Shown: piece after piece, positions 1 to 64,000 of the stretch | How positions within the stretch are numbered: position 1 is the first letter of the stretch | Layout: the number at the start of each line of letters is the position of its first letter | DNA from: Sphingomonas sp. JC676 | GTDB taxonomy: Bacteria > Pseudomonadota > Alphaproteobacteria > Sphingomonadales > Sphingomonadaceae | DNA: 64,000 bases | NCBI RefSeq assembly: GCF_014489075.1 | Contig: NZ_JACTGR010000001.1 | Span: 806,001-870,000 of the forward strand | Direction of reading: 5' to 3' | The notes under the pieces: generated by a model | Told to the model about the DNA's origin: nothing | What the model saw: only the letters and a program-made list of their open reading frames with translations | The model's database searches: none | Translations under genes and position numbers: made by a program

Positions 1-324
1 CCGGCGTGCGACCTGAAACTGCTATCGAACCTGCGCTACCGGATCGCGCGCGCCATCGTCTCGCGACGCAAGCTCGTTGATGCGCTGCTGCTCGACGTCA
101 TCGCGCAGGGCGGCGAGAAGGCCGAGATCGCCCGGGCCGAGCGCGAGCGGAGCATGGTGGTGCGCGCGCATTACACCGCGCATGTCGGTGCCTGGGCGCC
201 GGCGGCGGTGGAGCGCGACTGGCAGGGCTATTGCGAGGCATGCGTCGGGCTGCGCAAAGCGGTACGCGCTAAGGTCGCCGCCCAGAAACCGATCCTCTAT
301 CCCTGGCTCGCGCTGGCCCCCTAG
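1..324 (+). CDS. C-terminal end of an unidentified protein (partial)
   Basis: An open frame runs in from the left edge and stops with TAG at 322-324, giving the last 107 residues. The piece is charged and probably helical (repeated Glu/Arg/Ala in the middle, then a Trp/Tyr-containing stretch and a proline-rich end, PILYPWLALAP). Codon choice is GC-rich at third positions, as in the neighbours, which supports it as real coding sequence. It lies 63 bases upstream of guaB on the same strand. I do not recognise a family from this fragment; the upstream sequence would be needed. Confidence 0.6.
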   Translation, partial: PACDLKLLSNLRYRIARAIVSRRKLVDALLLDVIAQGGEKAEIARAERERSMVVRAHYTAHVGAWAPAAVERDWQGYCEACVGLRKAVRAKVAAQKPILYPWLALAP

Positions 325-1845
<1,521 letters not shown>

Positions 1846-1990
1846 TCGGACGATGCGGAAAGCGCCAACGCGCGCAAATCGCTGCTTTCAATGTAGGATT
1901 TGCCCTGCTTGGCTGCGGCGATGATGCGCGCATTCCAGCCTTTTCCTTCGCTCGCCGTCCGATTTTCCGGTCGTGCGCAGGCTGGGATTT

Positions 1991-2021
1991 TTTTTCGACA
2001 ATGTGGGTGTCAACTTTGTCA
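1991..2021 (-). promoter_or_regulatory. 31-bp motif copy 2 (upstream of rsmB)
   Basis: Read on the minus strand, this carries TGACA, then GTTGACACCC, then TGTCGAAAAA, matching the copy upstream of ndk at 26 of 31 positions. It lies 24 bases before the rsmB ATG but points away from it. The eight-T run at 1988-1995 on the plus strand is partly this motif, so it should not be read simply as a guaB terminator. Confidence 0.5.
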
Positions 2022-2045
2022 GCTTAGCTACCGCGGAGCATATCC

Positions 2046-3230
2046 ATGACGCCCGCCGCACGCGTTCAGGCGGCGATCGACCTGCTCGACGGGATCATCG
2101 GCGCCGCGCGCGACCAAGGCGCGGCTGCCGATACCTTGATCGCGAAGTGGTTCGTCGAGCGGCGCTATGCGGGGTCCAAGGATCGCCGGGCGATCCGCGA
2201 GCTGGTGTATGACGCAATCCGCCTGTGCGGCGAACGCCCTGAGAGCGGGCGCGCGGCGATGCTGGCGCTGGTGACGGTGCGGCCCGAGCTGGCGGCGGCG
2301 TTCGACGGATCGGGCTATGGCCCTGCCGTGATCGCGCCCGGTGAACCGGTTGCGGGGACAGGGTATTTGCCGGCGTGGTTGGCTGCAGCATTCGAGAATT
2401 TGGGGCTTGGCACAGAAGAGCAGGCGGCGTTGCTCGAACGGGCTCCCCTCGATGTGCGGGTCAATACGCTGAAGGCAGATCCTGCGGCGGTGGCGGCGGA
2501 GATAGCCGATGCCACGGTGATTTCATTCCTTCCCGATGGCCTACGCCTGCCCGGCGACACGCAGGTCGAGCGTTTGCCGGCCTATAATGAAGGCCGTGTC
2601 GAAGTGCAGGATGCTGGCAGCCAGTTGGTGACGCTGGCGGCGGGCGCGGCGCCCGGCATGCACGTCATCGATCTCTGCGCGGGCGGCGGCGGCAAGACGC
2701 TGGCGCTGGCGGCGGCGATGGCGAACCAGGGCACGATCCTCGCCTGCGATATCGACCGCGGGCGCCTGTCGCGCCTGCCGATGCGCGCGACGCGAGCAGG
2801 GGTGACGATCGCCGAGACGCGATTGCTCGATCCCCACCGTGAGGCGGAAATACTCGCCGACCAGGCGGGGCAGGCCGATATCGTCCTGATCGACGCGCCG
2901 TGTTCGGGCACCGGCACCTGGCGGCGCAATCCCGAGGCGCGGTGGCGACTGACGCCCGATCGCCTGTCAAAACTGGCGGCGACCCAGGCGATGTTGCTCG
3001 ATCTCGCGGCGGGCCTGGTGAAGCCGGGCGGGTCGATCGTCTATATCGTGTGCTCGCTGCTCGACGCCGAAGGGGCGGACCAGGCGCAGCGCTTTCTGGA
3101 TGCGCATCCGGGCTGGAAAGCGGCTGAGCCGAACCTACATGCAGGCACGCCCCGCGGGCCCGGATTGCGGCTCACGCCATTCAAGGACTCGACCGACGGC
3201 TTTTTTGTCGCGAAGATGACAATGCCATGA
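2046..3230 (+). CDS. rsmB: RsmB/NOP-family 16S rRNA (cytosine-5) methyltransferase
   Basis: The predicted enzyme methylates the C5 of a cytosine in 16S rRNA using S-adenosylmethionine. The 394-residue protein has an N-terminal NusB-like helical region and a C-terminal Rossmann domain. Visible motifs are the SAM site DLCAGGGGKTLALAA, motif IV DAPCSGTGTWRRNP with Cys286, and motif VI YIVCSLLD with Cys336, the two cysteines of m5C RNA methyltransferases. It is somewhat shorter than the E. coli enzyme. Its stop overlaps an upstream in-frame ATG of the next gene, but that gene's better start is at 3263. The family call is secure; the exact target base is inferred. Confidence 0.88.
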   Translation: MTPAARVQAAIDLLDGIIGAARDQGAAADTLIAKWFVERRYAGSKDRRAIRELVYDAIRLCGERPESGRAAMLALVTVRPELAAAFDGSGYGPAVIAPGEPVAGTGYLPAWLAAAFENLGLGTEEQAALLERAPLDVRVNTLKADPAAVAAEIADATVISFLPDGLRLPGDTQVERLPAYNEGRVEVQDAGSQLVTLAAGAAPGMHVIDLCAGGGGKTLALAAAMANQGTILACDIDRGRLSRLPMRATRAGVTIAETRLLDPHREAEILADQAGQADIVLIDAPCSGTGTWRRNPEARWRLTPDRLSKLAATQAMLLDLAAGLVKPGGSIVYIVCSLLDAEGADQAQRFLDAHPGWKAAEPNLHAGTPRGPGLRLTPFKDSTDGFFVAKMTMP

Positions 3231-3262
3231 TAGCGACAAAGCCCTCAATTTCGGAGATTTCA

Positions 3263-3772
3263 ATGCGGATCACGGCGATCTCGGCAGCGCTTGCGCTGGT
3301 GGTGCTGACGGTGTCCACCGGACTTCACGCCCAGCGGCCCGACGACCAGATCGATTCCAAGTCACTCGCGCTGCTGCAACAGGGCCGTGCGGCCAAGGCG
3401 GCGGGCAACATCCAGGGCGCCAACGACGCGCTGGAGAGCGCGCTTGCAGTCGATCCGCGCAATCGCGAGGCGTTCGTCGTGCTCGCCGAGATCGCGCGCG
3501 GCAGCGGCCTGCCGGGCAAGGCGATCCGCCTCTACCGCGAAGCGCTGACCCTCGAGCCCAACGACCTGTCGGCGCTGCGCGGCCAGGGCGAGGCAATGGT
3601 CGCCAAGGGCGCAGTCGAGCGCGCCAAGGAGAATCTCGCCAAGATCAAGACGATCTGCACCACCGCCTGCAACGACGCCACGGTGCTCGCAGCGGTGATC
3701 GCCAAGGGTCCGCCGGTGACTGCGACCGCGCAGGCGGAAGAGCCGGCCAAGCCGGTTACCGCGAAGCCCTAA
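3263..3772 (+). CDS. Exported TPR-repeat protein
   Basis: A 169-residue protein with a clear Sec signal peptide ([24 protein letters not shown], cleaved near residue 24 after AQ). At least two TPR-like helical repeats follow at about 35-120 (the [20 protein letters not shown] and [20 protein letters not shown] regions), then a low-complexity Ala/Pro/Lys tail. The start at 3263 is chosen over an in-frame ATG at 3227 because GGAG at 3253-3256 is well spaced and the signal peptide begins there. It follows rsmB closely and could be co-transcribed. A periplasmic scaffold role is likely, but the function is unknown. Confidence 0.8.
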
Positions 3773-4584
3773 CCCAGCACCCGGGCGATCGAGACGAATT
3801 CCTCGATCGTCACGGTTTCGGCGCGGCGGCTAGAGTCGATGCCGAGCGCTTCGAGCGCCGCCAGCGCGCCGGGAACGCCCTTCAGGCTCTGCCGCAGCAT
3901 CTTGCGCCGCTGGCCGAACGCGGCGCCGGTGACGGCTTCGAGCACGGGCAGGCGGACCCCCCCGGGTGGTTCGGCGGGCACGATATGGACCACCGCCGAC
4001 ATGACCTTGGGCGGCGGCGTGAAGGCCGAACGGTGCACCGTCATCGCGATCTTCGGGGTCGAGCGCCACTGAGCGAGCACGGCGAGCCGGCCATAATGGT
4101 CGGTCCCGGGCGCGGCGACGATCCGCTCGGCGACTTCCTTCTGGAACATCAGTGTCAGGCTTGCCCACCAGGGCTGCCACGCCGCCGAGAGCCAGCCGAC
4201 CAGCAGGGCCGTGCCGACATTGTAGGGCAGGTTGGCAACGATATGGGGCTTGCCGGCGAACAGCGCAGGCGCATCGACTTCGAGCGCGTCGCCTTCGATC
4301 ACCCGCAGCTTGCCGGGGAAGAAGTCACCGAGCTCCGCCAATGCGGGGATACAGCGGCGGTCGCGCTCCACCGCGACGACGCCCGCGCCGGCCTCAAGCA
4401 GCGCGCGCGTCAGGCCGCCGGGTCCCGGGCCGACCTCGAACACTTCGGCGTCGGCAAGTTCGCCCGGCACGCGGGCGATGCGCGCGAGCAGTTGCCCGTC
4501 GAACAGGAAGTTCTGCCCCAGCGCCTTGCTCGCGCTGAGACCATGCCGGCGGATGACGTCGCGAAGCGGAGGAAGTTCGCTCAC
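3769..4584 (-). CDS. rsmA: 16S rRNA dimethyladenosine transferase
   Basis: RsmA (KsgA) dimethylates two adjacent adenines in the 3' hairpin of 16S rRNA during 30S maturation. The 271-residue protein has the N-terminal signature ALGQNFLFD, the SAM motif [19 protein letters not shown], the acidic VERDRR strand and the catalytic [11 protein letters not shown] motif. Its ATG overlaps the pdxA stop by four bases (ATGA), showing translational coupling, and it is the last gene of the leftward lptD-surA-pdxA-rsmA operon. Its 3' end overlaps the convergent TPR gene by a few bases. Confidence 0.96.
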
Positions 4585-5588
4585 GGGACTCCCGCGGCGG
4601 TGGTTTCGGCGCGGCGCTGGGCGGCGCTGGCGGCCATGCGGATAGCGGCGATCATCGCGCCTGGATTGGCCTCGTCGCGACCAGCGATGCCGAACGCGGT
4701 ACCGTGATCGGGCGAGGTGCGGACGATCGGCAAGCCGAGCGTGATGTTCACGCCCTCGTCGAAATGGAGCGTCTTGATCGGGATCAGCGCCTGATCGTGA
4801 TAGGCGCAGAGCGCGGCGTCATAGCCGGCGCGCGCGCGCGGGTGAAACATCGTGTCGGCGGCGAACGGGCCGACCGCGTCGATGCCCTCCTCGCGGAGCT
4901 GCGCGATCGCCGGCATCAATATGTCGATCTCCTCGCGCCCGATCGCGCCACTTTCGCCGGCGTGCGGATTGATCCCGGCAAAAGCGAGCCGCGGCCGCTC
5001 GATCCCGAAATTGCGCAGCAGCCCACGAGCAGTGACGCGCGCCTTGGCAAGGATCAACTCCTGCGAAAGCAGCTGCGGCACCTCGGCGAGGGGCACATGG
5101 ACGGTGATCGGCACAACCCGGAGCGTTGGGCCAGCGAGCATCATCACCGCATTCTCGCCCGAGACGCCGCAACGCTCGGCGACGAACTCGGTCTGGCCGG
5201 GATGGGTGAAGCCGATGCGATAGAGCTGCGCCTTGGAGACAGGCCCGGTGACGACCGCCCCGGCCGCGCCCGCGCTGGCGAGCCCGACCGCGATCTCGAG
5301 CGACTGGAGCGCGCAGCGGGCGCTGTCGACGTCGGGGGTACCCGGCGTCACGGTGCCGGCCTCGTTGATCGAGAGCACCGGTAGTGCCGCCGGAAACGCC
5401 TCGAACGCTTCCTCCGGGCTGTAAATGCGCGTGATCGGGCCGTCCCACACGCGCTCGACCGCGCGGATGTCGCCCACGGCGAAGAAGGGCGCGAGCGAAT
5501 GCAGCTCGCGTGCCTTCCAGGCCTTTGCAGTAATTTCGGGACCGACCCCGGCCGAGTCGCCCATGGCAATGGCGAGCGGGGGAATCAT
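4581..5588 (-). CDS. pdxA: 4-hydroxythreonine-4-phosphate dehydrogenase
   Basis: PdxA oxidises 4-phosphohydroxy-L-threonine with NAD+ in the DXP-dependent route to pyridoxal 5'-phosphate. The product is 335 residues, the usual length. It starts [19 protein letters not shown] and shows the metal-site regions [12 protein letters not shown] and [19 protein letters not shown], with the conserved [19 protein letters not shown] near the C-terminus. It sits between surA and rsmA, the arrangement conserved across Proteobacteria, and overlaps rsmA by four bases. Confidence 0.95.
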
Positions 5589-5607
5589 CTCCGCTCGCCC
5601 GCCGGCA

Positions 5608-6963
5608 TCATCGATATTCGACCAGCGCGTCGCGGCGCAGATCGCGCAGCATGCGCTGGGCGCGCAGATTGACGCGCTGATCCTCGATCTGCTCCTGAAG
5701 CTGCTCGGCCGTGGGCATATTGGCCATCTTCGGCTCGTCGCGGCCGCAGATCACGAGCACGCGAACGCCGTCCTGGATCGTGCCGAAGGGCTGGGTCACC
5801 TGGCCGATCTGGAGCGGCATGACGATGTTCTGAAGCGCAGGCGGCAAATCGCGCAGCACGATCCCGTCCTTGTCGACCACTTCTGCATTCTCGGCGCCCG
5901 CGACCTTGGCGACGTCGCCGCAGCCCTTGATCGCCTGGGTCGCCGTGGCGAACGCGCCGGCGCGGGCGGTCGCCTGTGCCTCGGTCGTGCCAGGGGCGAA
6001 GTTGATCGTAAGCTGGCGTAGACTGAGCGTCGCGTCGAGCGGATTGGGCATCAGCACCTGGCGCTTCTCGGCGAGATAGAGGATCGAGAAGCCGGTCGGC
6101 AGCTCGATCGGGCCCGCGACCTGGCCGGGGCTCATCTCCTGCGCCGCCTTGGCGAGCGCATCGGGGAGCATCGCGGGGCGCACCCAGCCGAGATCGCCGC
6201 CCTGCGCCTTGGTCGAGCTTTCCGAATAGGTGCGCGCGAGATAATCGAACGGCGCGCCGTCACGCATCTGCTGGATCATCTTCTGCATGCCCGCGAAGAC
6301 TTCCTGCGAGCGATCCGACGTGGCGTTCTGGTAGATTTCGTAGACGTGGAACTCGTCGCTGCCCTTGGCCGCCTTCATGCGATCGATCATCGCCTGAACC
6401 TCGGCTTCGCCGACATTGATGTTGACGCGGCGGCGGAGCAGGCGGCTCCAGGCCATTTCGGCCTCGATCTGGCGCTTGACCGAACGCTCGGAAGAGCCGT
6501 TCGCCTTGAGCCAGGTGCGCATTTCCTCCGGCGTCCGACTGAAATTCTTCGAGACGCGGTTGAAGCCCTGCTCGATCTCCTTCGGCTCCACGGTGATTTC
6601 GTTGGCCTTGGCCTCCTGGATCTGGAGCGTCTCGTCGATCAGCTGGCGGAGCATCGCGAGGCGCAGCTGGTCGCGTTCCTCCGGCTTGAGGTTGGTCATG
6701 TTGAGCTTCTGCAGCCCCACGATCATAGCAACGCGCTGATCGACGTCGGTGCCGGTGATCACGACGTCATTCACGATAGCCGTGGGCTTACGGATATTGG
6801 GATCCGCCTTGCCGAAAATCTGAAGGTTCGAAGGCAGATCGAGACCGGTCGATGGCACCGACTGATCGGGAACGGTTTGCGCACCCGCGATCGTGGCCAA
6901 TCCTGCAACGCCCAACGCCAGAACCATCTTGCGGCCAGCGCGGACCGTCTTTGCAACACTCAT
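5608..6963 (-). CDS. surA: Periplasmic peptidyl-prolyl isomerase/chaperone SurA
   Basis: SurA is the periplasmic chaperone that escorts unfolded beta-barrel proteins to the BAM complex. The product (451 residues from this ATG) has a signal peptide ending GVAGLATIAGAQ, an N-terminal SurA domain at about 45-190 (IVNDVVITGTDVDQRVAM) and a parvulin domain with GGDLGWVRPAMLPDALAKAA. A second, degenerate parvulin-like stretch follows. An in-frame ATG at 6987 would add eight residues ahead of the signal peptide, and neither start has a strong ribosome binding site. It lies between lptD, one of its clients, and pdxA. Confidence 0.92.
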   Translation of the reverse strand: MSVAKTVRAGRKMVLALGVAGLATIAGAQTVPDQSVPSTGLDLPSNLQIFGKADPNIRKPTAIVNDVVITGTDVDQRVAMIVGLQKLNMTNLKPEERDQLRLAMLRQLIDETLQIQEAKANEITVEPKEIEQGFNRVSKNFSRTPEEMRTWLKANGSSERSVKRQIEAEMAWSRLLRRRVNINVGEAEVQAMIDRMKAAKGSDEFHVYEIYQNATSDRSQEVFAGMQKMIQQMRDGAPFDYLARTYSESSTKAQGGDLGWVRPAMLPDALAKAAQEMSPGQVAGPIELPTGFSILYLAEKRQVLMPNPLDATLSLRQLTINFAPGTTEAQATARAGAFATATQAIKGCGDVAKVAGAENAEVVDKDGIVLRDLPPALQNIVMPLQIGQVTQPFGTIQDGVRVLVICGRDEPKMANMPTAEQLQEQIEDQRVNLRAQRMLRDLRRDALVEYR

Positions 6964-7086
6964 CTTCACGTGAAGCCGTACCCTCATCCCATGTCCGGAT
7001 CGCCGCGCTTAGTGCGTAATTGTGCCTGAACCAAGGCTGAGCGACGATTCGGTCTTTGCGGCGGCAGGCGCCGATATGGCGAGAGC

Positions 7087-9390
7087 TTAGCGCCCGAGAT
7101 TCTTGAAAGCGAGGGTCAGCAGGAAGGTATTGCCGGCCTGGGCATCGCCGGTTGTCTCATAATCGCGCTTCCAGGTGAGGCCGAGACGGAGGCAATCGTC
7201 CTCATAGGTGATGCCCATTCGGTGGCGAACCGGCTCGAAGCCGTCCGCCTGCGAGAGCGGATCTTCGTCGCGGTTGGTCAAGTCGATCAGGGTCGACCCA
7301 GATACCGACCAGAAGCGCGCGAGCTGGATACGGGCGCCGAGGCGAAGCTCCTCGCGGTCCTGGAGATCCTCGAGCGCGGGGCCGATATTACGGTTGAGGC
7401 GCAGATAGCCGATCGTGGCATAGGTGCTGCGCGACCCGACCGTCGTGTCGATCTCGTTGCGGCGAATGGCGAGACCGTCCTTGTCGAGCCGGTAGCGGTG
7501 CGTGAACGAGATAAAGTCGCGGAAGCGGATCACGGTGCGACCGACAATGTCGGACACGCGATCGGTGAGGCCGGTACCGTCGGGGAAGAGCGTCGGGCGC
7601 CGGCTGATGCGATAGCTCTGTCCGATATTCGAATCGATGCTGAAGCCGGGCAGATAGAGCGCGTAGTCGACGCCCCAGGTGAAGCGGCTCGAATCCTCGA
7701 CGCGGTCGTAGCCAGGGAAGCGATTGAGCGCGAAGAGGTTGGAATCCTCAAGATCGACGGCACGCGCGTCTTCGTTGGGGACCTGCAGATTCTCGATCTT
7801 GGGCGAGGCGACGAACTGGAGGTGGGGGGTGATGCGCTGGGTGCCGCCGAATAGCTCGCCAACCAGCGGCCATTTCATGTCGAGCGCTGCCGACGCGATT
7901 CCGCGGAAGTGGAAACCGTCTTCGCCGCGATAGCTGGCCACCGTGGTCAGCAGCGTATCGGAGGCGTGGTAGACATCGCCGCGGGTATAGGCGGTGAGCG
8001 TGATCTCCTGGCCCCAGGCGGTCAGCTTGCGCAGGTCCCAGCGTGCGCTGGCGAAGGCGCGCTGCGAATCCTGGCCGTCCGAACGCCCGATCGCGAGCGA
8101 ATTGACTTCGAATTCGAAGCGGCCGCCGATGACGCCGTCATCCATGCGGCGGCGATAGTCGATCTCGGGCAGTGCGAACGGCTGGAGCCCCTGGCGCTCG
8201 CCGACGCGCAGCGTCTGCACCACCCAGGCATTGATCGAGAAATAGCTGTCCTGATCGATCCGCTCGAGGCGCAGATTGTTGCGCAGCCGATCGTCGCGCG
8301 AAATATCGTAGCGGCGCAGGAAGGTGCGGTCGGTCGAAAGGCGGAACGAGGCGCTCGCGCTCCAGTTCGGATCGAGCTGGAGGGTGCCGACCGCGTCGAG
8401 ATAGCCGCGAAAATCATTCTTCGAGGTCGCATCGGTGATCGGGATGCTCAGATCGTCGGCGCGACGACTATAGGTGCCATAGGCGCTGACGCGGTACGCG
8501 CCCAGGCTGTTGATCTCGCGATAATCGGCCTGGAGCATCGGCAGCGTATTGGTGAACACGCGCGGCGTGACGGTCAGATCGCGATTGGGCGCCAGGCTGA
8601 AGAAATAGGGCAGCGCGATCTGCAGGCCATTGGTGCGGTTGTAGCGGATGTCGGGCGTCAGGAAGCCGTCGTCGCTTTGCCCGCCGGCCGGGTGCGAGAA
8701 AGCCGGCAGCGGGATCGTCGCGAAGCCGAATACTGAAATGCGTGCGCCGGTATAGCGGATGCGCTTCTTCTGCGGATTGTAGACGACGCGGTCCGCCGTG
8801 ATCTTCCAGGACGGCTCCTTCGGACAGCCCGCCGAATCGGAGACCGAGCAAGGCGTGTAGGCGGCATTCTCGACCGTGATGATGCCGCTCTCGTCGCGCC
8901 GCCCGCGCTCGGAGGCGATGCGGCCACCCGCGTCGAGTACGACCAGCATATTCTCGACGACGCCGTCGCGCAGCGTGTCGGTCAGCTCGATCCGGTCGCC
9001 ATAGGCGGTGTCGCCCTGGGGATTGGCGACGACGACATTGCCCTCGGCGGTGACCTGACCCGTCTTGCGGTTCCACACGACCTTGTCGGCGCGCAACCTT
9101 TGGCTGCGGCGGTAGAGGCGGACATCGCCGGTGGCGGTAACGATATCGCCTTCCGAATCATATTCGAGCACGTCCGAGGTGAACTGGATCTGCTCGGGAT
9201 CGTCGATCACGCCGGTCGGCAAGAGCGGCGGCGCCTCGGTCGGGCGATCCTGGAGGTTCGCGGCAGGCACTTCCTGACGGGCAGACGGGTCCGCCGGCGT
9301 CTCGCGCGGATCGGCAGTCTCCTGCGCATGCGCCTGCGCCGTCAGGCACAAACCCAGCGCAGCCGAGAGCAGCAGGCCCTTGCGCGTCAC
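7087..9390 (-). CDS. lptD: LPS-assembly outer-membrane protein LptD
   Basis: LptD is the beta-barrel that, with LptE, inserts lipopolysaccharide into the outer leaflet. The product is about 767 residues. It has a signal peptide (TRKGLLLSAALGLCLTAQAHA), a Pro-rich linker, an OstA/LptA-like periplasmic domain at about 70-190 (FTSDVLEYDSEGDIVTATGD) and a long C-terminal barrel with alternating aromatic strands ending TFLLTLAFKNLGR. I prefer the GTG at 9390, where AAGGTGGG is correctly spaced. A GTG at 9402 overlaps that site and would add four residues. It is the first gene of the leftward lptD-surA-pdxA-rsmA operon and is divergent from holC. Confidence 0.94.
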   Translation of the reverse strand: MTRKGLLLSAALGLCLTAQAHAQETADPRETPADPSARQEVPAANLQDRPTEAPPLLPTGVIDDPEQIQFTSDVLEYDSEGDIVTATGDVRLYRRSQRLRADKVVWNRKTGQVTAEGNVVVANPQGDTAYGDRIELTDTLRDGVVENMLVVLDAGGRIASERGRRDESGIITVENAAYTPCSVSDSAGCPKEPSWKITADRVVYNPQKKRIRYTGARISVFGFATIPLPAFSHPAGGQSDDGFLTPDIRYNRTNGLQIALPYFFSLAPNRDLTVTPRVFTNTLPMLQADYREINSLGAYRVSAYGTYSRRADDLSIPITDATSKNDFRGYLDAVGTLQLDPNWSASASFRLSTDRTFLRRYDISRDDRLRNNLRLERIDQDSYFSINAWVVQTLRVGERQGLQPFALPEIDYRRRMDDGVIGGRFEFEVNSLAIGRSDGQDSQRAFASARWDLRKLTAWGQEITLTAYTRGDVYHASDTLLTTVASYRGEDGFHFRGIASAALDMKWPLVGELFGGTQRITPHLQFVASPKIENLQVPNEDARAVDLEDSNLFALNRFPGYDRVEDSSRFTWGVDYALYLPGFSIDSNIGQSYRISRRPTLFPDGTGLTDRVSDIVGRTVIRFRDFISFTHRYRLDKDGLAIRRNEIDTTVGSRSTYATIGYLRLNRNIGPALEDLQDREELRLGARIQLARFWSVSGSTLIDLTNRDEDPLSQADGFEPVRHRMGITYEDDCLRLGLTWKRDYETTGDAQAGNTFLLTLAFKNLGR

Positions 9391-9512
9391 GAATTTTCCC
9401 ACCTTTTATCTCTACTCCCGGGCACGCGGCACCTTCCGCCCTATCGCAGCGGTTGCGGCATCGCAATGTTACGTGCGTTGGCCCGAACGCCCGGACCGGC
9501 TATCGGGGGCCA

Positions 9513-9953
9513 ATGCAGGTCGATTTCTATCATCTGACGCGCGCCCCGCTGGAGCGCGTCCTCCCGCAGATCGCCGAGAAGGTGTTGGCGGGCGGGGGGC
9601 GGTTGCTGGTGATTTCGGACGATACGGATCAGCGCTCCAGGATCGATCTACTGCTATGGAGCTATGCCCCCGACAGTTTCCTCGCGCATGCGCAGGCGGG
9701 CGGCGGGGACGACGCGCTGCAGCCCGTATTGATCGGCAGCGCGGTGGAGGCATCGAACGGCGCGCGCAACATCGCTCTGGCGGACGGGATGTGGCGCGCG
9801 GAGGCGCTCGGCTTCGATCGCGCCTTCCATTTCTTCGACGAGGAGCGGATCGTGGAAGCGCGGGCGGCGTGGAGTGCGCTTGGGGACCACGAGAGCGTAG
9901 AGCGGCGCTATTGGAAGCAGAATGACGCGGGGCGCTGGGAACAGGTGGCCTGA
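9513..9953 (+). CDS. holC: DNA polymerase III subunit chi
   Basis: Chi is the clamp-loader accessory subunit that binds single-stranded-DNA-binding protein. The 146-residue product begins MQVDFYHLTRAPLERVLPQI and contains the family's typical LLVISDDTDQRSRIDLLLWS segment (about 31-50) and SFLAHAQ, ending in a short acidic/aromatic tail. The ATG at 9513 starts exactly at the conserved MxVDFYxL motif; an in-frame extension upstream has no family similarity. It is divergent from lptD and upstream of ndk. The pepA gene often adjacent to holC in other proteobacteria is not here. Confidence 0.88.
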   Translation: MQVDFYHLTRAPLERVLPQIAEKVLAGGGRLLVISDDTDQRSRIDLLLWSYAPDSFLAHAQAGGGDDALQPVLIGSAVEASNGARNIALADGMWRAEALGFDRAFHFFDEERIVEARAAWSALGDHESVERRYWKQNDAGRWEQVA

Positions 9954-10281
9954 ACGGCGGAAATCTGCGGTTTTCCCGATGCCGGCGCAGGATCGAGCGA
10001 TGGCGCTAGGTTGACACGGTTGACACCCGCTATGTCGAAAAATCTTCCTTCCCGGAAAAAGCGCCATTTTCGCGCGCGCTCGGCGCGTCGGGCGTGCTTC
10101 GACGATGAGAAAGAGCGGATTCTCGATCGGCCCTGAAATCCTACATTGCAAGGCGGGCGGGATGATCGGTGAAGGCGACGATCGTTCTGGGCCAGCCCGT
10201 GCTTCGGCTTGCATCGGCCCCGTCCCGGGACTAGAGAGCCGCGACTTTTCCACAACCCCAAGACACAGGAGCCGCACGGCC
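9954..10281. other. Intergenic region between holC and ndk
   Basis: This 328-base stretch holds no convincing gene. Its left part contains tandem TTGACA-like sequences at 10012-10025 inside a 31-base motif (10012-10042) that recurs on the opposite strand just upstream of rsmB. The rest is AT-richer than neighbouring genes and could be the ndk promoter and leader. I found no clear -10 box at the expected distance from either TTGACA. Confidence 0.5.
10012..10042 (+). promoter_or_regulatory. 31-bp motif copy 1 (upstream of ndk)
   Basis: The motif has two TTGACA-type repeats eight bases apart (the second as GTTGACACCC) followed by TGTCGAAAAA. It matches the motif at 1991-2021 on the minus strand at 26 of 31 positions when aligned by eye. 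It could be a promoter -35 region or a regulator site. GGTTGACACCC also occurs upstream of tRNA-Asp. Confidence 0.5.
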
Positions 10282-10704
10282 ATGGCCGCGACCCGGACCT
10301 TTTCGATCATCAAGCCCGATGCCACCCGCCGCAACCTGACCGGTGCGGTCACCAAGATGCTCGAGGAAGCCGGCCTGCGCGTCGTCGCCTCCAAGCGCAT
10401 CCAGATGACCCGCGAGCAGGCCGAGGGCTTTTACGGCGTCCACCGCGAGCGTCCCTTCTTCAACGATCTGGTCACGTTCATGATCTCGGGGCCGGTTGTC
10501 GTGCAGGTACTTGAGGGCGAGAACGCCGTGCAGGCGAACCGCGACATCATGGGCGCGACCAACCCGGCCAATGCCGATGCCGGCACGATCCGCAAGGAGC
10601 TGGCCGAATCGATCGAGGCGAACTCGGTCCATGGTTCGGACAGCGAAGAGAATGCAGCGATCGAGATCGCCTTTTTCTTCAAGCCGGAAGAAATCGTCGG
10701 CTGA
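10282..10704 (+). CDS. ndk: Nucleoside diphosphate kinase
   Basis: Ndk transfers the gamma-phosphate from ATP to nucleoside diphosphates through a phosphohistidine. The 140-residue protein has the full family length. It begins [18 protein letters not shown], with the KPDA nucleotide-site motif, and carries the active-site segment NSVHGSDS with His117. The ATG at 10282 is chosen because the family begins there; in-frame sequence upstream is not conserved-looking. A strong intrinsic terminator follows at 10751-10782. Confidence 0.97.
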
Positions 10705-10750
10705 TCCGGCTGCTGGCCCGTCCGTATGGAAGGGCGCAGGCGTGGATTTG

Positions 10751-10782
10751 AAGGGTCGGGGCCTTGGGTCCCGGCCCTTTTT
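10751..10782 (+). terminator. Rho-independent terminator of ndk
   Basis: A 10-bp stem (AAGGGTCGGG pairing with CCCGGCCCTT, one G-T pair) and a 9-base loop are followed by a run of T. It lies 47 bases after the ndk stop. Confidence 0.85.
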
Positions 10783-10839
10783 CGTCTGCGAACCGGCTGC
10801 GTGGTGAAGGTTGCTGCCAGCCCCGAAAAACGGTCGATT

Positions 10840-11190
10840 TTACAGGCGTTCCAGGGTCACCGCCGCCAAGGCGCGGCACAGGTGCCAAACACAAGCCGAT
10901 GCAGCCCAAAGGCCGAGCAGCCACCATGCCAGGGACCACAATCCGCCCACAAGCGGTCCCGCAAAAACCACTGGCATGAACGAGAGCATCACAGCCCCCT
11001 GATACAGATACTCCGCCTGACGATTTATTCCGCAGGACGATGTGCTCAGGGCGAAAGGTCCGTCGGGTGCCACCGAATAGTCGATGGGACACATGTGGCC
11101 GATGAAAGCACCTACGACCGGTGCACCGACCGGGCTCAGCAAAAGCAGCAGAAATATCGCGGCTCGAACGAGATGTTTGCAAGCGGTCAT
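10840..11190 (-). CDS. Small integral membrane protein of unknown function
   Basis: A 116-residue protein with an N-terminal hydrophobic helix (about 9-30), a middle extracytoplasmic-looking loop containing two Cys residues (GHMCPID and STSSCGIN), and two further hydrophobic helices (about 64-105, rich in Trp and Leu). The segmentation is that of a genuine membrane protein rather than a chance frame, but the upstream ribosome binding site is weak, so the start is uncertain. It stands alone, convergent with ndk. I recognise no family. Confidence 0.5.
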   Translation of the reverse strand: MTACKHLVRAAIFLLLLLSPVGAPVVGAFIGHMCPIDYSVAPDGPFALSTSSCGINRQAEYLYQGAVMLSFMPVVFAGPLVGGLWSLAWWLLGLWAASACVWHLCRALAAVTLERL

Positions 11191-11366
11191 GATGCCCGAT
11201 CCAGAGCTTTGCGCCTTCAGCGGGATCGCTGAAACCGGGTGGCCGCTCTAGTCGGGCAATGTGCAGATATGATGCGGTGCGCGTTGGCTTTCCGCCGGTA
11301 ATGGACTGCGCGATCTCGCGGCTTGTGCCGCATGTGTTTCAGACGAAGGTAGCGGTCCGAACGGCT

Positions 11367-12755
11367 TTAACGCGGCAAGGCGATCGTCGCGATCAACCCG
11401 CCGCCGTCGCGGTTCGCCAGCGAGATCGTGCCGCCGGCATCGTGGACGATCGCGCGGGCGAGCGCCAATCCCAGACCGATTCCGCCGGTATCGCGATTGC
11501 GCGATTCCTCGAGCCGCATGAACGGATCGAACACCGCGTCGATCTTGTCGGGCGGGATGCCCGGGCCGCGATCGCACACCTGCACCTCGACCGAATGTTC
11601 GCGGGGTACCAGGAAGACTTCGGCGCCGCCGCCATATTTGACGGCATTCTCGATCAGGTTGCGGACCGCACGGCGCATCAGCGTGGGCCGCAGGTGCATC
11701 GCCAGGCGCGGCGTTTCCTCGAAGGTGACGTCGTGATCGAGATCGCGGAAATCCTCCACCACCGCATCGACCAGCGCAGAAAGATCGACATCGGTCATCT
11801 TCTCGCTGGGGCGGCCTAGACGCGCGAGCGAGAGGATGTCGTCCAGCGTGCGGCTCATCTCGTCGATCGTGTCGGCCATCCGCGCGCGATCGTCCTCGTC
11901 CTCGACCGATTCGATGCGAACGCGCAGCGCCTGGAGGGGCGTGCGCAGATCGTGGCCGATCGCGCCGAGCATGCGGTCCTTCTCGTCCAGCATGCCGTTC
12001 ACGCGGCGGCTGAGCGCATTGTACGCGCCGATCACCGCGCGGACCTCGCCCGATCCCTGTTCTTCGAGCGGCGGGGTGCCGTCGCCGGGCTTGAAGCTGC
12101 GCGCGGCCTGGGCGAGGGTGCGCAGCGGCATGGCGATGCGGCGCCCGGCGAGCAGCACCGGCACCAGCACGACGATGTAGAGGATCAGCGTCTGCGCGAT
12201 CAGCTGCCAGATCAGCGCCAGCTCGGTACGCGGCCAGGGCGATCCGAGCGCAAGCCAGCCCTTGCCCGGCAGCTCGACCGCGACGACCAGCTCGGCCCCC
12301 ATGCGCTGCAATCGTTCGACGCGGCGCGGCCCGAGCTCCTTCAGCACCCGTTCGTCGAGCTTGAACGGCCGGACGATCGCGACGAGCTGGCCGACATGGG
12401 TACCGCCCTCTTCGAGGCCCCTGCGAATGCTGGCCTCCAGATCGGCGCGGCGACCGGCATTGGCATCGAGCGGATTGGTCGCGTGCAATTGCACGCGCGT
12501 TCGCGGGTCGGTGAGGTAGCCGCCCCGTGGGATCCGGATCGCATCGGGTAGCGCCGAGCGCGTCGCCAGCAGCCGATCGGATGCGTCGGTGAGGCGCGTG
12601 ACGGTGGGTACGATCACCTGGGCGAAGCGCGCGGCCTGGCGCTCGCGCAGCAGCAGCCCGAAATTGATCGCCTGCGCGACGAACAAGGCGACGCCAACCA
12701 GCAGCGCGATCTGGCCTGCCAGGCTCTTCGGGTAGAAACGCGACAGCGCCTTCAT
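11367..12755 (-). CDS. Sensor histidine kinase, two-component system
   Basis: The 462-residue protein has a transmembrane helix at about 12-36, a periplasmic sensor region of roughly 145 residues, a second helix at about 181-203 and a HAMP-like linker. The dimerisation box AIGHDLRTPLQALR carries the phosphoacceptor His268, and the ATPase domain has an N box (NLIENAVKYGGG), a G1 box (CDRGPGIPPD) and GGIGLGLALARAI. This is the EnvZ-like layout. It follows the response regulator by 22 bases and would phosphorylate it. The EF-hand gene upstream suggests a cation-related signal, which is inference. Confidence 0.9.
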   Translation of the reverse strand: MKALSRFYPKSLAGQIALLVGVALFVAQAINFGLLLRERQAARFAQVIVPTVTRLTDASDRLLATRSALPDAIRIPRGGYLTDPRTRVQLHATNPLDANAGRRADLEASIRRGLEEGGTHVGQLVAIVRPFKLDERVLKELGPRRVERLQRMGAELVVAVELPGKGWLALGSPWPRTELALIWQLIAQTLILYIVVLVPVLLAGRRIAMPLRTLAQAARSFKPGDGTPPLEEQGSGEVRAVIGAYNALSRRVNGMLDEKDRMLGAIGHDLRTPLQALRVRIESVEDEDDRARMADTIDEMSRTLDDILSLARLGRPSEKMTDVDLSALVDAVVEDFRDLDHDVTFEETPRLAMHLRPTLMRRAVRNLIENAVKYGGGAEVFLVPREHSVEVQVCDRGPGIPPDKIDAVFDPFMRLEESRNRDTGGIGLGLALARAIVHDAGGTISLANRDGGGLIATIALPR

Positions 12756-12777
12756 ACGGCCATCGCCGCCTGACGTG

Positions 12778-13497
12778 TCACAGGCGAGTCACTTCGGCGG
12801 CGAGCGTATAGCCGCCGCCCCAGACCGTCTTGATCAGCCCGGGATTCTTGGGATCGGGCTCGATCTTCTTGCGCAGTCGGCTGACCTGATTGTCGATCGC
12901 GCGATCGAAGGCGGCGGCCTCGCGGCCCTGGGTCAGGTCGAGCAATTGATCGCGGGTGAGCACCTGGCGCGGGCGCGTCACCAGCGTGTGGAGGAGATTA
13001 TATTCGCCGGTCGAAAGCGGGACCGACACGCCTTCGCGGTCGACCAAAGTGCGCTCGCCGGTCTTGAGCACCCAGCCGGCAAAGGCGAAGCTGCCGCTTT
13101 CGGGCGCATGCTGCTTCGATCCGCCGGCCGACCAACGGCGCAGCACAACCTTGATTCGCGCCGAGAGCTCGCGGGGCGAGAAGGGTTTCACGACATAATC
13201 GTCCGCGCCCATCTCCAACCCGACGATGCGATCGGTCTCCTCGCTGCGCGCGGTGAGCAGGATCACGGGCGTATCGCTGGTCTCGCGGATGTGGCGGCAC
13301 AGGCTGAGCCCGTCTTCGCCCGGCATCATGATATCGAGGATGACGAGATCGATCGCATAGGCAGCCATGCGGGCGCGTGCGCCCTCGGCATCGCCGGCCT
13401 GCGTCACGCGGAAGCCTTGCTTGGTCAAATATTGGGCGAGGGGCTCGCGGATCGATCGTTCGTCATCGACCAGGAGGAGGTGCGGAATCTCGGACAT
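12778..13497 (-). CDS. OmpR-family DNA-binding response regulator
   Basis: The 239-residue protein has a receiver domain (LLLVDDE acidic pocket, phosphoacceptor Asp55 in VILDIMMPGEDG, conserved Lys in YVVKPFSPREL) and a C-terminal winged-helix domain (about 135-235, ending with the Trp/Gly-rich KTVWGGGYTL). It is expected to be phosphorylated by the kinase encoded 22 bases downstream and to regulate transcription. Its target genes cannot be read from the window, though the EF-hand gene upstream in the same direction is a likely candidate. Confidence 0.93.
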   Translation of the reverse strand: MSEIPHLLLVDDERSIREPLAQYLTKQGFRVTQAGDAEGARARMAAYAIDLVILDIMMPGEDGLSLCRHIRETSDTPVILLTARSEETDRIVGLEMGADDYVVKPFSPRELSARIKVVLRRWSAGGSKQHAPESGSFAFAGWVLKTGERTLVDREGVSVPLSTGEYNLLHTLVTRPRQVLTRDQLLDLTQGREAAAFDRAIDNQVSRLRKKIEPDPKNPGLIKTVWGGGYTLAAEVTRL

Positions 13498-13584
13498 GGG
13501 ATCAGCGTACCAATTCGCACGCGAGAAGGAAGTGCCGGGCGGGCGAGGAGGCGGGAAGCCCGCCCGGCAAGTTCCGGCTGACCT

Positions 13585-14073
13585 TCAATTGCCGTCGGGG
13601 GCGGAAGGCGGGTCAGCCGGCGGGGTCTGGGGAGCGCTGCCGGGGGCGGGCATCGCTTGGTCATGGCCGCCGCGCATCGACATCATCCGCTGCATCACGG
13701 CGTCGCGCTCGGACTGGTCGATCTTGCCGTCATGATTGGTATCGATCCGGTCGAAGCGCTTGTTGGCCTGGGCGCGCTGCTCTTCGAGCGTGACCGCGCC
13801 GTCGCCATTCGCATCAGTGCGGCCCATCATGCGGGGGCGGGTGCCTTCGGCGAACACCTTGCGCTCGTCGGCGGTGACCTTGCCGTCCTTGTTGGCATCG
13901 AGTTTGGCGAAGCGCGCGTCGACATCGGCGAGCATCTCTTCGCGAGTGACTATGCCGTCGCCATTGGCGTCGGCGCGGGCAAGGGGATCGCGGCGCTGAT
14001 GATCCTGGGCGGCAAGCGCGCTGCCGGCGACTAGCGTGGCGCACAGCGCGGCGGCGGGGATCAGCTGCTTCAT
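13585..14073 (-). CDS. Exported EF-hand calcium-binding protein
   Basis: A 162-residue protein with a signal peptide (MKQLIPAAALCATLVAGSALAAQ) and four EF-hand loops: DANGDGIVTREE, DANKDGKVTADE, DANGDGAVTLEE and DTNHDGKIDQSE. Each keeps the Ca2+-ligand Asp/Asn/Gly pattern. The tail is Met- then Pro-rich. The ATG at 14073 has GGAG nearby and starts the signal peptide; an upstream in-frame ATG at 14160 does not. It is transcribed in the same direction as, and 87 bases ahead of, the response regulator, suggesting a small Ca2+-linked operon. Binding is inferred from the loops. Confidence 0.88.
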   Translation of the reverse strand: MKQLIPAAALCATLVAGSALAAQDHQRRDPLARADANGDGIVTREEMLADVDARFAKLDANKDGKVTADERKVFAEGTRPRMMGRTDANGDGAVTLEEQRAQANKRFDRIDTNHDGKIDQSERDAVMQRMMSMRGGHDQAMPAPGSAPQTPPADPPSAPDGN

Positions 14074-14249
14074 TACGCGATACTCCGGGGAAGACTTGCC
14101 CGGCGAGGGGAGGGGGGACACCCTCGCCGGGGGAACTTGCCGGCGAGAGGAGGGGGACACTCTCGCCGTGACAACCTTTTGGCGGGCGCCTGTCTCAGCG
14201 GTTTGTCACGATCTGGGTAATGTGTCGCAAATTGTCGCAGGCCAGGATT

Positions 14250-15026
14250 TCACGCGAAGATTGCGACACCCTGCATCGCCTCGGCGATCAGGTCCCCAGT
14301 GGCGTTCCACACGGTCATACGCTGGCTGGAATAGCCGTTCTTCGCAATATCCGCGGCGGAGGCGAGCAGCCACCAGCCGTCCTCGGTCGCGGGCTGGGCC
14401 GCGACGAAATTGATCTGCCAGTTGAGCGAGCTGAGCGGCGCGCGGCGATCCTCGATCAGCTTGAACGCGGCGGGCGGGAGCGCGTCGCCGATCGCCATCA
14501 GCTCGACCATCGGGTGGAGATTGTCGCGGCCGCGCAGCCGGGCCCAGCGCAGCCATTCGGCCGGGCCGGGCGCCGCCTTGGGATCGTGGAAATTGAAATT
14601 GCTGGTGAAGAAGCTGTCGTCCGGGCCGGTGTAGATTTCGGCGTTCGGCGCGGGCGGCGCGATCGGCGCGCGGGGCGCCGTGTCGTGCGCCACGGCCGAG
14701 CTGAGCGGCGCCATGAAGACGAAGGTGGCGCGCAGGCCGAGTCCGGCCTCGCACGCTACATCGGCCTGGAGGAAGGCGGCGTTGCGGCCCCGGCGCAGCT
14801 TTGTGGCGGTGACGGTGACCCCGCCGGCGAGCGGGCCGATGAATGCGACCTGCGCCGAACGCAGTGGCGGCAGATCGGGTTCGCATTCGAGCGCCGCCTG
14901 CAGCGCCAGCGCCGCCGAGAGCCCGCCATAGGCGGTGCGGCCCTGCATCCAGTCGCCGGGGACGGTGCAGGTGAAGCCGGCCTCGGTGCGCGCGGCGCTC
15001 GCCAATATGTCGGCGATCGGCGTCAT
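14250..15026 (-). CDS. Acyl-CoA thioesterase, TesB-like (hot-dog) family
   Basis: The 258-residue product resembles the double hot-dog thioesterases that hydrolyse acyl-CoA. It has an N-terminal half with the GRTAYGGLSAALALQAAL helix (about 30-47) and QVAFIGPLAGGVTV, and a C-terminal half with LSSLNWQINF and DGWWLLASAADIAKNGYSSQRM. Its ATG overlaps the upstream acyl-CoA synthetase stop by four bases, so the two are translationally coupled. It may release free acid or limit accumulation of CoA esters formed by the ligase. The substrate is unknown. Confidence 0.8.
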   Translation of the reverse strand: MTPIADILASAARTEAGFTCTVPGDWMQGRTAYGGLSAALALQAALECEPDLPPLRSAQVAFIGPLAGGVTVTATKLRRGRNAAFLQADVACEAGLGLRATFVFMAPLSSAVAHDTAPRAPIAPPAPNAEIYTGPDDSFFTSNFNFHDPKAAPGPAEWLRWARLRGRDNLHPMVELMAIGDALPPAAFKLIEDRRAPLSSLNWQINFVAAQPATEDGWWLLASAADIAKNGYSSQRMTVWNATGDLIAEAMQGVAIFA

Positions 15027-16531
15027 CGGACGAGATAACGGTCGCGAAGCTCGCGTTTGAGCACCTTGCCGATCGTGTTGCGCGGCAGTTCGTCGACCTT
15101 CTCGAGCGTGGAGAGGCGTTGGGTCTTGCCGACACGCGCGTTGAACCAGGCGAGGATGTCACCGGGCTCGCCCGTACCGACATAGAAGCCGACCGGCGTC
15201 TCGCCCCACTCCTCCGAGGGCACGCCGACGACGCTGCAATCGTTGACTTGCGGATGCTCGGCGAGCACGGCTTCCAGGTCCGACGGATAGATGTTGAACC
15301 CGCCCGAGATGATCAGGTCCTTCTTGCGGTCCATCAGGATCAGGAAGCCGTCCTCGTCGAACCGGCCGACATCGCCGTGGCGGATGAAGTGGTTGCCCTC
15401 CGCATCGTGCCAGGTTGCGGCGCCGGTCGCATCCTTGCGGCCGTGATAGCCGGTCATCATCGCAGGCGAGCGGCCGACGACCTCGCCCATCTCGCCGCGC
15501 GCAACCTCGTTGCCTTCTTCGTCGATCAGGCGGATGTCGTTGCCCGGAAGCGGCTGGCCGACGGTGTGGAGCTTGGTCGGATGGGCATTGCAGACCAATG
15601 CGCAGGTGCCGCCGCCTTCGGTCATGCCGTAATATTCGACGAGCAGCCCCGGCCAGCGCGCGACGACATCGGCCTTGAGCGCGGCGGAGAAGGGCGCGCT
15701 GGTGCAGGTCTTGAAGCGGAAGCTCGACAAATCGTGCGCGTCGAAATCGGGGAGCGCCATGATCCGCTGATACTGGACCGGGACCAGCATGGCATGCGTC
15801 GCGCGGTGCCTTTCGGCGAGGCGGACGAATTCGGCGGCATCGAACTTGGGCATCAGCACCGCCGTGCCGCCCCAGGCGAGGGTGGGCAGGAAGCTGACCA
15901 AAGTGGTGTTCGAATAGAGCGGGGTCGCGACCATCGTAACGGCATCGCCGAAGCCGGCGGGCGCGCGGCTGATATGGGTCCAGCGCATCGCATGCGGCTG
16001 AACGATGCCCTTGGGCGTGCCGGTGGTGCCCGAGGAATAGATGATGTTGAAGGCGTCGTCGGAGGTGCGGGTGACGGCTTCTGGGCGAGCATCCTCGGGG
16101 GCGAGCCAGTCGTCGAGCCGCTCCATGGCGACCTTCCGGGCGGCGACGTCGAGGCCGGCATGCGCGGCATCGTGGAACAGGATCGGCGCGCCGCAATCGG
16201 CGATCATCGCGGTAAGCTGCTCGGGGGTGGCCGAAGGCGCGAGCGGGGCGGCGACGCAGCCGGCGCGCAGGGCTCCGAGGAACACCAGCGCATAGTCGAT
16301 CGAGCTGGGCGCGAGGATCGCCACCGCGGCGCCTGGGGGAACGCCGTCGCGCTGGAGCGCTGCTGCGACGCGGTCCATGCCGCGGTCCAGCTGCACGAAG
16401 TTGAGTGCCGCGTGGCCAACGACCAGTGCGGTTTTGTCGCCCCGTTCGCGGGCATGCGCGGCGATAAGATCGGGCAGCGTCGCGAAGTCGCTGGCCAGCA
16501 TCGTCGCGGCGCTTGCAGGTGTCTCGCCCAT
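15023..16531 (-). CDS. AMP-forming acyl-CoA synthetase
   Basis: The 502-residue adenylate-forming enzyme activates a carboxylic acid to its CoA thioester through an acyl-AMP. Motifs are P-loop IIYSSGTTGTPKGIV (about 165), YYGMTEGGG, the hinge region GRFDEDGFLILMDRKKD, GGFNIYPSDLEAVL and the C-terminal RNTIGKVLKREL with the catalytic Lys. The ATG at 16531 is taken because sequence upstream is unlike the family; a further ATG ten codons in is also possible. It is coupled to the downstream thioesterase and follows the GST gene. The chain-length preference cannot be told. Confidence 0.9.
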   Translation of the reverse strand: MGETPASAATMLASDFATLPDLIAAHARERGDKTALVVGHAALNFVQLDRGMDRVAAALQRDGVPPGAAVAILAPSSIDYALVFLGALRAGCVAAPLAPSATPEQLTAMIADCGAPILFHDAAHAGLDVAARKVAMERLDDWLAPEDARPEAVTRTSDDAFNIIYSSGTTGTPKGIVQPHAMRWTHISRAPAGFGDAVTMVATPLYSNTTLVSFLPTLAWGGTAVLMPKFDAAEFVRLAERHRATHAMLVPVQYQRIMALPDFDAHDLSSFRFKTCTSAPFSAALKADVVARWPGLLVEYYGMTEGGGTCALVCNAHPTKLHTVGQPLPGNDIRLIDEEGNEVARGEMGEVVGRSPAMMTGYHGRKDATGAATWHDAEGNHFIRHGDVGRFDEDGFLILMDRKKDLIISGGFNIYPSDLEAVLAEHPQVNDCSVVGVPSEEWGETPVGFYVGTGEPGDILAWFNARVGKTQRLSTLEKVDELPRNTIGKVLKRELRDRYLVR

Positions 16532-16592
16532 GAGCGGAGAGCTAAGCGAGCGCCGCGACGAATGCCATACGCAAAATTCGAAAAATGCGCGG

Positions 16593-17297
16593 TCAGGCCT
16601 CTTGCGTGCTCGCCGCGGTCTGGCCGAACAGCACCGCGCGCTGTTCATCGGTCATCGGGGTGGCATAGGAACGGACCTCGCCGCCCTTCTCGTAGGCGCG
16701 GATCGTCGCGGGGCGCGCGGCTATGCTCTCGAACCAGCGCTTGAGGTTGGGGAAATCGTCGAGATTCTGCTGATGCGCCTCGTGCGGGACGATCCACGGA
16801 TAGCAGGCCATGTCGGCGATCGAGTAATCGCCGGCGATGAAGTCGCGCCCCTCGAGGCGCTTGTTCAGAACGCCGTAGAGCCGGTTGGTCTCATTGACAT
16901 AGCGGTTGATTGCATATTCGATCTTCTCGGGCGCGTAGACGCCGAAATGGCCGTTCTGCCCGGCCATCGGGCCGAGGCCACCCACCTGCCACATCAGCCA
17001 TTGCAGGATCTCGGTGCGCTCGCGCGGCGTCTCGCCGTAGAATTTGCCGGCCTTCAGCGCGAGGTAGATGAGGATCGCGCCGCTTTCGAACACGCTGATC
17101 GGCTCGCCGCCATCGGCGGGCGCGCGATCGATGATCGCGGGCATGCGATTGTTGGGCGAGAACTTCAGGAACTCGGGCTTGAACTGGTCGCCGATGCCGA
17201 TGTTCACCGGATGTATTTCGTAATCGAGCCCGGCTTCTTCGAGGAACAGCGTGATCTTGTGGCCGTTCGGGGTGGGCCAGTAATAGAGCTCGATCAT
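16593..17297 (-). CDS. Glutathione S-transferase (YfcG/nu-class like)
   Basis: The 234-residue protein has an N-terminal thioredoxin-fold domain (MIELYYWPTPNGHKITLFLEE, with the Thr/Asn-type active site of nu-class GSTs, and the PAII strand before FESGAILIYLA) and an all-helical C-terminal domain (WLMWQVGGLGPMAGQ, YSIADMACYPWI). It would use glutathione for disulfide reduction or conjugation in the cytoplasm. GGAG is well placed before the ATG at 17297. It lies between the MFS gene and the acyl-CoA synthetase, all leftward, and may join a detoxification or catabolic unit. Confidence 0.88.
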   Translation of the reverse strand: MIELYYWPTPNGHKITLFLEEAGLDYEIHPVNIGIGDQFKPEFLKFSPNNRMPAIIDRAPADGGEPISVFESGAILIYLALKAGKFYGETPRERTEILQWLMWQVGGLGPMAGQNGHFGVYAPEKIEYAINRYVNETNRLYGVLNKRLEGRDFIAGDYSIADMACYPWIVPHEAHQQNLDDFPNLKRWFESIAARPATIRAYEKGGEVRSYATPMTDEQRAVLFGQTAASTQEA

Positions 17298-17349
17298 CGG
17301 GTAAATCTCCGCCTTTGGACAGGCGCGGGAGATGGGTGGCGGCTCCTCG

Positions 17350-18570
17350 TTACGCAACCGTCGCGGGCGCGGATTTGACCCGCGGGACCACCTTGATCGC
17401 GACGATCAGCAGTGCGGAGAAAGCGAGCGCTGCGGCCAGCACGAAATTGCCGCCGGTGAAGCCGCGCTCCGATCCGAACGCCAGCGTCTGGCTGAGCACC
17501 AACGGCGCGAAGATCAAGGCAACGCTGTTGAGGCTGGCCATGCCGCCCTGCAGCGCGCCCTGGTGCGAGGCGTCGGTGATGCGCGAGAGCAGGGCGTTGA
17601 TCGAGGGCCAGGCGAGCGCCTGCAGCGCGCCCGCCGCGATCAGGCAATAAATCATCCAGCCCTCCCGCACGAAGGAATAGCAGGCGAACACCGAACCTCC
17701 GATAAGCATGCCGAACACCACGGTGCGCTCCTCGCCATAGCGGGCGATCGCCTTGCCCGTGACGAGCATCTGGACGGTGGCCATCGCCAGCCCCGAGGCC
17801 GCCAGCGACCAGCCGATCGCCTGTTCGTTCCAGCCCAGCGCCAGCTCGGCGAAAAAGGCCCAGGTGGCGGGATAGACCATGTGCGCGAACTGCCAGAGGA
17901 AGGCGGCGAGCAGCAGCCATTTGGCGTTGCCGGCGTGGAACAGCGGCTTGAACGCCGCGAAGATATGCGCCTGGCGCAGGTCGAACGGGCGGCGGCGATC
18001 GGGCGTCATCGTCTCCGGCATCACGATCAGGATCCACAGCGCGTTGAGCCCGGCGAGCACGGCGGCGGCGATGAACGGGGCGCGCGGGCCGAACGAGGCG
18101 AGCAGCCCGCCCAAAGCCGGTCCGAGGATGAAGCCGATGCCGAATGCCGCGCCCATCAGGCCGAAGGTGGCGCCGCGCTTCTCGGGCGGGGTGACGTCGG
18201 CAAGCACGGCGTTTGCCGGTCCATAGACCGCCCCGGCTATGCCAGCGACGACACGCCCGACGAACAGCCACCCGATCGTCGGCGCGGCGGCCATCAGCGC
18301 ATAGTCGGCAGCGAAAGCGAGCATCGAGAACAAAAGCACCGGGCGCCGTCCGATACTGTCGCCCAGGCTCCCGAGGATGGGCCCGGCGAAGAACTGCGCC
18401 AGCGCGAAGGCGACGAGCATATAGCCGCCGATCCGCGTCGCGTCGGCCAGCCCGACATGCGCGAGTTCGACGACCAGCCGGGGAAGGACGGGGAGGACGA
18501 TGCCGAAACCGATCGAATCGATCAGCACGGCGGACAGCACGATCGGCACCGCGCGATGGTGGAATTGCAT
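17350..18570 (-). CDS. MFS transporter of the TetA (TCR/Tet) type
   Basis: A 406-residue, 12-helix major facilitator. The family signature lies in the loop after helix 2 (GPILGSLGDSIGRRPVLLFS), and the motif VTPPEKRGATFGLMGAAFG with GFILGPALGGLL is characteristic of tetracycline-efflux-like members. These proteins export small hydrophobic compounds by proton antiport; sphingomonad members are usually not proven tetracycline exporters, so the substrate is open. It is first in a leftward run with GST, acyl-CoA synthetase and thioesterase. Confidence 0.88.
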   Translation of the reverse strand: MQFHHRAVPIVLSAVLIDSIGFGIVLPVLPRLVVELAHVGLADATRIGGYMLVAFALAQFFAGPILGSLGDSIGRRPVLLFSMLAFAADYALMAAAPTIGWLFVGRVVAGIAGAVYGPANAVLADVTPPEKRGATFGLMGAAFGIGFILGPALGGLLASFGPRAPFIAAAVLAGLNALWILIVMPETMTPDRRRPFDLRQAHIFAAFKPLFHAGNAKWLLLAAFLWQFAHMVYPATWAFFAELALGWNEQAIGWSLAASGLAMATVQMLVTGKAIARYGEERTVVFGMLIGGSVFACYSFVREGWMIYCLIAAGALQALAWPSINALLSRITDASHQGALQGGMASLNSVALIFAPLVLSQTLAFGSERGFTGGNFVLAAALAFSALLIVAIKVVPRVKSAPATVA

Positions 18571-18703
18571 CTGTCGTCCCCAAGTTCGGCGATGTTTTAA
18601 CCGATTGCGTCCGTTCCAAAAGCCACAAAAGTCGCACTCCTCACGTGGGTCAACGCCCGCGGTGTTTTGAGTCCGGCTTCGATTGTGGCGACCACCCTTC
18701 TAT

Positions 18704-18733
18704 CGTCACCCCGGCCGAAGTGCCGGGGTGACG
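18704..18733. repeat. Short palindromic intergenic repeat (single hairpin)
   Basis: A near-perfect hairpin, CACCCCGG-CCGAAGT-GCCGGGGTG, flanked by CGT and ACG. It is a single-hairpin relative of the two-hairpin elements at 35407, 36682, 47551 and 62966. Confidence 0.7.
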
Positions 18734-18820
18734 AACGAGTTGGGCTCTACCACGATTGGAACAATAAGGGAACACTGCACAGGCGCGGCATATGGAAAAG
18801 GGATTTCTTACACCGAGCGC

Positions 18821-18849
18821 TTGACGCTCGCTTGTCCATACCGCAATTT
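18821..18849 (+). promoter_or_regulatory. Candidate promoter with overlapping repeats for the acyl-CoA dehydrogenase gene
   Basis: TTGACG (18821-18826) is separated by 17 bases from CAATTT (18844-18849). The -35 lies inside the inverted repeat CGAGCG-N5-CGCTCG (18814-18830). CGCTTG occurs at 18819 and 18829 (10 bases apart), with an inverted partner in CGCTTGT-N18-ACAAGCG ending at 18860. Such packing suggests regulator binding; the -10 match is modest. Confidence 0.45.
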
Positions 18850-18883
18850 CGAAACAAGCGTTGGAAAGGCGCAGGAGAGGTAA

Positions 18884-20104
18884 ATGGCGACAGCATCCGA
18901 AATCGAAGCGGCGGCGAACCCGCTGGACGCGTTCCGCACCGAGACCCGCGAATGGCTCGCGGCAAATTTCCCGCCCAGCCTGAAGGGCAAGGACAATGCG
19001 ATGTCCGCGGTCGAGGGACCGCACGAGAATTCGCCCGAGGAGGATGCCTGGCAGAAGGCGATGGGCGAGAAGGGTTGGGGCGTGCCGACCTGGCCCAGCG
19101 AATATGGCGGCGGTGGCCTTTCCCGCTCCGAGGCGCGCCTGCTGCAGGAAGAGATGGCGCGGATCGGTGCCTGGAATCCGATCGGCGGCATGGGCGTGAT
19201 GATGTTCGGGCCTACGCTGCTCGAATATGGCAGCGAGGCGCAGAAGCACGAGCATATCCCGGCGATCGCGCAGGGGACGGTGCGCTGGTGCCAGGGCTAT
19301 TCGGAGCCCGGCGCGGGATCGGACCTGGCGAGCCTCCAGGCCTTCGCGGAGGACAGAGGCGACCATTATGTCGTCAACGGCCAGAAGACCTGGACCAGCG
19401 GCGGGCAATGGGCCGACAAATGCTTCATGCTCGTCCGCACGGACAAGTCGAAGAAGCATGAGGGCATCACCTTCCTGCTCTGCGACATGGACAGCCCGGG
19501 AGTGGAAGTGAAGCCGATCCGGCTGATCTCGGGCTCCTCGCCCTTTTGCGAGACCTTCTTCACCGACGTGAAAGTGCCCAAGGCCAATCGGGTCGGCGAA
19601 GAGGGACAGGGCTGGACGATCGGCAAGCGGCTGCTCCAGCACGAGCGCAACAGCCTGTCGGGCGGCGGATCGACGGCAGGACGGATGTTCGCCGGGGCGT
19701 CGCTCGGACAGATCGCCAAGAAGTATGTCGGCACGGACGAACAGGGCCGGATCGCCGACGCCGACCTGCGCGCGCGGATCGTGCGGCACGAGATGGATCT
19801 GCGCGCCTTCATGTTGACGCTCAGGCGTGCGGCGATGGAGGCGAAGTCGAACCAGGGTCCTTCGGCCGCGACCTCGATCATGAAGAATGTCGGCGCGCGG
19901 ATCATGCAGGAACGATCCGAACTGCTGATCGAGATACGCGGGCTCGCGGGGCTTGGCTGGGAAGGCGAGGGCTTCAGCGACGAGGAGCTGCGCGACGTGC
20001 GCACATGGCTCTTCGGTAAGGCGGTGTCGATCTATGGCGGGTCGACCGAAATCCAGAACAACGTGATCGCCAAGCGCATCCTGGGGATGCTGGATCACCA
20101 ATGA
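18884..20104 (+). CDS. Acyl-CoA dehydrogenase, large subunit-like
   Basis: The 406-residue flavoprotein would introduce an alpha-beta double bond into an acyl-CoA. It shows N-terminal helices (FRTETREWLAANFP), the FAD/substrate region WCQGYSEPGAGSDLASL (about 140), VNGQKTWTSGG, PFCETFFTDVKVPKAN and the C-terminal SIYGGSTEIQNNVIAKRILG. The residue equivalent to the catalytic Glu of medium-chain dehydrogenase appears to be Gly in YGGSTEIQ, so a Glu elsewhere, perhaps in LLQHERNS, may act. It is followed by a smaller dehydrogenase gene, suggesting a heteromeric enzyme, and resembles the product of 35489-36670. Confidence 0.92.
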   Translation: MATASEIEAAANPLDAFRTETREWLAANFPPSLKGKDNAMSAVEGPHENSPEEDAWQKAMGEKGWGVPTWPSEYGGGGLSRSEARLLQEEMARIGAWNPIGGMGVMMFGPTLLEYGSEAQKHEHIPAIAQGTVRWCQGYSEPGAGSDLASLQAFAEDRGDHYVVNGQKTWTSGGQWADKCFMLVRTDKSKKHEGITFLLCDMDSPGVEVKPIRLISGSSPFCETFFTDVKVPKANRVGEEGQGWTIGKRLLQHERNSLSGGGSTAGRMFAGASLGQIAKKYVGTDEQGRIADADLRARIVRHEMDLRAFMLTLRRAAMEAKSNQGPSAATSIMKNVGARIMQERSELLIEIRGLAGLGWEGEGFSDEELRDVRTWLFGKAVSIYGGSTEIQNNVIAKRILGMLDHQ

Positions 20105-20110
20105 CTGCTT

Positions 20111-20225
20111 CCTCTCCCGCTTGCGGGAGAGGGCTGGGGTGAGGGTGAGTCCTGGCCCCGCGTGCGCCGCTGAAGTTTGTACGACACACCCTCACCCCGA
20201 CCCTCTCCCGCAGGCGGGAGAGGGG
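20111..20225. repeat. Inverted-repeat intergenic element, CTCCCGC family
   Basis: Two arms each contain a CTCCCGCTTGCGGGAG-type hairpin plus GGGTGAGGGTG and its complement, in opposite orientation around a central spacer. The right arm runs into GGGGGAAGGAAG, which supplies the ribosome binding site of the next gene. A sister element lies at 63704-63811. Confidence 0.8.
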
Positions 20226-20239
20226 GAAGGAAGAAGAAG

Positions 20240-21307
20240 ATGGCAATCCTAACCGAAGAACAGACGATGCTGCGCGACATGGCGCGCGAATGGGCGGACA
20301 ATGAATCGCCCGTCACCGCGTTCCGCAGGATGCGCGATGCCGCGCCCGCGGACTTCTACGACGCCGAGGCATGGCGCGCGCAGGCCGAGATGGGCTGGGC
20401 CGGCATATTGGTGCCCGAGGCGCAGGGCGGCGTGGGGATGGGCATTCTCTCGCTCGGGCTGGTGCTCGAGCAGCTCGGCCGCACGCTGACCGCCACGCCG
20501 CTGGCGGCGACAGCGGCGGCGATCAGCGCGATCCTGCTCGGCGGTTCGGAGAAGCAGCAGGCGGAATGGCTGCCACGCCTGGCCACGGGCGAAGTCGTTA
20601 CGACGCTGGCGGTCGACGAAGGCCCGCGCTTCGCGCCCGATCGCATTGCGACCGAAGCCAGCAACGGCCGCATCACCGGCACCAAGGAATTCGTCGCCGA
20701 GGGCGACAGCGCGCAGCTTTTCGTCGTGGCGGCCAAGGACGGCCTCTATCTCGTCTCGGGCGAGGAAGGCGTGACGCGATCGCCGCGCAGGCTCGCCGAT
20801 TCCCGTAGCCATGCGCAGGTGCGCTTCGACGGCGCGCCCGCCGAGAAACTGGAAGGCCGCGCCGACCTGCTCACCGCGGTGACCGATCGTGCCGCCGCGG
20901 CGTCCTGTGCCGAGATGCTGGGCATGGCCGAGGCTGCTTTCGCGCAGACCAACGACTATCTGAAGACGCGCGTCCAGTTTGGCCAGGTGCTCGCATCGTT
21001 CCAGGCGCTGCAGCATCGCATGGCAAAGATGTTCACCGAGCTCGAGTTGATGCGGTCGGTGGTGGAGGGCGCGTTCGAGGCGATCGATGCCGATCGCGAC
21101 GTCAGCCAGGCGGTGAGCCTTGCCAAGGCAGTCGCCGGCGAGACATTGCAGCTGGTCAGCCGAGAGATGGTCCAGCTCCACGGCGGCATCGGCATGACCG
21201 ATGAGCATGATGCGGGCTTCTACCTCAAGCGCGCAAGGGTGCTCGAGGCGATGTGGGGCAACGCTGCCTGGCATCGCGAGCGCTTCGCGCGGCTGAACGG
21301 CTACTGA
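20240..21307 (+). CDS. Acyl-CoA dehydrogenase, small subunit-like
   Basis: The 355-residue protein belongs to the acyl-CoA dehydrogenase superfamily but is shorter and more divergent than its neighbour. It has an N-terminal helical domain (EEQTMLRDMAREWADN), a mid beta domain, and C-terminal helices with FGQVLASFQALQHRMAKM and LHGGIGMTDEHDAGFYLKRA. Paired genes of this kind often encode alpha2beta2 enzymes acting on bulky or branched CoA esters; that is inference. It resembles the product of 34269-35393. The ATG at 20240 follows a purine-rich site from the upstream repeat. Confidence 0.9.
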   Translation: MAILTEEQTMLRDMAREWADNESPVTAFRRMRDAAPADFYDAEAWRAQAEMGWAGILVPEAQGGVGMGILSLGLVLEQLGRTLTATPLAATAAAISAILLGGSEKQQAEWLPRLATGEVVTTLAVDEGPRFAPDRIATEASNGRITGTKEFVAEGDSAQLFVVAAKDGLYLVSGEEGVTRSPRRLADSRSHAQVRFDGAPAEKLEGRADLLTAVTDRAAAASCAEMLGMAEAAFAQTNDYLKTRVQFGQVLASFQALQHRMAKMFTELELMRSVVEGAFEAIDADRDVSQAVSLAKAVAGETLQLVSREMVQLHGGIGMTDEHDAGFYLKRARVLEAMWGNAAWHRERFARLNGY

Positions 21308-21442
21308 GCACGCCTCCAAAGCCCTCGAGGCCCCGACAACTTCGAGATTCGAAGATCGGTTCCGTGTGCCCGCGTCGTGGCAACAGCTATGGTATTTGCG
21401 CAACACCCTCAAGCCAGTCCCGCTTTGCAACTCTTGTTCTGC

Positions 21443-21471
21443 TTGACGGCTCTCGGGGAAAAAGCTGTATT
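21443..21471 (+). promoter_or_regulatory. Promoter candidate for the TonB-dependent receptor gene
   Basis: TTGACG (21443-21448), a 17-base spacer, and TGTATT (21466-21471) lie about 50 bases before the receptor start. This is a good match to a housekeeping promoter. Confidence 0.6.
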
Positions 21472-21521
21472 CGAGGATAGGGTATGGAACCGCCAAGTGT
21501 TCCGGCCTTATGGGAGATGAG

Positions 21522-24257
21522 ATGATGATGCGGTTACGCCTTATGTCGGCCTGCGCGGTGCCGGCGATGATCGTGGCGCTCGCAGCGCCCGCCTATGCGC
21601 AGAACAGCCAGACGCAGACGCAAACCAGCGACGATCAGAACGAGGTCACCGACCCCAACGACATCGTCGTCACCGCGCAGGGACGCGCGCAGATATTGTC
21701 AGACGTGCCGCTCGCGATTTCGGCGGTGAGCGCCGAAACGCTGGAGCGCACCGGCGCAACCGATATCCGCCAGCTCAATCAAGTTGCACCTTCGCTGCTC
21801 GTCTCCTCGACCGGCAGCGAGGCCAATGCCTCGGCGCGCATTCGCGGCGTCGGCACGGTGGGCGACAATCCGGGCCTCGAAAGCTCGGTCGCGACCTTCA
21901 TCGACGGCGTCTATCGCTCGCGCACCGGCCTGGGCCTGAACGACCTGGGCGAGATCGAGCGCGTCGAGGTGCTGCGCGGGCCGCAGGGCACGCTGTTCGG
22001 CCGCAACGCATCGGCGGGCCTGCTGAACATCGTCACCAAGCAGCCCCAGTTCGAGTTCGGCGGCATGGCCGAGGCGACCTATGGCAATTACGACTATCTG
22101 CGCTTCCAGGGCGCGGTGACCGGGCCGGTGACCGAGCAGCTCGCGCTGCGCCTCGACGGGCTCTATGCCAAGCGCGACGGCTACTATAAGGACGTCAACA
22201 CCGGGTACGACGTCAACAACCGCGATCGCTACCTGATCCGCGCACAGGCGCTGTACCAGCCGAACGCCGATATCTCGGTGCGGCTGATCGCCGATTACAG
22301 CCACCGCAAGGAGGATTGCTGCGGGGCGGTCTATGCCACCGCCGATGTGTCGCCCGCCAACCGGGGCCTGATCACGCCGACCAGCTCGGTCGCCACCGTG
22401 CTGACCGGCATCACCGGCACGACCTTCGCGCAATATTTCCCGGCGGCGAACGACGGCTATTCGCGCCGCATCGCGGTCTCGCCCAACCGCAGCTATGCGG
22501 GCACGACCAAGGATTACGGCTTTTCGGGCCAGGTCGACTGGAATCTGGGCGGCGTCGACATGACGTCGATCACTGCCTATCGGAAATACACCTCGTACCA
22601 GGCGGCGGACGCGGATTACGGCCTGGCCGATATCCTCTATTTCGGCCCCGACAGCGGCCGCGAGTTCAAGACCTTCAGCCAGGAGCTGCGTTTCCAGGGC
22701 AAGGCGTTCGGCGACCGGCTCGACTGGCTGGTCGGCGGCTATTACGCGCATGAGGATCTGACGACCAAGGCGCAACTCAAGTTCGGATCGCAATATGGCC
22801 GGTTCGCGAGCTGCCGCATCGTCTATGGTTCGTTCAATCCGTTCTATTCGCCGAGCCAGGTCGGCTGCCTCAGCCCGACCGGCGTGGCGTTCCTCAGCAA
22901 TCCGGCGGGTCCGCTGGGCGCGGCGGGCGCGGCGATGGTCGGCGGACTGCAGCGGCTCGACACGGTGCGCGACGTCGGTGACGACACCGCGAACTTCGAT
23001 CAGACCAGCGACAATTTCGCCTTCTTCACGCACAACATCATCCACCTGACCAAGACCATCGATCTGACCCTGGGCCTGCGGTACACCAATGAGACCAAGA
23101 AGCTGGGCGCCGACTTCCGCAACACCAACACGATATGCCCGGCACAACAAGCGGCGCTGCTGCCGTTCATGGGCATTCCGAGCCTGGCGCCGCTTGCCGG
23201 CGGCATCATCACGCTCTCGTGCCAGGGTGGATCGTCCTCGGCGCTCAACGCGCTGACGCTCGACGACGAGCGCAAGGAGGACAGGTTCACGGGCACCGCG
23301 GTGCTCTCGTGGAAGCCGATCGACGACCTGCTGATCTATGGAAGCTATTCGCGCGGCTACAAGGCCGGCGGCTTCAACCTCGATCGCTCGGCGTTCAAGA
23401 ATCCGAGTGCGACCCAGCCGCTGCCGATCTTCCCGATCAGCGCGGCCAATGCCGGCTATTATTCCGACGTGCTCCAGTTCGACGAGGAGACCGTCAACGC
23501 CTATGAGATCGGCGCCAAGTACAGCACGCGCGGCTTCAACCTGAATCTCGCGCTGTTCCGTCAGGAATTCAGCAACTTCCAGCTCAACACGTTCAACGGC
23601 ACCGTCTATCTGGTGCAGAACATCAATGGCTGCGCCGACAATCTCAACGGTGGCGACCGTGACACGAGCGCTGCCACTGGTGCCTGCACCGGCAAGATCA
23701 AGCCGGGCGTGGTCTCCAAGGGTATCGAGATCGAGATGGGGATGACGCCGGTACGCGACATCCACGCCAATTTCGGCATGACCTATGCCGATACGCGCTA
23801 TGCCAACAACCTGGTGGGATCGCGGAGCGGGGCGCCGCTCGATCCCGCGCTGCGGCTTCTGCCCGGCGACAATATGTCGAACGCGCCGCAGTTCGTGGTG
23901 ACCAGCTCGCTTGCGTGGACGCCGTCGATCGGGCGCGGCCTGCGCGGCCTGGCCTATATCGATGCGCGTCTCTCGGACGACTACAACACCGGCTCGGACC
24001 TGTTCCCGCAGAAGGAGCAGGACAGCTTCGTGGTGGTCAACGGCCGCATCGGCATCAGCAGCGAGAACCAGCTCTGGTCGCTCGAAGTCTGGGGCCAGAA
24101 CCTGACCAAGGCGAATTACATGCAAGTCGGGTTCAGCTCGCCGTTCCAGGCGGTGAGCACCACGCCGACGGCGGGCTATCCGGGCGGATCGCAGATATTC
24201 TCCTCCTTTCTGTCCGAGCCGCGGACCTATGGCGTGACACTGCGTTCGCGCTTCTGA
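21522..24257 (+). CDS. TonB-dependent outer-membrane receptor
   Basis: The 911-residue outer-membrane receptor has a signal peptide (RLMSACAVPAMIVALAAPAYA), a TonB-box-like segment DPNDIVVTAQGR, a plug domain at about 60-180 (SDVPLAISAVSAETL, RIRGVGTVGDNPG, EVLRGPQGTLFGRNASAGL) and a 22-strand-type barrel ending in the aromatic TLRSRF. It would import a large or hydrophobic substrate using TonB energy. I take the ATG at 21522 because GGGAG at 21512-21516 is correctly spaced; an ATG at 21510 is in frame. It follows the dehydrogenase pair, suggesting a lipid-like ligand, and ends at a strong terminator. Confidence 0.93.
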   Translation: MMMRLRLMSACAVPAMIVALAAPAYAQNSQTQTQTSDDQNEVTDPNDIVVTAQGRAQILSDVPLAISAVSAETLERTGATDIRQLNQVAPSLLVSSTGSEANASARIRGVGTVGDNPGLESSVATFIDGVYRSRTGLGLNDLGEIERVEVLRGPQGTLFGRNASAGLLNIVTKQPQFEFGGMAEATYGNYDYLRFQGAVTGPVTEQLALRLDGLYAKRDGYYKDVNTGYDVNNRDRYLIRAQALYQPNADISVRLIADYSHRKEDCCGAVYATADVSPANRGLITPTSSVATVLTGITGTTFAQYFPAANDGYSRRIAVSPNRSYAGTTKDYGFSGQVDWNLGGVDMTSITAYRKYTSYQAADADYGLADILYFGPDSGREFKTFSQELRFQGKAFGDRLDWLVGGYYAHEDLTTKAQLKFGSQYGRFASCRIVYGSFNPFYSPSQVGCLSPTGVAFLSNPAGPLGAAGAAMVGGLQRLDTVRDVGDDTANFDQTSDNFAFFTHNIIHLTKTIDLTLGLRYTNETKKLGADFRNTNTICPAQQAALLPFMGIPSLAPLAGGIITLSCQGGSSSALNALTLDDERKEDRFTGTAVLSWKPIDDLLIYGSYSRGYKAGGFNLDRSAFKNPSATQPLPIFPISAANAGYYSDVLQFDEETVNAYEIGAKYSTRGFNLNLALFRQEFSNFQLNTFNGTVYLVQNINGCADNLNGGDRDTSAATGACTGKIKPGVVSKGIEIEMGMTPVRDIHANFGMTYADTRYANNLVGSRSGAPLDPALRLLPGDNMSNAPQFVVTSSLAWTPSIGRGLRGLAYIDARLSDDYNTGSDLFPQKEQDSFVVVNGRIGISSENQLWSLEVWGQNLTKANYMQVGFSSPFQAVSTTPTAGYPGGSQIFSSFLSEPRTYGVTLRSRF

Positions 24258-24277
24258 ATCACCTGGGGAGGTGGAGG

Positions 24278-24312
24278 ACGGGCTCGCGGGAAACCGCGGG
24301 CCCGTTTTTTTT
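24278..24312 (+). terminator. Rho-independent terminator of the receptor gene
   Basis: A 12-bp stem (ACGGGCTCGCGG with CCGCGGGCCCGT, one G-T pair), a GAAA tetraloop and a run of eight T follow the receptor stop by 20 bases. Confidence 0.93.
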
Positions 24313-24359
24313 GCTCAATGGTCAGCTGTGGTTCAGGCGATCTGTGGTACACAGTGATC

Positions 24360-24761
24360 ATGCGTAAGATCCTTGCGAGTCTGTTTCTGGCCGCCACTGC
24401 ATTTGCAGTGCCCGCCAGCGCTGCCGATCAAAAGACGCCCCAGGAGAAGCTCGACCGTCTCTTGACGGGGCGAGTGGCCGGAAAGCCGACAAACTGCATC
24501 AGTCTGGCTTCGGCGACGTCGAGCCAGATCATCGACGGCAAGGCGATCGTGTATCGCGTCGGGGGCACGCTCTATGTCAACGAGCCCCGCTCGGGTGCGG
24601 ACACCCTCGATTCTGACGATATCCTGGTGACCAAGACGTACGGTAGCCAGCTTTGCAGCATCGACTCAGTCAAGCTGATCGATCGATTCTCCAGGTTTCA
24701 GCATGGATTTGTGATCCTTGGCGACTTCGTCCCCTATACGCGGGTGAAGCAGGCCAACTGA
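24360..24761 (+). CDS. Small exported protein, possibly DUF6491-like
   Basis: A 133-residue protein with a signal peptide (MRKILASLFLAATAFAVPASA, cut before ADQ). The mature part has two Cys residues in CISLASATS and QLCSIDSVK, and beta-rich segments such as IVYRVGGTLYVNEPRSG. The Cys spacing and the IxYRxGGxxYVN pattern recall a small secreted family (DUF6491) common in sphingomonads, but I am unsure. It follows the receptor terminator, so it is probably its own transcript. Confidence 0.7.
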   Translation: MRKILASLFLAATAFAVPASAADQKTPQEKLDRLLTGRVAGKPTNCISLASATSSQIIDGKAIVYRVGGTLYVNEPRSGADTLDSDDILVTKTYGSQLCSIDSVKLIDRFSRFQHGFVILGDFVPYTRVKQAN

Positions 24762-24788
24762 ACCGCGCCGCCGCGACGGGTTAGTCCG

Positions 24789-26066
24789 TCAGGCGCCTAG
24801 CACACTATCGTCGAACAGCCCGAACGCGAGCGTGGAGGCATAAAAGGCGACCGCTTTCTCGCGCGGCATCGTGCTCGCCCATTTGCGCATGTCGAAGGCG
24901 GCGTTCTGGAGCGCCATCAATGCCTGGCTGGCGACCAGCGGGTCGATCGGGCGGATCGAGCCTTCCGCGATACCGTCCGAAAGCATGCCCGCGAAGCGGC
25001 GGGCGATGCGGTTCGAGCGGTCGATCATCGTATTACGGACGCGCGGCGGCAAGCCGGAGAGGGCGGTGGTGCGCAGCAGGGGACCGCGCTCGGAGAATTG
25101 CACGTCGAGCAGGGTTGCAATCGTGCTTTCCAGCCGCTCCCAGTGCGAGCCACGATGGCCTTCGGCGAGGCGCTGGGCATCGGCGATGATGTCGAAGCTG
25201 CGCTTGTAGCAGGCGGTGACCAGCTCGTCCTTGGCGTCGAGATGGTGGTAGAAGCTGCCCTTGGTGACATTGAGCTCCGAGGCGATCCGCTGGACCGATG
25301 CACCGCGATAGCCGAGTTCGTTGATCAGCCTCGTGGCAGCCAGCAGAAAGGCGTCGCGGCCGAGCTCCGGCTCCTCATGCTCCAGGTCGAGCAGTTCGGG
25401 CTGCCATTTCTGGCCCGGTCCGGCGATGCCGTGGCGGAACACGTCCATCAGCCTTTGCTCGACGCGGGGATATTCGTCGATCTCGTATCGCGTCAGCCAG
25501 GCGGTGAGCCAGAAAGTGTTTTCGAGCACGACATGCGCGCGCGCGCCGCGCAGGTCGGTTTCGGCGCGGGTGCCCTCGGCGCCCCAGAGGCTGCGCGTCT
25601 TGCGGAAGATGTTGCGCCAGCCGGTGAGCAGCTGGCTCTTCATGGGCTCTTCCATCGCGCGGAGGTCCGAGAGGATGGCGAAGGCCTGTTCCTCGCCGCG
25701 CTGGATGCGGGCGAGGCGTTCCATGTTGATGTTGAGGAAGCGCGCGACGCGCGTTTCGGGCGTCGGTTCGGTCAGCGCCTGGTCTAGCATCTCGTCGAGC
25801 CGCTCGAGCGTCTGCTCGAACGCGGCGGCGGCGAGATCTTCCTTGCGCTTGAAATAATAGGTGACGCTGGTGGTATTGAGCCCGACACGCCGCGCCACAT
25901 CGGCGAAGGTCATGCCCTTCGCGCTCTGTTCGTTGATCGCATCGGCAGCGGCGGACAGGATCGCGTCGCGCTTCGCCTGGAAGCGTTTGGTGCCCTTTTC
26001 GGGCGCACTGGCCTCTGATTCCTGGGCGATTGTCTCCGGCGCATTCATATCATGCAACTTACTCAT
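24789..26066 (-). CDS. Tandem TetR/AcrR-family transcriptional regulator
   Basis: The 425-residue protein contains two complete TetR units. The first helix-turn-helix is at about 45-70 (MTFADVARRVGLNTTSVTYYF) and the second at about 245-270 (ASVQRIASELNVTKGSFYHHL), each followed by a helical ligand/dimerisation region. A single chain therefore carries two DNA-binding heads. It is divergent from the acyl-CoA dehydrogenase operon at 26213 and most likely controls it by responding to an acyl-CoA or related ligand. A palindrome at 26157-26172 is a candidate site. An internal ATG at residue 7 is an alternative start. Confidence 0.9.
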   Translation of the reverse strand: MSKLHDMNAPETIAQESEASAPEKGTKRFQAKRDAILSAAADAINEQSAKGMTFADVARRVGLNTTSVTYYFKRKEDLAAAAFEQTLERLDEMLDQALTEPTPETRVARFLNINMERLARIQRGEEQAFAILSDLRAMEEPMKSQLLTGWRNIFRKTRSLWGAEGTRAETDLRGARAHVVLENTFWLTAWLTRYEIDEYPRVEQRLMDVFRHGIAGPGQKWQPELLDLEHEEPELGRDAFLLAATRLINELGYRGASVQRIASELNVTKGSFYHHLDAKDELVTACYKRSFDIIADAQRLAEGHRGSHWERLESTIATLLDVQFSERGPLLRTTALSGLPPRVRNTMIDRSNRIARRFAGMLSDGIAEGSIRPIDPLVASQALMALQNAAFDMRKWASTMPREKAVAFYASTLAFGLFDDSVLGA

Positions 26067-26156
26067 TTAAGATCGAAGCCAAAATGGTTTTTTGGGACTC
26101 AGGCATGGCGAAGGAACATGGGTGATACTGTGCCCCCGCACATGCCCAATCCCCTT

Positions 26157-26172
26157 TACCGAATATCCGGTA
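26157..26172. promoter_or_regulatory. Candidate operator of the tandem TetR regulator
   Basis: TACCGAATATCCGGTA is a 16-base near-palindrome (perfect arms TACCG and CGGTA) in the middle of the 146-base divergent spacer, 41 bases before the dehydrogenase ATG. Size and position fit a TetR operator; binding is inferred. Confidence 0.55.
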
Positions 26173-26212
26173 CGCTCTAGACCCGGATACGACAGTTAAT
26201 CGGGAGGATGCC

Positions 26213-27496
26213 ATGGACTTCACGCTGACCGAGCGCGAGACCTATTTCCGCGATCGCGTGAAGACATTCATCGACACGCGGATCCGGCCTCGCGGCGCCG
26301 AGTATCGCGCCGAGGCGGATAAAGGCGACCGGTGGAAGGTAAACGGGGTGCTGGAGGAAGTGAAGGCCCAGGCCAAGGCCGAGGGGCTGTGGAATTTCTT
26401 CATGCCGCCGCATTCGGGTCATGCCCATGTCGACGACAGCTTCGCGTTCGAAGGCACCCAGCTCACCAACCTCGAATATGCGCTGTGCGCCGAAGAGATG
26501 GGCCGTGTCGGCTGGGCTTCCGAGGTGTTCAACTGCTCGGCGCCCGATACGGGCAATATGGAAGTGCTGCATCGCTACGGCACCCGCGCGCAGAAGGACC
26601 GCTGGCTCAAGCCGCTGATGGAGGGCGAGATCCGCTCTGCCTTCCTGATGACCGAGCCGGCAGTGGCATCGTCCGACGCAACCAATATCGAGACGCGGAT
26701 CGAGCGTGACGGCGACGACTATGTGATCAACGGCCGCAAATGGTGGTCGTCGGGTACCGGTGATCCGCGCTGTGCGATCGCGATCGTGATGGGCAAGACC
26801 AATCCCGACGCCGCCCGCCATGCCCAGCAGAGCCAGGTCCTGGTACCGCTCGATGCGCCGGGCGTGAAGATCGAGCGGATGCTTTCGGTTTTCGGGTATG
26901 ATCATGCGCCGCACGGGCACGGCGAAGTCCTGCTCGAGAATGTGCGCGTGCCGGCCGAGAATGTCCTGTTGGGGGAAGGACGCGGGTTCGAGATCGCGCA
27001 GGGCCGCCTCGGGCCGGGGCGCATCCACCATTGCATGCGCACCATCGGCGTGGCGGAGGAAGCGATCGAGGCGATGGCCAAGCGGCTCGTCAGCCGCGTC
27101 GCGTTCGGCAAGCGCATCTCGGACCATTCGATCTGGGAGCAGCGGATCGCCCGGGCGCGGATCGACATCGAGATGACCCGGTTATTGTGCCTGAAGGCGG
27201 CCGACATGATGGACAAGGCCGGCAACAAGGCCGCCCAACTCGAGATCGCGATGATCAAGGTACAGGCGCCCACCATGGCGCTGCAAATCATCGACGACGC
27301 GATCCAGGCGCATGGCGGCGCCGGCGTGTCGAGTGACTTTCATCTCGCGCATGACTGGGCCGGCATCCGCACGCTGCGGCTGGCCGACGGGCCGGACGAG
27401 GTGCACAACCGGGCGATCGCACGGGCCGAGTTCGGCAAATATGGGGACTATAAGGCGGATCGGCCGTCCTCGGCGGACCTGGGCGTTTCGCGTTAG
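26213..27496 (+). CDS. ACAD10/11-type acyl-CoA dehydrogenase
   Basis: The 427-residue flavoprotein matches the dehydrogenase half of the animal ACAD10/ACAD11 proteins in recalled signature segments: [18 protein letters not shown] (about 104-121), [44 protein letters not shown] (about 264-277) and [15 protein letters not shown]. In mammals this family, with its linked kinase, breaks down 4-hydroxyacyl-CoAs by phosphorylation and elimination. Here the kinase is a separate gene two positions downstream (28676). It is the first gene of the operon and divergent from the tandem TetR regulator. GGGAGG precedes the ATG. Confidence 0.93.
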
Positions 27497-27498
27497 CC

Positions 27499-27576
27499 GT
27501 GCTCCTGCGGAAGCGGGAGCCCAGGGTAACGGAGCGATGCCCTTGTGACTCTGGGCTCCTGCTTTCGCGGGAGCAC
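27499..27576. repeat. Two-hairpin palindromic intergenic element (GTGCTCC type)
   Basis: Inverted arms GTGCTCCTGCGGAAGCGGGAGC and its near complement enclose a variable centre beginning CCCAGGGT. It lies between co-directional genes. The hairpins are of the GAAAG-type family described at 35407, with different stem bases. Confidence 0.75.
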
Positions 27577-27593
27577 TGGAGGTGGGAGAGAGA

Positions 27594-28679
27594 ATGAAAG
27601 CAGCCGTACTTTTCGAAGCCAGGTCGCCGCTCCAGATCGAGGAGGTTATGGTCTCCAAGCCGGGGCCGCGCGAGGTGCTGATCCGCACCGCTGCGGTGGG
27701 CGTATGCCGCTCCGATCTCCATTTTGTCGATGGCGCCTTCCCGCACCCGGTGCCGACCGTGCCGGGCCACGAGGCGGCGGGGGTGATCGAGGCGGTCGGG
27801 AGCGACGTCGCGCATCTGAAGCCCGGCGATCACGTCATCACCTTCTTCACGGTGTTCTGCGGCAGCTGCGAGATGTGCGTCACCGGGCGGCCTTCCTTGT
27901 GCATCGATCCGTCGACGCGGCGCCCGGCCGATGCCGAGCCGCGGCTGAGCCTCGCGGATGGACGTCCGCTGGCGCCGTTCCTCAACCTTTCCGCCTTTGC
28001 CGAGATGATGCTGGTGCACGAGAATGCGTGCGTGGCGATCTCCAAGGAGATGCCGCTCGATCGGGCGGCTTTGCTCGGCTGCGCCGTGATCACCGGTGCC
28101 GGCGCGGTGTTCAACGACAGCCGGGTGCGGCCGGGTGAGAGCGTCGCGGTTATCGGCGCCGGCGGGATCGGCCTAGCGGCGATCAACGCGGCGAAGATTG
28201 CCGGCGCGGGCGCGATCCTGGCGATCGATCCGATGCCCGAGAAGCGCGAGCTGGCGCTCAAGCTGGGAGCGACGCAAGCGCTCGATCCGAGCTCCGAGAC
28301 GATCGTCAAGGACGTGCTCAAGCTGACCAACGGTGGCGTGCATTATGCGATCGAGGCGGTGGGGCGATCGAACACCGCCGAGCTCGCCTGGAACATCCTG
28401 CGCCGCGGCGGCACCGCGACGATTCTGGGGATGATCGCACCGGGGAACAATGTGAGTCTGCCCGGGCCCACCTTCCTCACAGGCCGGAAGATCCAGGGAT
28501 CGCTGCTGGGTTCGACGCGCTTCCCGATCGACATGCCCCGGCTGGTGCAGATGTATCTCGATGGACTGCTCGATCTCGACACGATGGTGGCCGAGCGGAT
28601 CCGGCTGGAGGACGTCAACGACGCGCTGGAGAAGCTTCGTCAGGGGCATAGCGTGCGTTCAGTGATCGAGTTCGCATGA
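27594..28679 (+). CDS. Zinc-dependent alcohol dehydrogenase (MDR superfamily)
   Basis: The 361-residue medium-chain dehydrogenase would oxidise an alcohol to an aldehyde or ketone with NAD(P)+. It has the catalytic-zinc segment GVCRSDLH and GHEAAG, the structural-zinc cysteines CGSCEMCVTGRPSLC (about 90-104) and the Rossmann motif VIGAGGIGLAAI. The ATG at 27594 starts at MKAAVLFE, typical of the family, with GGGAGAG upstream. Its stop overlaps the start of the kinase gene by four bases, coupling the two. The context points to hydroxy-acid or alcohol catabolism. Confidence 0.92.
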   Translation: MKAAVLFEARSPLQIEEVMVSKPGPREVLIRTAAVGVCRSDLHFVDGAFPHPVPTVPGHEAAGVIEAVGSDVAHLKPGDHVITFFTVFCGSCEMCVTGRPSLCIDPSTRRPADAEPRLSLADGRPLAPFLNLSAFAEMMLVHENACVAISKEMPLDRAALLGCAVITGAGAVFNDSRVRPGESVAVIGAGGIGLAAINAAKIAGAGAILAIDPMPEKRELALKLGATQALDPSSETIVKDVLKLTNGGVHYAIEAVGRSNTAELAWNILRRGGTATILGMIAPGNNVSLPGPTFLTGRKIQGSLLGSTRFPIDMPRLVQMYLDGLLDLDTMVAERIRLEDVNDALEKLRQGHSVRSVIEFA

Positions 28680-29692
28680 GCGACCTGGATGAAGTGCGGC
28701 TGGGCGATTGGCTTGGCGCAACCGTCACCGGGTTCGAGGGGCCGTTCACGGTCGAGAAGTTCGCGGGTGGGCAGAGCAATCCGACCTATCGGATCGACGC
28801 GGCGAGCGGCTCTTACGTGCTGCGGCGCAAGCCGTTCGGGCCGATCCTGCCTTCGGCGCACGCGGTGGAGCGCGAATATCAGCTCATCGCCGCTCTGCAT
28901 CCCACGGGCTTTCCGGTTGCCCGGCCTTATGGGCTCTGCGAGGATGCGGAGGTGCTCGGCGCGCCCTTCTACATCATGGAGATGGTCGAGGGGCGGACCT
29001 TGTGGGATGGCTCCCTGCCGGGGATGACGGCAGAGCAGCGGACCGCGCATTACGAGGCGATTGTCGACACGCTGGCAGCCCTGCACTCGATCGACGTCGA
29101 GGCGGTGGGGCTGGGTGATTACGGCAAGCCGGGCAATTATTTCGAGCGGCAGGTGGCGCGCTGGTCGAAACAATACCGGATGAGCCAGACCGACGATTTG
29201 CCCGAGATGGAGCGGCTGATCGAATGGCTGCCGCGCACCGTGCCAGAGCAGACGCGCACCAGCATCGTCCATGGCGATTTCCGGATCGACAACATGATCT
29301 TCCATCCCAGCGAGCCGCGCATCCTTGCTGTGCTCGACTGGGAGCTGTCGACGCTCGGCGATCCGCTGGCGGACTTTTCCTATTTCCTGATGAGCTGGGT
29401 GACGCAGCCCGAGGGGCGTTCGGGCGTGAAGGGGCTGACCGGGCAGCACACCGGCATTCCGACCATAGAGGATGTGGTTGTGCGCTACTGCGCGGCGACG
29501 AAGCGGGACGGGGTGCCCGATCTCAACTGGTATTTCGCGTATAATCTCTTCCGGCTCGCCGGCATCGTCCAAGGGATCAAGAAGCGGATTATCGACGGCA
29601 ATGCCTCGAGCGCACAGGCCGCGGCGACGGTCGAGCGGATGCCCGGGCTGGTCGCTTCCGCCTGGCATTTTGCGGAGGAGGCCGGCGCGTGA
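28676..29692 (+). CDS. ACAD11-type phosphotransferase (hydroxyacyl-CoA kinase candidate)
   Basis: The 338-residue protein has the aminoglycoside-phosphotransferase fold and closely resembles the N-terminal half of ACAD10/11: GGQSNPTYRI, YVLRRKPFGPILPSAH, FYIMEMVEGR, catalytic VHGDFRIDNMIFH (His199, Asp201, Asn205) and metal-binding LDWELSTLGDPLAD (Asp221). LvaA of Pseudomonas levulinate catabolism is a related bacterial member. It probably phosphorylates the hydroxyl of a hydroxyacyl-CoA for the dehydrogenase encoded at 26213. It is coupled to the alcohol dehydrogenase by ATGA. The substrate is inferred, not seen. Confidence 0.9.
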   Translation: MSDLDEVRLGDWLGATVTGFEGPFTVEKFAGGQSNPTYRIDAASGSYVLRRKPFGPILPSAHAVEREYQLIAALHPTGFPVARPYGLCEDAEVLGAPFYIMEMVEGRTLWDGSLPGMTAEQRTAHYEAIVDTLAALHSIDVEAVGLGDYGKPGNYFERQVARWSKQYRMSQTDDLPEMERLIEWLPRTVPEQTRTSIVHGDFRIDNMIFHPSEPRILAVLDWELSTLGDPLADFSYFLMSWVTQPEGRSGVKGLTGQHTGIPTIEDVVVRYCAATKRDGVPDLNWYFAYNLFRLAGIVQGIKKRIIDGNASSAQAAATVERMPGLVASAWHFAEEAGA

Positions 29693-29708
29693 ATGAATTC
29701 TCCCCGTC

Positions 29709-29793
29709 CGTTCGCCCTGAGCTTGTCGAGGGGCGGCTGCCCGGCAGCGGAGGGCCTGTGGCGGAGCGTGCTTCGACAAGCTCAGCACGAACG
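29709..29793. repeat. Inverted-repeat intergenic element, CTGAGCTTGTCGA family
   Basis: CGCCCTGAGCTTGTCGAGG at the left and GCTTCGACAAGCTCAGCAC at the right form inverted arms around a GC-rich centre. This is a third repeat family, different from the GAAAG and CTCCCGC hairpins. It sits between the kinase gene and the first SDR gene. Confidence 0.8.
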
Positions 29794-29809
29794 ATAGAGG
29801 AATGAAACG

Positions 29810-30574
29810 ATGAGCTTGTTCGACCTGACCGACAAGGTAGCCATCGTCACCGGGTCCACGCGCGGGATCGGGCGCGCGGCGGCCGAGGCGCTGGCGGAGC
29901 ATGGCGCGAAGGTCGCCATTTCCAGCCGCAAGCAGGATGCGTGCGACGAGGCCGCGGGCGAAATCAACGCGCGCTTCGGCGACGGCACGGCGATCGCGAT
30001 CGCGGCGAGCATCTCGGACAAGGCGGCGCTCCAGAATTTGGTGGATCAGACGCGGCGCGCATTCGGTCGGATCGACGTGCTGGTCTGCAACGCGGCGTCC
30101 AATCCCTGTTACGGGCCGCTCGAGGACATTGCCGACGAGCAGTTCCGCAAGATCCTCGACAACAATATCGTCTCCAACCACTGGCTGATCCAGATGGTGG
30201 CGCCAGAGATGCGGGCGCGGTGCGAGGGATCGATCATCATCATATCGTCGATCGGCGGCCTGCGCGGATCGCCGGTGATCGGTGCGTACAATGTCTCCAA
30301 GGCGGCGGATTTCCAGCTGGCGCGCAACTATGCGGTCGAGTTCGGGCCGGACAATGTGCGGGTCAATTGCATCGCGCCGGGGCTGATCAAGACCGATTTC
30401 GCCCGCGCTTTGTGGGAGGATCCCGAGCGGATCAAGGCGACCAATTCGACCACGCCGCTCCGCCGGATCGGTGAGCCGGAGGAGATTGCCGGCGCGGTGG
30501 TGTATCTGGCGAGCAGGGCCAGTGCCTTCATGACGGGACAGGCGATGGTGATCGACGGCGGAGTGACGATCTGA
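29810..30574 (+). CDS. SDR-family oxidoreductase 1
   Basis: The 254-residue short-chain dehydrogenase has the cofactor motif GSTRGIG (about 15), NAAS after beta-strand 4, catalytic Ser in IIISSIGG and YNVSKAAD with Tyr/Lys (about 158-162), and the C-terminal MVIDGG. It would interconvert a hydroxyl and a keto group, perhaps on the acyl-CoA processed by the upstream enzymes. It shares its final bases with the start of the next SDR gene. GGAATGAAACG precedes the ATG. Confidence 0.92.
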
Positions 30575-31374
30575 TGCGGTTTTCGGGAAAGGTAGCGATC
30601 GTCACCGGCGCGGGTTCGGGCATCGGCCGGGCGACCGCCCGGGCATTCGCGGCGGAGGGCGCGCAGGTGGTCGCCGCCGATGTGAGCGAGGCCGTGCACG
30701 AGACGGTCGCAGGGCTCGGCATCGCGGCGATAGACAGCACCGTCGCGGTGCAGATGGACGCGGGCGACGAAGGCGATGTCGAGCGGCTGGTGGCGACCGC
30801 CTGCGAGCGGTTCGGCGGGCTCGATATCTTCTACGCCAATGCGGGGATTTCGGGAGGCGCCGAGGGCATTTTCGATTCCTCGGTCGAGCTGTGGACCGAG
30901 GTGCTTCGGGTCAATTTGATCGGGCCCTTCCTGGCGATCAAGCATGGCGCGCCGAAGATCGTCGATCGCGGCGGCGGCGCGATCGTCTGCACCGCGAGCG
31001 TTGCCGGGCTGCGATCGGGCGCGGGCGGGGCGGCCTATTCGGCGAGCAAGGCGGGCGTGATCAACCTGGTGCAGACCGCGGCGCAGCAGCTCTCCACCTC
31101 GAACGTGCGGGTCAATGCGATCTGCCCGGGGCTGATCGAGACCGGCATGACCCAGCGCGCGTTCGATTATGCGCGCGAACGGGGCAAGGAGGACAAGCTC
31201 GGCCAGCTCAATCCCTTGCGCCGCGCCGGCGTGCCCGACGAGATCGCACGCGTGGCGCTGTTCCTCGCCAGCGACGAGGCGAGCTATGTCAACGGCCAGG
31301 CCTGGGTCGTGGATGGCGGGCTTTCGTCGAGCCATCCGGTGACGCGACAGGAATTCGGCAAGCCTGCCTTCTAG
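30574..31374 (+). CDS. SDR-family oxidoreductase 2
   Basis: The 266-residue short-chain dehydrogenase has [10 protein letters not shown] (about 11), an Asp (AADVS) at the end of strand 2 favouring NAD(H), YANAGISGG, Ser in CTASVAG and YSASKAG with Tyr/Lys, and C-terminal [11 protein letters not shown]. Its ATG overlaps the upstream SDR stop by one base, so the two are coupled. It is the last gene of the ACAD11-type operon before a 51-base gap. Confidence 0.92.
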
Positions 31375-31425
31375 ATTGACTCGGTCGGCCGGCGGAGACA
31401 GCCTCTCCCAAAGGGGGAGCGGATC

Positions 31426-32139
31426 ATGAAGCTGTTGTCGAAGTTGCTGCCGATTGCGTTGCTTTCGGTGCCGGTCGAGGCGTTCGCACAGGATTATGCG
31501 TCGGCCGAGATCGTCGTCACGGCATCGCGGCGCGAGTCGCGCGATTTCGTCGATACGCGGCCGGTGGTGGGGCTGCGCCGCGCCGCCGACTTCGCGATCG
31601 TCAGCGTGACCATCGCGGGCGACACCCGCGACCAGGCCAAGCGCCGGAGCGAGATTTTCGACATGGTGAAGGGCGCGATCGGCATCGCGCCCAAATATGG
31701 CGTCGATCTGGCGACGGGGAACGAGGTGGTCGAGCCGCTGACGCTCGACAATTATCGCAACCTGGGCCTTACGAACGACAACCGCCCCGATACCGATCGC
31801 ACGAGTTTCCTGGTGAAGGTACACCTCGGCTCGGGTGTAGACGGCGTCACCGCGCGCGATCGGATCAACAAGTTCATTAAGGCGGTGCCAGTGGTGGGGC
31901 GCGCCGAGATCCGCGGCTCCTCCGACGACCTGACGCTCTCGATCGTCGGCCCGGACAAGTTTCGCGGCGAGATCCTCGATATCGTGACCGGAGACGCAAA
32001 GAGCGTCGCCGCGCGGCTGGGGCCGGACTATGGCGTCGAGATCAAGGGGCTCGACCGACCGGTCGAATGGACCCGTGCCGGGCTGACCGACGTGTTTCTC
32101 TACGTGCCGTATAATATGGTGGTTCGTCCAAAGAACTGA
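31426..32139 (+). CDS. Periplasmic protein, possibly SIMPL-like
   Basis: The 237-residue protein has a signal peptide (MKLLSKLLPIALLSVPVEAFA, then QDYAS) followed at once by EIVVTASRRE, the sequence usually seen at the plug start of TonB-dependent receptors, but it has no barrel. The rest has alternating beta and helical segments (FAIVSVTIAGDTRDQAKRR; GDAKSVAARLGPDYGVEIKGL) reminiscent of SIMPL/DUF541 domains. I cannot name a function. It precedes a TonB-type gene and has GGGGGAG before the ATG. Confidence 0.7.
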   Translation: MKLLSKLLPIALLSVPVEAFAQDYASAEIVVTASRRESRDFVDTRPVVGLRRAADFAIVSVTIAGDTRDQAKRRSEIFDMVKGAIGIAPKYGVDLATGNEVVEPLTLDNYRNLGLTNDNRPDTDRTSFLVKVHLGSGVDGVTARDRINKFIKAVPVVGRAEIRGSSDDLTLSIVGPDKFRGEILDIVTGDAKSVAARLGPDYGVEIKGLDRPVEWTRAGLTDVFLYVPYNMVVRPKN

Positions 32140-32193
32140 AATGGTTGAAGTGCAGTCTTGAGCTTGTCACGAAGCTGCGGCAGCGAGGGTACC

Positions 32194-33369
32194 ATGAAAT
32201 CGCGCCTCGTCCTTCTTGCCGCCGCATGCTGCGGCACCGTCACCACCGCCGCCTGGGCGCAGGATCACATGCCTGCACCACCGCCGCCGCCTGTCGTGGT
32301 GATTCCGCCTGCGCCGAGGCAGCTGACGAGCAGCCAGTTGTTCGATTATGTGCCGGGCCGCGTGGAATGCGCGGGCGCGACGGTGACGCCGCGTTCGGCG
32401 GAGCGGCCCTTTCCCGCGACCGGCTTCGCTGAACCGGGCGCGGCTGCCGCCCCGATCACGTTCACCTTCCGGATCGATGCGAGTGGAAGGCCGCTGGGCA
32501 TCACACGCGAACCCGCCAAGCCCGAAACGGGCCTGCGCGCCTATGTCCAGAACGGCGATGTCGCGCCCGCTTTCGCCACGTGGCGCTTTGCCCCCGGAAG
32601 CCCGCAGGCGAAGTGCCGCGTCACCTTCGAGGCGAGGGGCATGTCGACGACCGACGCGCCGCTGCCGCTGGTGCGGCGCTATTTCGTGTCTCCGCATACG
32701 CGCGGTCCCCAGGAAAATCAGCTTTTCAAGCGGATGCATCCCGCGGACTCGGATTGCATCGGCATGAACAGCCCGGAGATTCGGTTGCGGGCATTTCCTG
32801 CGTTTGAGACGATCCCGCAGGCGCCAGGTACCTGGTCCTATGCGATGGCGGGTTTCGACATCGACGCGAACGGCAAGCCGATCAACGTGCGCATCGTCGA
32901 TTCCGACGGCAACACCGCACTGGAGCGTGCGACCATCGACGCGGTCCAGCGCTCGCGCTTCGGGCCCTCGGCCAAGCATGGCTGCACCTATCCCTATTAC
33001 CGGCGCCACAAGGAGCCGCTGGAGGCGCCCAAATCGCCCGACGTCGCGAGCTTCGCGCCGGCCGATGCGAAATGTCCCGCGGACCAGACCACCTGGACGA
33101 GCATGCCGGCGCTGCGTTTCCCGCAGGGTTTTCAGGGCCGGTCGATCGAGGGCTGGGCAATCATCGGCTATGACATCGCGCCCTGGGGCGCGACAGGCAA
33201 TGTCCGCGTGCTGGCCGCGGAGCCGGCCGACATGTTCGGCGAGGAGGCGCGCTCGATCGTCGCCGATGCCCGCCAAGCGCCTTCGCAGGCCGGGCGCAGC
33301 GGGTGCGTGGATATCGTCCGCTTCGTGATGCCGAACAAGGATCATCCCGAGCCGAGCGACGGCGAGTAA
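32194..33369 (+). CDS. TonB C-terminal-domain (energy-transducer-like) exported protein
   Basis: The 391-residue protein has a signal peptide (RLVLLAAACCGTVTTAAWA), a short Pro-rich linker and TonB-C-like units: FTFRIDASGRPLGITREPAK (about 90) and FDIDANGKPINVRIVDSDGN, then ALERATIDAVQRSRFGPS. Conserved Cys residues are scattered. It lacks the long Pro-Lys rod and N-terminal anchor of classic TonB, so it may be a stand-alone TonB-C-fold protein rather than the energy transducer. The ATG at 32194 has GAGGG at 32185. No exbB/exbD genes are nearby. Confidence 0.75.
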   Translation: MKSRLVLLAAACCGTVTTAAWAQDHMPAPPPPPVVVIPPAPRQLTSSQLFDYVPGRVECAGATVTPRSAERPFPATGFAEPGAAAAPITFTFRIDASGRPLGITREPAKPETGLRAYVQNGDVAPAFATWRFAPGSPQAKCRVTFEARGMSTTDAPLPLVRRYFVSPHTRGPQENQLFKRMHPADSDCIGMNSPEIRLRAFPAFETIPQAPGTWSYAMAGFDIDANGKPINVRIVDSDGNTALERATIDAVQRSRFGPSAKHGCTYPYYRRHKEPLEAPKSPDVASFAPADAKCPADQTTWTSMPALRFPQGFQGRSIEGWAIIGYDIAPWGATGNVRVLAAEPADMFGEEARSIVADARQAPSQAGRSGCVDIVRFVMPNKDHPEPSDGE

Positions 33370-33375
33370 ACGCGC

Positions 33376-34272
33376 TCAGCCTTTGACCCGGATCAACCCC
33401 TCCTGCGCGGCGCTGGCCACCAGCCGCCCGTTGCGGGAATAGATGCGGCCGCGGTTGAAGCCCCGCGCATGGCCCGACCAGGGGCTGTCGGTGGTGTAGA
33501 GCAGCCATTCGTCGAAGCGGAACGGCTCGTGCAGCCACACTGCATGATCGAGGCTCGCGGTCTGGATATTGCCCTGCATCCAGCTCACGCCGTGCGGCAG
33601 CATGCACGTGCCGAGCAACGTCATGTCGGTGGCATAAACGAGCATCGCGCGGTGGAGCGCGGGATCGTCGGGCAGGGGCGCCGCGACCTTGAACCAGCTG
33701 TGCTGGACGGACTCGGTCGGCTCGGGGCGGAACCAGTTGCGGGGAGAGACCGGACGGATCTCGATCGGGCGGGCGCGCAGGAAGAAGCGACGGAGCTTTT
33801 CGGGCACCTGCTCCTGGATCTCGTCGCGCAGCTCGCGCTCGGAGCGCAGCGCTTCGGGAGGCGGCACGTCGGGCATCGATTCCTGATGGTGCAGCCCCTC
33901 GGCAGGCAGCTGGAACGAGGCCGTCATGTTGAGGATCGGCTGACCTTTCTGCATCGCGATCACGCGGCGATTGGCGAAGCTGCGCCCTTCGAAATCGCGG
34001 ACGACGCGGTAGATGATGGGGTGGTTCTCGTCGCCCGCGCGCATGAAATAAGCATGGAGCGAGTGGGCGGCCTTGCCGTCATCGACCGAGCGCTGGGCGG
34101 CCTGGAGTGCCTGACCGATCACCTGACCGCCGAACACGCGGCCGACGCCGCCGGGCTGGCGCGGGCCGCGATAGAGATCGGTGTCGATCTCCTCGACGTC
34201 GAGCAGCGTGATGAGCTGCTCGACAAGGCCCTCAGGCGTCGTGGCGCGTTGGGATTCTTCGTCTGACATCAA
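33376..34272 (-). CDS. tesB: Acyl-CoA thioesterase II
   Basis: The 298-residue double hot-dog thioesterase hydrolyses medium- to long-chain acyl-CoA to free acid and CoA. It contains RVFGGQVIGQALQAAQRSV (about 45-63), HSLHAYFMRAGDENHPIIYRV, FANRRVIAMQKGQPI, and the C-terminal MQGNIQTASLDHAVWLHEPFRFDEWLLY with the conserved Asp. The ATG overlaps the upstream dehydrogenase stop by four bases. It ends the leftward esterase-FadB-dehydrogenase operon. An ATG one codon in is equally possible. Confidence 0.95.
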   Translation of the reverse strand: MMSDEESQRATTPEGLVEQLITLLDVEEIDTDLYRGPRQPGGVGRVFGGQVIGQALQAAQRSVDDGKAAHSLHAYFMRAGDENHPIIYRVVRDFEGRSFANRRVIAMQKGQPILNMTASFQLPAEGLHHQESMPDVPPPEALRSERELRDEIQEQVPEKLRRFFLRARPIEIRPVSPRNWFRPEPTESVQHSWFKVAAPLPDDPALHRAMLVYATDMTLLGTCMLPHGVSWMQGNIQTASLDHAVWLHEPFRFDEWLLYTTDSPWSGHARGFNRGRIYSRNGRLVASAAQEGLIRVKG

Positions 34273-35393
34273 TAACCTGCAGCTTCGGCCAGCGCATTGG
34301 CGTGGAAATTGGTGTCGCCGAACAATTCGGCCAGGACGCGGGCGCGCTTCATGAAGAAGCCGATATCATATTCGTCGGTCATGCCGATGCCCCCATGCAT
34401 CTGGATTCCCTCCTGCACCGCGAGCGTGGTGGCGAGGCCGGTCATCGCTTTGGCGACTGCGACGGCCTCTGTCGCGTCCTGGCCGGCGTCGAGGAGCTGC
34501 TGCGCCTTGAGGACGGCGGCGCGGGCGACCTCCAGCTCGGAATAGAGGTGCGCGGCGCGGTGCTGGAGCGCCTGGAACGAGCCGATCGGCACCCCGAACT
34601 GCTTGCGATCCTTGAGATAATTCACCGTCATCGCCATTGCGCCGCCGCCGACGCCGAGCAATTCGGCCGAGGCGCCGGTGCGGGCGGCGCGGAGCAGGCG
34701 GGAGAGGGGATCGGAGCCGGCATCGACCTCGCCGACGACCGTATCGGAGTTTACGCTTACGTTGTCGAAAGTAGCGCGGGAGGCGATGCTGGAGTCGGCC
34801 AGGCGCTGGGGATCGAGGGTCAGACCCGCGGATTTCGGATCGATCGCAAAAAGGGTGATTCCCGAACTGTCCGTTGTGGAGCCCGAAGTTCGCGCGGTTA
34901 CCAGGATGAGATCGGCGGTGTGGGCGTGTTGGACGAACTGCTTGGTGCCGGACAGGCGGAAGCCGTTGCCCGAACGCTCCGCCTTGAGCGCCACGGCATC
35001 TGTGAACTTCGGCGTCTCGTCCGTCGCGACCGCGATCACCGTCTCGCCGGCGAGGATGCCGGGGAACCAGCGCGCGGCATGGGCGGTGCCCTTGAGCGCC
35101 TCGACCGCGGCGACGGCAGTGGTGAGGAAGGGGGAGGGACTGAGATTCCTGCCGATTTCCTCGAGCACGACGCCCGCTTCGACATGGCCGAGGCCCAGGC
35201 CGCCATCGCCTTCCGGGATCAGGATGCCGGTGAGGCCGAGCTCGGCGAACTGCTTCCACAGGTCGCGGCTGAAACCGGTCGGATCCTTTTGATCGCGAAG
35301 TTGGCGCAGCTGGCTGACCGGCGCGTGCTCGGCGATGAAATCGCGGGCGGTTTCCTGGAGCAGGGTCTGGTCGTCGGTTAGGTAGAGGGGCAT
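34269..35393 (-). CDS. Acyl-CoA dehydrogenase, small subunit-like
   Basis: The 374-residue flavoprotein-superfamily member begins MPLYLTDDQTLLQETARDFI. It contains ILIPEGDGGLGLGHVEAG, VPIGSFQALQHRAAHLYSE (about 270) and QMHGGIGMTDEYDIGFFMKR. It resembles the product of 20240-21307, and its genomic partner (35489-36670) resembles the partner of that gene (18884-20104). The repetition suggests two paralogous heteromeric dehydrogenases. It is translationally coupled to tesB and separated from its partner by a palindromic repeat. Confidence 0.92.
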   Translation of the reverse strand: MPLYLTDDQTLLQETARDFIAEHAPVSQLRQLRDQKDPTGFSRDLWKQFAELGLTGILIPEGDGGLGLGHVEAGVVLEEIGRNLSPSPFLTTAVAAVEALKGTAHAARWFPGILAGETVIAVATDETPKFTDAVALKAERSGNGFRLSGTKQFVQHAHTADLILVTARTSGSTTDSSGITLFAIDPKSAGLTLDPQRLADSSIASRATFDNVSVNSDTVVGEVDAGSDPLSRLLRAARTGASAELLGVGGGAMAMTVNYLKDRKQFGVPIGSFQALQHRAAHLYSELEVARAAVLKAQQLLDAGQDATEAVAVAKAMTGLATTLAVQEGIQMHGGIGMTDEYDIGFFMKRARVLAELFGDTNFHANALAEAAGY

Positions 35394-35406
35394 TTTTCTC
35401 TCTTTT

Positions 35407-35487
35407 CGTCATCCCGGCGAAAGCCGGGATCCAGGGCCCGGAGTGCGCCGCTTGTGGCTCTGGATCCCGGCTTTCGCCGGGATGACG
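35407..35487. repeat. Two-hairpin palindromic intergenic element
   Basis: Each arm contains CCCGGCGAAAGCCGGG or its complement, forming a hairpin with a GAAA-type loop. The arms are inverted, flanked by CGTCAT/ATGACG, and enclose a centre with CCAGGGC. It lies between two co-directional dehydrogenase genes. Confidence 0.88.
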
Positions 35488-35488
35488 A

Positions 35489-36670
35489 TTATGAGGGCAA
35501 ATCCAGGATACGCTTGGCGATGATGTTGAGCTGGATCTCGGAGGTGCCGCCTTCGATCGAATTGGCCTTGGTGCGCAGCCAGGCCCTCGGCTTGGCACCG
35601 CCCTGCGACGCAGTGCTCTCCCATTCGAGCGCATCGGAGCCGCCCGCGGCCATGACCAGCTCGTGGCGCGCCTTGTTCAGCTCGGTGCCGTAATATTTCA
35701 TCATGCTCGGCTGGGCGGGGTGCGCGCGACCGGCCTTGAGCTCGTCGATGAAGCGCTCGGACATTGCGGCGAAGGCGCGGGCGCGAACTTCGAAGACCGC
35801 AATGTTCGCCCGGAGTAGCGGATCGGCGAGGCGCCCTTGCGCGTCGCGGCCGATCGCGGCGAGAGCATCCTCGACCAGCACATTGCCGCCGCCACCGCCC
35901 AGGCCCATGCCCGAGATCATCTCGCGCTCATGGCCGAGCAGATATTTGGCGACGTCCCAGCCCTTGTTGAGTTCGCCGAGCAAATTCGCCTTGGGCACCT
36001 TCACATTGTCGAAAAAGGTCTCGCAGAACGGCGAATAGCCCGAGATCAGCAGGATCGGCTTGGTCGAGACGCCTTCGCTGGCCATGTCGAACAGCAGGAA
36101 GCTGATGCCGCCCTGCTTGGTGCTCTTGTCGGTGCGGACGAGGCAGAAGATCCAGTCGGCCTGGTCGGCATAGCTGGTCCAGACCTTCTGGCCGTTGACG
36201 AGGAAGTGATCGCCTTTGTCTTCCGCCGAGGTTTGCAGGCCGGCGAGATCAGAGCCGGCATTGGGCTCGGAATAGCCCTGGCACCAGCGGATCTCGCCGC
36301 GGGCGATCTTCGGGAGATGTTCGAGCTTCTGTTCCTCGGTGCCGTATTTGAGCAATGCCGGTCCGAGCATCGAGATGCCGAAGCTGTTGAGCGGATTGCG
36401 GCACTGGAGGCGGGCCATCTCCTCGCGCAGGATCTTGGTCTCGGCCGGGCTGAGGCCGCCGCCGCCATAGGCTCTCGGCCAATCGGGGACGGTCCAGCCG
36501 CGCGCGCCCATGCGGTCCATCCAGACTTTCTGGTCGGGGTGCGCGTAGACGGGGTTGCGGCCGCCCCAGGTGGCGTCCTTCTCGCCGCGTGCGGGCGTGC
36601 GCATCGCGGGTGGGCAGTTTTCCTCCAGCCAGGCGCGGGTTTCGAGGCGGAATTGGGTGAGGTCTTCCAT
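35489..36670 (-). CDS. Acyl-CoA dehydrogenase, large subunit-like
   Basis: The 393-residue enzyme has FRLETRAWLEENCPPA, WCQGYSEPNAGSDLAGL (about 140), VNGQKVWTSYADQAD, SPFCETFFDNVKVPKAN, LGHEREMISGMGLGGG and the C-terminal SIEGGTSEIQLNIIAKRIL. It resembles the product of 18884-20104 over most of its length. The C-terminal motif again has Gly at the position of the medium-chain enzyme's catalytic Glu. It belongs to the leftward operon, between the FadB-like gene and the small dehydrogenase, with a repeat on each side. Confidence 0.93.
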   Translation of the reverse strand: MEDLTQFRLETRAWLEENCPPAMRTPARGEKDATWGGRNPVYAHPDQKVWMDRMGARGWTVPDWPRAYGGGGLSPAETKILREEMARLQCRNPLNSFGISMLGPALLKYGTEEQKLEHLPKIARGEIRWCQGYSEPNAGSDLAGLQTSAEDKGDHFLVNGQKVWTSYADQADWIFCLVRTDKSTKQGGISFLLFDMASEGVSTKPILLISGYSPFCETFFDNVKVPKANLLGELNKGWDVAKYLLGHEREMISGMGLGGGGGNVLVEDALAAIGRDAQGRLADPLLRANIAVFEVRARAFAAMSERFIDELKAGRAHPAQPSMMKYYGTELNKARHELVMAAGGSDALEWESTASQGGAKPRAWLRTKANSIEGGTSEIQLNIIAKRILDLPS

Positions 36671-36681
36671 AGCTCTTCATC

Positions 36682-36763
36682 CGTCATCCCGGCGAAAGCC
36701 GGGATCCAGAGTCACAAAGTGCGCCGCCCGTGACCCTGGGCCCCGGCTTTCGCCGGGGTGACG
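36682..36763. repeat. Two-hairpin palindromic intergenic element
   Basis: Left arm CCCGGCGAAAGCCGGG, right arm CCCCGGCTTTCGCCGGGG, flanked by CGTCAT and GTGACG. The right stem has an extra G-C pair relative to the copy at 35407. It lies between the FadB-like gene and the large dehydrogenase gene. Confidence 0.88.
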
Positions 36764-36788
36764 AAAGGGTGCAGGCGGCGCGGGTGGG

Positions 36789-38816
36789 TCACTTGTTGAA
36801 CTTCTCGCCCTTCTCCGCCTTTTCACGGAGCAGGGGCGCGACCTCGAAGCCGTGCTTCTCGAGGCCGGCGACGATCTTCTTGAGGCCTTCGGTGTCGGCC
36901 CAGAACATCGGGCCGCCGCGATAGACTGGCCAGCCATAGCCATAGATCCACACCACATCGATGTCGGACGCGCGCTGGGCCATGCCCTCGGCGAGGATCA
37001 GCGCACCTTCGTTGACCATCGGATAGAGGGTGCGTTCGACGATCTCCTCATCGGTGACCTCGTGCTGCGCCGCGCCGGTCTTCTTGCGGAAATCCTCGAT
37101 GATCTCGGCGACGCGCGGGCTGTTCGACGGGTTCCGTTTCTCGTCATAGTCGTAGAAGCCCTTGCTGGTCTTCTGGCCCCAACGACCCTCGGCGGCGAGG
37201 GCGTCGCGGATATTCTCGATGCGGGTCGGGTCGCGATGCCAGCCGATATCGACGCCGGCGAGATCGCTCATCTGGAACGGCCCCATCGGCATACCGAACG
37301 CGACATGGACGCGATCGATCTGCTCTGGCGTGGCGCCTTCCATGAGGAGCTTCATCGCCTCGACCTGGCGCGGCATCAGCATGCGGTTGCCGATAAAGCC
37401 GTAACAGACGCCCGCGACCACGGCGACTTTCTTGATCTTCTTCGAGACCGCCATGGCGGTGGCGAGCACGTCGTCGGCGGTCTTGGCGCCGCGGACGATC
37501 TCGAGCAGCTTCATGACATTGGCCGGCGAGAAGAAGTGCAGGCCGAGCACGTCCTGCGGCCGCGAGGTGCTCGCCGCGATCTCGTCGATGTTGAGGTAGC
37601 TGGTGTTGGAGGCAAGGATCGCGCCGGGCTTGGCGATCTTGTCGAGCCGGCCGAACACCTCCTTCTTGACGTCCATGCTCTCATAGACCGCTTCGATGAT
37701 CAGGTCGCATTCGGCGAGATCGTCGAAGTTGAGCGTCGGCTTGAGCAGCCCCATCGCGCCCTCGACCTGCTCGGCGGTCATCCGGCCCTTGGCGGCGGTC
37801 GCCTCGTAATTCTTGCGGATCGTGCCGGTGCCGCGATCGAGCGCTTCCTGCGCCATCTCGACGATGGTGACCGGGACGCCGGCCGAGAGGAAGTTCATCG
37901 AGATGCCGCCGCCCATCGTACCGGCGCCGATCACGCCGACGCGCTTGATGTCGCGCAGCTTGATGTCCTCGGGGATGCCGTCGATCTTCGATGCCTTGCG
38001 CTCGGCGAAGAAGATGTGGCGCAGCGCCGCCGACTGGGTGCCCATGATGAGCTTCATGAAGCCCATCCGCTCCTGCTGGACGCCCTCGGCATAGGGGGTG
38101 CCGGCGGTCTTCTCGATCAGGTCGATGATCGTCGCGGGCGCCTCGAAGCCGCGGAAGCGCTTGGCGTTGGTCTTGCGGAAAGTCTCGAACACCGCCGGAT
38201 CGACGGTGACCGGACGCTCGCTGGAGCGCGAGACCGGCTTGCCGATGACTTCGTTGGCGAAGGCGACCGCATCGGCGAGCAGGCTGTTCTCGCCGGCGAG
38301 GCGATCGACCAGCCCGGCCTGCTGGGCCTGGGCGGCGGAGACGGGATCGCCCTTGGCGGCGAGCTCGAGCGCGAACTCGACCCCAGCGACGCGCGGCAGG
38401 CGCTGGGTGCCGCCCGCGCCGGGCAGGATGCCGAGCTTCACCTCGGGCAGTCCGAACTTCGCCGAGGGGACGGCGATGCGATAATGGCTGGCCAGCGCGA
38501 CTTCGCAGCCGCCGCCGAGCGCGGTGCCGTGGACCGCGGCGATCACCGGCTTATCGAGCGCCTCGATCGCATCGACCAGCACCGGGAGCGACGGCTCCTG
38601 CATCGGCTTGCCGAATTCGGTGATGTCGGCACCCGCAAAGAAGGTCTTGCCGGCGCAGGTGATGACGACCGCCTTGATGCTCGCGTCGTTCCTGGCTTCC
38701 TCGATCCCGGCCTGGAGGCCCTGGCGGACCGCGGCGCCGAGCGCGTTCACCGGCGGATTGTCCGAGGTGAGGATCAGGACGTCGCCCTGGCGGCTGGTGG
38801 TGATGGGTCCGGTCAT
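36789..38816 (-). CDS. Bifunctional enoyl-CoA hydratase / 3-hydroxyacyl-CoA dehydrogenase (FadB/FadJ-like)
   Basis: The 675-residue beta-oxidation enzyme hydrates enoyl-CoA and oxidises the resulting 3-hydroxyacyl-CoA. The N-terminal crotonase domain (1-190) has [14 protein letters not shown], the oxyanion-hole segment [11 protein letters not shown] and [20 protein letters not shown]. The dehydrogenase domain starts near 290 with [20 protein letters not shown] and continues with [29 protein letters not shown] and two C-terminal helical domains. It is co-directional with the two dehydrogenase genes and tesB. The usual thiolase partner (fadA) is absent from the window. Confidence 0.94.
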
Positions 38817-38832
38817 TTCTTTCTCCGTTCAT

Positions 38833-38909
38833 GTTCCCCTGCGAAAGCAGGGGTCCAGGGTTCCAAGCGGGCCGTTCATGGCCCTGGGCTCCTGCTTTCG
38901 CAGGAGCAC
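38833..38909. repeat. Two-hairpin palindromic intergenic element (CCTGC stem variant)
   Basis: Left hairpin CCCCTGCGAAAGCAGGGG and right hairpin CTCCTGCTTTCGCAGGAG are inverted, with CCAGGG/CCCTGG inside. Compared with the CCCGGC copies, both strands of the stem have changed while the GAAA loop is kept. Confidence 0.85.
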
Positions 38910-38911
38910 GG

Positions 38912-40132
38912 TCAGGTCAGCGCCGAATAGATCATCGTCTTGAGCTCGCGGCGGATCGGGTAGGTTGTGGACGGCGAGAATTGCGTCATGAAGACCATCG
39001 TGATCCGTTCGATCGGATCGATGAAGAAGGCAGTCGAGAACATCCCGCCCCAATAATATTCGCCCGACGAACCGGGAAGCATCGACTTGGCGACGTCCAT
39101 ATTGATGGCGAAGCCCAGGCCGAAGCCGGTGCCGGCGTTGGTCGTCTCGCTGAACAGCGAGCGCGACATATGGGTGAGGTCCGAACCGCCGGGCAGGTGG
39201 TTCATCGTCATCAGATCGACGGTCTTGCGGCTGACAAGGCGCGTGCCTTCGAGCTCGCCGCCGTTCAGGAAGAAGGTGTTGAAGCGGTGATAGTCGAGCG
39301 CCGAGGAGACGAGGCCGCCGCCGCCCGAGACCAATCGGGGGAAGCGGGACCAGGCCGAAGCCGCGCCGCGATCGTACATCACCCGGGCGCCGCCGGGGGC
39401 GAGCGTCCAGCAATCGGCGAGGCGATCGATCTTGTCCTCGGGCACCTGGAAGAAGGTGTCGTGCATGCCAAGCGGGGCGAGGATGCGCTCGGCGAAGAAG
39501 CGGTCGAGCGACTGGCCCGAGACGCGCTCGACTACCGCGCCGAGCACGTCGGTCGACACCGAATAATTCCACTCGTCGCCGGGCGAGAATTCGAGCGGGA
39601 GCTTGCCGAGCGCGGCGACGAATTCGTCGAGCGTCAGATTGCCGTGCCAGTTTTCCATCTTCGACTCGCGATAGGCGGCGTCGATGGGGGTGCGGTCCTG
39701 GAAGCCATAGGTGAGGCCCGAAGTGTGGCGCAGCAGATCGATCATCCGCATTGGGCTCGCGGTCGGCCGGGTCTCGAACGCGACGCCGCCACCGCCGCCG
39801 GCATAGACGCCGACGCCCTTCAGTTCGGGCAGGACGTGATGGACCGGCGTGTCGAGCGCGACCTTGCCCGCCTCGAGCAGCATCATGAAGGCGAGACTAG
39901 TGACCGGCTTGGTCATCGAGGCGATGCGGAACAGGGTGGTGTGATCGACCGGCGCGCCGCCCTCGCGGGCAGGCCCCTGGTGCGAGAAATGGACGATCCG
40001 CCCGCTGCGTGCGATCAGAAGCTGGGCGTGCGGAAGCCTGCCCGAATCGAGATAGCGTTCCTTCACGAAAGCGTCGATCCGCGCGAGCCTGTCGCTGTCG
40101 AATCCCTCGCTCTCGGGGCTGGCGATCTTCAT
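38912..40132 (-). CDS. Serine hydrolase of the beta-lactamase/esterase (class C-like) family
   Basis: The 406-residue protein has the SxxK nucleophile motif RIASMTKPVTS (Ser72, Lys75), HTSGLTYGF and a Tyr-containing second motif in WNYSVSTDVLG. Such enzymes are usually esterases acting on short acyl esters rather than true beta-lactamases. No signal peptide is seen from the ATG at 40132, implying a cytoplasmic location. It is the first gene of the leftward operon with the FadB-like enzyme, two dehydrogenases and TesB, and could release acyl chains for it. Confidence 0.9.
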   Translation of the reverse strand: MKIASPESEGFDSDRLARIDAFVKERYLDSGRLPHAQLLIARSGRIVHFSHQGPAREGGAPVDHTTLFRIASMTKPVTSLAFMMLLEAGKVALDTPVHHVLPELKGVGVYAGGGGGVAFETRPTASPMRMIDLLRHTSGLTYGFQDRTPIDAAYRESKMENWHGNLTLDEFVAALGKLPLEFSPGDEWNYSVSTDVLGAVVERVSGQSLDRFFAERILAPLGMHDTFFQVPEDKIDRLADCWTLAPGGARVMYDRGAASAWSRFPRLVSGGGGLVSSALDYHRFNTFFLNGGELEGTRLVSRKTVDLMTMNHLPGGSDLTHMSRSLFSETTNAGTGFGLGFAINMDVAKSMLPGSSGEYYWGGMFSTAFFIDPIERITMVFMTQFSPSTTYPIRRELKTMIYSALT

Positions 40133-40224
40133 GCTGCGGGCATACCTCTTGTTCGAATCTTCGGACTTGCGCCTTCTTGCGTGCGCACGACTCCTATTGC
40201 CTTGAGCGCGACACGAATCAACAC

Positions 40225-40241
40225 TAACGTTCCGGACGGTA
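40225..40241. promoter_or_regulatory. Imperfect palindrome in divergent promoter region
   Basis: TAACG-TTCCGGA-CGGTA has near-matching arms (4 of 5 bases) and a palindromic core TCCGGA. It lies in the 154-base spacer between the divergent esterase operon and acyl-CoA ligase gene. The arms resemble those of the TACCG-N6-CGGTA site at 26157, so the tandem TetR protein or a relative could act here. This is speculative. Confidence 0.3.
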
Positions 40242-40286
40242 CGGCTTCCCCGCCAAACCCAACATTCAGATTTGGAGAGATCGCGC

Positions 40287-42035
40287 TTGTCCCTCGAACC
40301 GATCGTGCCGCTGGACCCGACCTGGCCCAAGATGTCGCTCGAAGACGCCAAGGCCGCACTGACCGCGCCGGGCGCGCGCTTCGAAATGGAGACGGTGACG
40401 ATCCGCGGCGTGCCGACGCGGGTGTGGAAGAACGCGCCGCCGTCGCTTGCCGTTCTGCAGCGATTGGTCCGCGCCTATGGCGATCGGGTCTTCACCATCT
40501 ATGAGGACGAGCGCGTAACCTACGAAGCGAATTACCGCGCGGTCTGCCATCTTGCGGCGAAGCTGCAGGCATTGGGCGTGGTCAAGGGCGACCGGGTGGC
40601 GCTGGCGATGCGCAACCTGCCCGAATGGCCGGTGATCTTCTTCGCGGCGACGAGCATCGGCGCGATCCTGGTGCCGCTGAATGCGTGGTGGACCGGCGGC
40701 GAGCTCGAATATGGGCTGAAGGATTCGGGGTCGAAGATCCTGTTTGTCGATGCCGAGCGGCACGAGCGGCTGAAGCAATGTTATGGCGTGCTGCCCGACC
40801 TGGAGACGGTGGTGGTCAGCCGCGCCAGGACCGCGCTGGACATGCCGGCGACGAGCCTGGAGGGGCTGATCGGCAGCCCGGCCGAATGGGCCTCGCTGCC
40901 CGATATTCGCTTTCCCGAGGTCGAGATCGCGCCCGAGGACGACGCGACGATCTTCTACACCAGCGGCACGACCGGTAGCCCCAAGGGCGCGCTGGGCACG
41001 CACCGCAACATCATGACCAACATATTGTCGGGCGGCTATTCGGCGGCGCGGACCCTGCTCCGCCGTGGCGAGATCCCGCCGGCGGTGCCCGACCACAAGG
41101 TGAGCCTGTTGGTGATTCCGCTGTTTCACGTCACCGCGTGCAGCGCGGGACTGATGGGGATGATGGCGGCGGGGGCGACGATCGTCTTCATGCGACGCTG
41201 GGACCCGGTGCTGGCGATGGGGCTGATCGAGCGCGAGAAGATCAACATGACCGGCGGCGTGCCGACGATCGCATGGCAGTTGCTCGAGCATCCCGAGCGG
41301 GCGAACCATGACCTCTCCAGCCTGGAGACGATCGCCTATGGCGGCGCGCCCTCGGCGCCCGAGCTGGTGCGGCGGATCTATGAGGAATTCGGGGCTTTGC
41401 CCTCGAACGGCTGGGGCATGACCGAGACGATGGCGACGGTGACCAGCCATGGCGCCGAGGATTATCTCTCCAAGCCGACCAGCGCGGGGCCGCCGGTGGC
41501 GGTGGCCGACCTCAAGATCATGGACCTGGAGGGCGAGACCGAGCTGCCGCTGGGTGAAGTGGGTGAGCTCTGGGCGCGCGGGCCGATGATCGTGAAGGGT
41601 TATTGGGCCAAGCCCGAGGCGACCGCCGAGACCTTCCGTGACGGCTGGGTCAAGACCGGCGACCTGGCGCGGCTCGACGAGGACGGGTTCGTCTATATCG
41701 TCGACCGGGCCAAGGACATCATCATCCGCGGTGGCGAGAACATCTATTCGTCCGAGGTGGAGGACGTGCTCTACGCGCATCCGGCGGTGTGCGACGCGGC
41801 ACTGATCGGCGTGCCGCACCGCACGCTGGGCGAGGAGCCAGTCGCGGTGGTCCAGCTCGCACGCGGCATGGAGGCGAGTGAGGCCGAGCTGCAGGCCTGG
41901 GTCCGCGAGCGGCTGGCCGGGTTCAAGGTGCCGGTGGCGGTGCGCTTCGTTGAGGAGGTGCTGCCGCGGAATGCGAACGGGAAGATATTGAAGAAGGATC
42001 TGAAGGCGCTGTTCGTGGGGGAGGCGGCGGCTTAG
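40287..42035 (+). CDS. Class I adenylate-forming acyl-CoA synthetase
   Basis: The 582-residue enzyme activates a carboxylic acid to its CoA ester. It has the P-loop IFYTSGTTGSPKGALG (about 220), NGWGMTETMATV, the hinge TGDLARLDEDGFVYIVDR, the gate GGENIYSSEVEDVL and the C-terminal RNANGKILKKDLK with the catalytic Lys. The start is read as TTG at 40287 with GGAGA at 40274-40278; a TTG at 40272 overlaps that site, and the first ATG is at 40332. It is divergent from the beta-oxidation operon and would feed it. Confidence 0.9.
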   Translation: MSLEPIVPLDPTWPKMSLEDAKAALTAPGARFEMETVTIRGVPTRVWKNAPPSLAVLQRLVRAYGDRVFTIYEDERVTYEANYRAVCHLAAKLQALGVVKGDRVALAMRNLPEWPVIFFAATSIGAILVPLNAWWTGGELEYGLKDSGSKILFVDAERHERLKQCYGVLPDLETVVVSRARTALDMPATSLEGLIGSPAEWASLPDIRFPEVEIAPEDDATIFYTSGTTGSPKGALGTHRNIMTNILSGGYSAARTLLRRGEIPPAVPDHKVSLLVIPLFHVTACSAGLMGMMAAGATIVFMRRWDPVLAMGLIEREKINMTGGVPTIAWQLLEHPERANHDLSSLETIAYGGAPSAPELVRRIYEEFGALPSNGWGMTETMATVTSHGAEDYLSKPTSAGPPVAVADLKIMDLEGETELPLGEVGELWARGPMIVKGYWAKPEATAETFRDGWVKTGDLARLDEDGFVYIVDRAKDIIIRGGENIYSSEVEDVLYAHPAVCDAALIGVPHRTLGEEPVAVVQLARGMEASEAELQAWVRERLAGFKVPVAVRFVEEVLPRNANGKILKKDLKALFVGEAAA

Positions 42036-42057
42036 GCAAATAGCCGGGGGCGGCGGG

Positions 42058-43626
42058 ATGATCTTCACGACAGACGTTTCGCAGCCGAGCATTCCGCGGC
42101 GGCACTTCATGGGTCTTGCCGCTCTGGCCGCGGGAGGTGCGGTGTTCGGCGCGCGCGCGTTCGCCGCCGGCCTTCCTGCACAGATCGCGGACACGGGCGC
42201 CGTTCAGCTTTCCGGGGCGATCCGGACGCGCGCGGTTTCGTGCGTCGAGGTGATGACCGCCTATCTCGACCGGATCGACAGGCTCAACCCGAAGGTCAAC
42301 GCGATCGTCGCGCTGCAGGGCCGCGGCGAGCTGATCGCGCAGGCGCAGCGGTGCGACGCGCAGCTGGCAGCGAAGGAGCCGGTCGGCGTGCTCCACGGCT
42401 TTCCGCATGCCGTGAAGGACCTGATGCCAGTCAAGGGCATGCGCTTCACCCAGGGCTCGCCGATCTTCCGCGATTTCGTTGCCCAGGCCGACGCGCTCCA
42501 GGTCGAACGCCTCCGCAAGGCCGGTGCGATCATTATCGGCAAGACCAATACGCCGGAGTTCGGCCTGGGCTCGCACACCTTCAACCCGGTCTATGGCGCG
42601 ACGCGCAACCCGTTCGACCTGTCCAAATCGGCCGGCGGAAGCAGCGGTGGGGCTGCGGTCGCGCTGGCGCTGAAGATGGTGCCGCTTGCGGACGGCAGCG
42701 ATTATGGCGGGAGTCTCCGCAACCCGGCCGGCTGGAACAATGTCTATGGCTTCCGCACCAGCATCGGCCGGGTGCCGGGGCGCGGGGGGGACGAATGGCT
42801 GCCCTCGATGGGAGTCGCTGGCCCGATGGCGGGCAACGTCGCCGATCTCGCGCTGCTGCTGTCTGTGCAGGCAGGGTTCGATCCGAGCGCGCCGCTGGCG
42901 ATGGAGAGCGATGGGGCGCAATATCGTCAGCGCCCGAAGCGAGACTTCAAGGGCGTCCGGATTGCCTGGTCAGGGGATTTCAAAGGCGCGGTGCCGTTCG
43001 AGCCCGAAGTGCTGGAGGTCTGCCGGAAGGCGCTAAAGTCGTTCGAGGCGATAGGCTGCACCGTCGAGGAAGCGGTGCCCGATTATCCGGTTGAAAAGGC
43101 GTGGCAGGCCTTCGTCAAACTGCGCGGCTGGCAGCAGGGCGGGGCGCTGCTGGACGTCTACAACGACCCGGCGAAGCGCGCGATGCTCAAGCCCGAGGCG
43201 GTCTACGAGGTCGAGCAGGGGCGTGCGCTTTCGGGGTTCGATGTCAGCGCCAATTCGGTGATCCGGAGCGAATGGGGGCGGGCGGTGAGGGCGTTGTTCA
43301 AGCAATACGACTATTGGATCGTTCCGACGGCGCAGCTGTTTCCCTTCGACCGGGAGATGCGTTGGCCGGCGCGGGTCGCGGGGCGCGAGATGCGGACCTA
43401 TCACGAGTGGATGCAGGCGGTTTGCCTGGTGACCCTTTCCGGTTGTCCGTCGCTGGCGGCGCCAGCCGGGTTTGGCGCGAGCGGGCTGCCGATCGGGGTG
43501 CAGATCATCGCGCCGGTTCATGGGGAGCTGGCCTGCCTGCAACTGGCGGCGGGTTTCGAGCAGGCGAACCGGGCGAATGTGGCGCGGGTGTCGCCGTTGC
43601 TGGCTAGACCCGCGGCGTCACGATAG
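42058..43626 (+). CDS. Tat-exported amidase (amidase-signature family)
   Basis: The 522-residue amide hydrolase has the Ser-cisSer-Lys triad: Lys120 in HAVKDLMPVKG, the cis-Ser within SAGGSSGGAAV and nucleophile Ser219 in DGSDYGGSLRNPA. A twin-arginine signal (IPRRHFMGLAALAAGGAVFG) at about 12-32 indicates export folded through Tat, unusual for the mostly cytoplasmic family. It follows the acyl-CoA ligase by 22 bases, and its 3' end overlaps the convergent glpK by 23 bases. The substrate is unknown; N-acyl amides would fit the setting. Confidence 0.9.
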   Translation: MIFTTDVSQPSIPRRHFMGLAALAAGGAVFGARAFAAGLPAQIADTGAVQLSGAIRTRAVSCVEVMTAYLDRIDRLNPKVNAIVALQGRGELIAQAQRCDAQLAAKEPVGVLHGFPHAVKDLMPVKGMRFTQGSPIFRDFVAQADALQVERLRKAGAIIIGKTNTPEFGLGSHTFNPVYGATRNPFDLSKSAGGSSGGAAVALALKMVPLADGSDYGGSLRNPAGWNNVYGFRTSIGRVPGRGGDEWLPSMGVAGPMAGNVADLALLLSVQAGFDPSAPLAMESDGAQYRQRPKRDFKGVRIAWSGDFKGAVPFEPEVLEVCRKALKSFEAIGCTVEEAVPDYPVEKAWQAFVKLRGWQQGGALLDVYNDPAKRAMLKPEAVYEVEQGRALSGFDVSANSVIRSEWGRAVRALFKQYDYWIVPTAQLFPFDREMRWPARVAGREMRTYHEWMQAVCLVTLSGCPSLAAPAGFGASGLPIGVQIIAPVHGELACLQLAAGFEQANRANVARVSPLLARPAASR

Positions 43627-45073
43627 AGGCGACAGCCCGGTCCCATCCCGCCAGCCGGGCTGCACGGGCGTCGGCATCCAGCTTTGGCTCGAACGTCAAC
43701 CCGGCCCCGCGCATCTTTGCCGCTTCCTCCAGCCCCGCGAACATCCCGCAGCCCACGCCTGCCAGCATCGCCGCGCCGAGCGCGGTAGTTTCCGCGAAAT
43801 CGGGGCGGTCGACGGGCAAAGCGAGGATGTCGGCGAGGTCCTGCGCGATCCAGTCGTTGGTGACCATGCCGCCGTCGACGCGGAGCCGCGCCCAATCGGC
43901 ACCATCGGCGGCGAAGGCGGTCTTGAGGTCGTGGCTCTGGTGCGCCATCGCCTCCAGCGCGGCGCGGACGATATGCGCGCGGGTGGCGGAGAAGGTGAGA
44001 CCGGAGAGGGACGCGCGGGCATCGGGCTCCCACCAGGGCGCGCCAAGGCCGCTCAATGCGGGGACGAGATAGACGCCCCCATTGTCGGGGACCGAGCGGG
44101 CGAGCGCCTCGGTCTCCCCGGCGGTCTCGATCAGGCGGATCGAGTCCCGCAGCCACTGGACCAGGCTGCCCGCGACGAACACCGAGCCTTCGAGCGCATA
44201 GGTGCGGCGGCCGTTCAGCTGCCACAGCACGGTGGAGAGCAGGCGGTGCTTCGAGCTGGGCGGGATGGTGCCGGCATTGGTGAGGACGAAAGCGCCGGTG
44301 CCATAGGTCGCCTTGGTCTCGCCGCGCTCCAGGCAGGCCTGGCCGATCGTCGCGGACTGCTGGTCGCCCGCCATGCCGCAGATCGGGATCTCGCCGCCGA
44401 ACAATTTCGTGGTGCCGAACTTCCCGGCGCAATCGACGATCTCCGGCAGCGCCTCGCGCGGCGCGTGGAACATGTCGAGCAGCCCGTCGCTCCAGCCGCC
44501 GCTGCCCAGGCCCATCAGCAAGGTGCGCGAGGCATTGGTGGCGTCGGTGATGTGCAGGCCGCCGGTGAGCTTCCACACCAGCCAGCTTTCGATCGTGCCG
44601 ATCGCCAGCCGATCGCCCGCGCCCTTCAGTTGCGGCCAGTGCTCCATCGCCCAGGCGATCTTGGTGCCCGAGAAATAGGGATCGAGCAGCAGTCCGGTGC
44701 GCGCCTGGACGCCTGGCTCCTCGCCGGCTTCGCGCAGCTTGCGGCAGAGCGGCGCGCTGCGGCGGTCCTGCCAGACGATCGCGGGCGCGAGCGGCTCGCC
44801 GGTCGCCTTGTCCCAAAAGACGATCGTCTCGCGCTGGTTGGTGATGCCGATCGCGGCAATCTGGTCGGCACCGCCGGCCTCCAGCACCATGGCATGCGCG
44901 CATTGGAGGCTGCGGCGCCAGATTTCGCTGGCGTCGTGCTCGACCAGGCCGGGGCCGGGATAATGCTGGGTGAGTTCGGCGGAACGCGAAGCCAGGCATT
45001 TGCCGCCCGCGGCGAACAGCATCGCGCGCGTCGAGGTGGTGCCTTCGTCGATGACGAGGATCTTTTCTGCCAT
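43604..45073 (-). CDS. glpK: Glycerol kinase
   Basis: GlpK phosphorylates glycerol to glycerol-3-phosphate. The 489-residue FGGY-family kinase begins MAEKILVIDEGTTSTRAMLF and carries ITNQRETIVFWDK, YFSGTKIAWAM, the ATP-site region ATYGTGAFVLTNAG and the C-terminal RVDGGMVTNDWIAQDLADIL. Length and motifs are normal. No glpF or glpD is adjacent. Its position at the end of the lipid region suggests use of glycerol freed from acylglycerols, but it may be unrelated. Confidence 0.95.
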   Translation of the reverse strand: MAEKILVIDEGTTSTRAMLFAAGGKCLASRSAELTQHYPGPGLVEHDASEIWRRSLQCAHAMVLEAGGADQIAAIGITNQRETIVFWDKATGEPLAPAIVWQDRRSAPLCRKLREAGEEPGVQARTGLLLDPYFSGTKIAWAMEHWPQLKGAGDRLAIGTIESWLVWKLTGGLHITDATNASRTLLMGLGSGGWSDGLLDMFHAPREALPEIVDCAGKFGTTKLFGGEIPICGMAGDQQSATIGQACLERGETKATYGTGAFVLTNAGTIPPSSKHRLLSTVLWQLNGRRTYALEGSVFVAGSLVQWLRDSIRLIETAGETEALARSVPDNGGVYLVPALSGLGAPWWEPDARASLSGLTFSATRAHIVRAALEAMAHQSHDLKTAFAADGADWARLRVDGGMVTNDWIAQDLADILALPVDRPDFAETTALGAAMLAGVGCGMFAGLEEAAKMRGAGLTFEPKLDADARAARLAGWDRAVASIVTPRV

Positions 45074-45166
45074 TCGGGGAGGCTAGCGGGGATTGAAGAC
45101 TTGGGGAACCGGGGCGTTGCTCCGAGTCGCGGGGACCCCTAGGGTGGCCGGAACGAAAGGGCACAA

Positions 45167-46405
45167 GTGGACGACATACCCGGAACGATAGGCGGCGAGC
45201 CCTTGGACGACGGGATCCCTTCGGGTGGTGAACGTGCGTCGCGCGGTGCGGCTGAATTCCAGGAGAGCATCGGCAATGGGCTGAAACGCGACCGGCTGAT
45301 GGCGGCGCTGACGCTGATCGCCGGGATCGGGCTGCTGCTCGCCTTGCCCTTCGCGCTCCAGGCGGGATCGCCCTTCTTCCTGCCGCTCACCGCAGCGCTG
45401 GTGATCGCGATCGCGCTGGTGCCCTTACTCGAATGGCTCGAGCGGCACCGCATGCCGGCGCCGCTTGCCGCGCTCACCTGCGTATTGCTGTTCCTGGTCG
45501 CGGCGAACGTCGCGCTGGCGTCGATCGTGGTGCCGGCCTGGCAATGGATCCGGCGGCTGCCCGAGAGCATCCCGCAGATCCAGCACAATCTCGAGCCGCT
45601 GATTCGCTTCTATGCGAATCTCGAGCAGTTCGTGAACAAGACGCTGACCAACTTCGCCGCCGCGCCGATCCGCCAGCCGACCACGGTGCAGGCGCCGCCG
45701 CCGCGCTCGCTGCTCGATCTGTTCGCCACCTCGGCGCCGTCGGCGCTGATCGAGATGTTCTTCGCGATCCTGGTGATCTATTTCTTCCTCTCGGGCTGGA
45801 CCCGGCTGCGGCGCGGCGCGATCACTTCGCGCTCGAGCTTCGGCGGCGCGATGGCGACCGCGCGGGTGATCCAGGACGTGGTCGACGACACCTCGGCCTA
45901 TCTGGGCACGATCACATTGATCAACATGACGTTGGGGCTGATCGTCGCGGGCGCACTGTGGCTGCTCGGCATGCCGACGCCGCTGATGTGGGGCGGCATC
46001 GTCGCGCTGTTCAATTACATTCCCTATATCGGGCCGGTGATCGCCGCGGTGTTGCTGGCTGTGGGCGGGCTGATGAGCTTCGCCGATATCGGCTGGGCGA
46101 TGGTACCGCCGGCGATCATGATCGGCGCGCACCTGATCGAAGCCAATTTCGTGACCCCGCTGATCGTCGGGCACCGCCTGACGATCAATCCGATCATGAT
46201 CCTGATCTCGCTGAGCTTCTGGGGTTGGGTGTGGGGCACCACAGGCGCGCTGCTCGCGGTGCCGCTGCTGATTATCATCCAGACGGTGCTCAACGCCGCC
46301 GGCAAGCCGGATATCGCGGGATTCCTGTTCGAGCACGGCACGCTGGTGAGCGATCCCGAGGAGGCGCGGCCGCATCGTCGCGCTAGCCGCGACCAATCCG
46401 GTTGA
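45167..46405 (+). CDS. AI-2E/PerM-family transporter
   Basis: The 412-residue membrane protein has paired N-terminal helices (LTLIAGIGLLLALPFAL; FLPLTAALVIAIALVPLLEWLE), a periplasmic Pro-rich stretch and C-terminal helices including GGIVALFNYIPYIGPVIAA (about 290), the motif region shared by the family. Members have been linked to AI-2 export and Na+/H+ antiport, so the substrate is not defined. The start is GTG at 45167 behind GAAAGGGC. It is divergent from glpK and followed by tRNA-Asp. Confidence 0.88.
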   Translation: MDDIPGTIGGEPLDDGIPSGGERASRGAAEFQESIGNGLKRDRLMAALTLIAGIGLLLALPFALQAGSPFFLPLTAALVIAIALVPLLEWLERHRMPAPLAALTCVLLFLVAANVALASIVVPAWQWIRRLPESIPQIQHNLEPLIRFYANLEQFVNKTLTNFAAAPIRQPTTVQAPPPRSLLDLFATSAPSALIEMFFAILVIYFFLSGWTRLRRGAITSRSSFGGAMATARVIQDVVDDTSAYLGTITLINMTLGLIVAGALWLLGMPTPLMWGGIVALFNYIPYIGPVIAAVLLAVGGLMSFADIGWAMVPPAIMIGAHLIEANFVTPLIVGHRLTINPIMILISLSFWGWVWGTTGALLAVPLLIIIQTVLNAAGKPDIAGFLFEHGTLVSDPEEARPHRRASRDQSG

Positions 46406-46430
46406 CACCCCCGAATCCGGCGGCTAGTGG
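46402..46430 (+). promoter_or_regulatory. Promoter of tRNA-Asp
   Basis: TTGACA (46402-46407), exactly 17 bases, then TAGTGG (46425-46430), 21 bases before the tRNA. The -35 overlaps the final codons of the upstream transporter gene, so the tRNA can be transcribed on its own. Confidence 0.6.
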
Positions 46431-46451
46431 CCGCCTCCTCGCTTGGAATGA

Positions 46452-46528
<77 letters not shown>

Positions 46529-46628
46529 CGCGCCGAGGATTGCACTCGGACGCGGTCGGGCATAGCCTCCCTTCACAGCGGAAATCATATTCGCGGTCGC
46601 ATGAACTTTGCTCCCAGGGGAGGAAGCG

Positions 46629-47516
46629 ATGCGACGTCTTGTCCTGCTGCCCATGCTGGCGCTGACACTGGTTTCGGGCTGCGGCGCGCCGCCCAGCCCG
46701 ACCTCCAAGAACGCCGATGGCGCCGCGGGCGGGGCGACTGAAAACACGGTCGCGACGGTCGACGATACGGTGAACGATGCCGGAATCGAGAACGGCAGCA
46801 CCGGCACGCCGACGGCGGGAGAAGACGCCTATTGCCCCGCAGTCGACTATGCGACGAGCGCGGCGCAGTGCCGCCGCTTCACCGAAGAAAAAGCGACGCT
46901 GGAGGCGGGGCTGGGCGTGTTCAACGCGCCCAGCGAAATGGTGGTCGGCGAGAGCCGTGACCTGGTGCTGGGCGTAGGCAAGAAGGCCGATGCCGCCGAA
47001 GTGCACGAATCGGTTGGCGGCAATGCGACGCAGCATGTCGAGGTGCGGACCCCGATCGGGCACCTCATGACCGCGACTTTGAGCGGCGGCGGGTTCGACA
47101 TCACTCCGGCAGGACCGCAGCCCAAGACGCTGGCCGCCGATCGCAGCGAGGTCTGGCAATGGCGGATCACCGCGAAGGAGGCGGGGCCGCAAAAGCTGCT
47201 GCTCACCATCTCGGTCGATGCGACCGCGGCCGACGGTTCGCGATCGCGCTACGATCTGGCGCGGAAGCCGATCGACATCAACGTGGCGGTGACCGACGCC
47301 CAGCGCCGCGACGCGCGCGCCAAGGCGCTGGAGGACAAATTGCGCCGCGGAACCGGCGTGATGGGCGCGCTGGAGAAATGGCTGATCGCGTTGGCTGCGG
47401 TGGTCGTCGCGCTGGGCGGCGTGTGGATCGCGGTCAGGACCTTCGGGAAGGGGAAAGACAAGGGGGACGCGGCGAAGAAGGACGATGCCGGTGGAGGGCC
47501 GGTCAAGAAAGTGTGA
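46629..47516 (+). CDS. Putative lipoprotein with C-terminal membrane helix
   Basis: The 295-residue protein begins MRRLVLLPMLALTLVSGCGA, with a lipobox ending at Cys18. A low-complexity Gly/Ala/Thr-rich linker follows, then a beta-rich middle region (about 85-220, including MVVGESRDLVLGVGKKADAA). A hydrophobic helix (WLIALAAVVVALGGVWIAV, about 255-273) and a Lys/Asp-rich tail end it. Having both a lipid anchor and a C-terminal helix is odd and implies attachment to two membranes or an inverted layout. AGGGGAGG precedes the ATG. I recognise no family. Confidence 0.8.
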   Translation: MRRLVLLPMLALTLVSGCGAPPSPTSKNADGAAGGATENTVATVDDTVNDAGIENGSTGTPTAGEDAYCPAVDYATSAAQCRRFTEEKATLEAGLGVFNAPSEMVVGESRDLVLGVGKKADAAEVHESVGGNATQHVEVRTPIGHLMTATLSGGGFDITPAGPQPKTLAADRSEVWQWRITAKEAGPQKLLLTISVDATAADGSRSRYDLARKPIDINVAVTDAQRRDARAKALEDKLRRGTGVMGALEKWLIALAAVVVALGGVWIAVRTFGKGKDKGDAAKKDDAGGGPVKKV

Positions 47517-47550
47517 CGATTCGTTCCAACGTCATCCCCGTCTCGTTCAC

Positions 47551-47633
47551 GTCACCCCGGCGAAAGCCGGGGCCCAGAGCCAAGCAGGTCTACGCTGAGT
47601 AACCCTGGGTCCCGGCTTTCGCCGGGATGACGA
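47551..47633. repeat. Two-hairpin palindromic intergenic element
   Basis: Left hairpin CCCCGGCGAAAGCCGGGG and right hairpin CCCGGCTTTCGCCGGG are inverted, flanked by CGTCA and ATGACG. Left and right stems differ by one G-C pair, opposite to the copy at 36682. It lies between convergent genes. Confidence 0.88.
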
Positions 47634-47667
47634 AGAAATAAGTGACGAAGAAATAGGAGCGCCCAGT

Positions 47668-47892
47668 TCACCCCCGCCAGCGGCCGGTCTCCATCCAGCG
47701 GAGCAGCGGCTTCAACGGCGCGATCCAGAGGATGCCGAGCACCACATAGAGCGGCAGCTGGGCGATGACCGGCAATGCGCCGATCTCGGCCGAAAAGGTC
47801 GCGACGACGACCACCCATACCAGCACGAGCAGGACGATTCCCAGCGCGCCTGCGGGCTTGCGCCAGCTCGGTTCTACGCTTCCTCGTGGCAC
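47668..47892 (-). CDS. DUF2842-family small membrane protein
   Basis: A 74-residue protein with the family pattern SWRKPAGALGIVLLVLVWVV, a second helix and the conserved C-terminal WIAPLKPLLRWMETGRWRG. DUF2842 proteins are short, two-helix membrane proteins of alphaproteobacteria with no known function. The start is read as GTG at 47892, which lies inside the 3' end of fau (19-base overlap), implying coupled translation. An ATG further upstream would lie deep in fau and is not conserved-looking. Confidence 0.82.
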   Translation of the reverse strand: MPRGSVEPSWRKPAGALGIVLLVLVWVVVVATFSAEIGALPVIAQLPLYVVLGILWIAPLKPLLRWMETGRWRG

Positions 47893-48428
47893 AGCATGGC
47901 CTCCTCGGTGATGACGGCGTTCAGCGGCACGTCCCAGATATCGGCGGGTATGGCAGGAACTTCCTGCACCGACCAGGCGACGCCGACTCGCCATGCGGCC
48001 TCATAGCGCGCGAAAGCGCGATCGTAATGCCCGGCGCCCTGGCCCAGCCGATTGAGGCGGCGATCGAAGCCGACCAACGGCGTGAGAATCACGTCGGGCG
48101 CGACCTCGGGGCTGTCGGCGTCGGGCTGGCGCAGGTTGAAGGGGCCAGTGACGAGCGGCACGACGGGATCCCAGGCGAGGAAGCGGATCGGCGCGGTCCG
48201 ATCGACGACATGGGGCAAGGCGAGGCGGCAGCCCCGCTCCGCGGCTGCGGCGGCGAGCTGGGTGGGATCGGCCTCGCTGCCGATCGGATGATAGGTGGCG
48301 ACGATCATGCCGGGGCGCAAACGCGCGACATAGGCCTCGGGGGCCGTGATCGCAGTGCTCGATTCGGCGGCGAACTGGTCGCGATCGGCGCGCAAGCGCG
48401 CCCGCAGGGCGGGTTTATCCAGAATCAT
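47874..48428 (-). CDS. fau: 5-formyltetrahydrofolate cyclo-ligase
   Basis: The enzyme converts 5-formyl-THF to 5,10-methenyl-THF with ATP. The 184-residue product has the YHPIGSEADPTQLA segment, ILTPLVGFDRRLNRLGQGAGHYDRAF (about 108-133), which is the family's most conserved stretch, and GVAWSVQEVPAIPADIWDVPLNAVIT. It lies downstream of 6S RNA and zapA on the same strand, an order conserved in Proteobacteria. No clear Shine-Dalgarno site precedes the ATG. Confidence 0.95.
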   Translation of the reverse strand: MILDKPALRARLRADRDQFAAESSTAITAPEAYVARLRPGMIVATYHPIGSEADPTQLAAAAAERGCRLALPHVVDRTAPIRFLAWDPVVPLVTGPFNLRQPDADSPEVAPDVILTPLVGFDRRLNRLGQGAGHYDRAFARYEAAWRVGVAWSVQEVPAIPADIWDVPLNAVITEEAMLCHEEA

Positions 48429-48443
48429 GCGTTGCGGGCGGGG

Positions 48444-48604
48444 TGGCGGGACCGCCGTGGCCGTTTGCCAGAATATCCTCTGACGCGCGGTACGTCAGGT
48501 GGGAACCATATGCAGCAGACCAGGATCTGCACAGGGACAGCTCCCATGGATGATGAATAGCCTCAGGGATAATGCCAAGGCTCGTACCGGGCAGTGCCCG
48601 CCAA
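48444..48604 (-). ncRNA. ssrS: 6S RNA (ends approximate)
   Basis: 6S RNA binds the housekeeping RNA polymerase holoenzyme as a promoter mimic. The zapA-fau spacer, its conserved home, holds on the minus strand a transcript start after a good promoter. CCCTGAGGCTATTCATC lies about 37-53 bases in, comparable to CCCCUGAGCCGAUAUUUCAU in E. coli. There is a long apical hairpin (GGGAGC...GGTTCCC enclosing GCAGATCCTGGTCTGC) and a closing stem CGGTACG/CGTACCG. TGGCGGG near the 5' end is complementary to CCCGCCA at 48450-48444, giving about 161 nt. A covariance search (Rfam RF00013) would settle it. Confidence 0.7.
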
Positions 48605-48609
48605 TTCCC

Positions 48610-48638
48610 TATCTAGGGTGTGTACCCGCCGCTGGCAA
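48610..48638 (-). promoter_or_regulatory. Promoter of 6S RNA
   Basis: On the minus strand TTGCCA (48638-48633), exactly 17 bases, then TAGATA (48615-48610). It starts just after the zapA stop and predicts transcription from about 48604. Confidence 0.7.
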
Positions 48639-48645
48639 TGGACCC

Positions 48646-48951
48646 TCAGCCGTCCTGTGCGTCTTCCTCAAGGGCTGCCGCGACGGCTTCGAGACGATCG
48701 GCGATGCGATCGAGCAGGACGGGGGAGACGCCCGAGGACGGATTGCGCTCGGCCTCGTCGAGCAGATCGGCGAGGATCAGCGCGAGATAGACCAGCATGC
48801 GCTCGGAATTGATCCCGCCCGAGGCCTGGTGGGCGGTCTCGGCGTGGCGGGCGATCAGCGCCTCGAGGTTGCGCAGATGCGCCTCCTCGCCCTCTCGCGC
48901 GGCGATCGAATAGCTGCGGCCGGCGATGACGAGCGTGATATCGGCCATCAC
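48646..48951 (-). CDS. zapA: Cell division protein ZapA
   Basis: ZapA cross-links FtsZ filaments at the division ring. The 101-residue protein has the N-terminal beta-hairpin domain (ITLVIAGRSYSIAAREGEEAHLRNLEALI) and a C-terminal coiled-coil helix (RMLVYLALILADLLDEAERN onward). It overlaps the small upstream coiled-coil gene by four bases (ATGA). 6S RNA and fau follow. Fit to the family is good. Confidence 0.92.
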   Translation of the reverse strand: MMADITLVIAGRSYSIAAREGEEAHLRNLEALIARHAETAHQASGGINSERMLVYLALILADLLDEAERNPSSGVSPVLLDRIADRLEAVAAALEEDAQDG

Positions 48952-49133
48952 TCCTCCTCCGGCTGATCGGCTTCGGCGGCGATCAGCGCGTCGATCGCCG
49001 CGACGGCTTCCTCCATGCGCTGGCGCAGCACCGCATGGCGGCGCGCGAGACGGGCGCTGGCATAGGCGCGGGCGGTGGCCGCTGCCTCGATCCGGGCGAG
49101 CGCCTGCTCGATGCGGTCTGCTCTGTCAGCCAT
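48948..49133 (-). CDS. Small coiled-coil protein upstream of zapA
   Basis: A 61-residue, entirely helical-looking protein (MADRADRIEQALARIEAAAT, then RRHAVLRQRMEEAVAAIDALI) with heptad-like spacing of hydrophobic residues. It is translationally coupled to zapA through ATGA and divergent from tkt. Short coiled-coil genes next to zapA are seen in sphingomonads; a role in division is plausible but unproven. Confidence 0.75.
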   Translation of the reverse strand: MADRADRIEQALARIEAAATARAYASARLARRHAVLRQRMEEAVAAIDALIAAEADQPEEE

Positions 49134-49272
49134 GATATTACAGGCGATACCATGCGGGGGCCCCGCGGCAACCCCTGTTTCCCCCGAGGGTGCCACCAGC
49201 CGGTTGACGCGAGGGCGCTGTCCCCCCAAAGGCGTGCCGCACTAGAGCCACTTGCATTTTTGGGGAGCCCCA

Positions 49273-51237
49273 GTGACGACATCCTTCACCGATTGCGCCA
49301 ATGCGATCCGCGCGCTCGCGATGGACGCGGTGGAGGCCGCGAATTCTGGGCATCCCGGCATGCCGATGGGCATGGCCGACGTCGCGACCGTCCTGTTCCA
49401 GCGCTATCTGAAGTTCGATCCGGCCGATCCCTATTGGCCTGACCGCGACCGCTTCGTGCTTTCCGCCGGCCATGGATCGATGCTGCTCTACGCAGCACTG
49501 CATCTGACCGGTTATGCGCGCCCTACGCTGGAGGACATCAAGACCTTCCGCCAGGTCGGCAGCCCGTGCGCGGGGCACCCCGAGAATTTCGAGCTCGCCG
49601 GAGTCGAGGCGACCACCGGGCCGCTGGGCCAGGGCCTGGCGATGGCGGTGGGCATGGCGATGGCCGAGCGGCACCTGAATGCCGAGTTCGGCGACCAGCT
49701 CGTCGACCACAGGACCTGGGTGATCGCCGGCGACGGCTGCCTGATGGAAGGCATCAACCATGAGGCGGTGGGCCTGGCCGGGCATCTCAAGCTCGGCCGG
49801 CTGATCGTTTTGTGGGACGACAACAGGATCACGATCGACGGCGCGGTCTCGCTGTCGTCGAGCGAGGATATTCCCGCGCGCTACCGTGCATCGGGCTGGC
49901 ACGTTGTTGCGTGCGACGGGCATGACGAGAAGGACATCGTCCGCGCGTTCGACGAGGCGCTGGCGAGCGCGTTGCCGACCTTGGTCCGCTGCCGCACGAT
50001 CATCGGCAAGGGCGCGCCGACCAAGGCGGGCACCTCCAAGGCGCACGGATCGCCGCTGGGCAAGGACGAGATCGAGGACGCGCGCAAGGCGCTGGGCTGG
50101 GATTATCCCGCGTTCGAGATTCCCGATGACATCCGTAACGCCTGGCTCGAAGCCGGCGCGCGCGGCGCCAAGCCGCACGCCGAATGGACGGCGCGGCTGG
50201 CGGCGGATCCCGACCGGATCGGCTATGAGCGTCGCGGCGACGTGCAGGAGACCATCCTCGAATCGTACATCGCCGATCTGATCACCAACCCGCAAAAGGT
50301 TGCGACCCGAAAAGCTTCCGAAATGGCACTGGAAGCGATCAACGCGATCCTGCCCGAGACGCTCGGAGGCTCGGCCGACCTCACCGGCTCGAACAATACG
50401 CTGACCAAGGGCCTGAAGGCGCTCACCGCCGAGGATTATGCCGGGCGCTACGTCTATTACGGCATCCGCGAGTTCGGCATGTCGGCGGCGATGAACGGCA
50501 TGGCGCTGCACGGCGGCGTGATTCCCTATGGCGGCACCTTCCTGGTCTTTTCCGACTATGCCCGCGGGGCGATCCGTCTCTCGGCGCTGCAGGAGGCGCG
50601 CGTCGTCTATGTGATGACGCACGATTCGATCGGGCTCGGCGAGGATGGGCCGACGCATCAACCGATCGAGCATCTGATGAGCCTGCGACTCATCCCCAAT
50701 CTCCACGTCTATCGCCCGTGCGACACGGTCGAGACCGCCGAGGCCTGGGCGCTGGCGCTGACGCGGACCGACGGGCCGTCGCTGCTCGCACTCAGTCGGC
50801 AGAACCTGCCACAACTGCGTACGAGCGCTCCGGAGAATCTCACCGGCCGTGGTGCTTATTGCCTGATCGAGGCGGAGGCGGTGCGCCAGGTCGTGCTGAT
50901 CGCCACGGGCTCCGAGGTAGAGATCGCCGTCGCGGTGCGCGAGGAACTGGAGGCGCAGGGGATCGGCGCCGATGTCGTCTCGATGCCGTGCTGGGAACGG
51001 TTCGAGGCGCAGGACGCGCAGTACAAGAAGGACGTGCTGCCGCACCACGCGCTCAAGGTCTCGATTGAGGCGGGCGCGACCCTGGGCTGGGAGCGCTACA
51101 CCGGCGACGGATTGCGTTTCGGGGTGGATGTTTTCGGCGCGTCGGGTCCCTATCTGAGGCTCTACGAACATTACGGGCTCACCGCGGGAGCCATCGTGCC
51201 GCGGATCATCGAGAGACTGAACGGAGAACAGGCATGA
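49273..51237 (+). CDS. tkt: Transketolase
   Basis: Transketolase moves two-carbon ketol units in the pentose phosphate pathway using thiamine diphosphate. The 654-residue product has the N-terminal [14 protein letters not shown], the TPP motif [17 protein letters not shown] (about 155), a pyrimidine-binding domain with [17 protein letters not shown] and [19 protein letters not shown], and a C-terminal domain. The start is GTG at 49273 with GGGGAG at 49262-49267; a TTG at 49252 overlaps that site. Its stop overlaps the start of gap. Confidence 0.96.
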
Positions 51238-52238
51238 CGAAGGTTGCGATCAACGGTTTCGGGCGGATTGGCCGGCTGGTGGCGCGCGCGATCCTCGAGC
51301 GTCCCGATTGCGGGCTCGAGCTGGTCACGATCAACGACCTTGCCGACGCCAAATCCAATGCCTGGCTGTTCTCGCGCGACAGCGTCCACGGCAAGTATCC
51401 CGGCACCGTCCAGGCCGACGGCAACGACCTGGTGATCGACGGCAAGCGCATCCACGTCACCGCCGAGCGGGATCCGGCGAACCTGCCGCACGCCGCGAAC
51501 GGCGTCGAGCTCGTGCTGGAATGCACCGGCTTCTTCACCGACCGCGCTTCGGCCCAGAAGCATATCGATGCGGGCGCCAAGAAGGTGCTGATCTCGGCGC
51601 CGGGCAAGAATGTCGACCTGACCGTCGTCTATGGCGTCAACCACGAGAAGCTCGAGGCGGGGCACACGATCGTCTCGAACGCGTCGTGCACGACAAACTG
51701 CCTGGCGCCCGTCGCCAAGGTGATGAACGACTCGATCGGCATCGAGCGTGGGCTGATGACCACGGTCCACGCTTATACCAACGACCAGAAGATCCTCGAC
51801 CAGATCCATCCGGACCTGCGCCGCGCGCGTGCCGCCGCGATGTCGATCATCCCGACCACCACTGGCGCCGCGCGCGCCGTGGGCGAGGTGCTGCCCGAGC
51901 TGAAGGGCAAGCTGGACGGCTCGGCGATCCGCGTCCCGGTGCCGGACGGCAGCCTTGTCGACCTGACCTTCACGCCGAAGCGCGACACCACCAAGGAAGA
52001 GGTCAACGCGATCCTCAAGGCGGCGTCCGAAAGCGGTCCGCTCAAGGGCATCCTGGTCTATTCGGACGAGCCTTTGGTCTCGGTCGACATCGTCCACACG
52101 CCGCAGAGCTCGACGGTCGACAGCCTCGAGACCGCGGTGATCGACGGCAAGCTGGTGCGCGTCGTCAGCTGGTACGACAATGAATGGGGCTTCTCCAACC
52201 GCATGGTCGATACGGCCACGGCGATGGCTCGACTCTAA
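51234..52238 (+). CDS. gap: Glyceraldehyde-3-phosphate dehydrogenase
   Basis: This NAD-dependent glycolytic enzyme makes 1,3-bisphosphoglycerate. The 334-residue protein has the Rossmann start [17 protein letters not shown], the catalytic [12 protein letters not shown] with Cys152, and [19 protein letters not shown] and [15 protein letters not shown]. The ATG overlaps the tkt stop by four bases, so the two are coupled. A palindromic repeat separates it from pgk. Confidence 0.97.
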
Positions 52239-52243
52239 GTCCG

Positions 52244-52321
52244 GTGCTCCTGCGAAAGCAGGAGCCCAGAGCCACGCAGGACATCGCTTGTGACCCTGGG
52301 CCCCTGCGTTCGCAGGGGAAC
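52244..52321. repeat. Two-hairpin palindromic intergenic element (CCTGC stem variant)
   Basis: Left hairpin CTCCTGCGAAAGCAGGAG and right hairpin CCCCTGCGTTCGCAGGGG are inverted, with CCCAGAG and CCTGGG inside. It begins six bases after the gap stop and ends 17 bases before the pgk ATG, inside a presumed operon. Confidence 0.85.
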
Positions 52322-52338
52322 GGGAAGGGGAGTGAATA

Positions 52339-53529
52339 ATGGCGCGCAACTTCAAGACGCTCGACGACATGGGCGAGATCGCCGGCAAGCGGGTACTTGT
52401 TCGTGAGGACCTGAACGTGCCGATGGCGGACGGCGCGGTGACCGACGACACGCGGCTGCGCGCCGCGATGCAGACGGTCGCCGAACTGGCCGACCGCGGC
52501 GCCAAGGTGATCGTGCTCGCGCATTTCGGGCGTCCCAAGGGCGTGCGTAATCCGGAGATGAGCCTGGCGCTGGTCACCAAGCCGTTCGAGCAGGTGCTGG
52601 GGCGGCCGGTGCGCTTCATCGACGACCAGCAGGCCGGCGACGTCATCCACAAGATGGCGGACGGCGAGATCGGCATTCTCGAGAATACCCGCTTCGATCC
52701 GGGCGAGGAGAAGAACGCGCCCGAGGCGGTCGAGCGCCTCGCCGCGCTGGGCGATCTCTACGTCAATGACGCCTTCTCCGCCGCGCATCGCGCGCATGCC
52801 TCGACCGAGGGGCTGGCGCACAGGTTGCCGGCGTTCGCCGGACGGCAGATGGAAGCCGAGCTTGACGCGCTCGACAAGGCGCTGGGCAATCCCGAGCATC
52901 CGGTTGCGGCAGTCGTGGGTGGCGCGAAGGTCTCGTCCAAGCTCGATGTGCTCCGGCACCTGGTCGAGAAGGTCGATCACCTGATCATCGGCGGCGGCAT
53001 GGCCAACACCTTCCTCGCGGCGCGCGGTGTCGATGTCGGCAAGAGCCTGTGCGAGCATGACCTGACCGGCATTGCCGAGGAGATCATGGACGCGGCGGAC
53101 AAGGCGCATTGCATCGTCCATCTGCCCTACGACGTAGTGGTGGCGAAGGAATTCAAGCCGAACCCGGCGACACGGACGGTCAATGTCCATGAAGTGGCGG
53201 CCGACGAGATGATCCTCGACGTGGGACCGGCAGCGACCGAGGCGCTCGCCGATGTGCTCAAGAATTGCCGCACGCTTGTCTGGAACGGGCCGCTCGGCGC
53301 GTTCGAGACGCCGCCGTTCGATACCGCGACCGTCGCGCTGGCCAAGACCGCCGCGGCGCTGACCCGCGAAGGCTCGCTGGTTTCGGTGGCGGGGGGTGGG
53401 GACACCGTCGCCGCGCTCAACCAGGCCGGCGTGGCGGACGATTTCACCTTCGTCTCGACCGCGGGTGGCGCCTTCCTGGAATGGATGGAAGGCAAGGAAC
53501 TGCCGGGGGTCTCGGCGCTCGCGCGCTAG
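52339..53529 (+). CDS. pgk: Phosphoglycerate kinase
   Basis: Pgk transfers phosphate from 1,3-bisphosphoglycerate to ADP. The 396-residue, two-domain protein has the signature [20 protein letters not shown] (near residue 20), LAHFGRPKG, the hinge and nucleotide-site [14 protein letters not shown], and the C-terminal [17 protein letters not shown] and [15 protein letters not shown]. It continues the tkt-gap unit across a repeat, with GGAAGGGGAG before the ATG. A convergent MFS gene overlaps its 3' end. Confidence 0.97.
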
Positions 53530-54704
53530 GCCTTGCGGTCGAACAGCATGAACAGGAGCAGCAGGACGGCGCCCATGCCGGCGCCGATCGACGCGGCGAG
53601 CGTCCAACCGCCATATTGATAGGCGGCCGAGCCGATCAGCGACCCACTTGCGCCGACGACGAACATGATCGTGAGGTACGCGGCATTGATCCGGCCGCGT
53701 GCCTCGCTCGACAGGCCGAAGATGATGCGCTGGCCCGAGATCTGGTTGAGCTGGACCCCAGCGTCGATCAGCACCGCAGTGACGGTGAAGGCGATCACGC
53801 TGCCGAGCGCCACCGCCCAGCCCGCGGCGAGGAACGACAAGGTCACCAGCGCCAGCGCGAAGAGCGTCGTGGCGCGCATCTTGCCCTTGTCGGCGAGCTG
53901 GCCCGCGATCGGTGCCGCCAGCGCACCGCCTGCGCCGGCGAGCGCGAACAGCCCGACCTGGCCGTGGCTGAAATGGAAGCGGTGGATCAGCGCCAGCGGC
54001 GCAGCGGTCCAGAACAGGTTGAACGCGGCGAACAGCAGCGACTGGTAGGCGGCGCGCAGGCGCAGCGCCCGGTGCGTGCGGACCATCTCGAACATCGAGG
54101 CGAGGATCGCGCCGTAGCCGAGCCGCGTTTCCGGCCGCCGCTCGGGAAGCCACAGAGCGAGCGTCAGGCCGATGGCGGTCATCATGCCCGCGGAAACGAA
54201 GAATACCGCGCGCCAACCGGCGATCTCGGCGACGAAGCTCGCGATCGGGCGGGCGAGCATGATGCCGGTTAGCAGCCCGCTCATCACCAGCCCGATCGTG
54301 CGGCCCTGGCGCGCATGCGACGAGAGGTGTGCGGCGAGCGGCACCAGGATCTGTGCGCCGACCGAGCAGATTCCCATCACCAACGACGCGGCGAGGAACA
54401 GCGGGGCGTTCTGCGAGAGCGCCACGCCGATGCAGCCGATCACGGTGCCGGCGGTGGCGATCAGCGTCAGCCGGCGGTTCTCGAACAGGTCGGACAGCGG
54501 CACGATCAGGGCCAGGCCGAGGCCGTAGCCGAGCTGGGTGAGGGTAACGATCGCGCCGGCCGCCCAGGGGCTCATCCCGATAGCGGGAGCGATCGTGTCG
54601 ATCAGCGTCTGGGCGTAATAGATATTGGCGACCATCATCCCGCAGCCCACCGCCATCAGCAGGGTGAGGGCAGGGGTGATGTCATGGCTGTCCGGATGGC
54701 TCAT
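53526..54704 (-). CDS. MFS transporter
   Basis: The 392-residue, 12-helix transporter begins [20 protein letters not shown], with helices such as [21 protein letters not shown] followed by the loop motif [11 protein letters not shown] (degenerate MFS motif A) and [20 protein letters not shown]. The pattern fits drug or sugar efflux-type members. I take the ATG at 54704; an in-frame ATG at 54776 adds an unlikely charged leader. It lies on the opposite strand between pgk and katE, interrupting the glycolytic gene run. Confidence 0.85.
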
Positions 54705-54788
54705 GCGCGCCCAAAGCCCGGCGCGCGGTATCGACGCAAGCGCTATCTTGGTATGAGCCGAGTGCATGCCGGACAATCCTGCGTCCGC

Positions 54789-54802
54789 ATCGGCATGCCG
54801 AT
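54789..54802. promoter_or_regulatory. 14-base perfect palindrome between MFS gene and katE
   Basis: ATCGGCATGCCGAT is perfectly self-complementary and lies in the 184-base divergent spacer, 87 bases before the katE ATG. It could be an operator for either gene. Its match to any known site is unclear. Confidence 0.35.
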
Positions 54803-54888
54803 CGCCCTAATCGACATAACCTTAATCAAGACGCGGACCTTCGGCGCGCGCGGGCGGTTAAGCCCCCGACTTCAGAGGGAATTTCGAC

Positions 54889-56967
54889 ATGGCGACCAAG
54901 AAGCTCGAGACCGGCAATGGCGGCGAGACCCATCAAACGACGTCCGACGACGGCGATCGCCTGACGACCAATCAGGGCATTCCGGTTTCCGATAATCAGA
55001 ACCAGCTCAAGGCGGGTGCGCGCGGGCCGGTGCTGCTCGAGGATTTCGTGCTGCGCGAGAAGATCTTCCACTTCGATCACGAACGGATTCCCGAGCGGAT
55101 CGTCCATGCGCGCGGGTCCGCGGCGCATGGCTTTTTCGAATCCTACGAGGATCTGTCGGACATCACCCGGGCGGACCTGTTCAGCGAGAAGGGCAAGCGT
55201 ACGCCGCTGTTCACGCGCTTCTCGACCGTCGCGGGCGGTGCGGGATCGGTCGACACGCCGCGCGACGTGCGTGGCTTCGCGGTCAAATTCTATACGCAGG
55301 AAGGCAATTGGGATCTGGTGGGCAACAATATCCCCGTGTTCTTCATCCAGGACGCGATCAAATTCCCCGACCTGATCCATTCGGTGAAGATGGAAGCCGA
55401 TAAGGGCTATCCCCAGGCGGCATCTGCGCATGACACGTTTTGGGATTTCATCTCGCTGATGCCCGAATCCACCCACATGATCATGTGGGCGATGTCGGAC
55501 CGGACGATTCCGCGCTCACTGCGGACGATGGAGGGCTTCGGCATCCACACTTTCCGCATGGTCAACGCGAAGGGCAAGTCGACCTTCGTCAAGTTCCACT
55601 GGAAGCCCAAGCAGGGAGTGGCATCGACCTGCTGGGACGAGGCGGTGAAGATCGCCGGCGCCGATCCCGATTTCCAGCGCCGTGACCTGTTCGAGGCGAT
55701 CGACCGCGGCGACTTCCCCGAATGGGAGCTGGGCATCCAGGCGTTCGACGAGGCATTCGCGGACTCGCTGCCATTCGACGTGCTCGATCCGACAAAGATC
55801 ATCCCCGAGGAAGTGCTGCCGGTGCGGCTGATCGGGCGAATGGTGCTCGACCGCTATCCCGACAATTTCTTCGCCGAGACCGAGCAGGTCGCCTATTGCC
55901 CGGCGAACGTGGTGCCGGGGATCGACTTCACCAACGATCCTTTGCTCCAGGGCCGGTTGTTCTCCTATCTCGACACCCAGCTCAAGCGGCTGGGATCGAC
56001 CAATTTCCACCAGCTGCCGATCAATGCGGCGAAATGCCCGGTGATGAACTTCCAGCGCGACGGGCACATGCAGATGGCGGTGCCCAAGGGTCGCGCCAAT
56101 TACGAACCCAACTCGCTGAGCGAGGCTGGCGAGGAAGGCGGGCCGCGCGAATGCCCGGCCAAGGGCTTCACCACGTTTCCGGGGCGAGATGCTGAGGACG
56201 AGCAGGGCGACAAGCTCCGCATTCGGCCCGAGAGTTTCGCCGACCATTACAGCCAGGCGCGGATGTTCTTCCGCTCGCTCGCGGTGCCGGAGCAGGCACA
56301 TCTGGCGTCGGCAATCGTCTTCGAACTGTCGAAGGTCGGCCTCGAGCATGTCCGGGTGCGGATGATGTCGAACCTCGTCAACGTCGATCCGGATCTGGCG
56401 AAACGCGTCGCCAACGGGCTGGCAATGCCGCTGCCCAAGGCATCGCCCAGCGCGGCGCCGGTGCAGGATCTGGACCCGTCGCCCGCGCTGCGGATCATCG
56501 AGGGGCCGTTCGATCTTGCGACGATCAAGGGCCGCTCGATCGGCGTCCTGATCGCCGACGGAACGGATGCGGTCGCTTTGAAGGCGTTGACCGGCGCCAT
56601 TGCAGGCGGCGGTGCGCGTGCGGTGATCGTCGCGCCCAAGGTGGGCGGCGCCAAACTTTCCGACGGATCGGTGCAGAAGGCCGACCTCCAGCTGGCGGGT
56701 GGGCCGTCGGTACTGTTCGATGCCGTGGTGGTGCTGGTTTCCGACAAGGGCTGCGCTGCGTTGCTGGGCGAGGCCGCCGCCACCCAGTTCGTCATGGATG
56801 CATTCGGCCATTGCAAGGCGATCGCGCATAGCCCAGAGGCGCAGCCGCTGCTCGACAAGGCCGGTGTGGTGCCCGACGCCGGCGTGGTGGCCGCCGACAA
56901 GGCGTTCGTGGAAGCGGCCGGAAAGCGATATTGGGATCGCGAGCCCAAGGTACGCATGCTCGCCTGA
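54889..56967 (+). CDS. katE: Large-subunit monofunctional catalase (HPII type)
   Basis: KatE destroys hydrogen peroxide. The 692-residue length marks the large-subunit clade. It has the distal-heme region [13 protein letters not shown] with the catalytic His, the Asn-containing [14 protein letters not shown], the proximal-heme segment [15 protein letters not shown] with the ligand Tyr, and a C-terminal flavodoxin-like domain (about 545-690, [20 protein letters not shown]). GAGGG precedes the ATG. It stands between the MFS gene and fba, away from other oxidative-stress genes. Confidence 0.96.
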
Positions 56968-57320
56968 TATCGGTTATTGGGACCTCGATTCCCAAAACGG
57001 CACTCGCGTGACAGAAACAATTCGGAAAATATTCACGTTGTCGATATTTAGGCTTGTGCCTGTGCCAGCGAGCATGGGATAACGTTCGTGACGATTTGGG
57101 GGGAAGAATCGGTCGGTTTGTAGGCGTGGCATAAATGGCCATTGCATGCGGGTCTCATGACCGCAGCGCGCCCATTCTCCGATCCTTGCTTCGCAAATCC
57201 TCCTGGCTTGCCGTGGTTCGGCAGGACGATAGGAATTTGATTCGGCCGCCCGCAGAAGCGATGCGGCCAGACGGGATACTCCCGGGACGCTGGTCCGGAA
57301 CTCCAGCGGCCCAAGAGCGG

Positions 57321-57351
57321 GGAGGGTGGAGAAATCCACCCTCCTTTTTTT
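57321..57351 (+). terminator. Strong Rho-independent terminator between katE and fba
   Basis: A perfect 10-bp stem (GGAGGGTGGA with TCCACCCTCC), a GAAA loop and seven T. It lies 353 bases after the katE stop and 140 bases before fba, so it may end a long katE leader-less tail, a small RNA, or attenuate fba. Confidence 0.93.
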
Positions 57352-57442
57352 GCGCCCACGGCTCGGCGATATTCGCGCCTCGTTTCGGCGTGCGGCCAGG
57401 TTTCTTCGGACTGGTCAGCGTTGTCAGCGGTTTCTCGGTTCG

Positions 57443-57463
57443 AGGCGCTGGGTTAGAGCGCCT
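57443..57463. promoter_or_regulatory. Inverted repeat upstream of fba
   Basis: AGGCGCT-N7-AGCGCCT is a perfect 7-bp inverted repeat ending 27 bases before the fba ATG. GTCAGCG is directly repeated at 57414 and 57423. Together they suggest regulator binding or a leader hairpin for fba. Confidence 0.4.
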
Positions 57464-57490
57464 GCGAGCGACACGAATCAGGGAAGCAAC

Positions 57491-58405
57491 ATGCAGATCA
57501 CGCCCGCGGTCAAAGCCATTCTCGACAAGTATGAGTCCGACAATCCGGGCGTGAAGGCCAATCTGGCGCGCATCCTGATGCAGGGCCGGCTCGGCGGCAC
57601 GGGCAAGCTGGTCATCCTGCCGGTCGACCAGGGCTTCGAGCATGGCCCGGCGCGCAGCTTCGCGGTGAACCCCGACGCCTATGACCCCCATTATCACTTC
57701 CAGCTCGCGATCGACGCGGGGCTGAGCGCTTTTGCCGCGCCGCTGGGGATGATCGAGACCGGTGCTGGCACTTTCGCCGGGCAGATCCCGACGATCCTCA
57801 AGGTCAATTCGTCGAACAGCTGGGCTACCGGCGCCAACCAGGCGGTGACCGGCGGCGTCGACGATGCGCTGCGGCTCGGTTGCTCGGCGATCGGCTTTAC
57901 CATCTATCCGGGCAGCGACGATCTGTTCAGCATGATCGAGCAGATCAAGGAGCTCTCCGCAGAAGCCAAGTCGGTCGGCATTGCGACGGTGATCTGGTCG
58001 TACCCGCGCGGCGGCAAGCTGCCCAAGTCGGGCGAGCTGGCGCTCGACGTCGGCGCCTATGCCGCGCACATGGCGGCTTTGCTCGGCGCACACATCATCA
58101 AGGTCAAGCTGCCGAACGACCATATCGAGCAGAAGGAAGCCATTCCGGCCTATGAGGGCACGGACTGGTCGAAGCAGTCCGATCGCGTCCGCCATGTCGT
58201 GCAGAGCTGCTTCGCCGGGCGCCGGATCGTCGTCTTCTCGGGCGGTGCGGCCAAGGGCGAGGACGCGGTCTACCAGGACGCGCGCGACATTCGCGACGGC
58301 GGCGGCAATGGCTCGATCATCGGGCGCAATACCTTCCAGCGCAAGCGTGAGGACGCGATGGCGATGCTCGACAAGCTGGTGCGAATCTACAAGAACGAGG
58401 AATGA
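57491..58405 (+). CDS. Class I fructose-bisphosphate aldolase (DhnA/FbaB type)
   Basis: The 304-residue Schiff-base aldolase cleaves fructose-1,6-bisphosphate. It has VILPVDQGFEHGPARSF (about 38-54), the barrel segments SAIGFTIYPGSDD and TVIWSYPRGGKLPKSG, IIKVKLPND with the likely Schiff-base Lys, and phosphate-site VFSGGAAKG and GNGSIIGRNTFQR. This is the archaeal-type class I enzyme, not the metal-dependent class II form. AGGGAAGC precedes the ATG. Its stop overlaps the next gene by four bases. Confidence 0.93.
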   Translation: MQITPAVKAILDKYESDNPGVKANLARILMQGRLGGTGKLVILPVDQGFEHGPARSFAVNPDAYDPHYHFQLAIDAGLSAFAAPLGMIETGAGTFAGQIPTILKVNSSNSWATGANQAVTGGVDDALRLGCSAIGFTIYPGSDDLFSMIEQIKELSAEAKSVGIATVIWSYPRGGKLPKSGELALDVGAYAAHMAALLGAHIIKVKLPNDHIEQKEAIPAYEGTDWSKQSDRVRHVVQSCFAGRRIVVFSGGAAKGEDAVYQDARDIRDGGGNGSIIGRNTFQRKREDAMAMLDKLVRIYKNEE

Positions 58406-58797
58406 TCCCGCGCCGTCCCGTGCTGGCTGGCCTTGCGCTCGCGCTGCTGGGCGGGGCTGCGCTGGCGAAAGGGACGGCGATGGAAGACGAGTCGGGGCCT
58501 TACGGCATGATCGGCAAGATGAAGGCGCAGCCCGGCAAGCGCGCCGAGCTGATCGAGATACTGGGGGCGGGCACCGGCGACATGCCGGGCTGCCTCGCCT
58601 ATCTGATCGCCGAGGACGCCAAGGAGCCAGATGTGATCTGGATCACCGAGATCTGGGACCGGAAGGCGAGCCATGACGCCTCGCTTGCGCTTCCGGCGGT
58701 GAAGGCGGCGATCGCCAAGGGCCGTCCGCTGATCGCGGGCTTCGAGATGAGCGCCGAGACTCGGCCGGTATCGGAGGCGAGCTTCATCAAGGCGTGA
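58402..58797 (+). CDS. Exported antibiotic-biosynthesis-monooxygenase (ABM) domain protein
   Basis: The 131-residue protein has an N-terminal signal (MIPRRPVLAGLALALLGGAALA) with twin Arg, then a ferredoxin-like ABM domain (about 35-125): GMIGKMKAQPGKRAELIEIL, CLAYLIAEDAKEPDVIWITEIWD and ASHDASLALPAVKAAIAKGRPLI. Related small proteins are quinol monooxygenases or heme-degrading enzymes; this one is exported, which is less usual. It is coupled to fba by ATGA overlap and followed by an O-methyltransferase gene. Confidence 0.85.
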   Translation: MIPRRPVLAGLALALLGGAALAKGTAMEDESGPYGMIGKMKAQPGKRAELIEILGAGTGDMPGCLAYLIAEDAKEPDVIWITEIWDRKASHDASLALPAVKAAIAKGRPLIAGFEMSAETRPVSEASFIKA

Positions 58798-58816
58798 CGC
58801 GTCGGGGAGGTGCCGG

Positions 58817-59482
58817 ATGACGACCGAGTGGGAACAGGTCGACGACTATATCGCCGCGCATCTCCTGGGCGATGATCCGGTGCTCGACGCCGCGCTCGCC
58901 GCGAACGCGGTGGGCGGGCTTCCCGCGATCGACGTCTCCGCGGCGCAGGGCAAGATGCTCCATCTTTTCGCGAAGATGTGCGGCGCGCGGCGCATCCTCG
59001 AAGTGGGGACGCTGGGCGGCTATTCGACGATCTGGCTGGCGCGGGCGCTGCCCGAGCACGGGCGGCTGGTGACGCTGGAGCTCGAGCCGCACCATGCCGC
59101 AGTGGCGCGCGCGAACATCGCGCGGGCCGGACTGGCGGAACGGGTGGAGGTGCGCGTCGGTCCTGCGGTCGCGAGCCTGGAGGCGATGATCGCGGCGGGC
59201 GAAGCGCCGTTCGACCTGGTATTCATCGATGCCGACAAGCCCTCGAACGTCGCCTACCTCGAGGCCGCGCTGGCGCTGACCCAGCCGGGCAGTACGATCG
59301 TGGTGGACAATGTCGTGCGTGAGGGCGGCATCCTCGATGCCAGGTCGGGCGATCCCCGGATCGACGGTACGCGCGCGCTGTTCGAGGCGGTCGCCGCCGA
59401 GCCCAGGCTGAGCGCGACCGCGGTACAAACCGTGGGCACCAAGAAATGGGACGGGTTCCTGCTGGCGGTGGTTCAAGGCTGA
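58817..59482 (+). CDS. SAM-dependent O-methyltransferase (CCoAOMT/COMT-like)
   Basis: The 221-residue enzyme methylates a hydroxyl, typically of a catechol. It has the SAM motif ILEVGTLGGYSTIWLARALP (about 57-76), acidic LELEPHH, metal/SAM motif FDLVFIDADKPSNVAYLEAA with the divalent-cation Asp, and IVVDNVVREGGILD. It follows the ABM-domain gene by 19 bases in the same direction, and GGGAGG precedes the ATG. The substrate is unknown. Confidence 0.9.
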   Translation: MTTEWEQVDDYIAAHLLGDDPVLDAALAANAVGGLPAIDVSAAQGKMLHLFAKMCGARRILEVGTLGGYSTIWLARALPEHGRLVTLELEPHHAAVARANIARAGLAERVEVRVGPAVASLEAMIAAGEAPFDLVFIDADKPSNVAYLEAALALTQPGSTIVVDNVVREGGILDARSGDPRIDGTRALFEAVAAEPRLSATAVQTVGTKKWDGFLLAVVQG

Positions 59483-59541
59483 ATCCCGACGCTCGACACG
59501 TGGCGCGCCTTCTGCTGAAATCAACGCGGGGGATTTTTACG

Positions 59542-60573
59542 ATGCGTCTCAAGCACTATTGCGCGGTTATTTCCATCGTGGCGGCGGCGCCTGCGATGGC
59601 GCAGGTGCCGCAATCGGCACCGGCCATCGTGACGGAGCGCGACGCGGCCCCGGGCGATCAGCTCCAGGCCTATAGCAACTGGATCGAACAGATGGGGGCG
59701 GCCTTCCAGATGGGGCAGGCGTCGGTCGAGGCGATCCAGCCCAAGCTGGCGGCCGCGCTCAACAGCAAGGGAGCGCCCGCGGCGACGGCGGAGGCGCGCG
59801 CGGCACTTGCCAATGCCCGATCCGCGCTCCGGAGATCGAGTGCAGTGGTGAGCGCATTGAAGGCGCCGGCCTTCGAGCAGTTGCACCTTCCATCCGATCT
59901 CAGCGCGGCGGCGATCCAGAGCGGCGTGCTGACGCTCAACGCCAATCGGACCAAGATGATCGACGCCATGGAGGATCTCCTGAAGGCGCTTCAGCAGCGT
60001 GACTTGCCGGCCGCGCTCCGGGCGAATGTGCAGCTGCTGGCCGCGGGCGGACAGCAACTCGACCTGCTGATTCTGCTCACCAAGGCGCGTGCCGTTGCCT
60101 CGCACGATCATGTCGCGGACCGTGTCTTTTTCGAGGTCGTCGCGATTATCTACCGTGGCCAGCGCCAGATGTTGCGGATCGCGACGCCGGCAGGCTTGGT
60201 GGCCGACAGCAAGGTCTCCGGCGACCTGGACCAACTTGCCGCCGAGCTGGAATTGCTGCTGGGGCGCGAGCGGCCGTTGCTGGAGTCCGCAATCTCGCTC
60301 GGGGATAGCCAAATCACCGATGCGCGGGCGAGGGGAGCGGATACCAGCGGGCTGGATCTGGTTCAGCGCATCCAAGTCGGCGCGCGCGACCTCTTCCCGC
60401 AGGGCGAGGCGGTGGCGGCGGCCCTGCGGGAGACATCGAATAGCCTTCGGCGCGGAACGCCCACGGCAACGGAATTGACGGCGATCATCGGGCGGTTCGC
60501 CGGGTTAGAACGCGCGCTCGCGCAGATCCAGTTGCGCGCCATCCACACGCTGAACCGGACGCCGCTCTCGTGA
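59542..60573 (+). CDS. Exported helical protein of unknown function
   Basis: The 343-residue protein has a signal peptide (MRLKHYCAVISIVAAAPAMAQ, then VPQ). The mature part is Ala/Leu-rich and predicted almost wholly helical, with amphipathic stretches (IQPKLAAALNSKG; TKMIDAMEDLLKALQQRDLP; LDQLAAELELLLGRERPLL). There are no Cys residues after the signal and no recognised domain. The ATG at 59542 starts the signal peptide with GGGGGA upstream. It could be a periplasmic helical bundle. Confidence 0.8.
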   Translation: MRLKHYCAVISIVAAAPAMAQVPQSAPAIVTERDAAPGDQLQAYSNWIEQMGAAFQMGQASVEAIQPKLAAALNSKGAPAATAEARAALANARSALRRSSAVVSALKAPAFEQLHLPSDLSAAAIQSGVLTLNANRTKMIDAMEDLLKALQQRDLPAALRANVQLLAAGGQQLDLLILLTKARAVASHDHVADRVFFEVVAIIYRGQRQMLRIATPAGLVADSKVSGDLDQLAAELELLLGRERPLLESAISLGDSQITDARARGADTSGLDLVQRIQVGARDLFPQGEAVAAALRETSNSLRRGTPTATELTAIIGRFAGLERALAQIQLRAIHTLNRTPLS

Positions 60574-60617
60574 GGCGGCGCTTGACGGCGCGCGCCGCTG
60601 GGTGAAAGGCCCCGCGG

Positions 60618-61328
60618 ATGGCGGAGCAGAGCATGAACGGTATCGAAGACGACGAACAGGATAGCGAAGTCTCGCTGGAGGGCTTCGCCGAGAATTTCGT
60701 GCGCGATATCCGCCGGCCGCCGTGCCAGCTCTATCTGATCTCGCCGCTCGAGGTGGACGGCGGGTTTCCGGACCGTCTCAAGCGCGCACTGGAGGCAGGG
60801 CCCGTCGCGGCGTTCCAGTTCCGGGTGAAGGGCGTCGACCAGCATGAGGCGGTGCGGCTTGCCGAGCCGCTCCAGCGGATCTGCGCCGATGCCGAGGTGG
60901 CGTTCATCGTCAATGACAGCATCAGCCTGGCCAAGCGACTGGGCGCCGACGGCGTTCATCTGGGGCAGGGCGACGGCGATCCGCGCGAGGCGCGATCGGT
61001 GTTGGGGCCGAACGCCCAGATCGGCGTGACCTGCCACGACAGCCGGCATCTGGCGATGGAAGCGGGCGAAGGCGGGGCGGACTATGTTGCGTTCGGCGCC
61101 TTCTACCCGACGGCCACCAAGGAAACGCGGCACCGCCCCGAACTGGCGATCCTGTCGTGGTGGTCGACCTTGTTCGAGATACCGTGCGTCGCGATCGGTG
61201 GAATCACGCCGGCCAATGCCGCGCCTTTGGTGGCGGCCGGCGCGGACTTCCTCGCGGTGTCCAATGCGGTGTGGGGCGAGGACGAAGCAGCGGCGGTAAA
61301 GGCGTTCACGGACCTACTGGCGCGCTAA
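60618..61328 (+). CDS. thiE: Thiamine phosphate synthase
   Basis: ThiE joins hydroxymethylpyrimidine diphosphate and thiazole phosphate to thiamine phosphate. The 236-residue product has an acidic N-terminal extension of about 30 residues, then the barrel motifs AAFQFRVKG, EVAFIVNDSISLAKRLGADG, GVHLGQGDGD, IGVTCHDS, DYVAFGAFYPTATKETRH and VAIGGITPANAAPLVAAGAD. Asn-Asp and the phosphate-site residues are present. The start could lie further in because of the extension. The transketolase upstream in the window uses thiamine diphosphate, though no functional link is needed. Confidence 0.93.
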   Translation: MAEQSMNGIEDDEQDSEVSLEGFAENFVRDIRRPPCQLYLISPLEVDGGFPDRLKRALEAGPVAAFQFRVKGVDQHEAVRLAEPLQRICADAEVAFIVNDSISLAKRLGADGVHLGQGDGDPREARSVLGPNAQIGVTCHDSRHLAMEAGEGGADYVAFGAFYPTATKETRHRPELAILSWWSTLFEIPCVAIGGITPANAAPLVAAGADFLAVSNAVWGEDEAAAVKAFTDLLAR

Positions 61329-61333
61329 CTCGT

Positions 61334-61363
61334 TCTCCTGGCGAACCATTGTTGGTCAGGAGA
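61334..61363 (+). promoter_or_regulatory. Hairpin that sequesters the ribosome binding site of the L,D-transpeptidase gene
   Basis: TCTCCTG (61334-61340) pairs perfectly with CAGGAGA (61357-61363); inner bases (C42-G55, A44-T53, A45-T52, C46-G51) extend the stem around a CATT loop. The 3' arm contains AGGAG, the only Shine-Dalgarno sequence before the GTG at 61372. When folded, translation should be hindered. There is no T run, so it is not a terminator. Confidence 0.6.
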
Positions 61364-61371
61364 TTGAATCG

Positions 61372-62379
61372 GTGCGGAAAAAGCTAATCATTGCCGCTTG
61401 CCTCGCTTGTGCCTCGGCCGGTCCCGCACTGGCGCAGGGGAACGGAACCAAAGCCCGCCCGCCGATCGACTATACGATCCTCCATGCGCAGGTGATCCTC
61501 GACCATCTCGGATTTTCGCCGGGGATCCTCGACGGGCGCGAAGGCCAGTCGCTGGTGGCCGCGCTGAAGGGGTTCCAGACTTCGCGGGGCTTGGCGACCA
61601 CGGGCAAGCTCGACGCTCGAACGCTCGGCGCGCTGCAGCCCTATCGGTCGCTGCGCCCGGTCAGGCAGCTTCGCCTTACCGCCGACACGCTGGCTGGGCC
61701 CTATGTGAGCCCGATGCCCAAGGATCCTGAGGAACAGGCCAAGCTGCCGTCGCTCGGCTATAGCCGGCCGCTGGAGAAGCTGGCCGAAATGTTCCACACC
61801 ACGCCCGAGGTGCTGGTCGAGCTCAATCCAGGCGGAAAGGGTATCGGCGTGGGCGCGGAGTTCACGTTCCCGAACGCGCTGCCCGCGTCGCGCGACTATC
61901 CGGCGGACATCAAACCCGATTGGCGCAAGACGCTCAACGACCTCAATGTCGAGGCGAACGTGCCCGAGGCCGACCATCTCGTCGTCGACAAGTCCGAGAA
62001 GGTGCTCAAGGTCTTCGACAAGGCGGACCGGCTGGTGGCGCAGTTCAGCGCGACGATGGGCAGTGGCCATGATCCGCTGCCGGTCGGCAGCTGGAAGATC
62101 AACGGTGCCGACACCAACCCCAAATTCCACTACAATCCGGAACTGTTCTGGGATGCCAAGAAGGATTCCGATCCGGCGATGCTGCCGCCGGGGCCGAATG
62201 GACCGGTGGGGGTGGTGTGGCTTGACCTTTCGAAGGAGCATTACGGTATCCATGGCACGCCCGAGCCGCAGAATATCGGGCGTAGCGAGAGCCATGGCTG
62301 CATAAGGCTCACCAATTGGGACGCGGCGCGGCTGGCGCTGATGATCAAACCGGGGACGCCGGTGATCTTCCAGGAGTGA
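61372..62379 (+). CDS. L,D-transpeptidase (YkuD family)
   Basis: The 335-residue enzyme cross-links or anchors peptidoglycan in the periplasm. It has a signal peptide (KLIIAACLACASAGPALA), a peptidoglycan-binding-type helix bundle (LDHLGFSPGILDGREGQSLV, about 40-90), a LysM-like segment (LEKLAEMFHTTPEVLVELNP) and the YkuD domain with HGTPEPQNIGRSESHGCIRL, including the catalytic Cys310. The start is GTG at 61372, behind AGGAG inside a hairpin. It is four bases upstream of an M23 peptidase gene. Confidence 0.93.
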   Translation: MRKKLIIAACLACASAGPALAQGNGTKARPPIDYTILHAQVILDHLGFSPGILDGREGQSLVAALKGFQTSRGLATTGKLDARTLGALQPYRSLRPVRQLRLTADTLAGPYVSPMPKDPEEQAKLPSLGYSRPLEKLAEMFHTTPEVLVELNPGGKGIGVGAEFTFPNALPASRDYPADIKPDWRKTLNDLNVEANVPEADHLVVDKSEKVLKVFDKADRLVAQFSATMGSGHDPLPVGSWKINGADTNPKFHYNPELFWDAKKDSDPAMLPPGPNGPVGVVWLDLSKEHYGIHGTPEPQNIGRSESHGCIRLTNWDAARLALMIKPGTPVIFQE

Positions 62380-62383
62380 CGGC

Positions 62384-62956
62384 ATGACGCTGGCCAAGCG
62401 CGTTGGATGGGGACTCGGGCTGTTTCTGCTCGTGCTCGCGATTGCCTTCGCCTCGATGGTGCGCATCCGCTTCGATCCTCCGGCGCAGGCCGTGCGCGAG
62501 CAATCCGCCGCGCCGGGCTTCGCGGACACGTCGCTGATCATTCCGGTGCAGGGCGTGCGCGCGAACCAGCTCAGCGACACCTGGGGCCAGAGCCGCGGCG
62601 GCGGCACCCGCGAGCACCATGCGATCGACATCATGGCGCCACAGGGAACGCCGGTGCTCGCCGCCGCGGGCGGCACGGTCGAGAAGATCTTCGAGAGCGT
62701 GAATGGGGGCCACACAATCTATGTCCGGACGCCCGATGGCGGCACCATCCACTATTACGCGCATCTCGACACCTACGGCGTGGCCGAGAAGCAGGTGGTG
62801 CAGCAGGGCCAGCAGATCGCCACGGTCGGCAATACCGGCAGCGCCGCCGGCGGCGCGCCGCATCTCCATTTCGAAATCAAGATCATGCAACCCGGCGAGG
62901 CCTGGTGGCAGGGGACCAACGTCAATCCGTACCCGCTGCTTGCGGGTGTGCGTTAG
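62384..62956 (+). CDS. M23-family (LytM) peptidoglycan endopeptidase
   Basis: The 190-residue protein has an N-terminal membrane anchor ([22 protein letters not shown]) and an M23 domain with [20 protein letters not shown] (zinc His and Asp), IHYYAHLD and the motif PHLHFEI. All zinc-ligand motifs are present, so it is likely active, cleaving peptide cross-links. It is closely linked to the L,D-transpeptidase gene, giving a two-gene cell-wall remodelling unit. Confidence 0.93.
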
Positions 62957-62965
62957 ATTTCACCT

Positions 62966-63048
62966 CGTCATCCCGGCGCAAGCCGGGATCCAGAGCCATA
63001 CGCGGCGGGTCAGAGAAATCCTGGGCCCCGGCTTTCGCCGGGGTGACG
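62966..63048. repeat. Two-hairpin palindromic intergenic element
   Basis: Left hairpin CCCGGCGCAAGCCGGG (loop variant GCAA instead of GAAA) and right hairpin CCCCGGCTTTCGCCGGGG are inverted, flanked by CGTCAT and GTGACG. GCAA is another GNRA-type tetraloop, so the loop class is kept. Confidence 0.88.
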
Positions 63049-63129
63049 GCTTGGAAGCAGGGGTGTTGCCCGCATGGCCTTCCCCCGCTAAAGCGCGCGC
63101 TCGCTCTTTCTCAGGTACAGGTCTCGATC

Positions 63130-63693
63130 ATGAAGATCAGTGGCGTGGACATCCGTCCCGGCAACATCATCGAATATGAAGGCGGCATCTGGCGCGCCGT
63201 CAAGATTCAGCACACCCAGCCCGGCAAGGGCGGCGCCTATATGCAGGTCGAGATGAAGAACCTCATCGACGGCCGCAAGAACAATGTCCGCTTCCGCTCG
63301 GCGGAAACGGTCGAGCGCGTGCGCCTCGACACCACCGACTTCCAGTTCCTCTTCCGCGACGGCGATGCGCTGACCTTCATGGACAAGGTCACTTATGAGC
63401 AGATCACGCTCGACGCAGGCATCCTGGGCGATGCCGCGGCCTTCCTGCAGGACGGCATGGACGTGGTGATGGAGCTTTACGACGAGCGCCCGATCAGCGT
63501 GCAGCTGCCGGACACGATCGAAGCGACGATCGTCGAGGCCGATGCGGTGGTGAAGGGCCAGACGGCGTCTTCCAGCTACAAGCCTGCGGTGCTCGACAAT
63601 GGCGTGCGCATCATGGTGCCGCCGCACATTGCGGCCGGGACCCGGATCGTGGTCGATGTCTACGAGCAGACCTACGTGAAGCGCGCGGATTGA
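63130..63693 (+). CDS. efp: Translation elongation factor P
   Basis: EF-P relieves ribosome stalling at polyproline. The 187-residue, three-domain protein begins [19 protein letters not shown]; the KOW-like domain carries the loop HTQPGKGG with Lys33 at the position modified in many bacteria, and the C-terminal OB domains include [21 protein letters not shown] IQVQLP sequence and end [16 protein letters not shown]. The ATG is at the conserved N-terminus. A repeat element lies on each side. Confidence 0.96.
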
Positions 63694-63703
63694 TCTTCTC
63701 ATT

Positions 63704-63811
63704 CCCCTCCCGCTTGCGGGAGGGGTTAGGGGTGGGCCCTCGCCCGCCTCATGATTCAACGCTCGCGGATGGCGGGCGCCCACCCCCGACCCCTCCCGCA
63801 AGCGGGAGGGG
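63704..63811. repeat. Inverted-repeat intergenic element, CTCCCGC family
   Basis: CCTCCCGCTTGCGGGAGG at the left and CCTCCCGCAAGCGGGAGG at the right flank a centre beginning GGGGTGGGC, in the same design as 20111-20225. Its right end merges into GGGGAGGAGAG, the ribosome binding site of suhB. Confidence 0.8.
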
Positions 63812-63823
63812 AGGAGAGTAGAT

Positions 63824-64000
63824 TTGGTTGCCCATTCCGGCCTTCTCACTGTCATGGAGCGCGCTGCCCGCAAGGCGGCGCCGCGCCTGCGTCGCGACTT
63901 CAACGAGGTCCAGCACCTCCAGGTGAGCCGCAAGGGGCCCGCCGACTTCGTCTCGATGGCCGACAAGCGCGCCGAGGAGACGATCGTCGAGGAATTGCGC
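63824..64000 (+). CDS. suhB: Inositol monophosphatase family protein (partial at right edge)
   Basis: The 59 residues visible begin (from TTG) VAHSGLLTVMERAARKAAPR and include VSRKGPADFVSMADKRAEET, the N-terminal signature of SuhB/inositol-monophosphatase proteins, which hydrolyse myo-inositol-1-phosphate or act with ribosomal transcription complexes. The start is TTG at 63824 with GAGGAGAG at 63811-63818; an internal ATG at 63854 is less likely because the family extends upstream of it. The metal-binding EE/DPID motifs lie beyond the window. Confidence 0.88.
   Translation, partial: MVAHSGLLTVMERAARKAAPRLRRDFNEVQHLQVSRKGPADFVSMADKRAEETIVEELR

Follow-up and report, generated by a model that had tools for sequence, protein, structure and literature searches.

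The window, a 64,000-nucleotide stretch of the Sphingomonas sp. JC676 genome, carries five consecutive genes on the plus strand, with a divergent regulator gene upstream and a block of beta-oxidation genes facing them downstream:

24789..26066, minus strand: divergently transcribed regulator, a single chain with two TetR domains in tandem (two TetR_N stretches)
26155..26179, plus strand: predicted operator TTTACCGAATATCCGGTACGCTCTA in the promoter region of the acyl-CoA dehydrogenase (ACAD) gene
26213..27496, plus strand: ACAD10/11-type ACAD, 427 aa (by bit scores, clade and residues)
26519..26521, plus strand: codon of Ser103, at the position of human ACAD11 Pro463 (proline mark not conserved)
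27002..27040, plus strand: codons for the equivalents of mouse ACAD11 R626, R631, H634 and R637 (window residues 265, 270, 273 and 276)
27386..27388, plus strand: codon of window D392, the catalytic Asp (equivalent to mouse D753)
27582..28679, plus strand: zinc-dependent medium-chain alcohol dehydrogenase (ADH), 365 aa, GTG start (ADH_N and ADH_zinc_N domains)
28676..29692, plus strand: kinase of the APH fold, 338 aa, counterpart of the ACAD10/11 kinase domain (by bit scores and clade)
29267..29293, plus strand: kinase catalytic loop VHGDFRIDN (window D201 and N206, equivalent to ACAD11 D220 and N225)
29810..30574, plus strand: short-chain dehydrogenase SDR1, 254 aa (domain scan; nearest solved relatives named DHRS4)
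30574..31374, plus strand: SDR2, 266 aa (domain scan)
33376..38816, minus strand: beta-oxidation block facing the operon (domain scan)
33376-34272, minus strand: TesB thioesterase of this block
34269-35393 and 35489-36670, minus strand: two ACADs of this block
36789-38816, minus strand: enoyl-CoA hydratase/3-hydroxyacyl-CoA dehydrogenase of this block

We confirmed that the ACAD and the kinase are the two halves of an ACAD10/11 protein, split between separate genes. The first-pass annotation had proposed this for the dehydrogenase at 26213 and the kinase at 28676; positions, scores, trees and active-site residues agree, and all four protein strings that it gave, the kinase loop included, were found in the translations. 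The halves are encoded by two open reading frames with a third gene between them, and thus not as one chain as in animals. A homology search of the genome revealed one ACAD10/11-type ACAD and one matching kinase.

The window ACAD scored 447 bits against mouse ACAD11 (E 4.5e-133; ~55.6% identity to its ACAD domain), 437 bits against human ACAD11 and 419 bits against PDB 4hr3 (55% identity), and the score fell to 144 bits at the next PDB protein, the best ordinary ACAD. The other three matches in its own genome at E <= 1e-20 all remained at or below 129 bits. The kinase scored 384 bits against PDB 3dxp (51% identity) and 263-267 bits against the ACAD11 kinase domain (42% identity to the mouse domain), and it was the sole match in its own genome at E <= 1e-5. 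We also checked whether either protein grouped with an unrelated clade; both instead fell within ACAD10/11 clades, with their catalytic residues kept. In the ACAD tree, from which LvaC was absent, a 33-row clade (support 100/99) included the window enzyme and mouse and human ACAD11, whereas five of this genome's ordinary ACADs lay outside it on long branches. In the kinase tree, which held no unrelated APH protein, the window kinase belonged to a 39-row clade with ACAD11 and 3dxp (support 100/99). The PDB entry 3dxp is titled "putative acyl-CoA dehydrogenase", yet by sequence it is a kinase.

Residue conservation was assessed across 125 distinct ACAD10/11-type sequences, namely those of the fetched loci, including the window's own, after removal of four repeats (the own genome, found twice, and three genomes reached via two routes). 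The equivalents of ACAD11 R626, R631, H634 and R637, whose roles were taken from PMC12440821, were kept in all 125, while three ordinary ACADs of the genome kept the R631 equivalent alone. In the window ACAD, the HCMR motif and the upstream Arg (R265, H273 and R276) are in place. The catalytic Asp was likewise invariant (125/125), with Glu at the aligned position in the three ordinary ACADs. Pro463 of human ACAD11, eight residues before the APD-motif proline as counted on the human chain, has been reported as a conserved ACAD10/11 mark that widens the pocket. This position was Ser in 112, Pro in 7 and Ala in 4 of the 125 sequences; since the window ACAD has Ser here, its acyl pocket may differ from that of the animal enzyme.

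Among the kinases, the His, Asp and Asn of the catalytic loop were found in all 99 distinct matches covering the site (122 distinct in total, 23 of them cut), and the equivalent of ACAD11 Arg176 (window R158) in 102/102 uncut distinct matches. An Arg adjoining the alphaC Glu (window R66) forms an Arg-Glu sequence in 122/122 distinct matches; because the alphaC Arg is R86 in the paper and 84 by hand count on the PDB chain, its pairing with R66 follows the paper's description.

As the first-pass annotation stated, a zinc ADH lies between the pair and two SDRs follow, in agreement with open reading frame coordinates and domains. The genes are packed in an operon-like manner: the 3' end of the ADH gene overlaps the kinase start by 4 bp, and the genes for SDR1 and SDR2 have one base in common. 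The ADH possesses the catalytic C-H-E-C set and four structural Cys, and all eight zinc-ligand positions were retained in 38 of 39 ADHs compared, the remaining one being cut. The ADH and SDRs matched broad families only, a general SDR subfamily alone passing the cut-off among the NCBIfam models listed. A domain scan detected no acyl-CoA ligase among the five operon genes (26213-31374), which likewise include no gene of LvaB size (12 kDa) and leave no room for one; one AMP-binding protein was found among the scanned open reading frames of the window, at 15023-16648. Because the operon has no acyl-CoA ligase and no substrate can be assigned to the ADH or either SDR, the earlier suggestion of a complete route from an alcohol or 4-hydroxy acid is unsupported. 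Promoter and terminator scans gave no signal above shuffles.

The ACAD10/11-type gene was found in 244 of 296 genomes of the order Sphingomonadales. Within the family Sphingomonadaceae, 120 of the 127 genomes compared have the kinase downstream of the ACAD and on its strand, and in 119 of these collinear genomes the gap measures 0.9-2.0 kb, enough for a single gene. A zinc ADH occupies the gap in every one of the 36 collinear genomes that were fetched (36/40 when rearranged genomes are included); in three of the four rearranged genomes, the ADH is linked to the ACAD or the kinase. Linkage of ACAD and kinase is not obligatory, because the two genes are not collinear in 7/127 genomes and 16/67 uncut named loci have no kinase of the ACAD10/11 type within 5.5 kb downstream. 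Twenty named loci have no kinase close to the ACAD; 15 of their genomes were searched, and all 15 carry a kinase elsewhere. Thirteen genomes of the order were chosen for the absence of a kinase passing a 1e-60 search; at 1e-8, 11 of them yielded a kinase, in most cases from a second class.

Outside the pair, conservation of the locus was looser. Only 28 of the 51 named loci that have the kinase downstream carry the ADH between it and the ACAD, and SDR1 and SDR2 were found downstream of the ACAD in 29/67 and 33/67 uncut named loci, respectively. Among the 56 named loci exceeding 15 kb, 28 have both ACADs of the beta-oxidation block close to the ACAD10/11 gene. Twelve plasmid loci from four phyla were read as well: ten carry both genes, always as separate genes and in both orders. 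The inverted order of the window genes relative to the animal fusion, ACAD before kinase, is thus real, as the earlier annotation noted, but nothing unusual. A role of the SDRs as universal partners was considered and rejected: they matched their Croceicoccus counterparts at 68 and 63%, but no other SDR compared from the plasmid loci exceeded ~39%, and so we do not count them as core.

The divergent regulator was examined together with its predicted operator. Both helix-turn-helix parts of the tandem TetR protein are conserved (20 aligned rows), and its AlphaFold2 model reached a pTM of 0.86; most aligned homologs begin near the Met at 26036. The operator, allowing at most one mismatch, was found in 42 of 47 regulator-bearing loci (39 of 44 distinct ones) and in none of 62 regulator-less loci. 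The perfect pattern TTTACCG-N6-CGGTA occurs once in the 4.87 Mb genome. As one-mismatch sites elsewhere (11) do not exceed those of a reversed-pattern control (18), we claim no wider regulon. Literature searches for tandem TetR proteins gave nothing usable.

Overall, the best reading of these genes is a predicted regulated entry module for 4-hydroxyacyl-CoA. Judging from sequence, we give a probability of about three in four to the prediction that the pair phosphorylates 4-hydroxyacyl-CoA and eliminates the phosphate, yielding a 2-enoyl-CoA for beta-oxidation. By analogy with tested relatives (PMC12440821 and PMC11342911), Asp201 of the kinase would move a phosphate from ATP to the 4-hydroxyl of the CoA ester, and the ACAD, using FAD, Asp392 and the Arg265/His273/Arg276 cluster, would then eliminate it in a redox-neutral reaction; the 2-enoyl-CoA product would pass to beta-oxidation. 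With less support than these two steps, the zinc ADH would catalyse a third step of the pathway, most likely the interconversion of 4-oxo- and 4-hydroxyacyl forms, and the tandem TetR protein would repress the operon through its operator until an acyl-CoA releases it.

Several other explanations were weighed against this reading. The zinc ADH could be a passenger or housekeeping enzyme that has a promoter in common with the pair but serves another pathway. Its family is broad, with a substrate not readable from sequence, and no ADH lies beside the pair in some Sphingomonas loci (such as L010, L018 and L041) and in Bradyrhizobium loci; the constant presence of the ADH in the collinear fetched genomes, its linkage in most rearranged ones and its intact zinc ligands make this unlikely, though still a serious contender. 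We consider it improbable that the same phosphorylation and elimination act on another hydroxyacyl-CoA, one that has a ring or branches or departs in some other way from a simple 4-hydroxy fatty acid, in a specialised catabolic cluster that includes a TonB receptor of its own. The residues placed for contact with the 4-phospho group are all invariant, and the ACAD or the pair also occurs without the cluster neighbours in fetched flanks, e.g., at Caulobacter and Bradyrhizobium loci. These observations are set against the prevalent Ser at the Pro463 position, with its possibly different pocket, and against the frequent neighbours, which include a TesB thioesterase, a TonB receptor and an ACAD pair for which the top NCBIfam models, with scores far short of the cut-off, are those of the pimeloyl-CoA dehydrogenase subunits.

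Pfam and NCBIfam names for the pair are generic (ACAD domains and APH), as would suit an ordinary ACAD next to an unrelated antibiotic-type small-molecule kinase. Such a combination is very improbable given the bit-score gap, the trees and the site residues; an antibiotic-type kinase was itself rejected on the placement of the window kinase with ACAD11 and on resistance-model scores of at most 31 bits against cut-offs of at least 205, among the models listed. Least probable of all is an animal-type fusion that was secondarily split. The two domains are identical in kind to those of ACAD11, but the genes are separate in every plasmid locus that has both, and the ACAD tree placed ACAD11 among bacterial rows, although its exact position is weakly supported.

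The predicted 4-hydroxyacyl-CoA module could be extended further, in a proposal that we regard as speculative and rather doubtful. In it, the ADH would let keto acids in as a shuttle between 4-oxo- and 4-hydroxyacyl forms, completing a three-enzyme machine, and together with an SDR of opposite stereospecificity it would convert S-4-hydroxy substrates to the R form preferred by the ACAD10-type kinase. The tandem TetR protein would act as a pseudo-dimer, whose two covalently linked DNA-reading halves differ from each other, and switch the operon on via one asymmetric operator.

The mammalian enzymes of the 4-hydroxy-acid pathway were identified in 2024-2025, and our data point to a counterpart that is very common in Sphingomonadales, an order of environmental bacteria, often with a third gene and with a regulator of its own. 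In the open-access literature, only mammalian and Pseudomonas work proved relevant to the operon, and the ACAD-ADH-kinase organisation in Sphingomonadaceae seems unreported in the literature searched. The genes, single-copy in this genome, suit deletion and enzyme tests of the elimination mechanism, of Ser in place of Pro463 and of how wrong-handed 4-hydroxy acids are handled.

Separate ACAD and kinase genes are not new: LvaA and LvaC are reported as such from a 2017 study, as cited in PMC6692424, and Burkholderia orthologs are also in print. Compared by description (PMC6692424 and PMC9399607), the lva operon of Pseudomonas putida likewise has separate kinase and ACAD genes and at least one oxidoreductase gene. 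In that description, its 4-oxoacyl-CoA reductase is the SDR LvaD, whereas the window has a zinc ADH between the pair; it includes the CoA ligase LvaE and the 12-kDa LvaB, which is needed with LvaA (PMC6692424), whereas the window operon has neither; its regulator LvaR is of the sigma54 type rather than a tandem TetR; and the window operon, in a further difference, has the ACAD first. The "LvaA-type" label of the first-pass annotation is loose, because the window kinase belongs to the ACAD11 type and LvaA is just 29% identical to ACAD10/11 kinase domains (PMC11342911). Overall, the annotation's interpretation of the pair was partly supported.

By protein type, the window pair resembles the Burkholderia orthologs, separate ACAD10-like kinase and ACAD proteins that replaced the ACAD10 halves in vitro (PMC11342911). 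Animal ACAD11 and ACAD10 (PMC12440821, PMC11342911; PDB 8v3u, 8v3v and 2wbi) differ in being one chain, whereas in the window the halves lie on two genes, in reverse order and separated by an ADH; ACAD10 carries a HAD domain that the window pair lacks, and human ACAD11 has Pro463 where the window ACAD has Ser103. Both domains of ACAD11 are nevertheless homologous to the window pair, and its phosphate-contact and catalytic residues are identical to those of the window proteins.

In the window genome (4.87 Mb in 34 contigs), the ACAD and the kinase are separate genes, with a zinc alcohol dehydrogenase (ADH) gene between them and two short-chain dehydrogenase genes (SDR1, SDR2) following.

Features around the ACAD-kinase pair (window positions)
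18884-20104 and 20177-21307: two ACADs, upstream of the ACAD10/11-type gene
21510-24257: TonB receptor, upstream of the ACAD10/11-type gene
24789-26066, divergent from ACAD: two-TetR-domain protein, 425 aa (domain scan)
26213-27496, + strand: ACAD10/11-type ACAD (ORF and domain scan)
27582-28679, + strand: zinc ADH (ORF and domain scan)
28676-29692, + strand: APH-fold kinase (ORF and domain scan)
29810-30574, + strand: SDR1 (ORF and domain scan)
30574-31374, + strand: SDR2 (ORF and domain scan)
33376-38816, - strand: block of TesB, two ACADs and enoyl-CoA hydratase/3-hydroxyacyl-CoA dehydrogenase, downstream of the operon on the opposite strand

The ADH/kinase and SDR1/SDR2 gene pairs overlap, a common mark of co-translation. 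No CoA ligase was found among the operon genes (26213-31374); an AMP-binding protein is encoded ~10 kb from the operon (15023-16648), and the ORF directly after the SDRs (31426-32139) had no Pfam or NCBIfam match. Relatives of the upstream ACAD pair and TonB receptor (18884-24257) all lie upstream in the close Sphingomonas loci L006-L008 as well. Both ACADs of the 33376-38816 block occur near the ACAD10/11 gene in 28 of the 56 named loci longer than 15 kb (12 downstream, 16 upstream). An inverted repeat with 32-nt arms (27499-27576) separates the ACAD and ADH genes, with copies also near 38881 and 52246; it is one of a set of interspersed palindromic repeats, its half-site matching the genome 49 times versus 0 for the reversed pattern.

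The first-pass annotation had proposed that the ACAD and the kinase each correspond to one half of ACAD10/11. Among the matches listed, the nearest relatives of the ACAD were two metagenome proteins (95-96%), followed by Sphingomonas proteins (91%). It scored 447 bits against mouse ACAD11 versus 144 against the top ordinary ACAD in the PDB, and in a 38-row tree a single clade (support 100/99) united the 33 rows of ACAD10/11 type, among them the mouse and human ACAD11 sequences; outside it lay five ordinary ACADs from the window genome on long branches. According to PMC12440821, mouse ACAD11 residues R626, H634, R637 and D753 are required for the phosphorylated substrate and R631 is general to ACADs. 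Among the ACAD10/11-type sequences collected from the fetched loci, equivalents of all of these were present in 125/125 distinct entries, a set in which the window ACAD figures once (129/129 with repeats); three ordinary ACADs of the window genome had none of the three phosphate contacts, retained R631 and carried Glu at the base position. The pocket proline described in PMC11342911, Pro463 of human ACAD11, is absent from the window ACAD, which has Ser instead, and the 125 distinct sequences carry Ser (112), Pro (7), Ala (4) or another residue (2) there. The bit scores, the clade and the catalytic residues bear out the assignment of the ACAD half. Two loci, one from a Sphingomonas (L046:4234-6796) and one from a Phenylobacterium (L062:75-1313), carry extra ACAD10/11-type copies, 50-54% identical, next to the main one.

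The kinase matched PDB 3dxp with 384 bits (51% identity) and the ACAD11 kinase domain with 267 bits (42% identity). In a tree of 55 rows, drawn without any unrelated APH protein, it fell inside a 39-row clade with ACAD11 and PDB 3dxp (100/99), and a second bacterial kinase class (PDB 9o56 and kinases from another Sphingomonadales family) fell outside. The catalytic-loop residues were found in 99/99 distinct kinase hits extending that far; together with the clade and the 42% identity, they confirm the kinase as the other half. It is the sole match in its own genome at E <= 1e-5, and that genome holds four APH-family stretches. Second-class kinases, found in the fetched loci L130, L131, L133-L139, L161, L162 and L165, accompany ACAD10/11-type ACADs in genomes or loci of other Sphingomonadales families and other phyla.

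Across the 296 genomes of the order, the ACAD was detected in 244 (E <= 1e-90) and the kinase in 222 (E <= 1e-60). A follow-up covered 28 genomes picked for having no linked or strong kinase: 15 drawn from the 20 named loci without a nearby kinase, and 13 order genomes. A kinase was found at E <= 1e-8 in 26, mostly of the second class in the order genomes; the two genomes without one were 97% complete (6% contamination, 800 contigs) and 85% complete. Linkage was compared, among the matches listed, in the 127 genomes that appeared for both the ACAD and the kinase, all from the window's family: in 120 of them the kinase followed the ACAD in the same orientation, no more than 6 kb downstream, and the gap measured 0.9-2.0 kb in 119 and below 300 bp in one. 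The gap gene, checked in 40 of the 127 (36 collinear genomes and 4 of the 7 exceptions), was a zinc ADH in 36/36 collinear genomes, and an ADH stood beside the ACAD or kinase in 3/4 of the others. The named sample, which extends beyond the family (80 loci, 13 cut, 67 left), showed looser linkage, with a downstream kinase in 51/67 and the ADH between in 28 of those 51. Twelve plasmid loci from more distant organisms were also examined. Both genes occurred in ten, always separate and in either order: ACAD first, some with intervening genes, or kinase first. A Croceicoccus plasmid locus had its kinase ~11 kb away within a fuller beta-oxidation cluster, and in the remaining 2/12 loci a kinase was not seen up to 6 kb away.

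The one-chain regulator at 24789-26066 contains two unlike TetR domains and is paired in relatives with a conserved, slightly asymmetric predicted operator, at 26155-26179 in the window. Aligning the window and 20 loci revealed a conserved block upstream of the ACAD. When 109 loci were scored for TACCG-N6-CGGTA with at most one mismatch and no more than 150 bp from the start of the ACAD gene, the motif occurred in 42/47 loci with a tandem-TetR match versus 0/62 without; removing repeated genomes left 39/44, and distinct loci outside motif discovery gave 20/24. The misses were L022, L029, L073, L084 and L099, and in L029, L073 and L084 the tandem-TetR matches were only distant (40-45%). The window genome has one perfect TTTACCG-N6-CGGTA, and one-mismatch sites showed no genome-wide excess over the reversed control. 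Among 43 sequences selected by TTTACCGAA, the right-half GGTA, the second base past it and a TA further along were invariant, the remaining right-half positions being variable. The two helix-turn-helix parts are each conserved and mutually unlike (27% over 56 residues), and the AlphaFold2 model was confident overall (pLDDT 87.6, pTM 0.86). We infer that a single tandem-TetR chain reads a single asymmetric predicted operator.

By analogy with the tested relatives of PMC12440821 and PMC11342911, the kinase would transfer phosphate to the 4-hydroxyl group of a 4-hydroxyacyl-CoA. The ACAD would then abstract a proton and hand a hydride to FAD; after expelling the phosphate it would give the hydride back, yielding a 2-enoyl-CoA. 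The sequences of the zinc ADH and the two SDRs are too general to assign these enzymes a role. LvaD of Pseudomonas putida is an SDR that converts levulinyl-CoA to 4-hydroxyvaleryl-CoA (PMC6692424 and PMC9399607), and here an LvaD-like role would most likely fall to the zinc ADH. The kinase part of ACAD10 gave ~fourfold more product from R- than from S-4-hydroxyhexanoyl-CoA (PMC11342911), and this preference makes a stereo-inverting ADH/SDR couple a candidate of interest.

In Pseudoalteromonas, a histidine phosphatase gene follows the kinase (L165:9139-9843), resembling a report on Pseudomonas citronellolis, whose cluster is without LvaB. Since PMC6692424, citing Rand et al. 2017, places lvaABCD homologs in Alpha-, Beta- and Gammaproteobacteria, the ACAD-kinase pair is of an already known kind; as far as our literature search reaches, the unit centred on the ADH, taken together with its regulator, is a variant without prior description.
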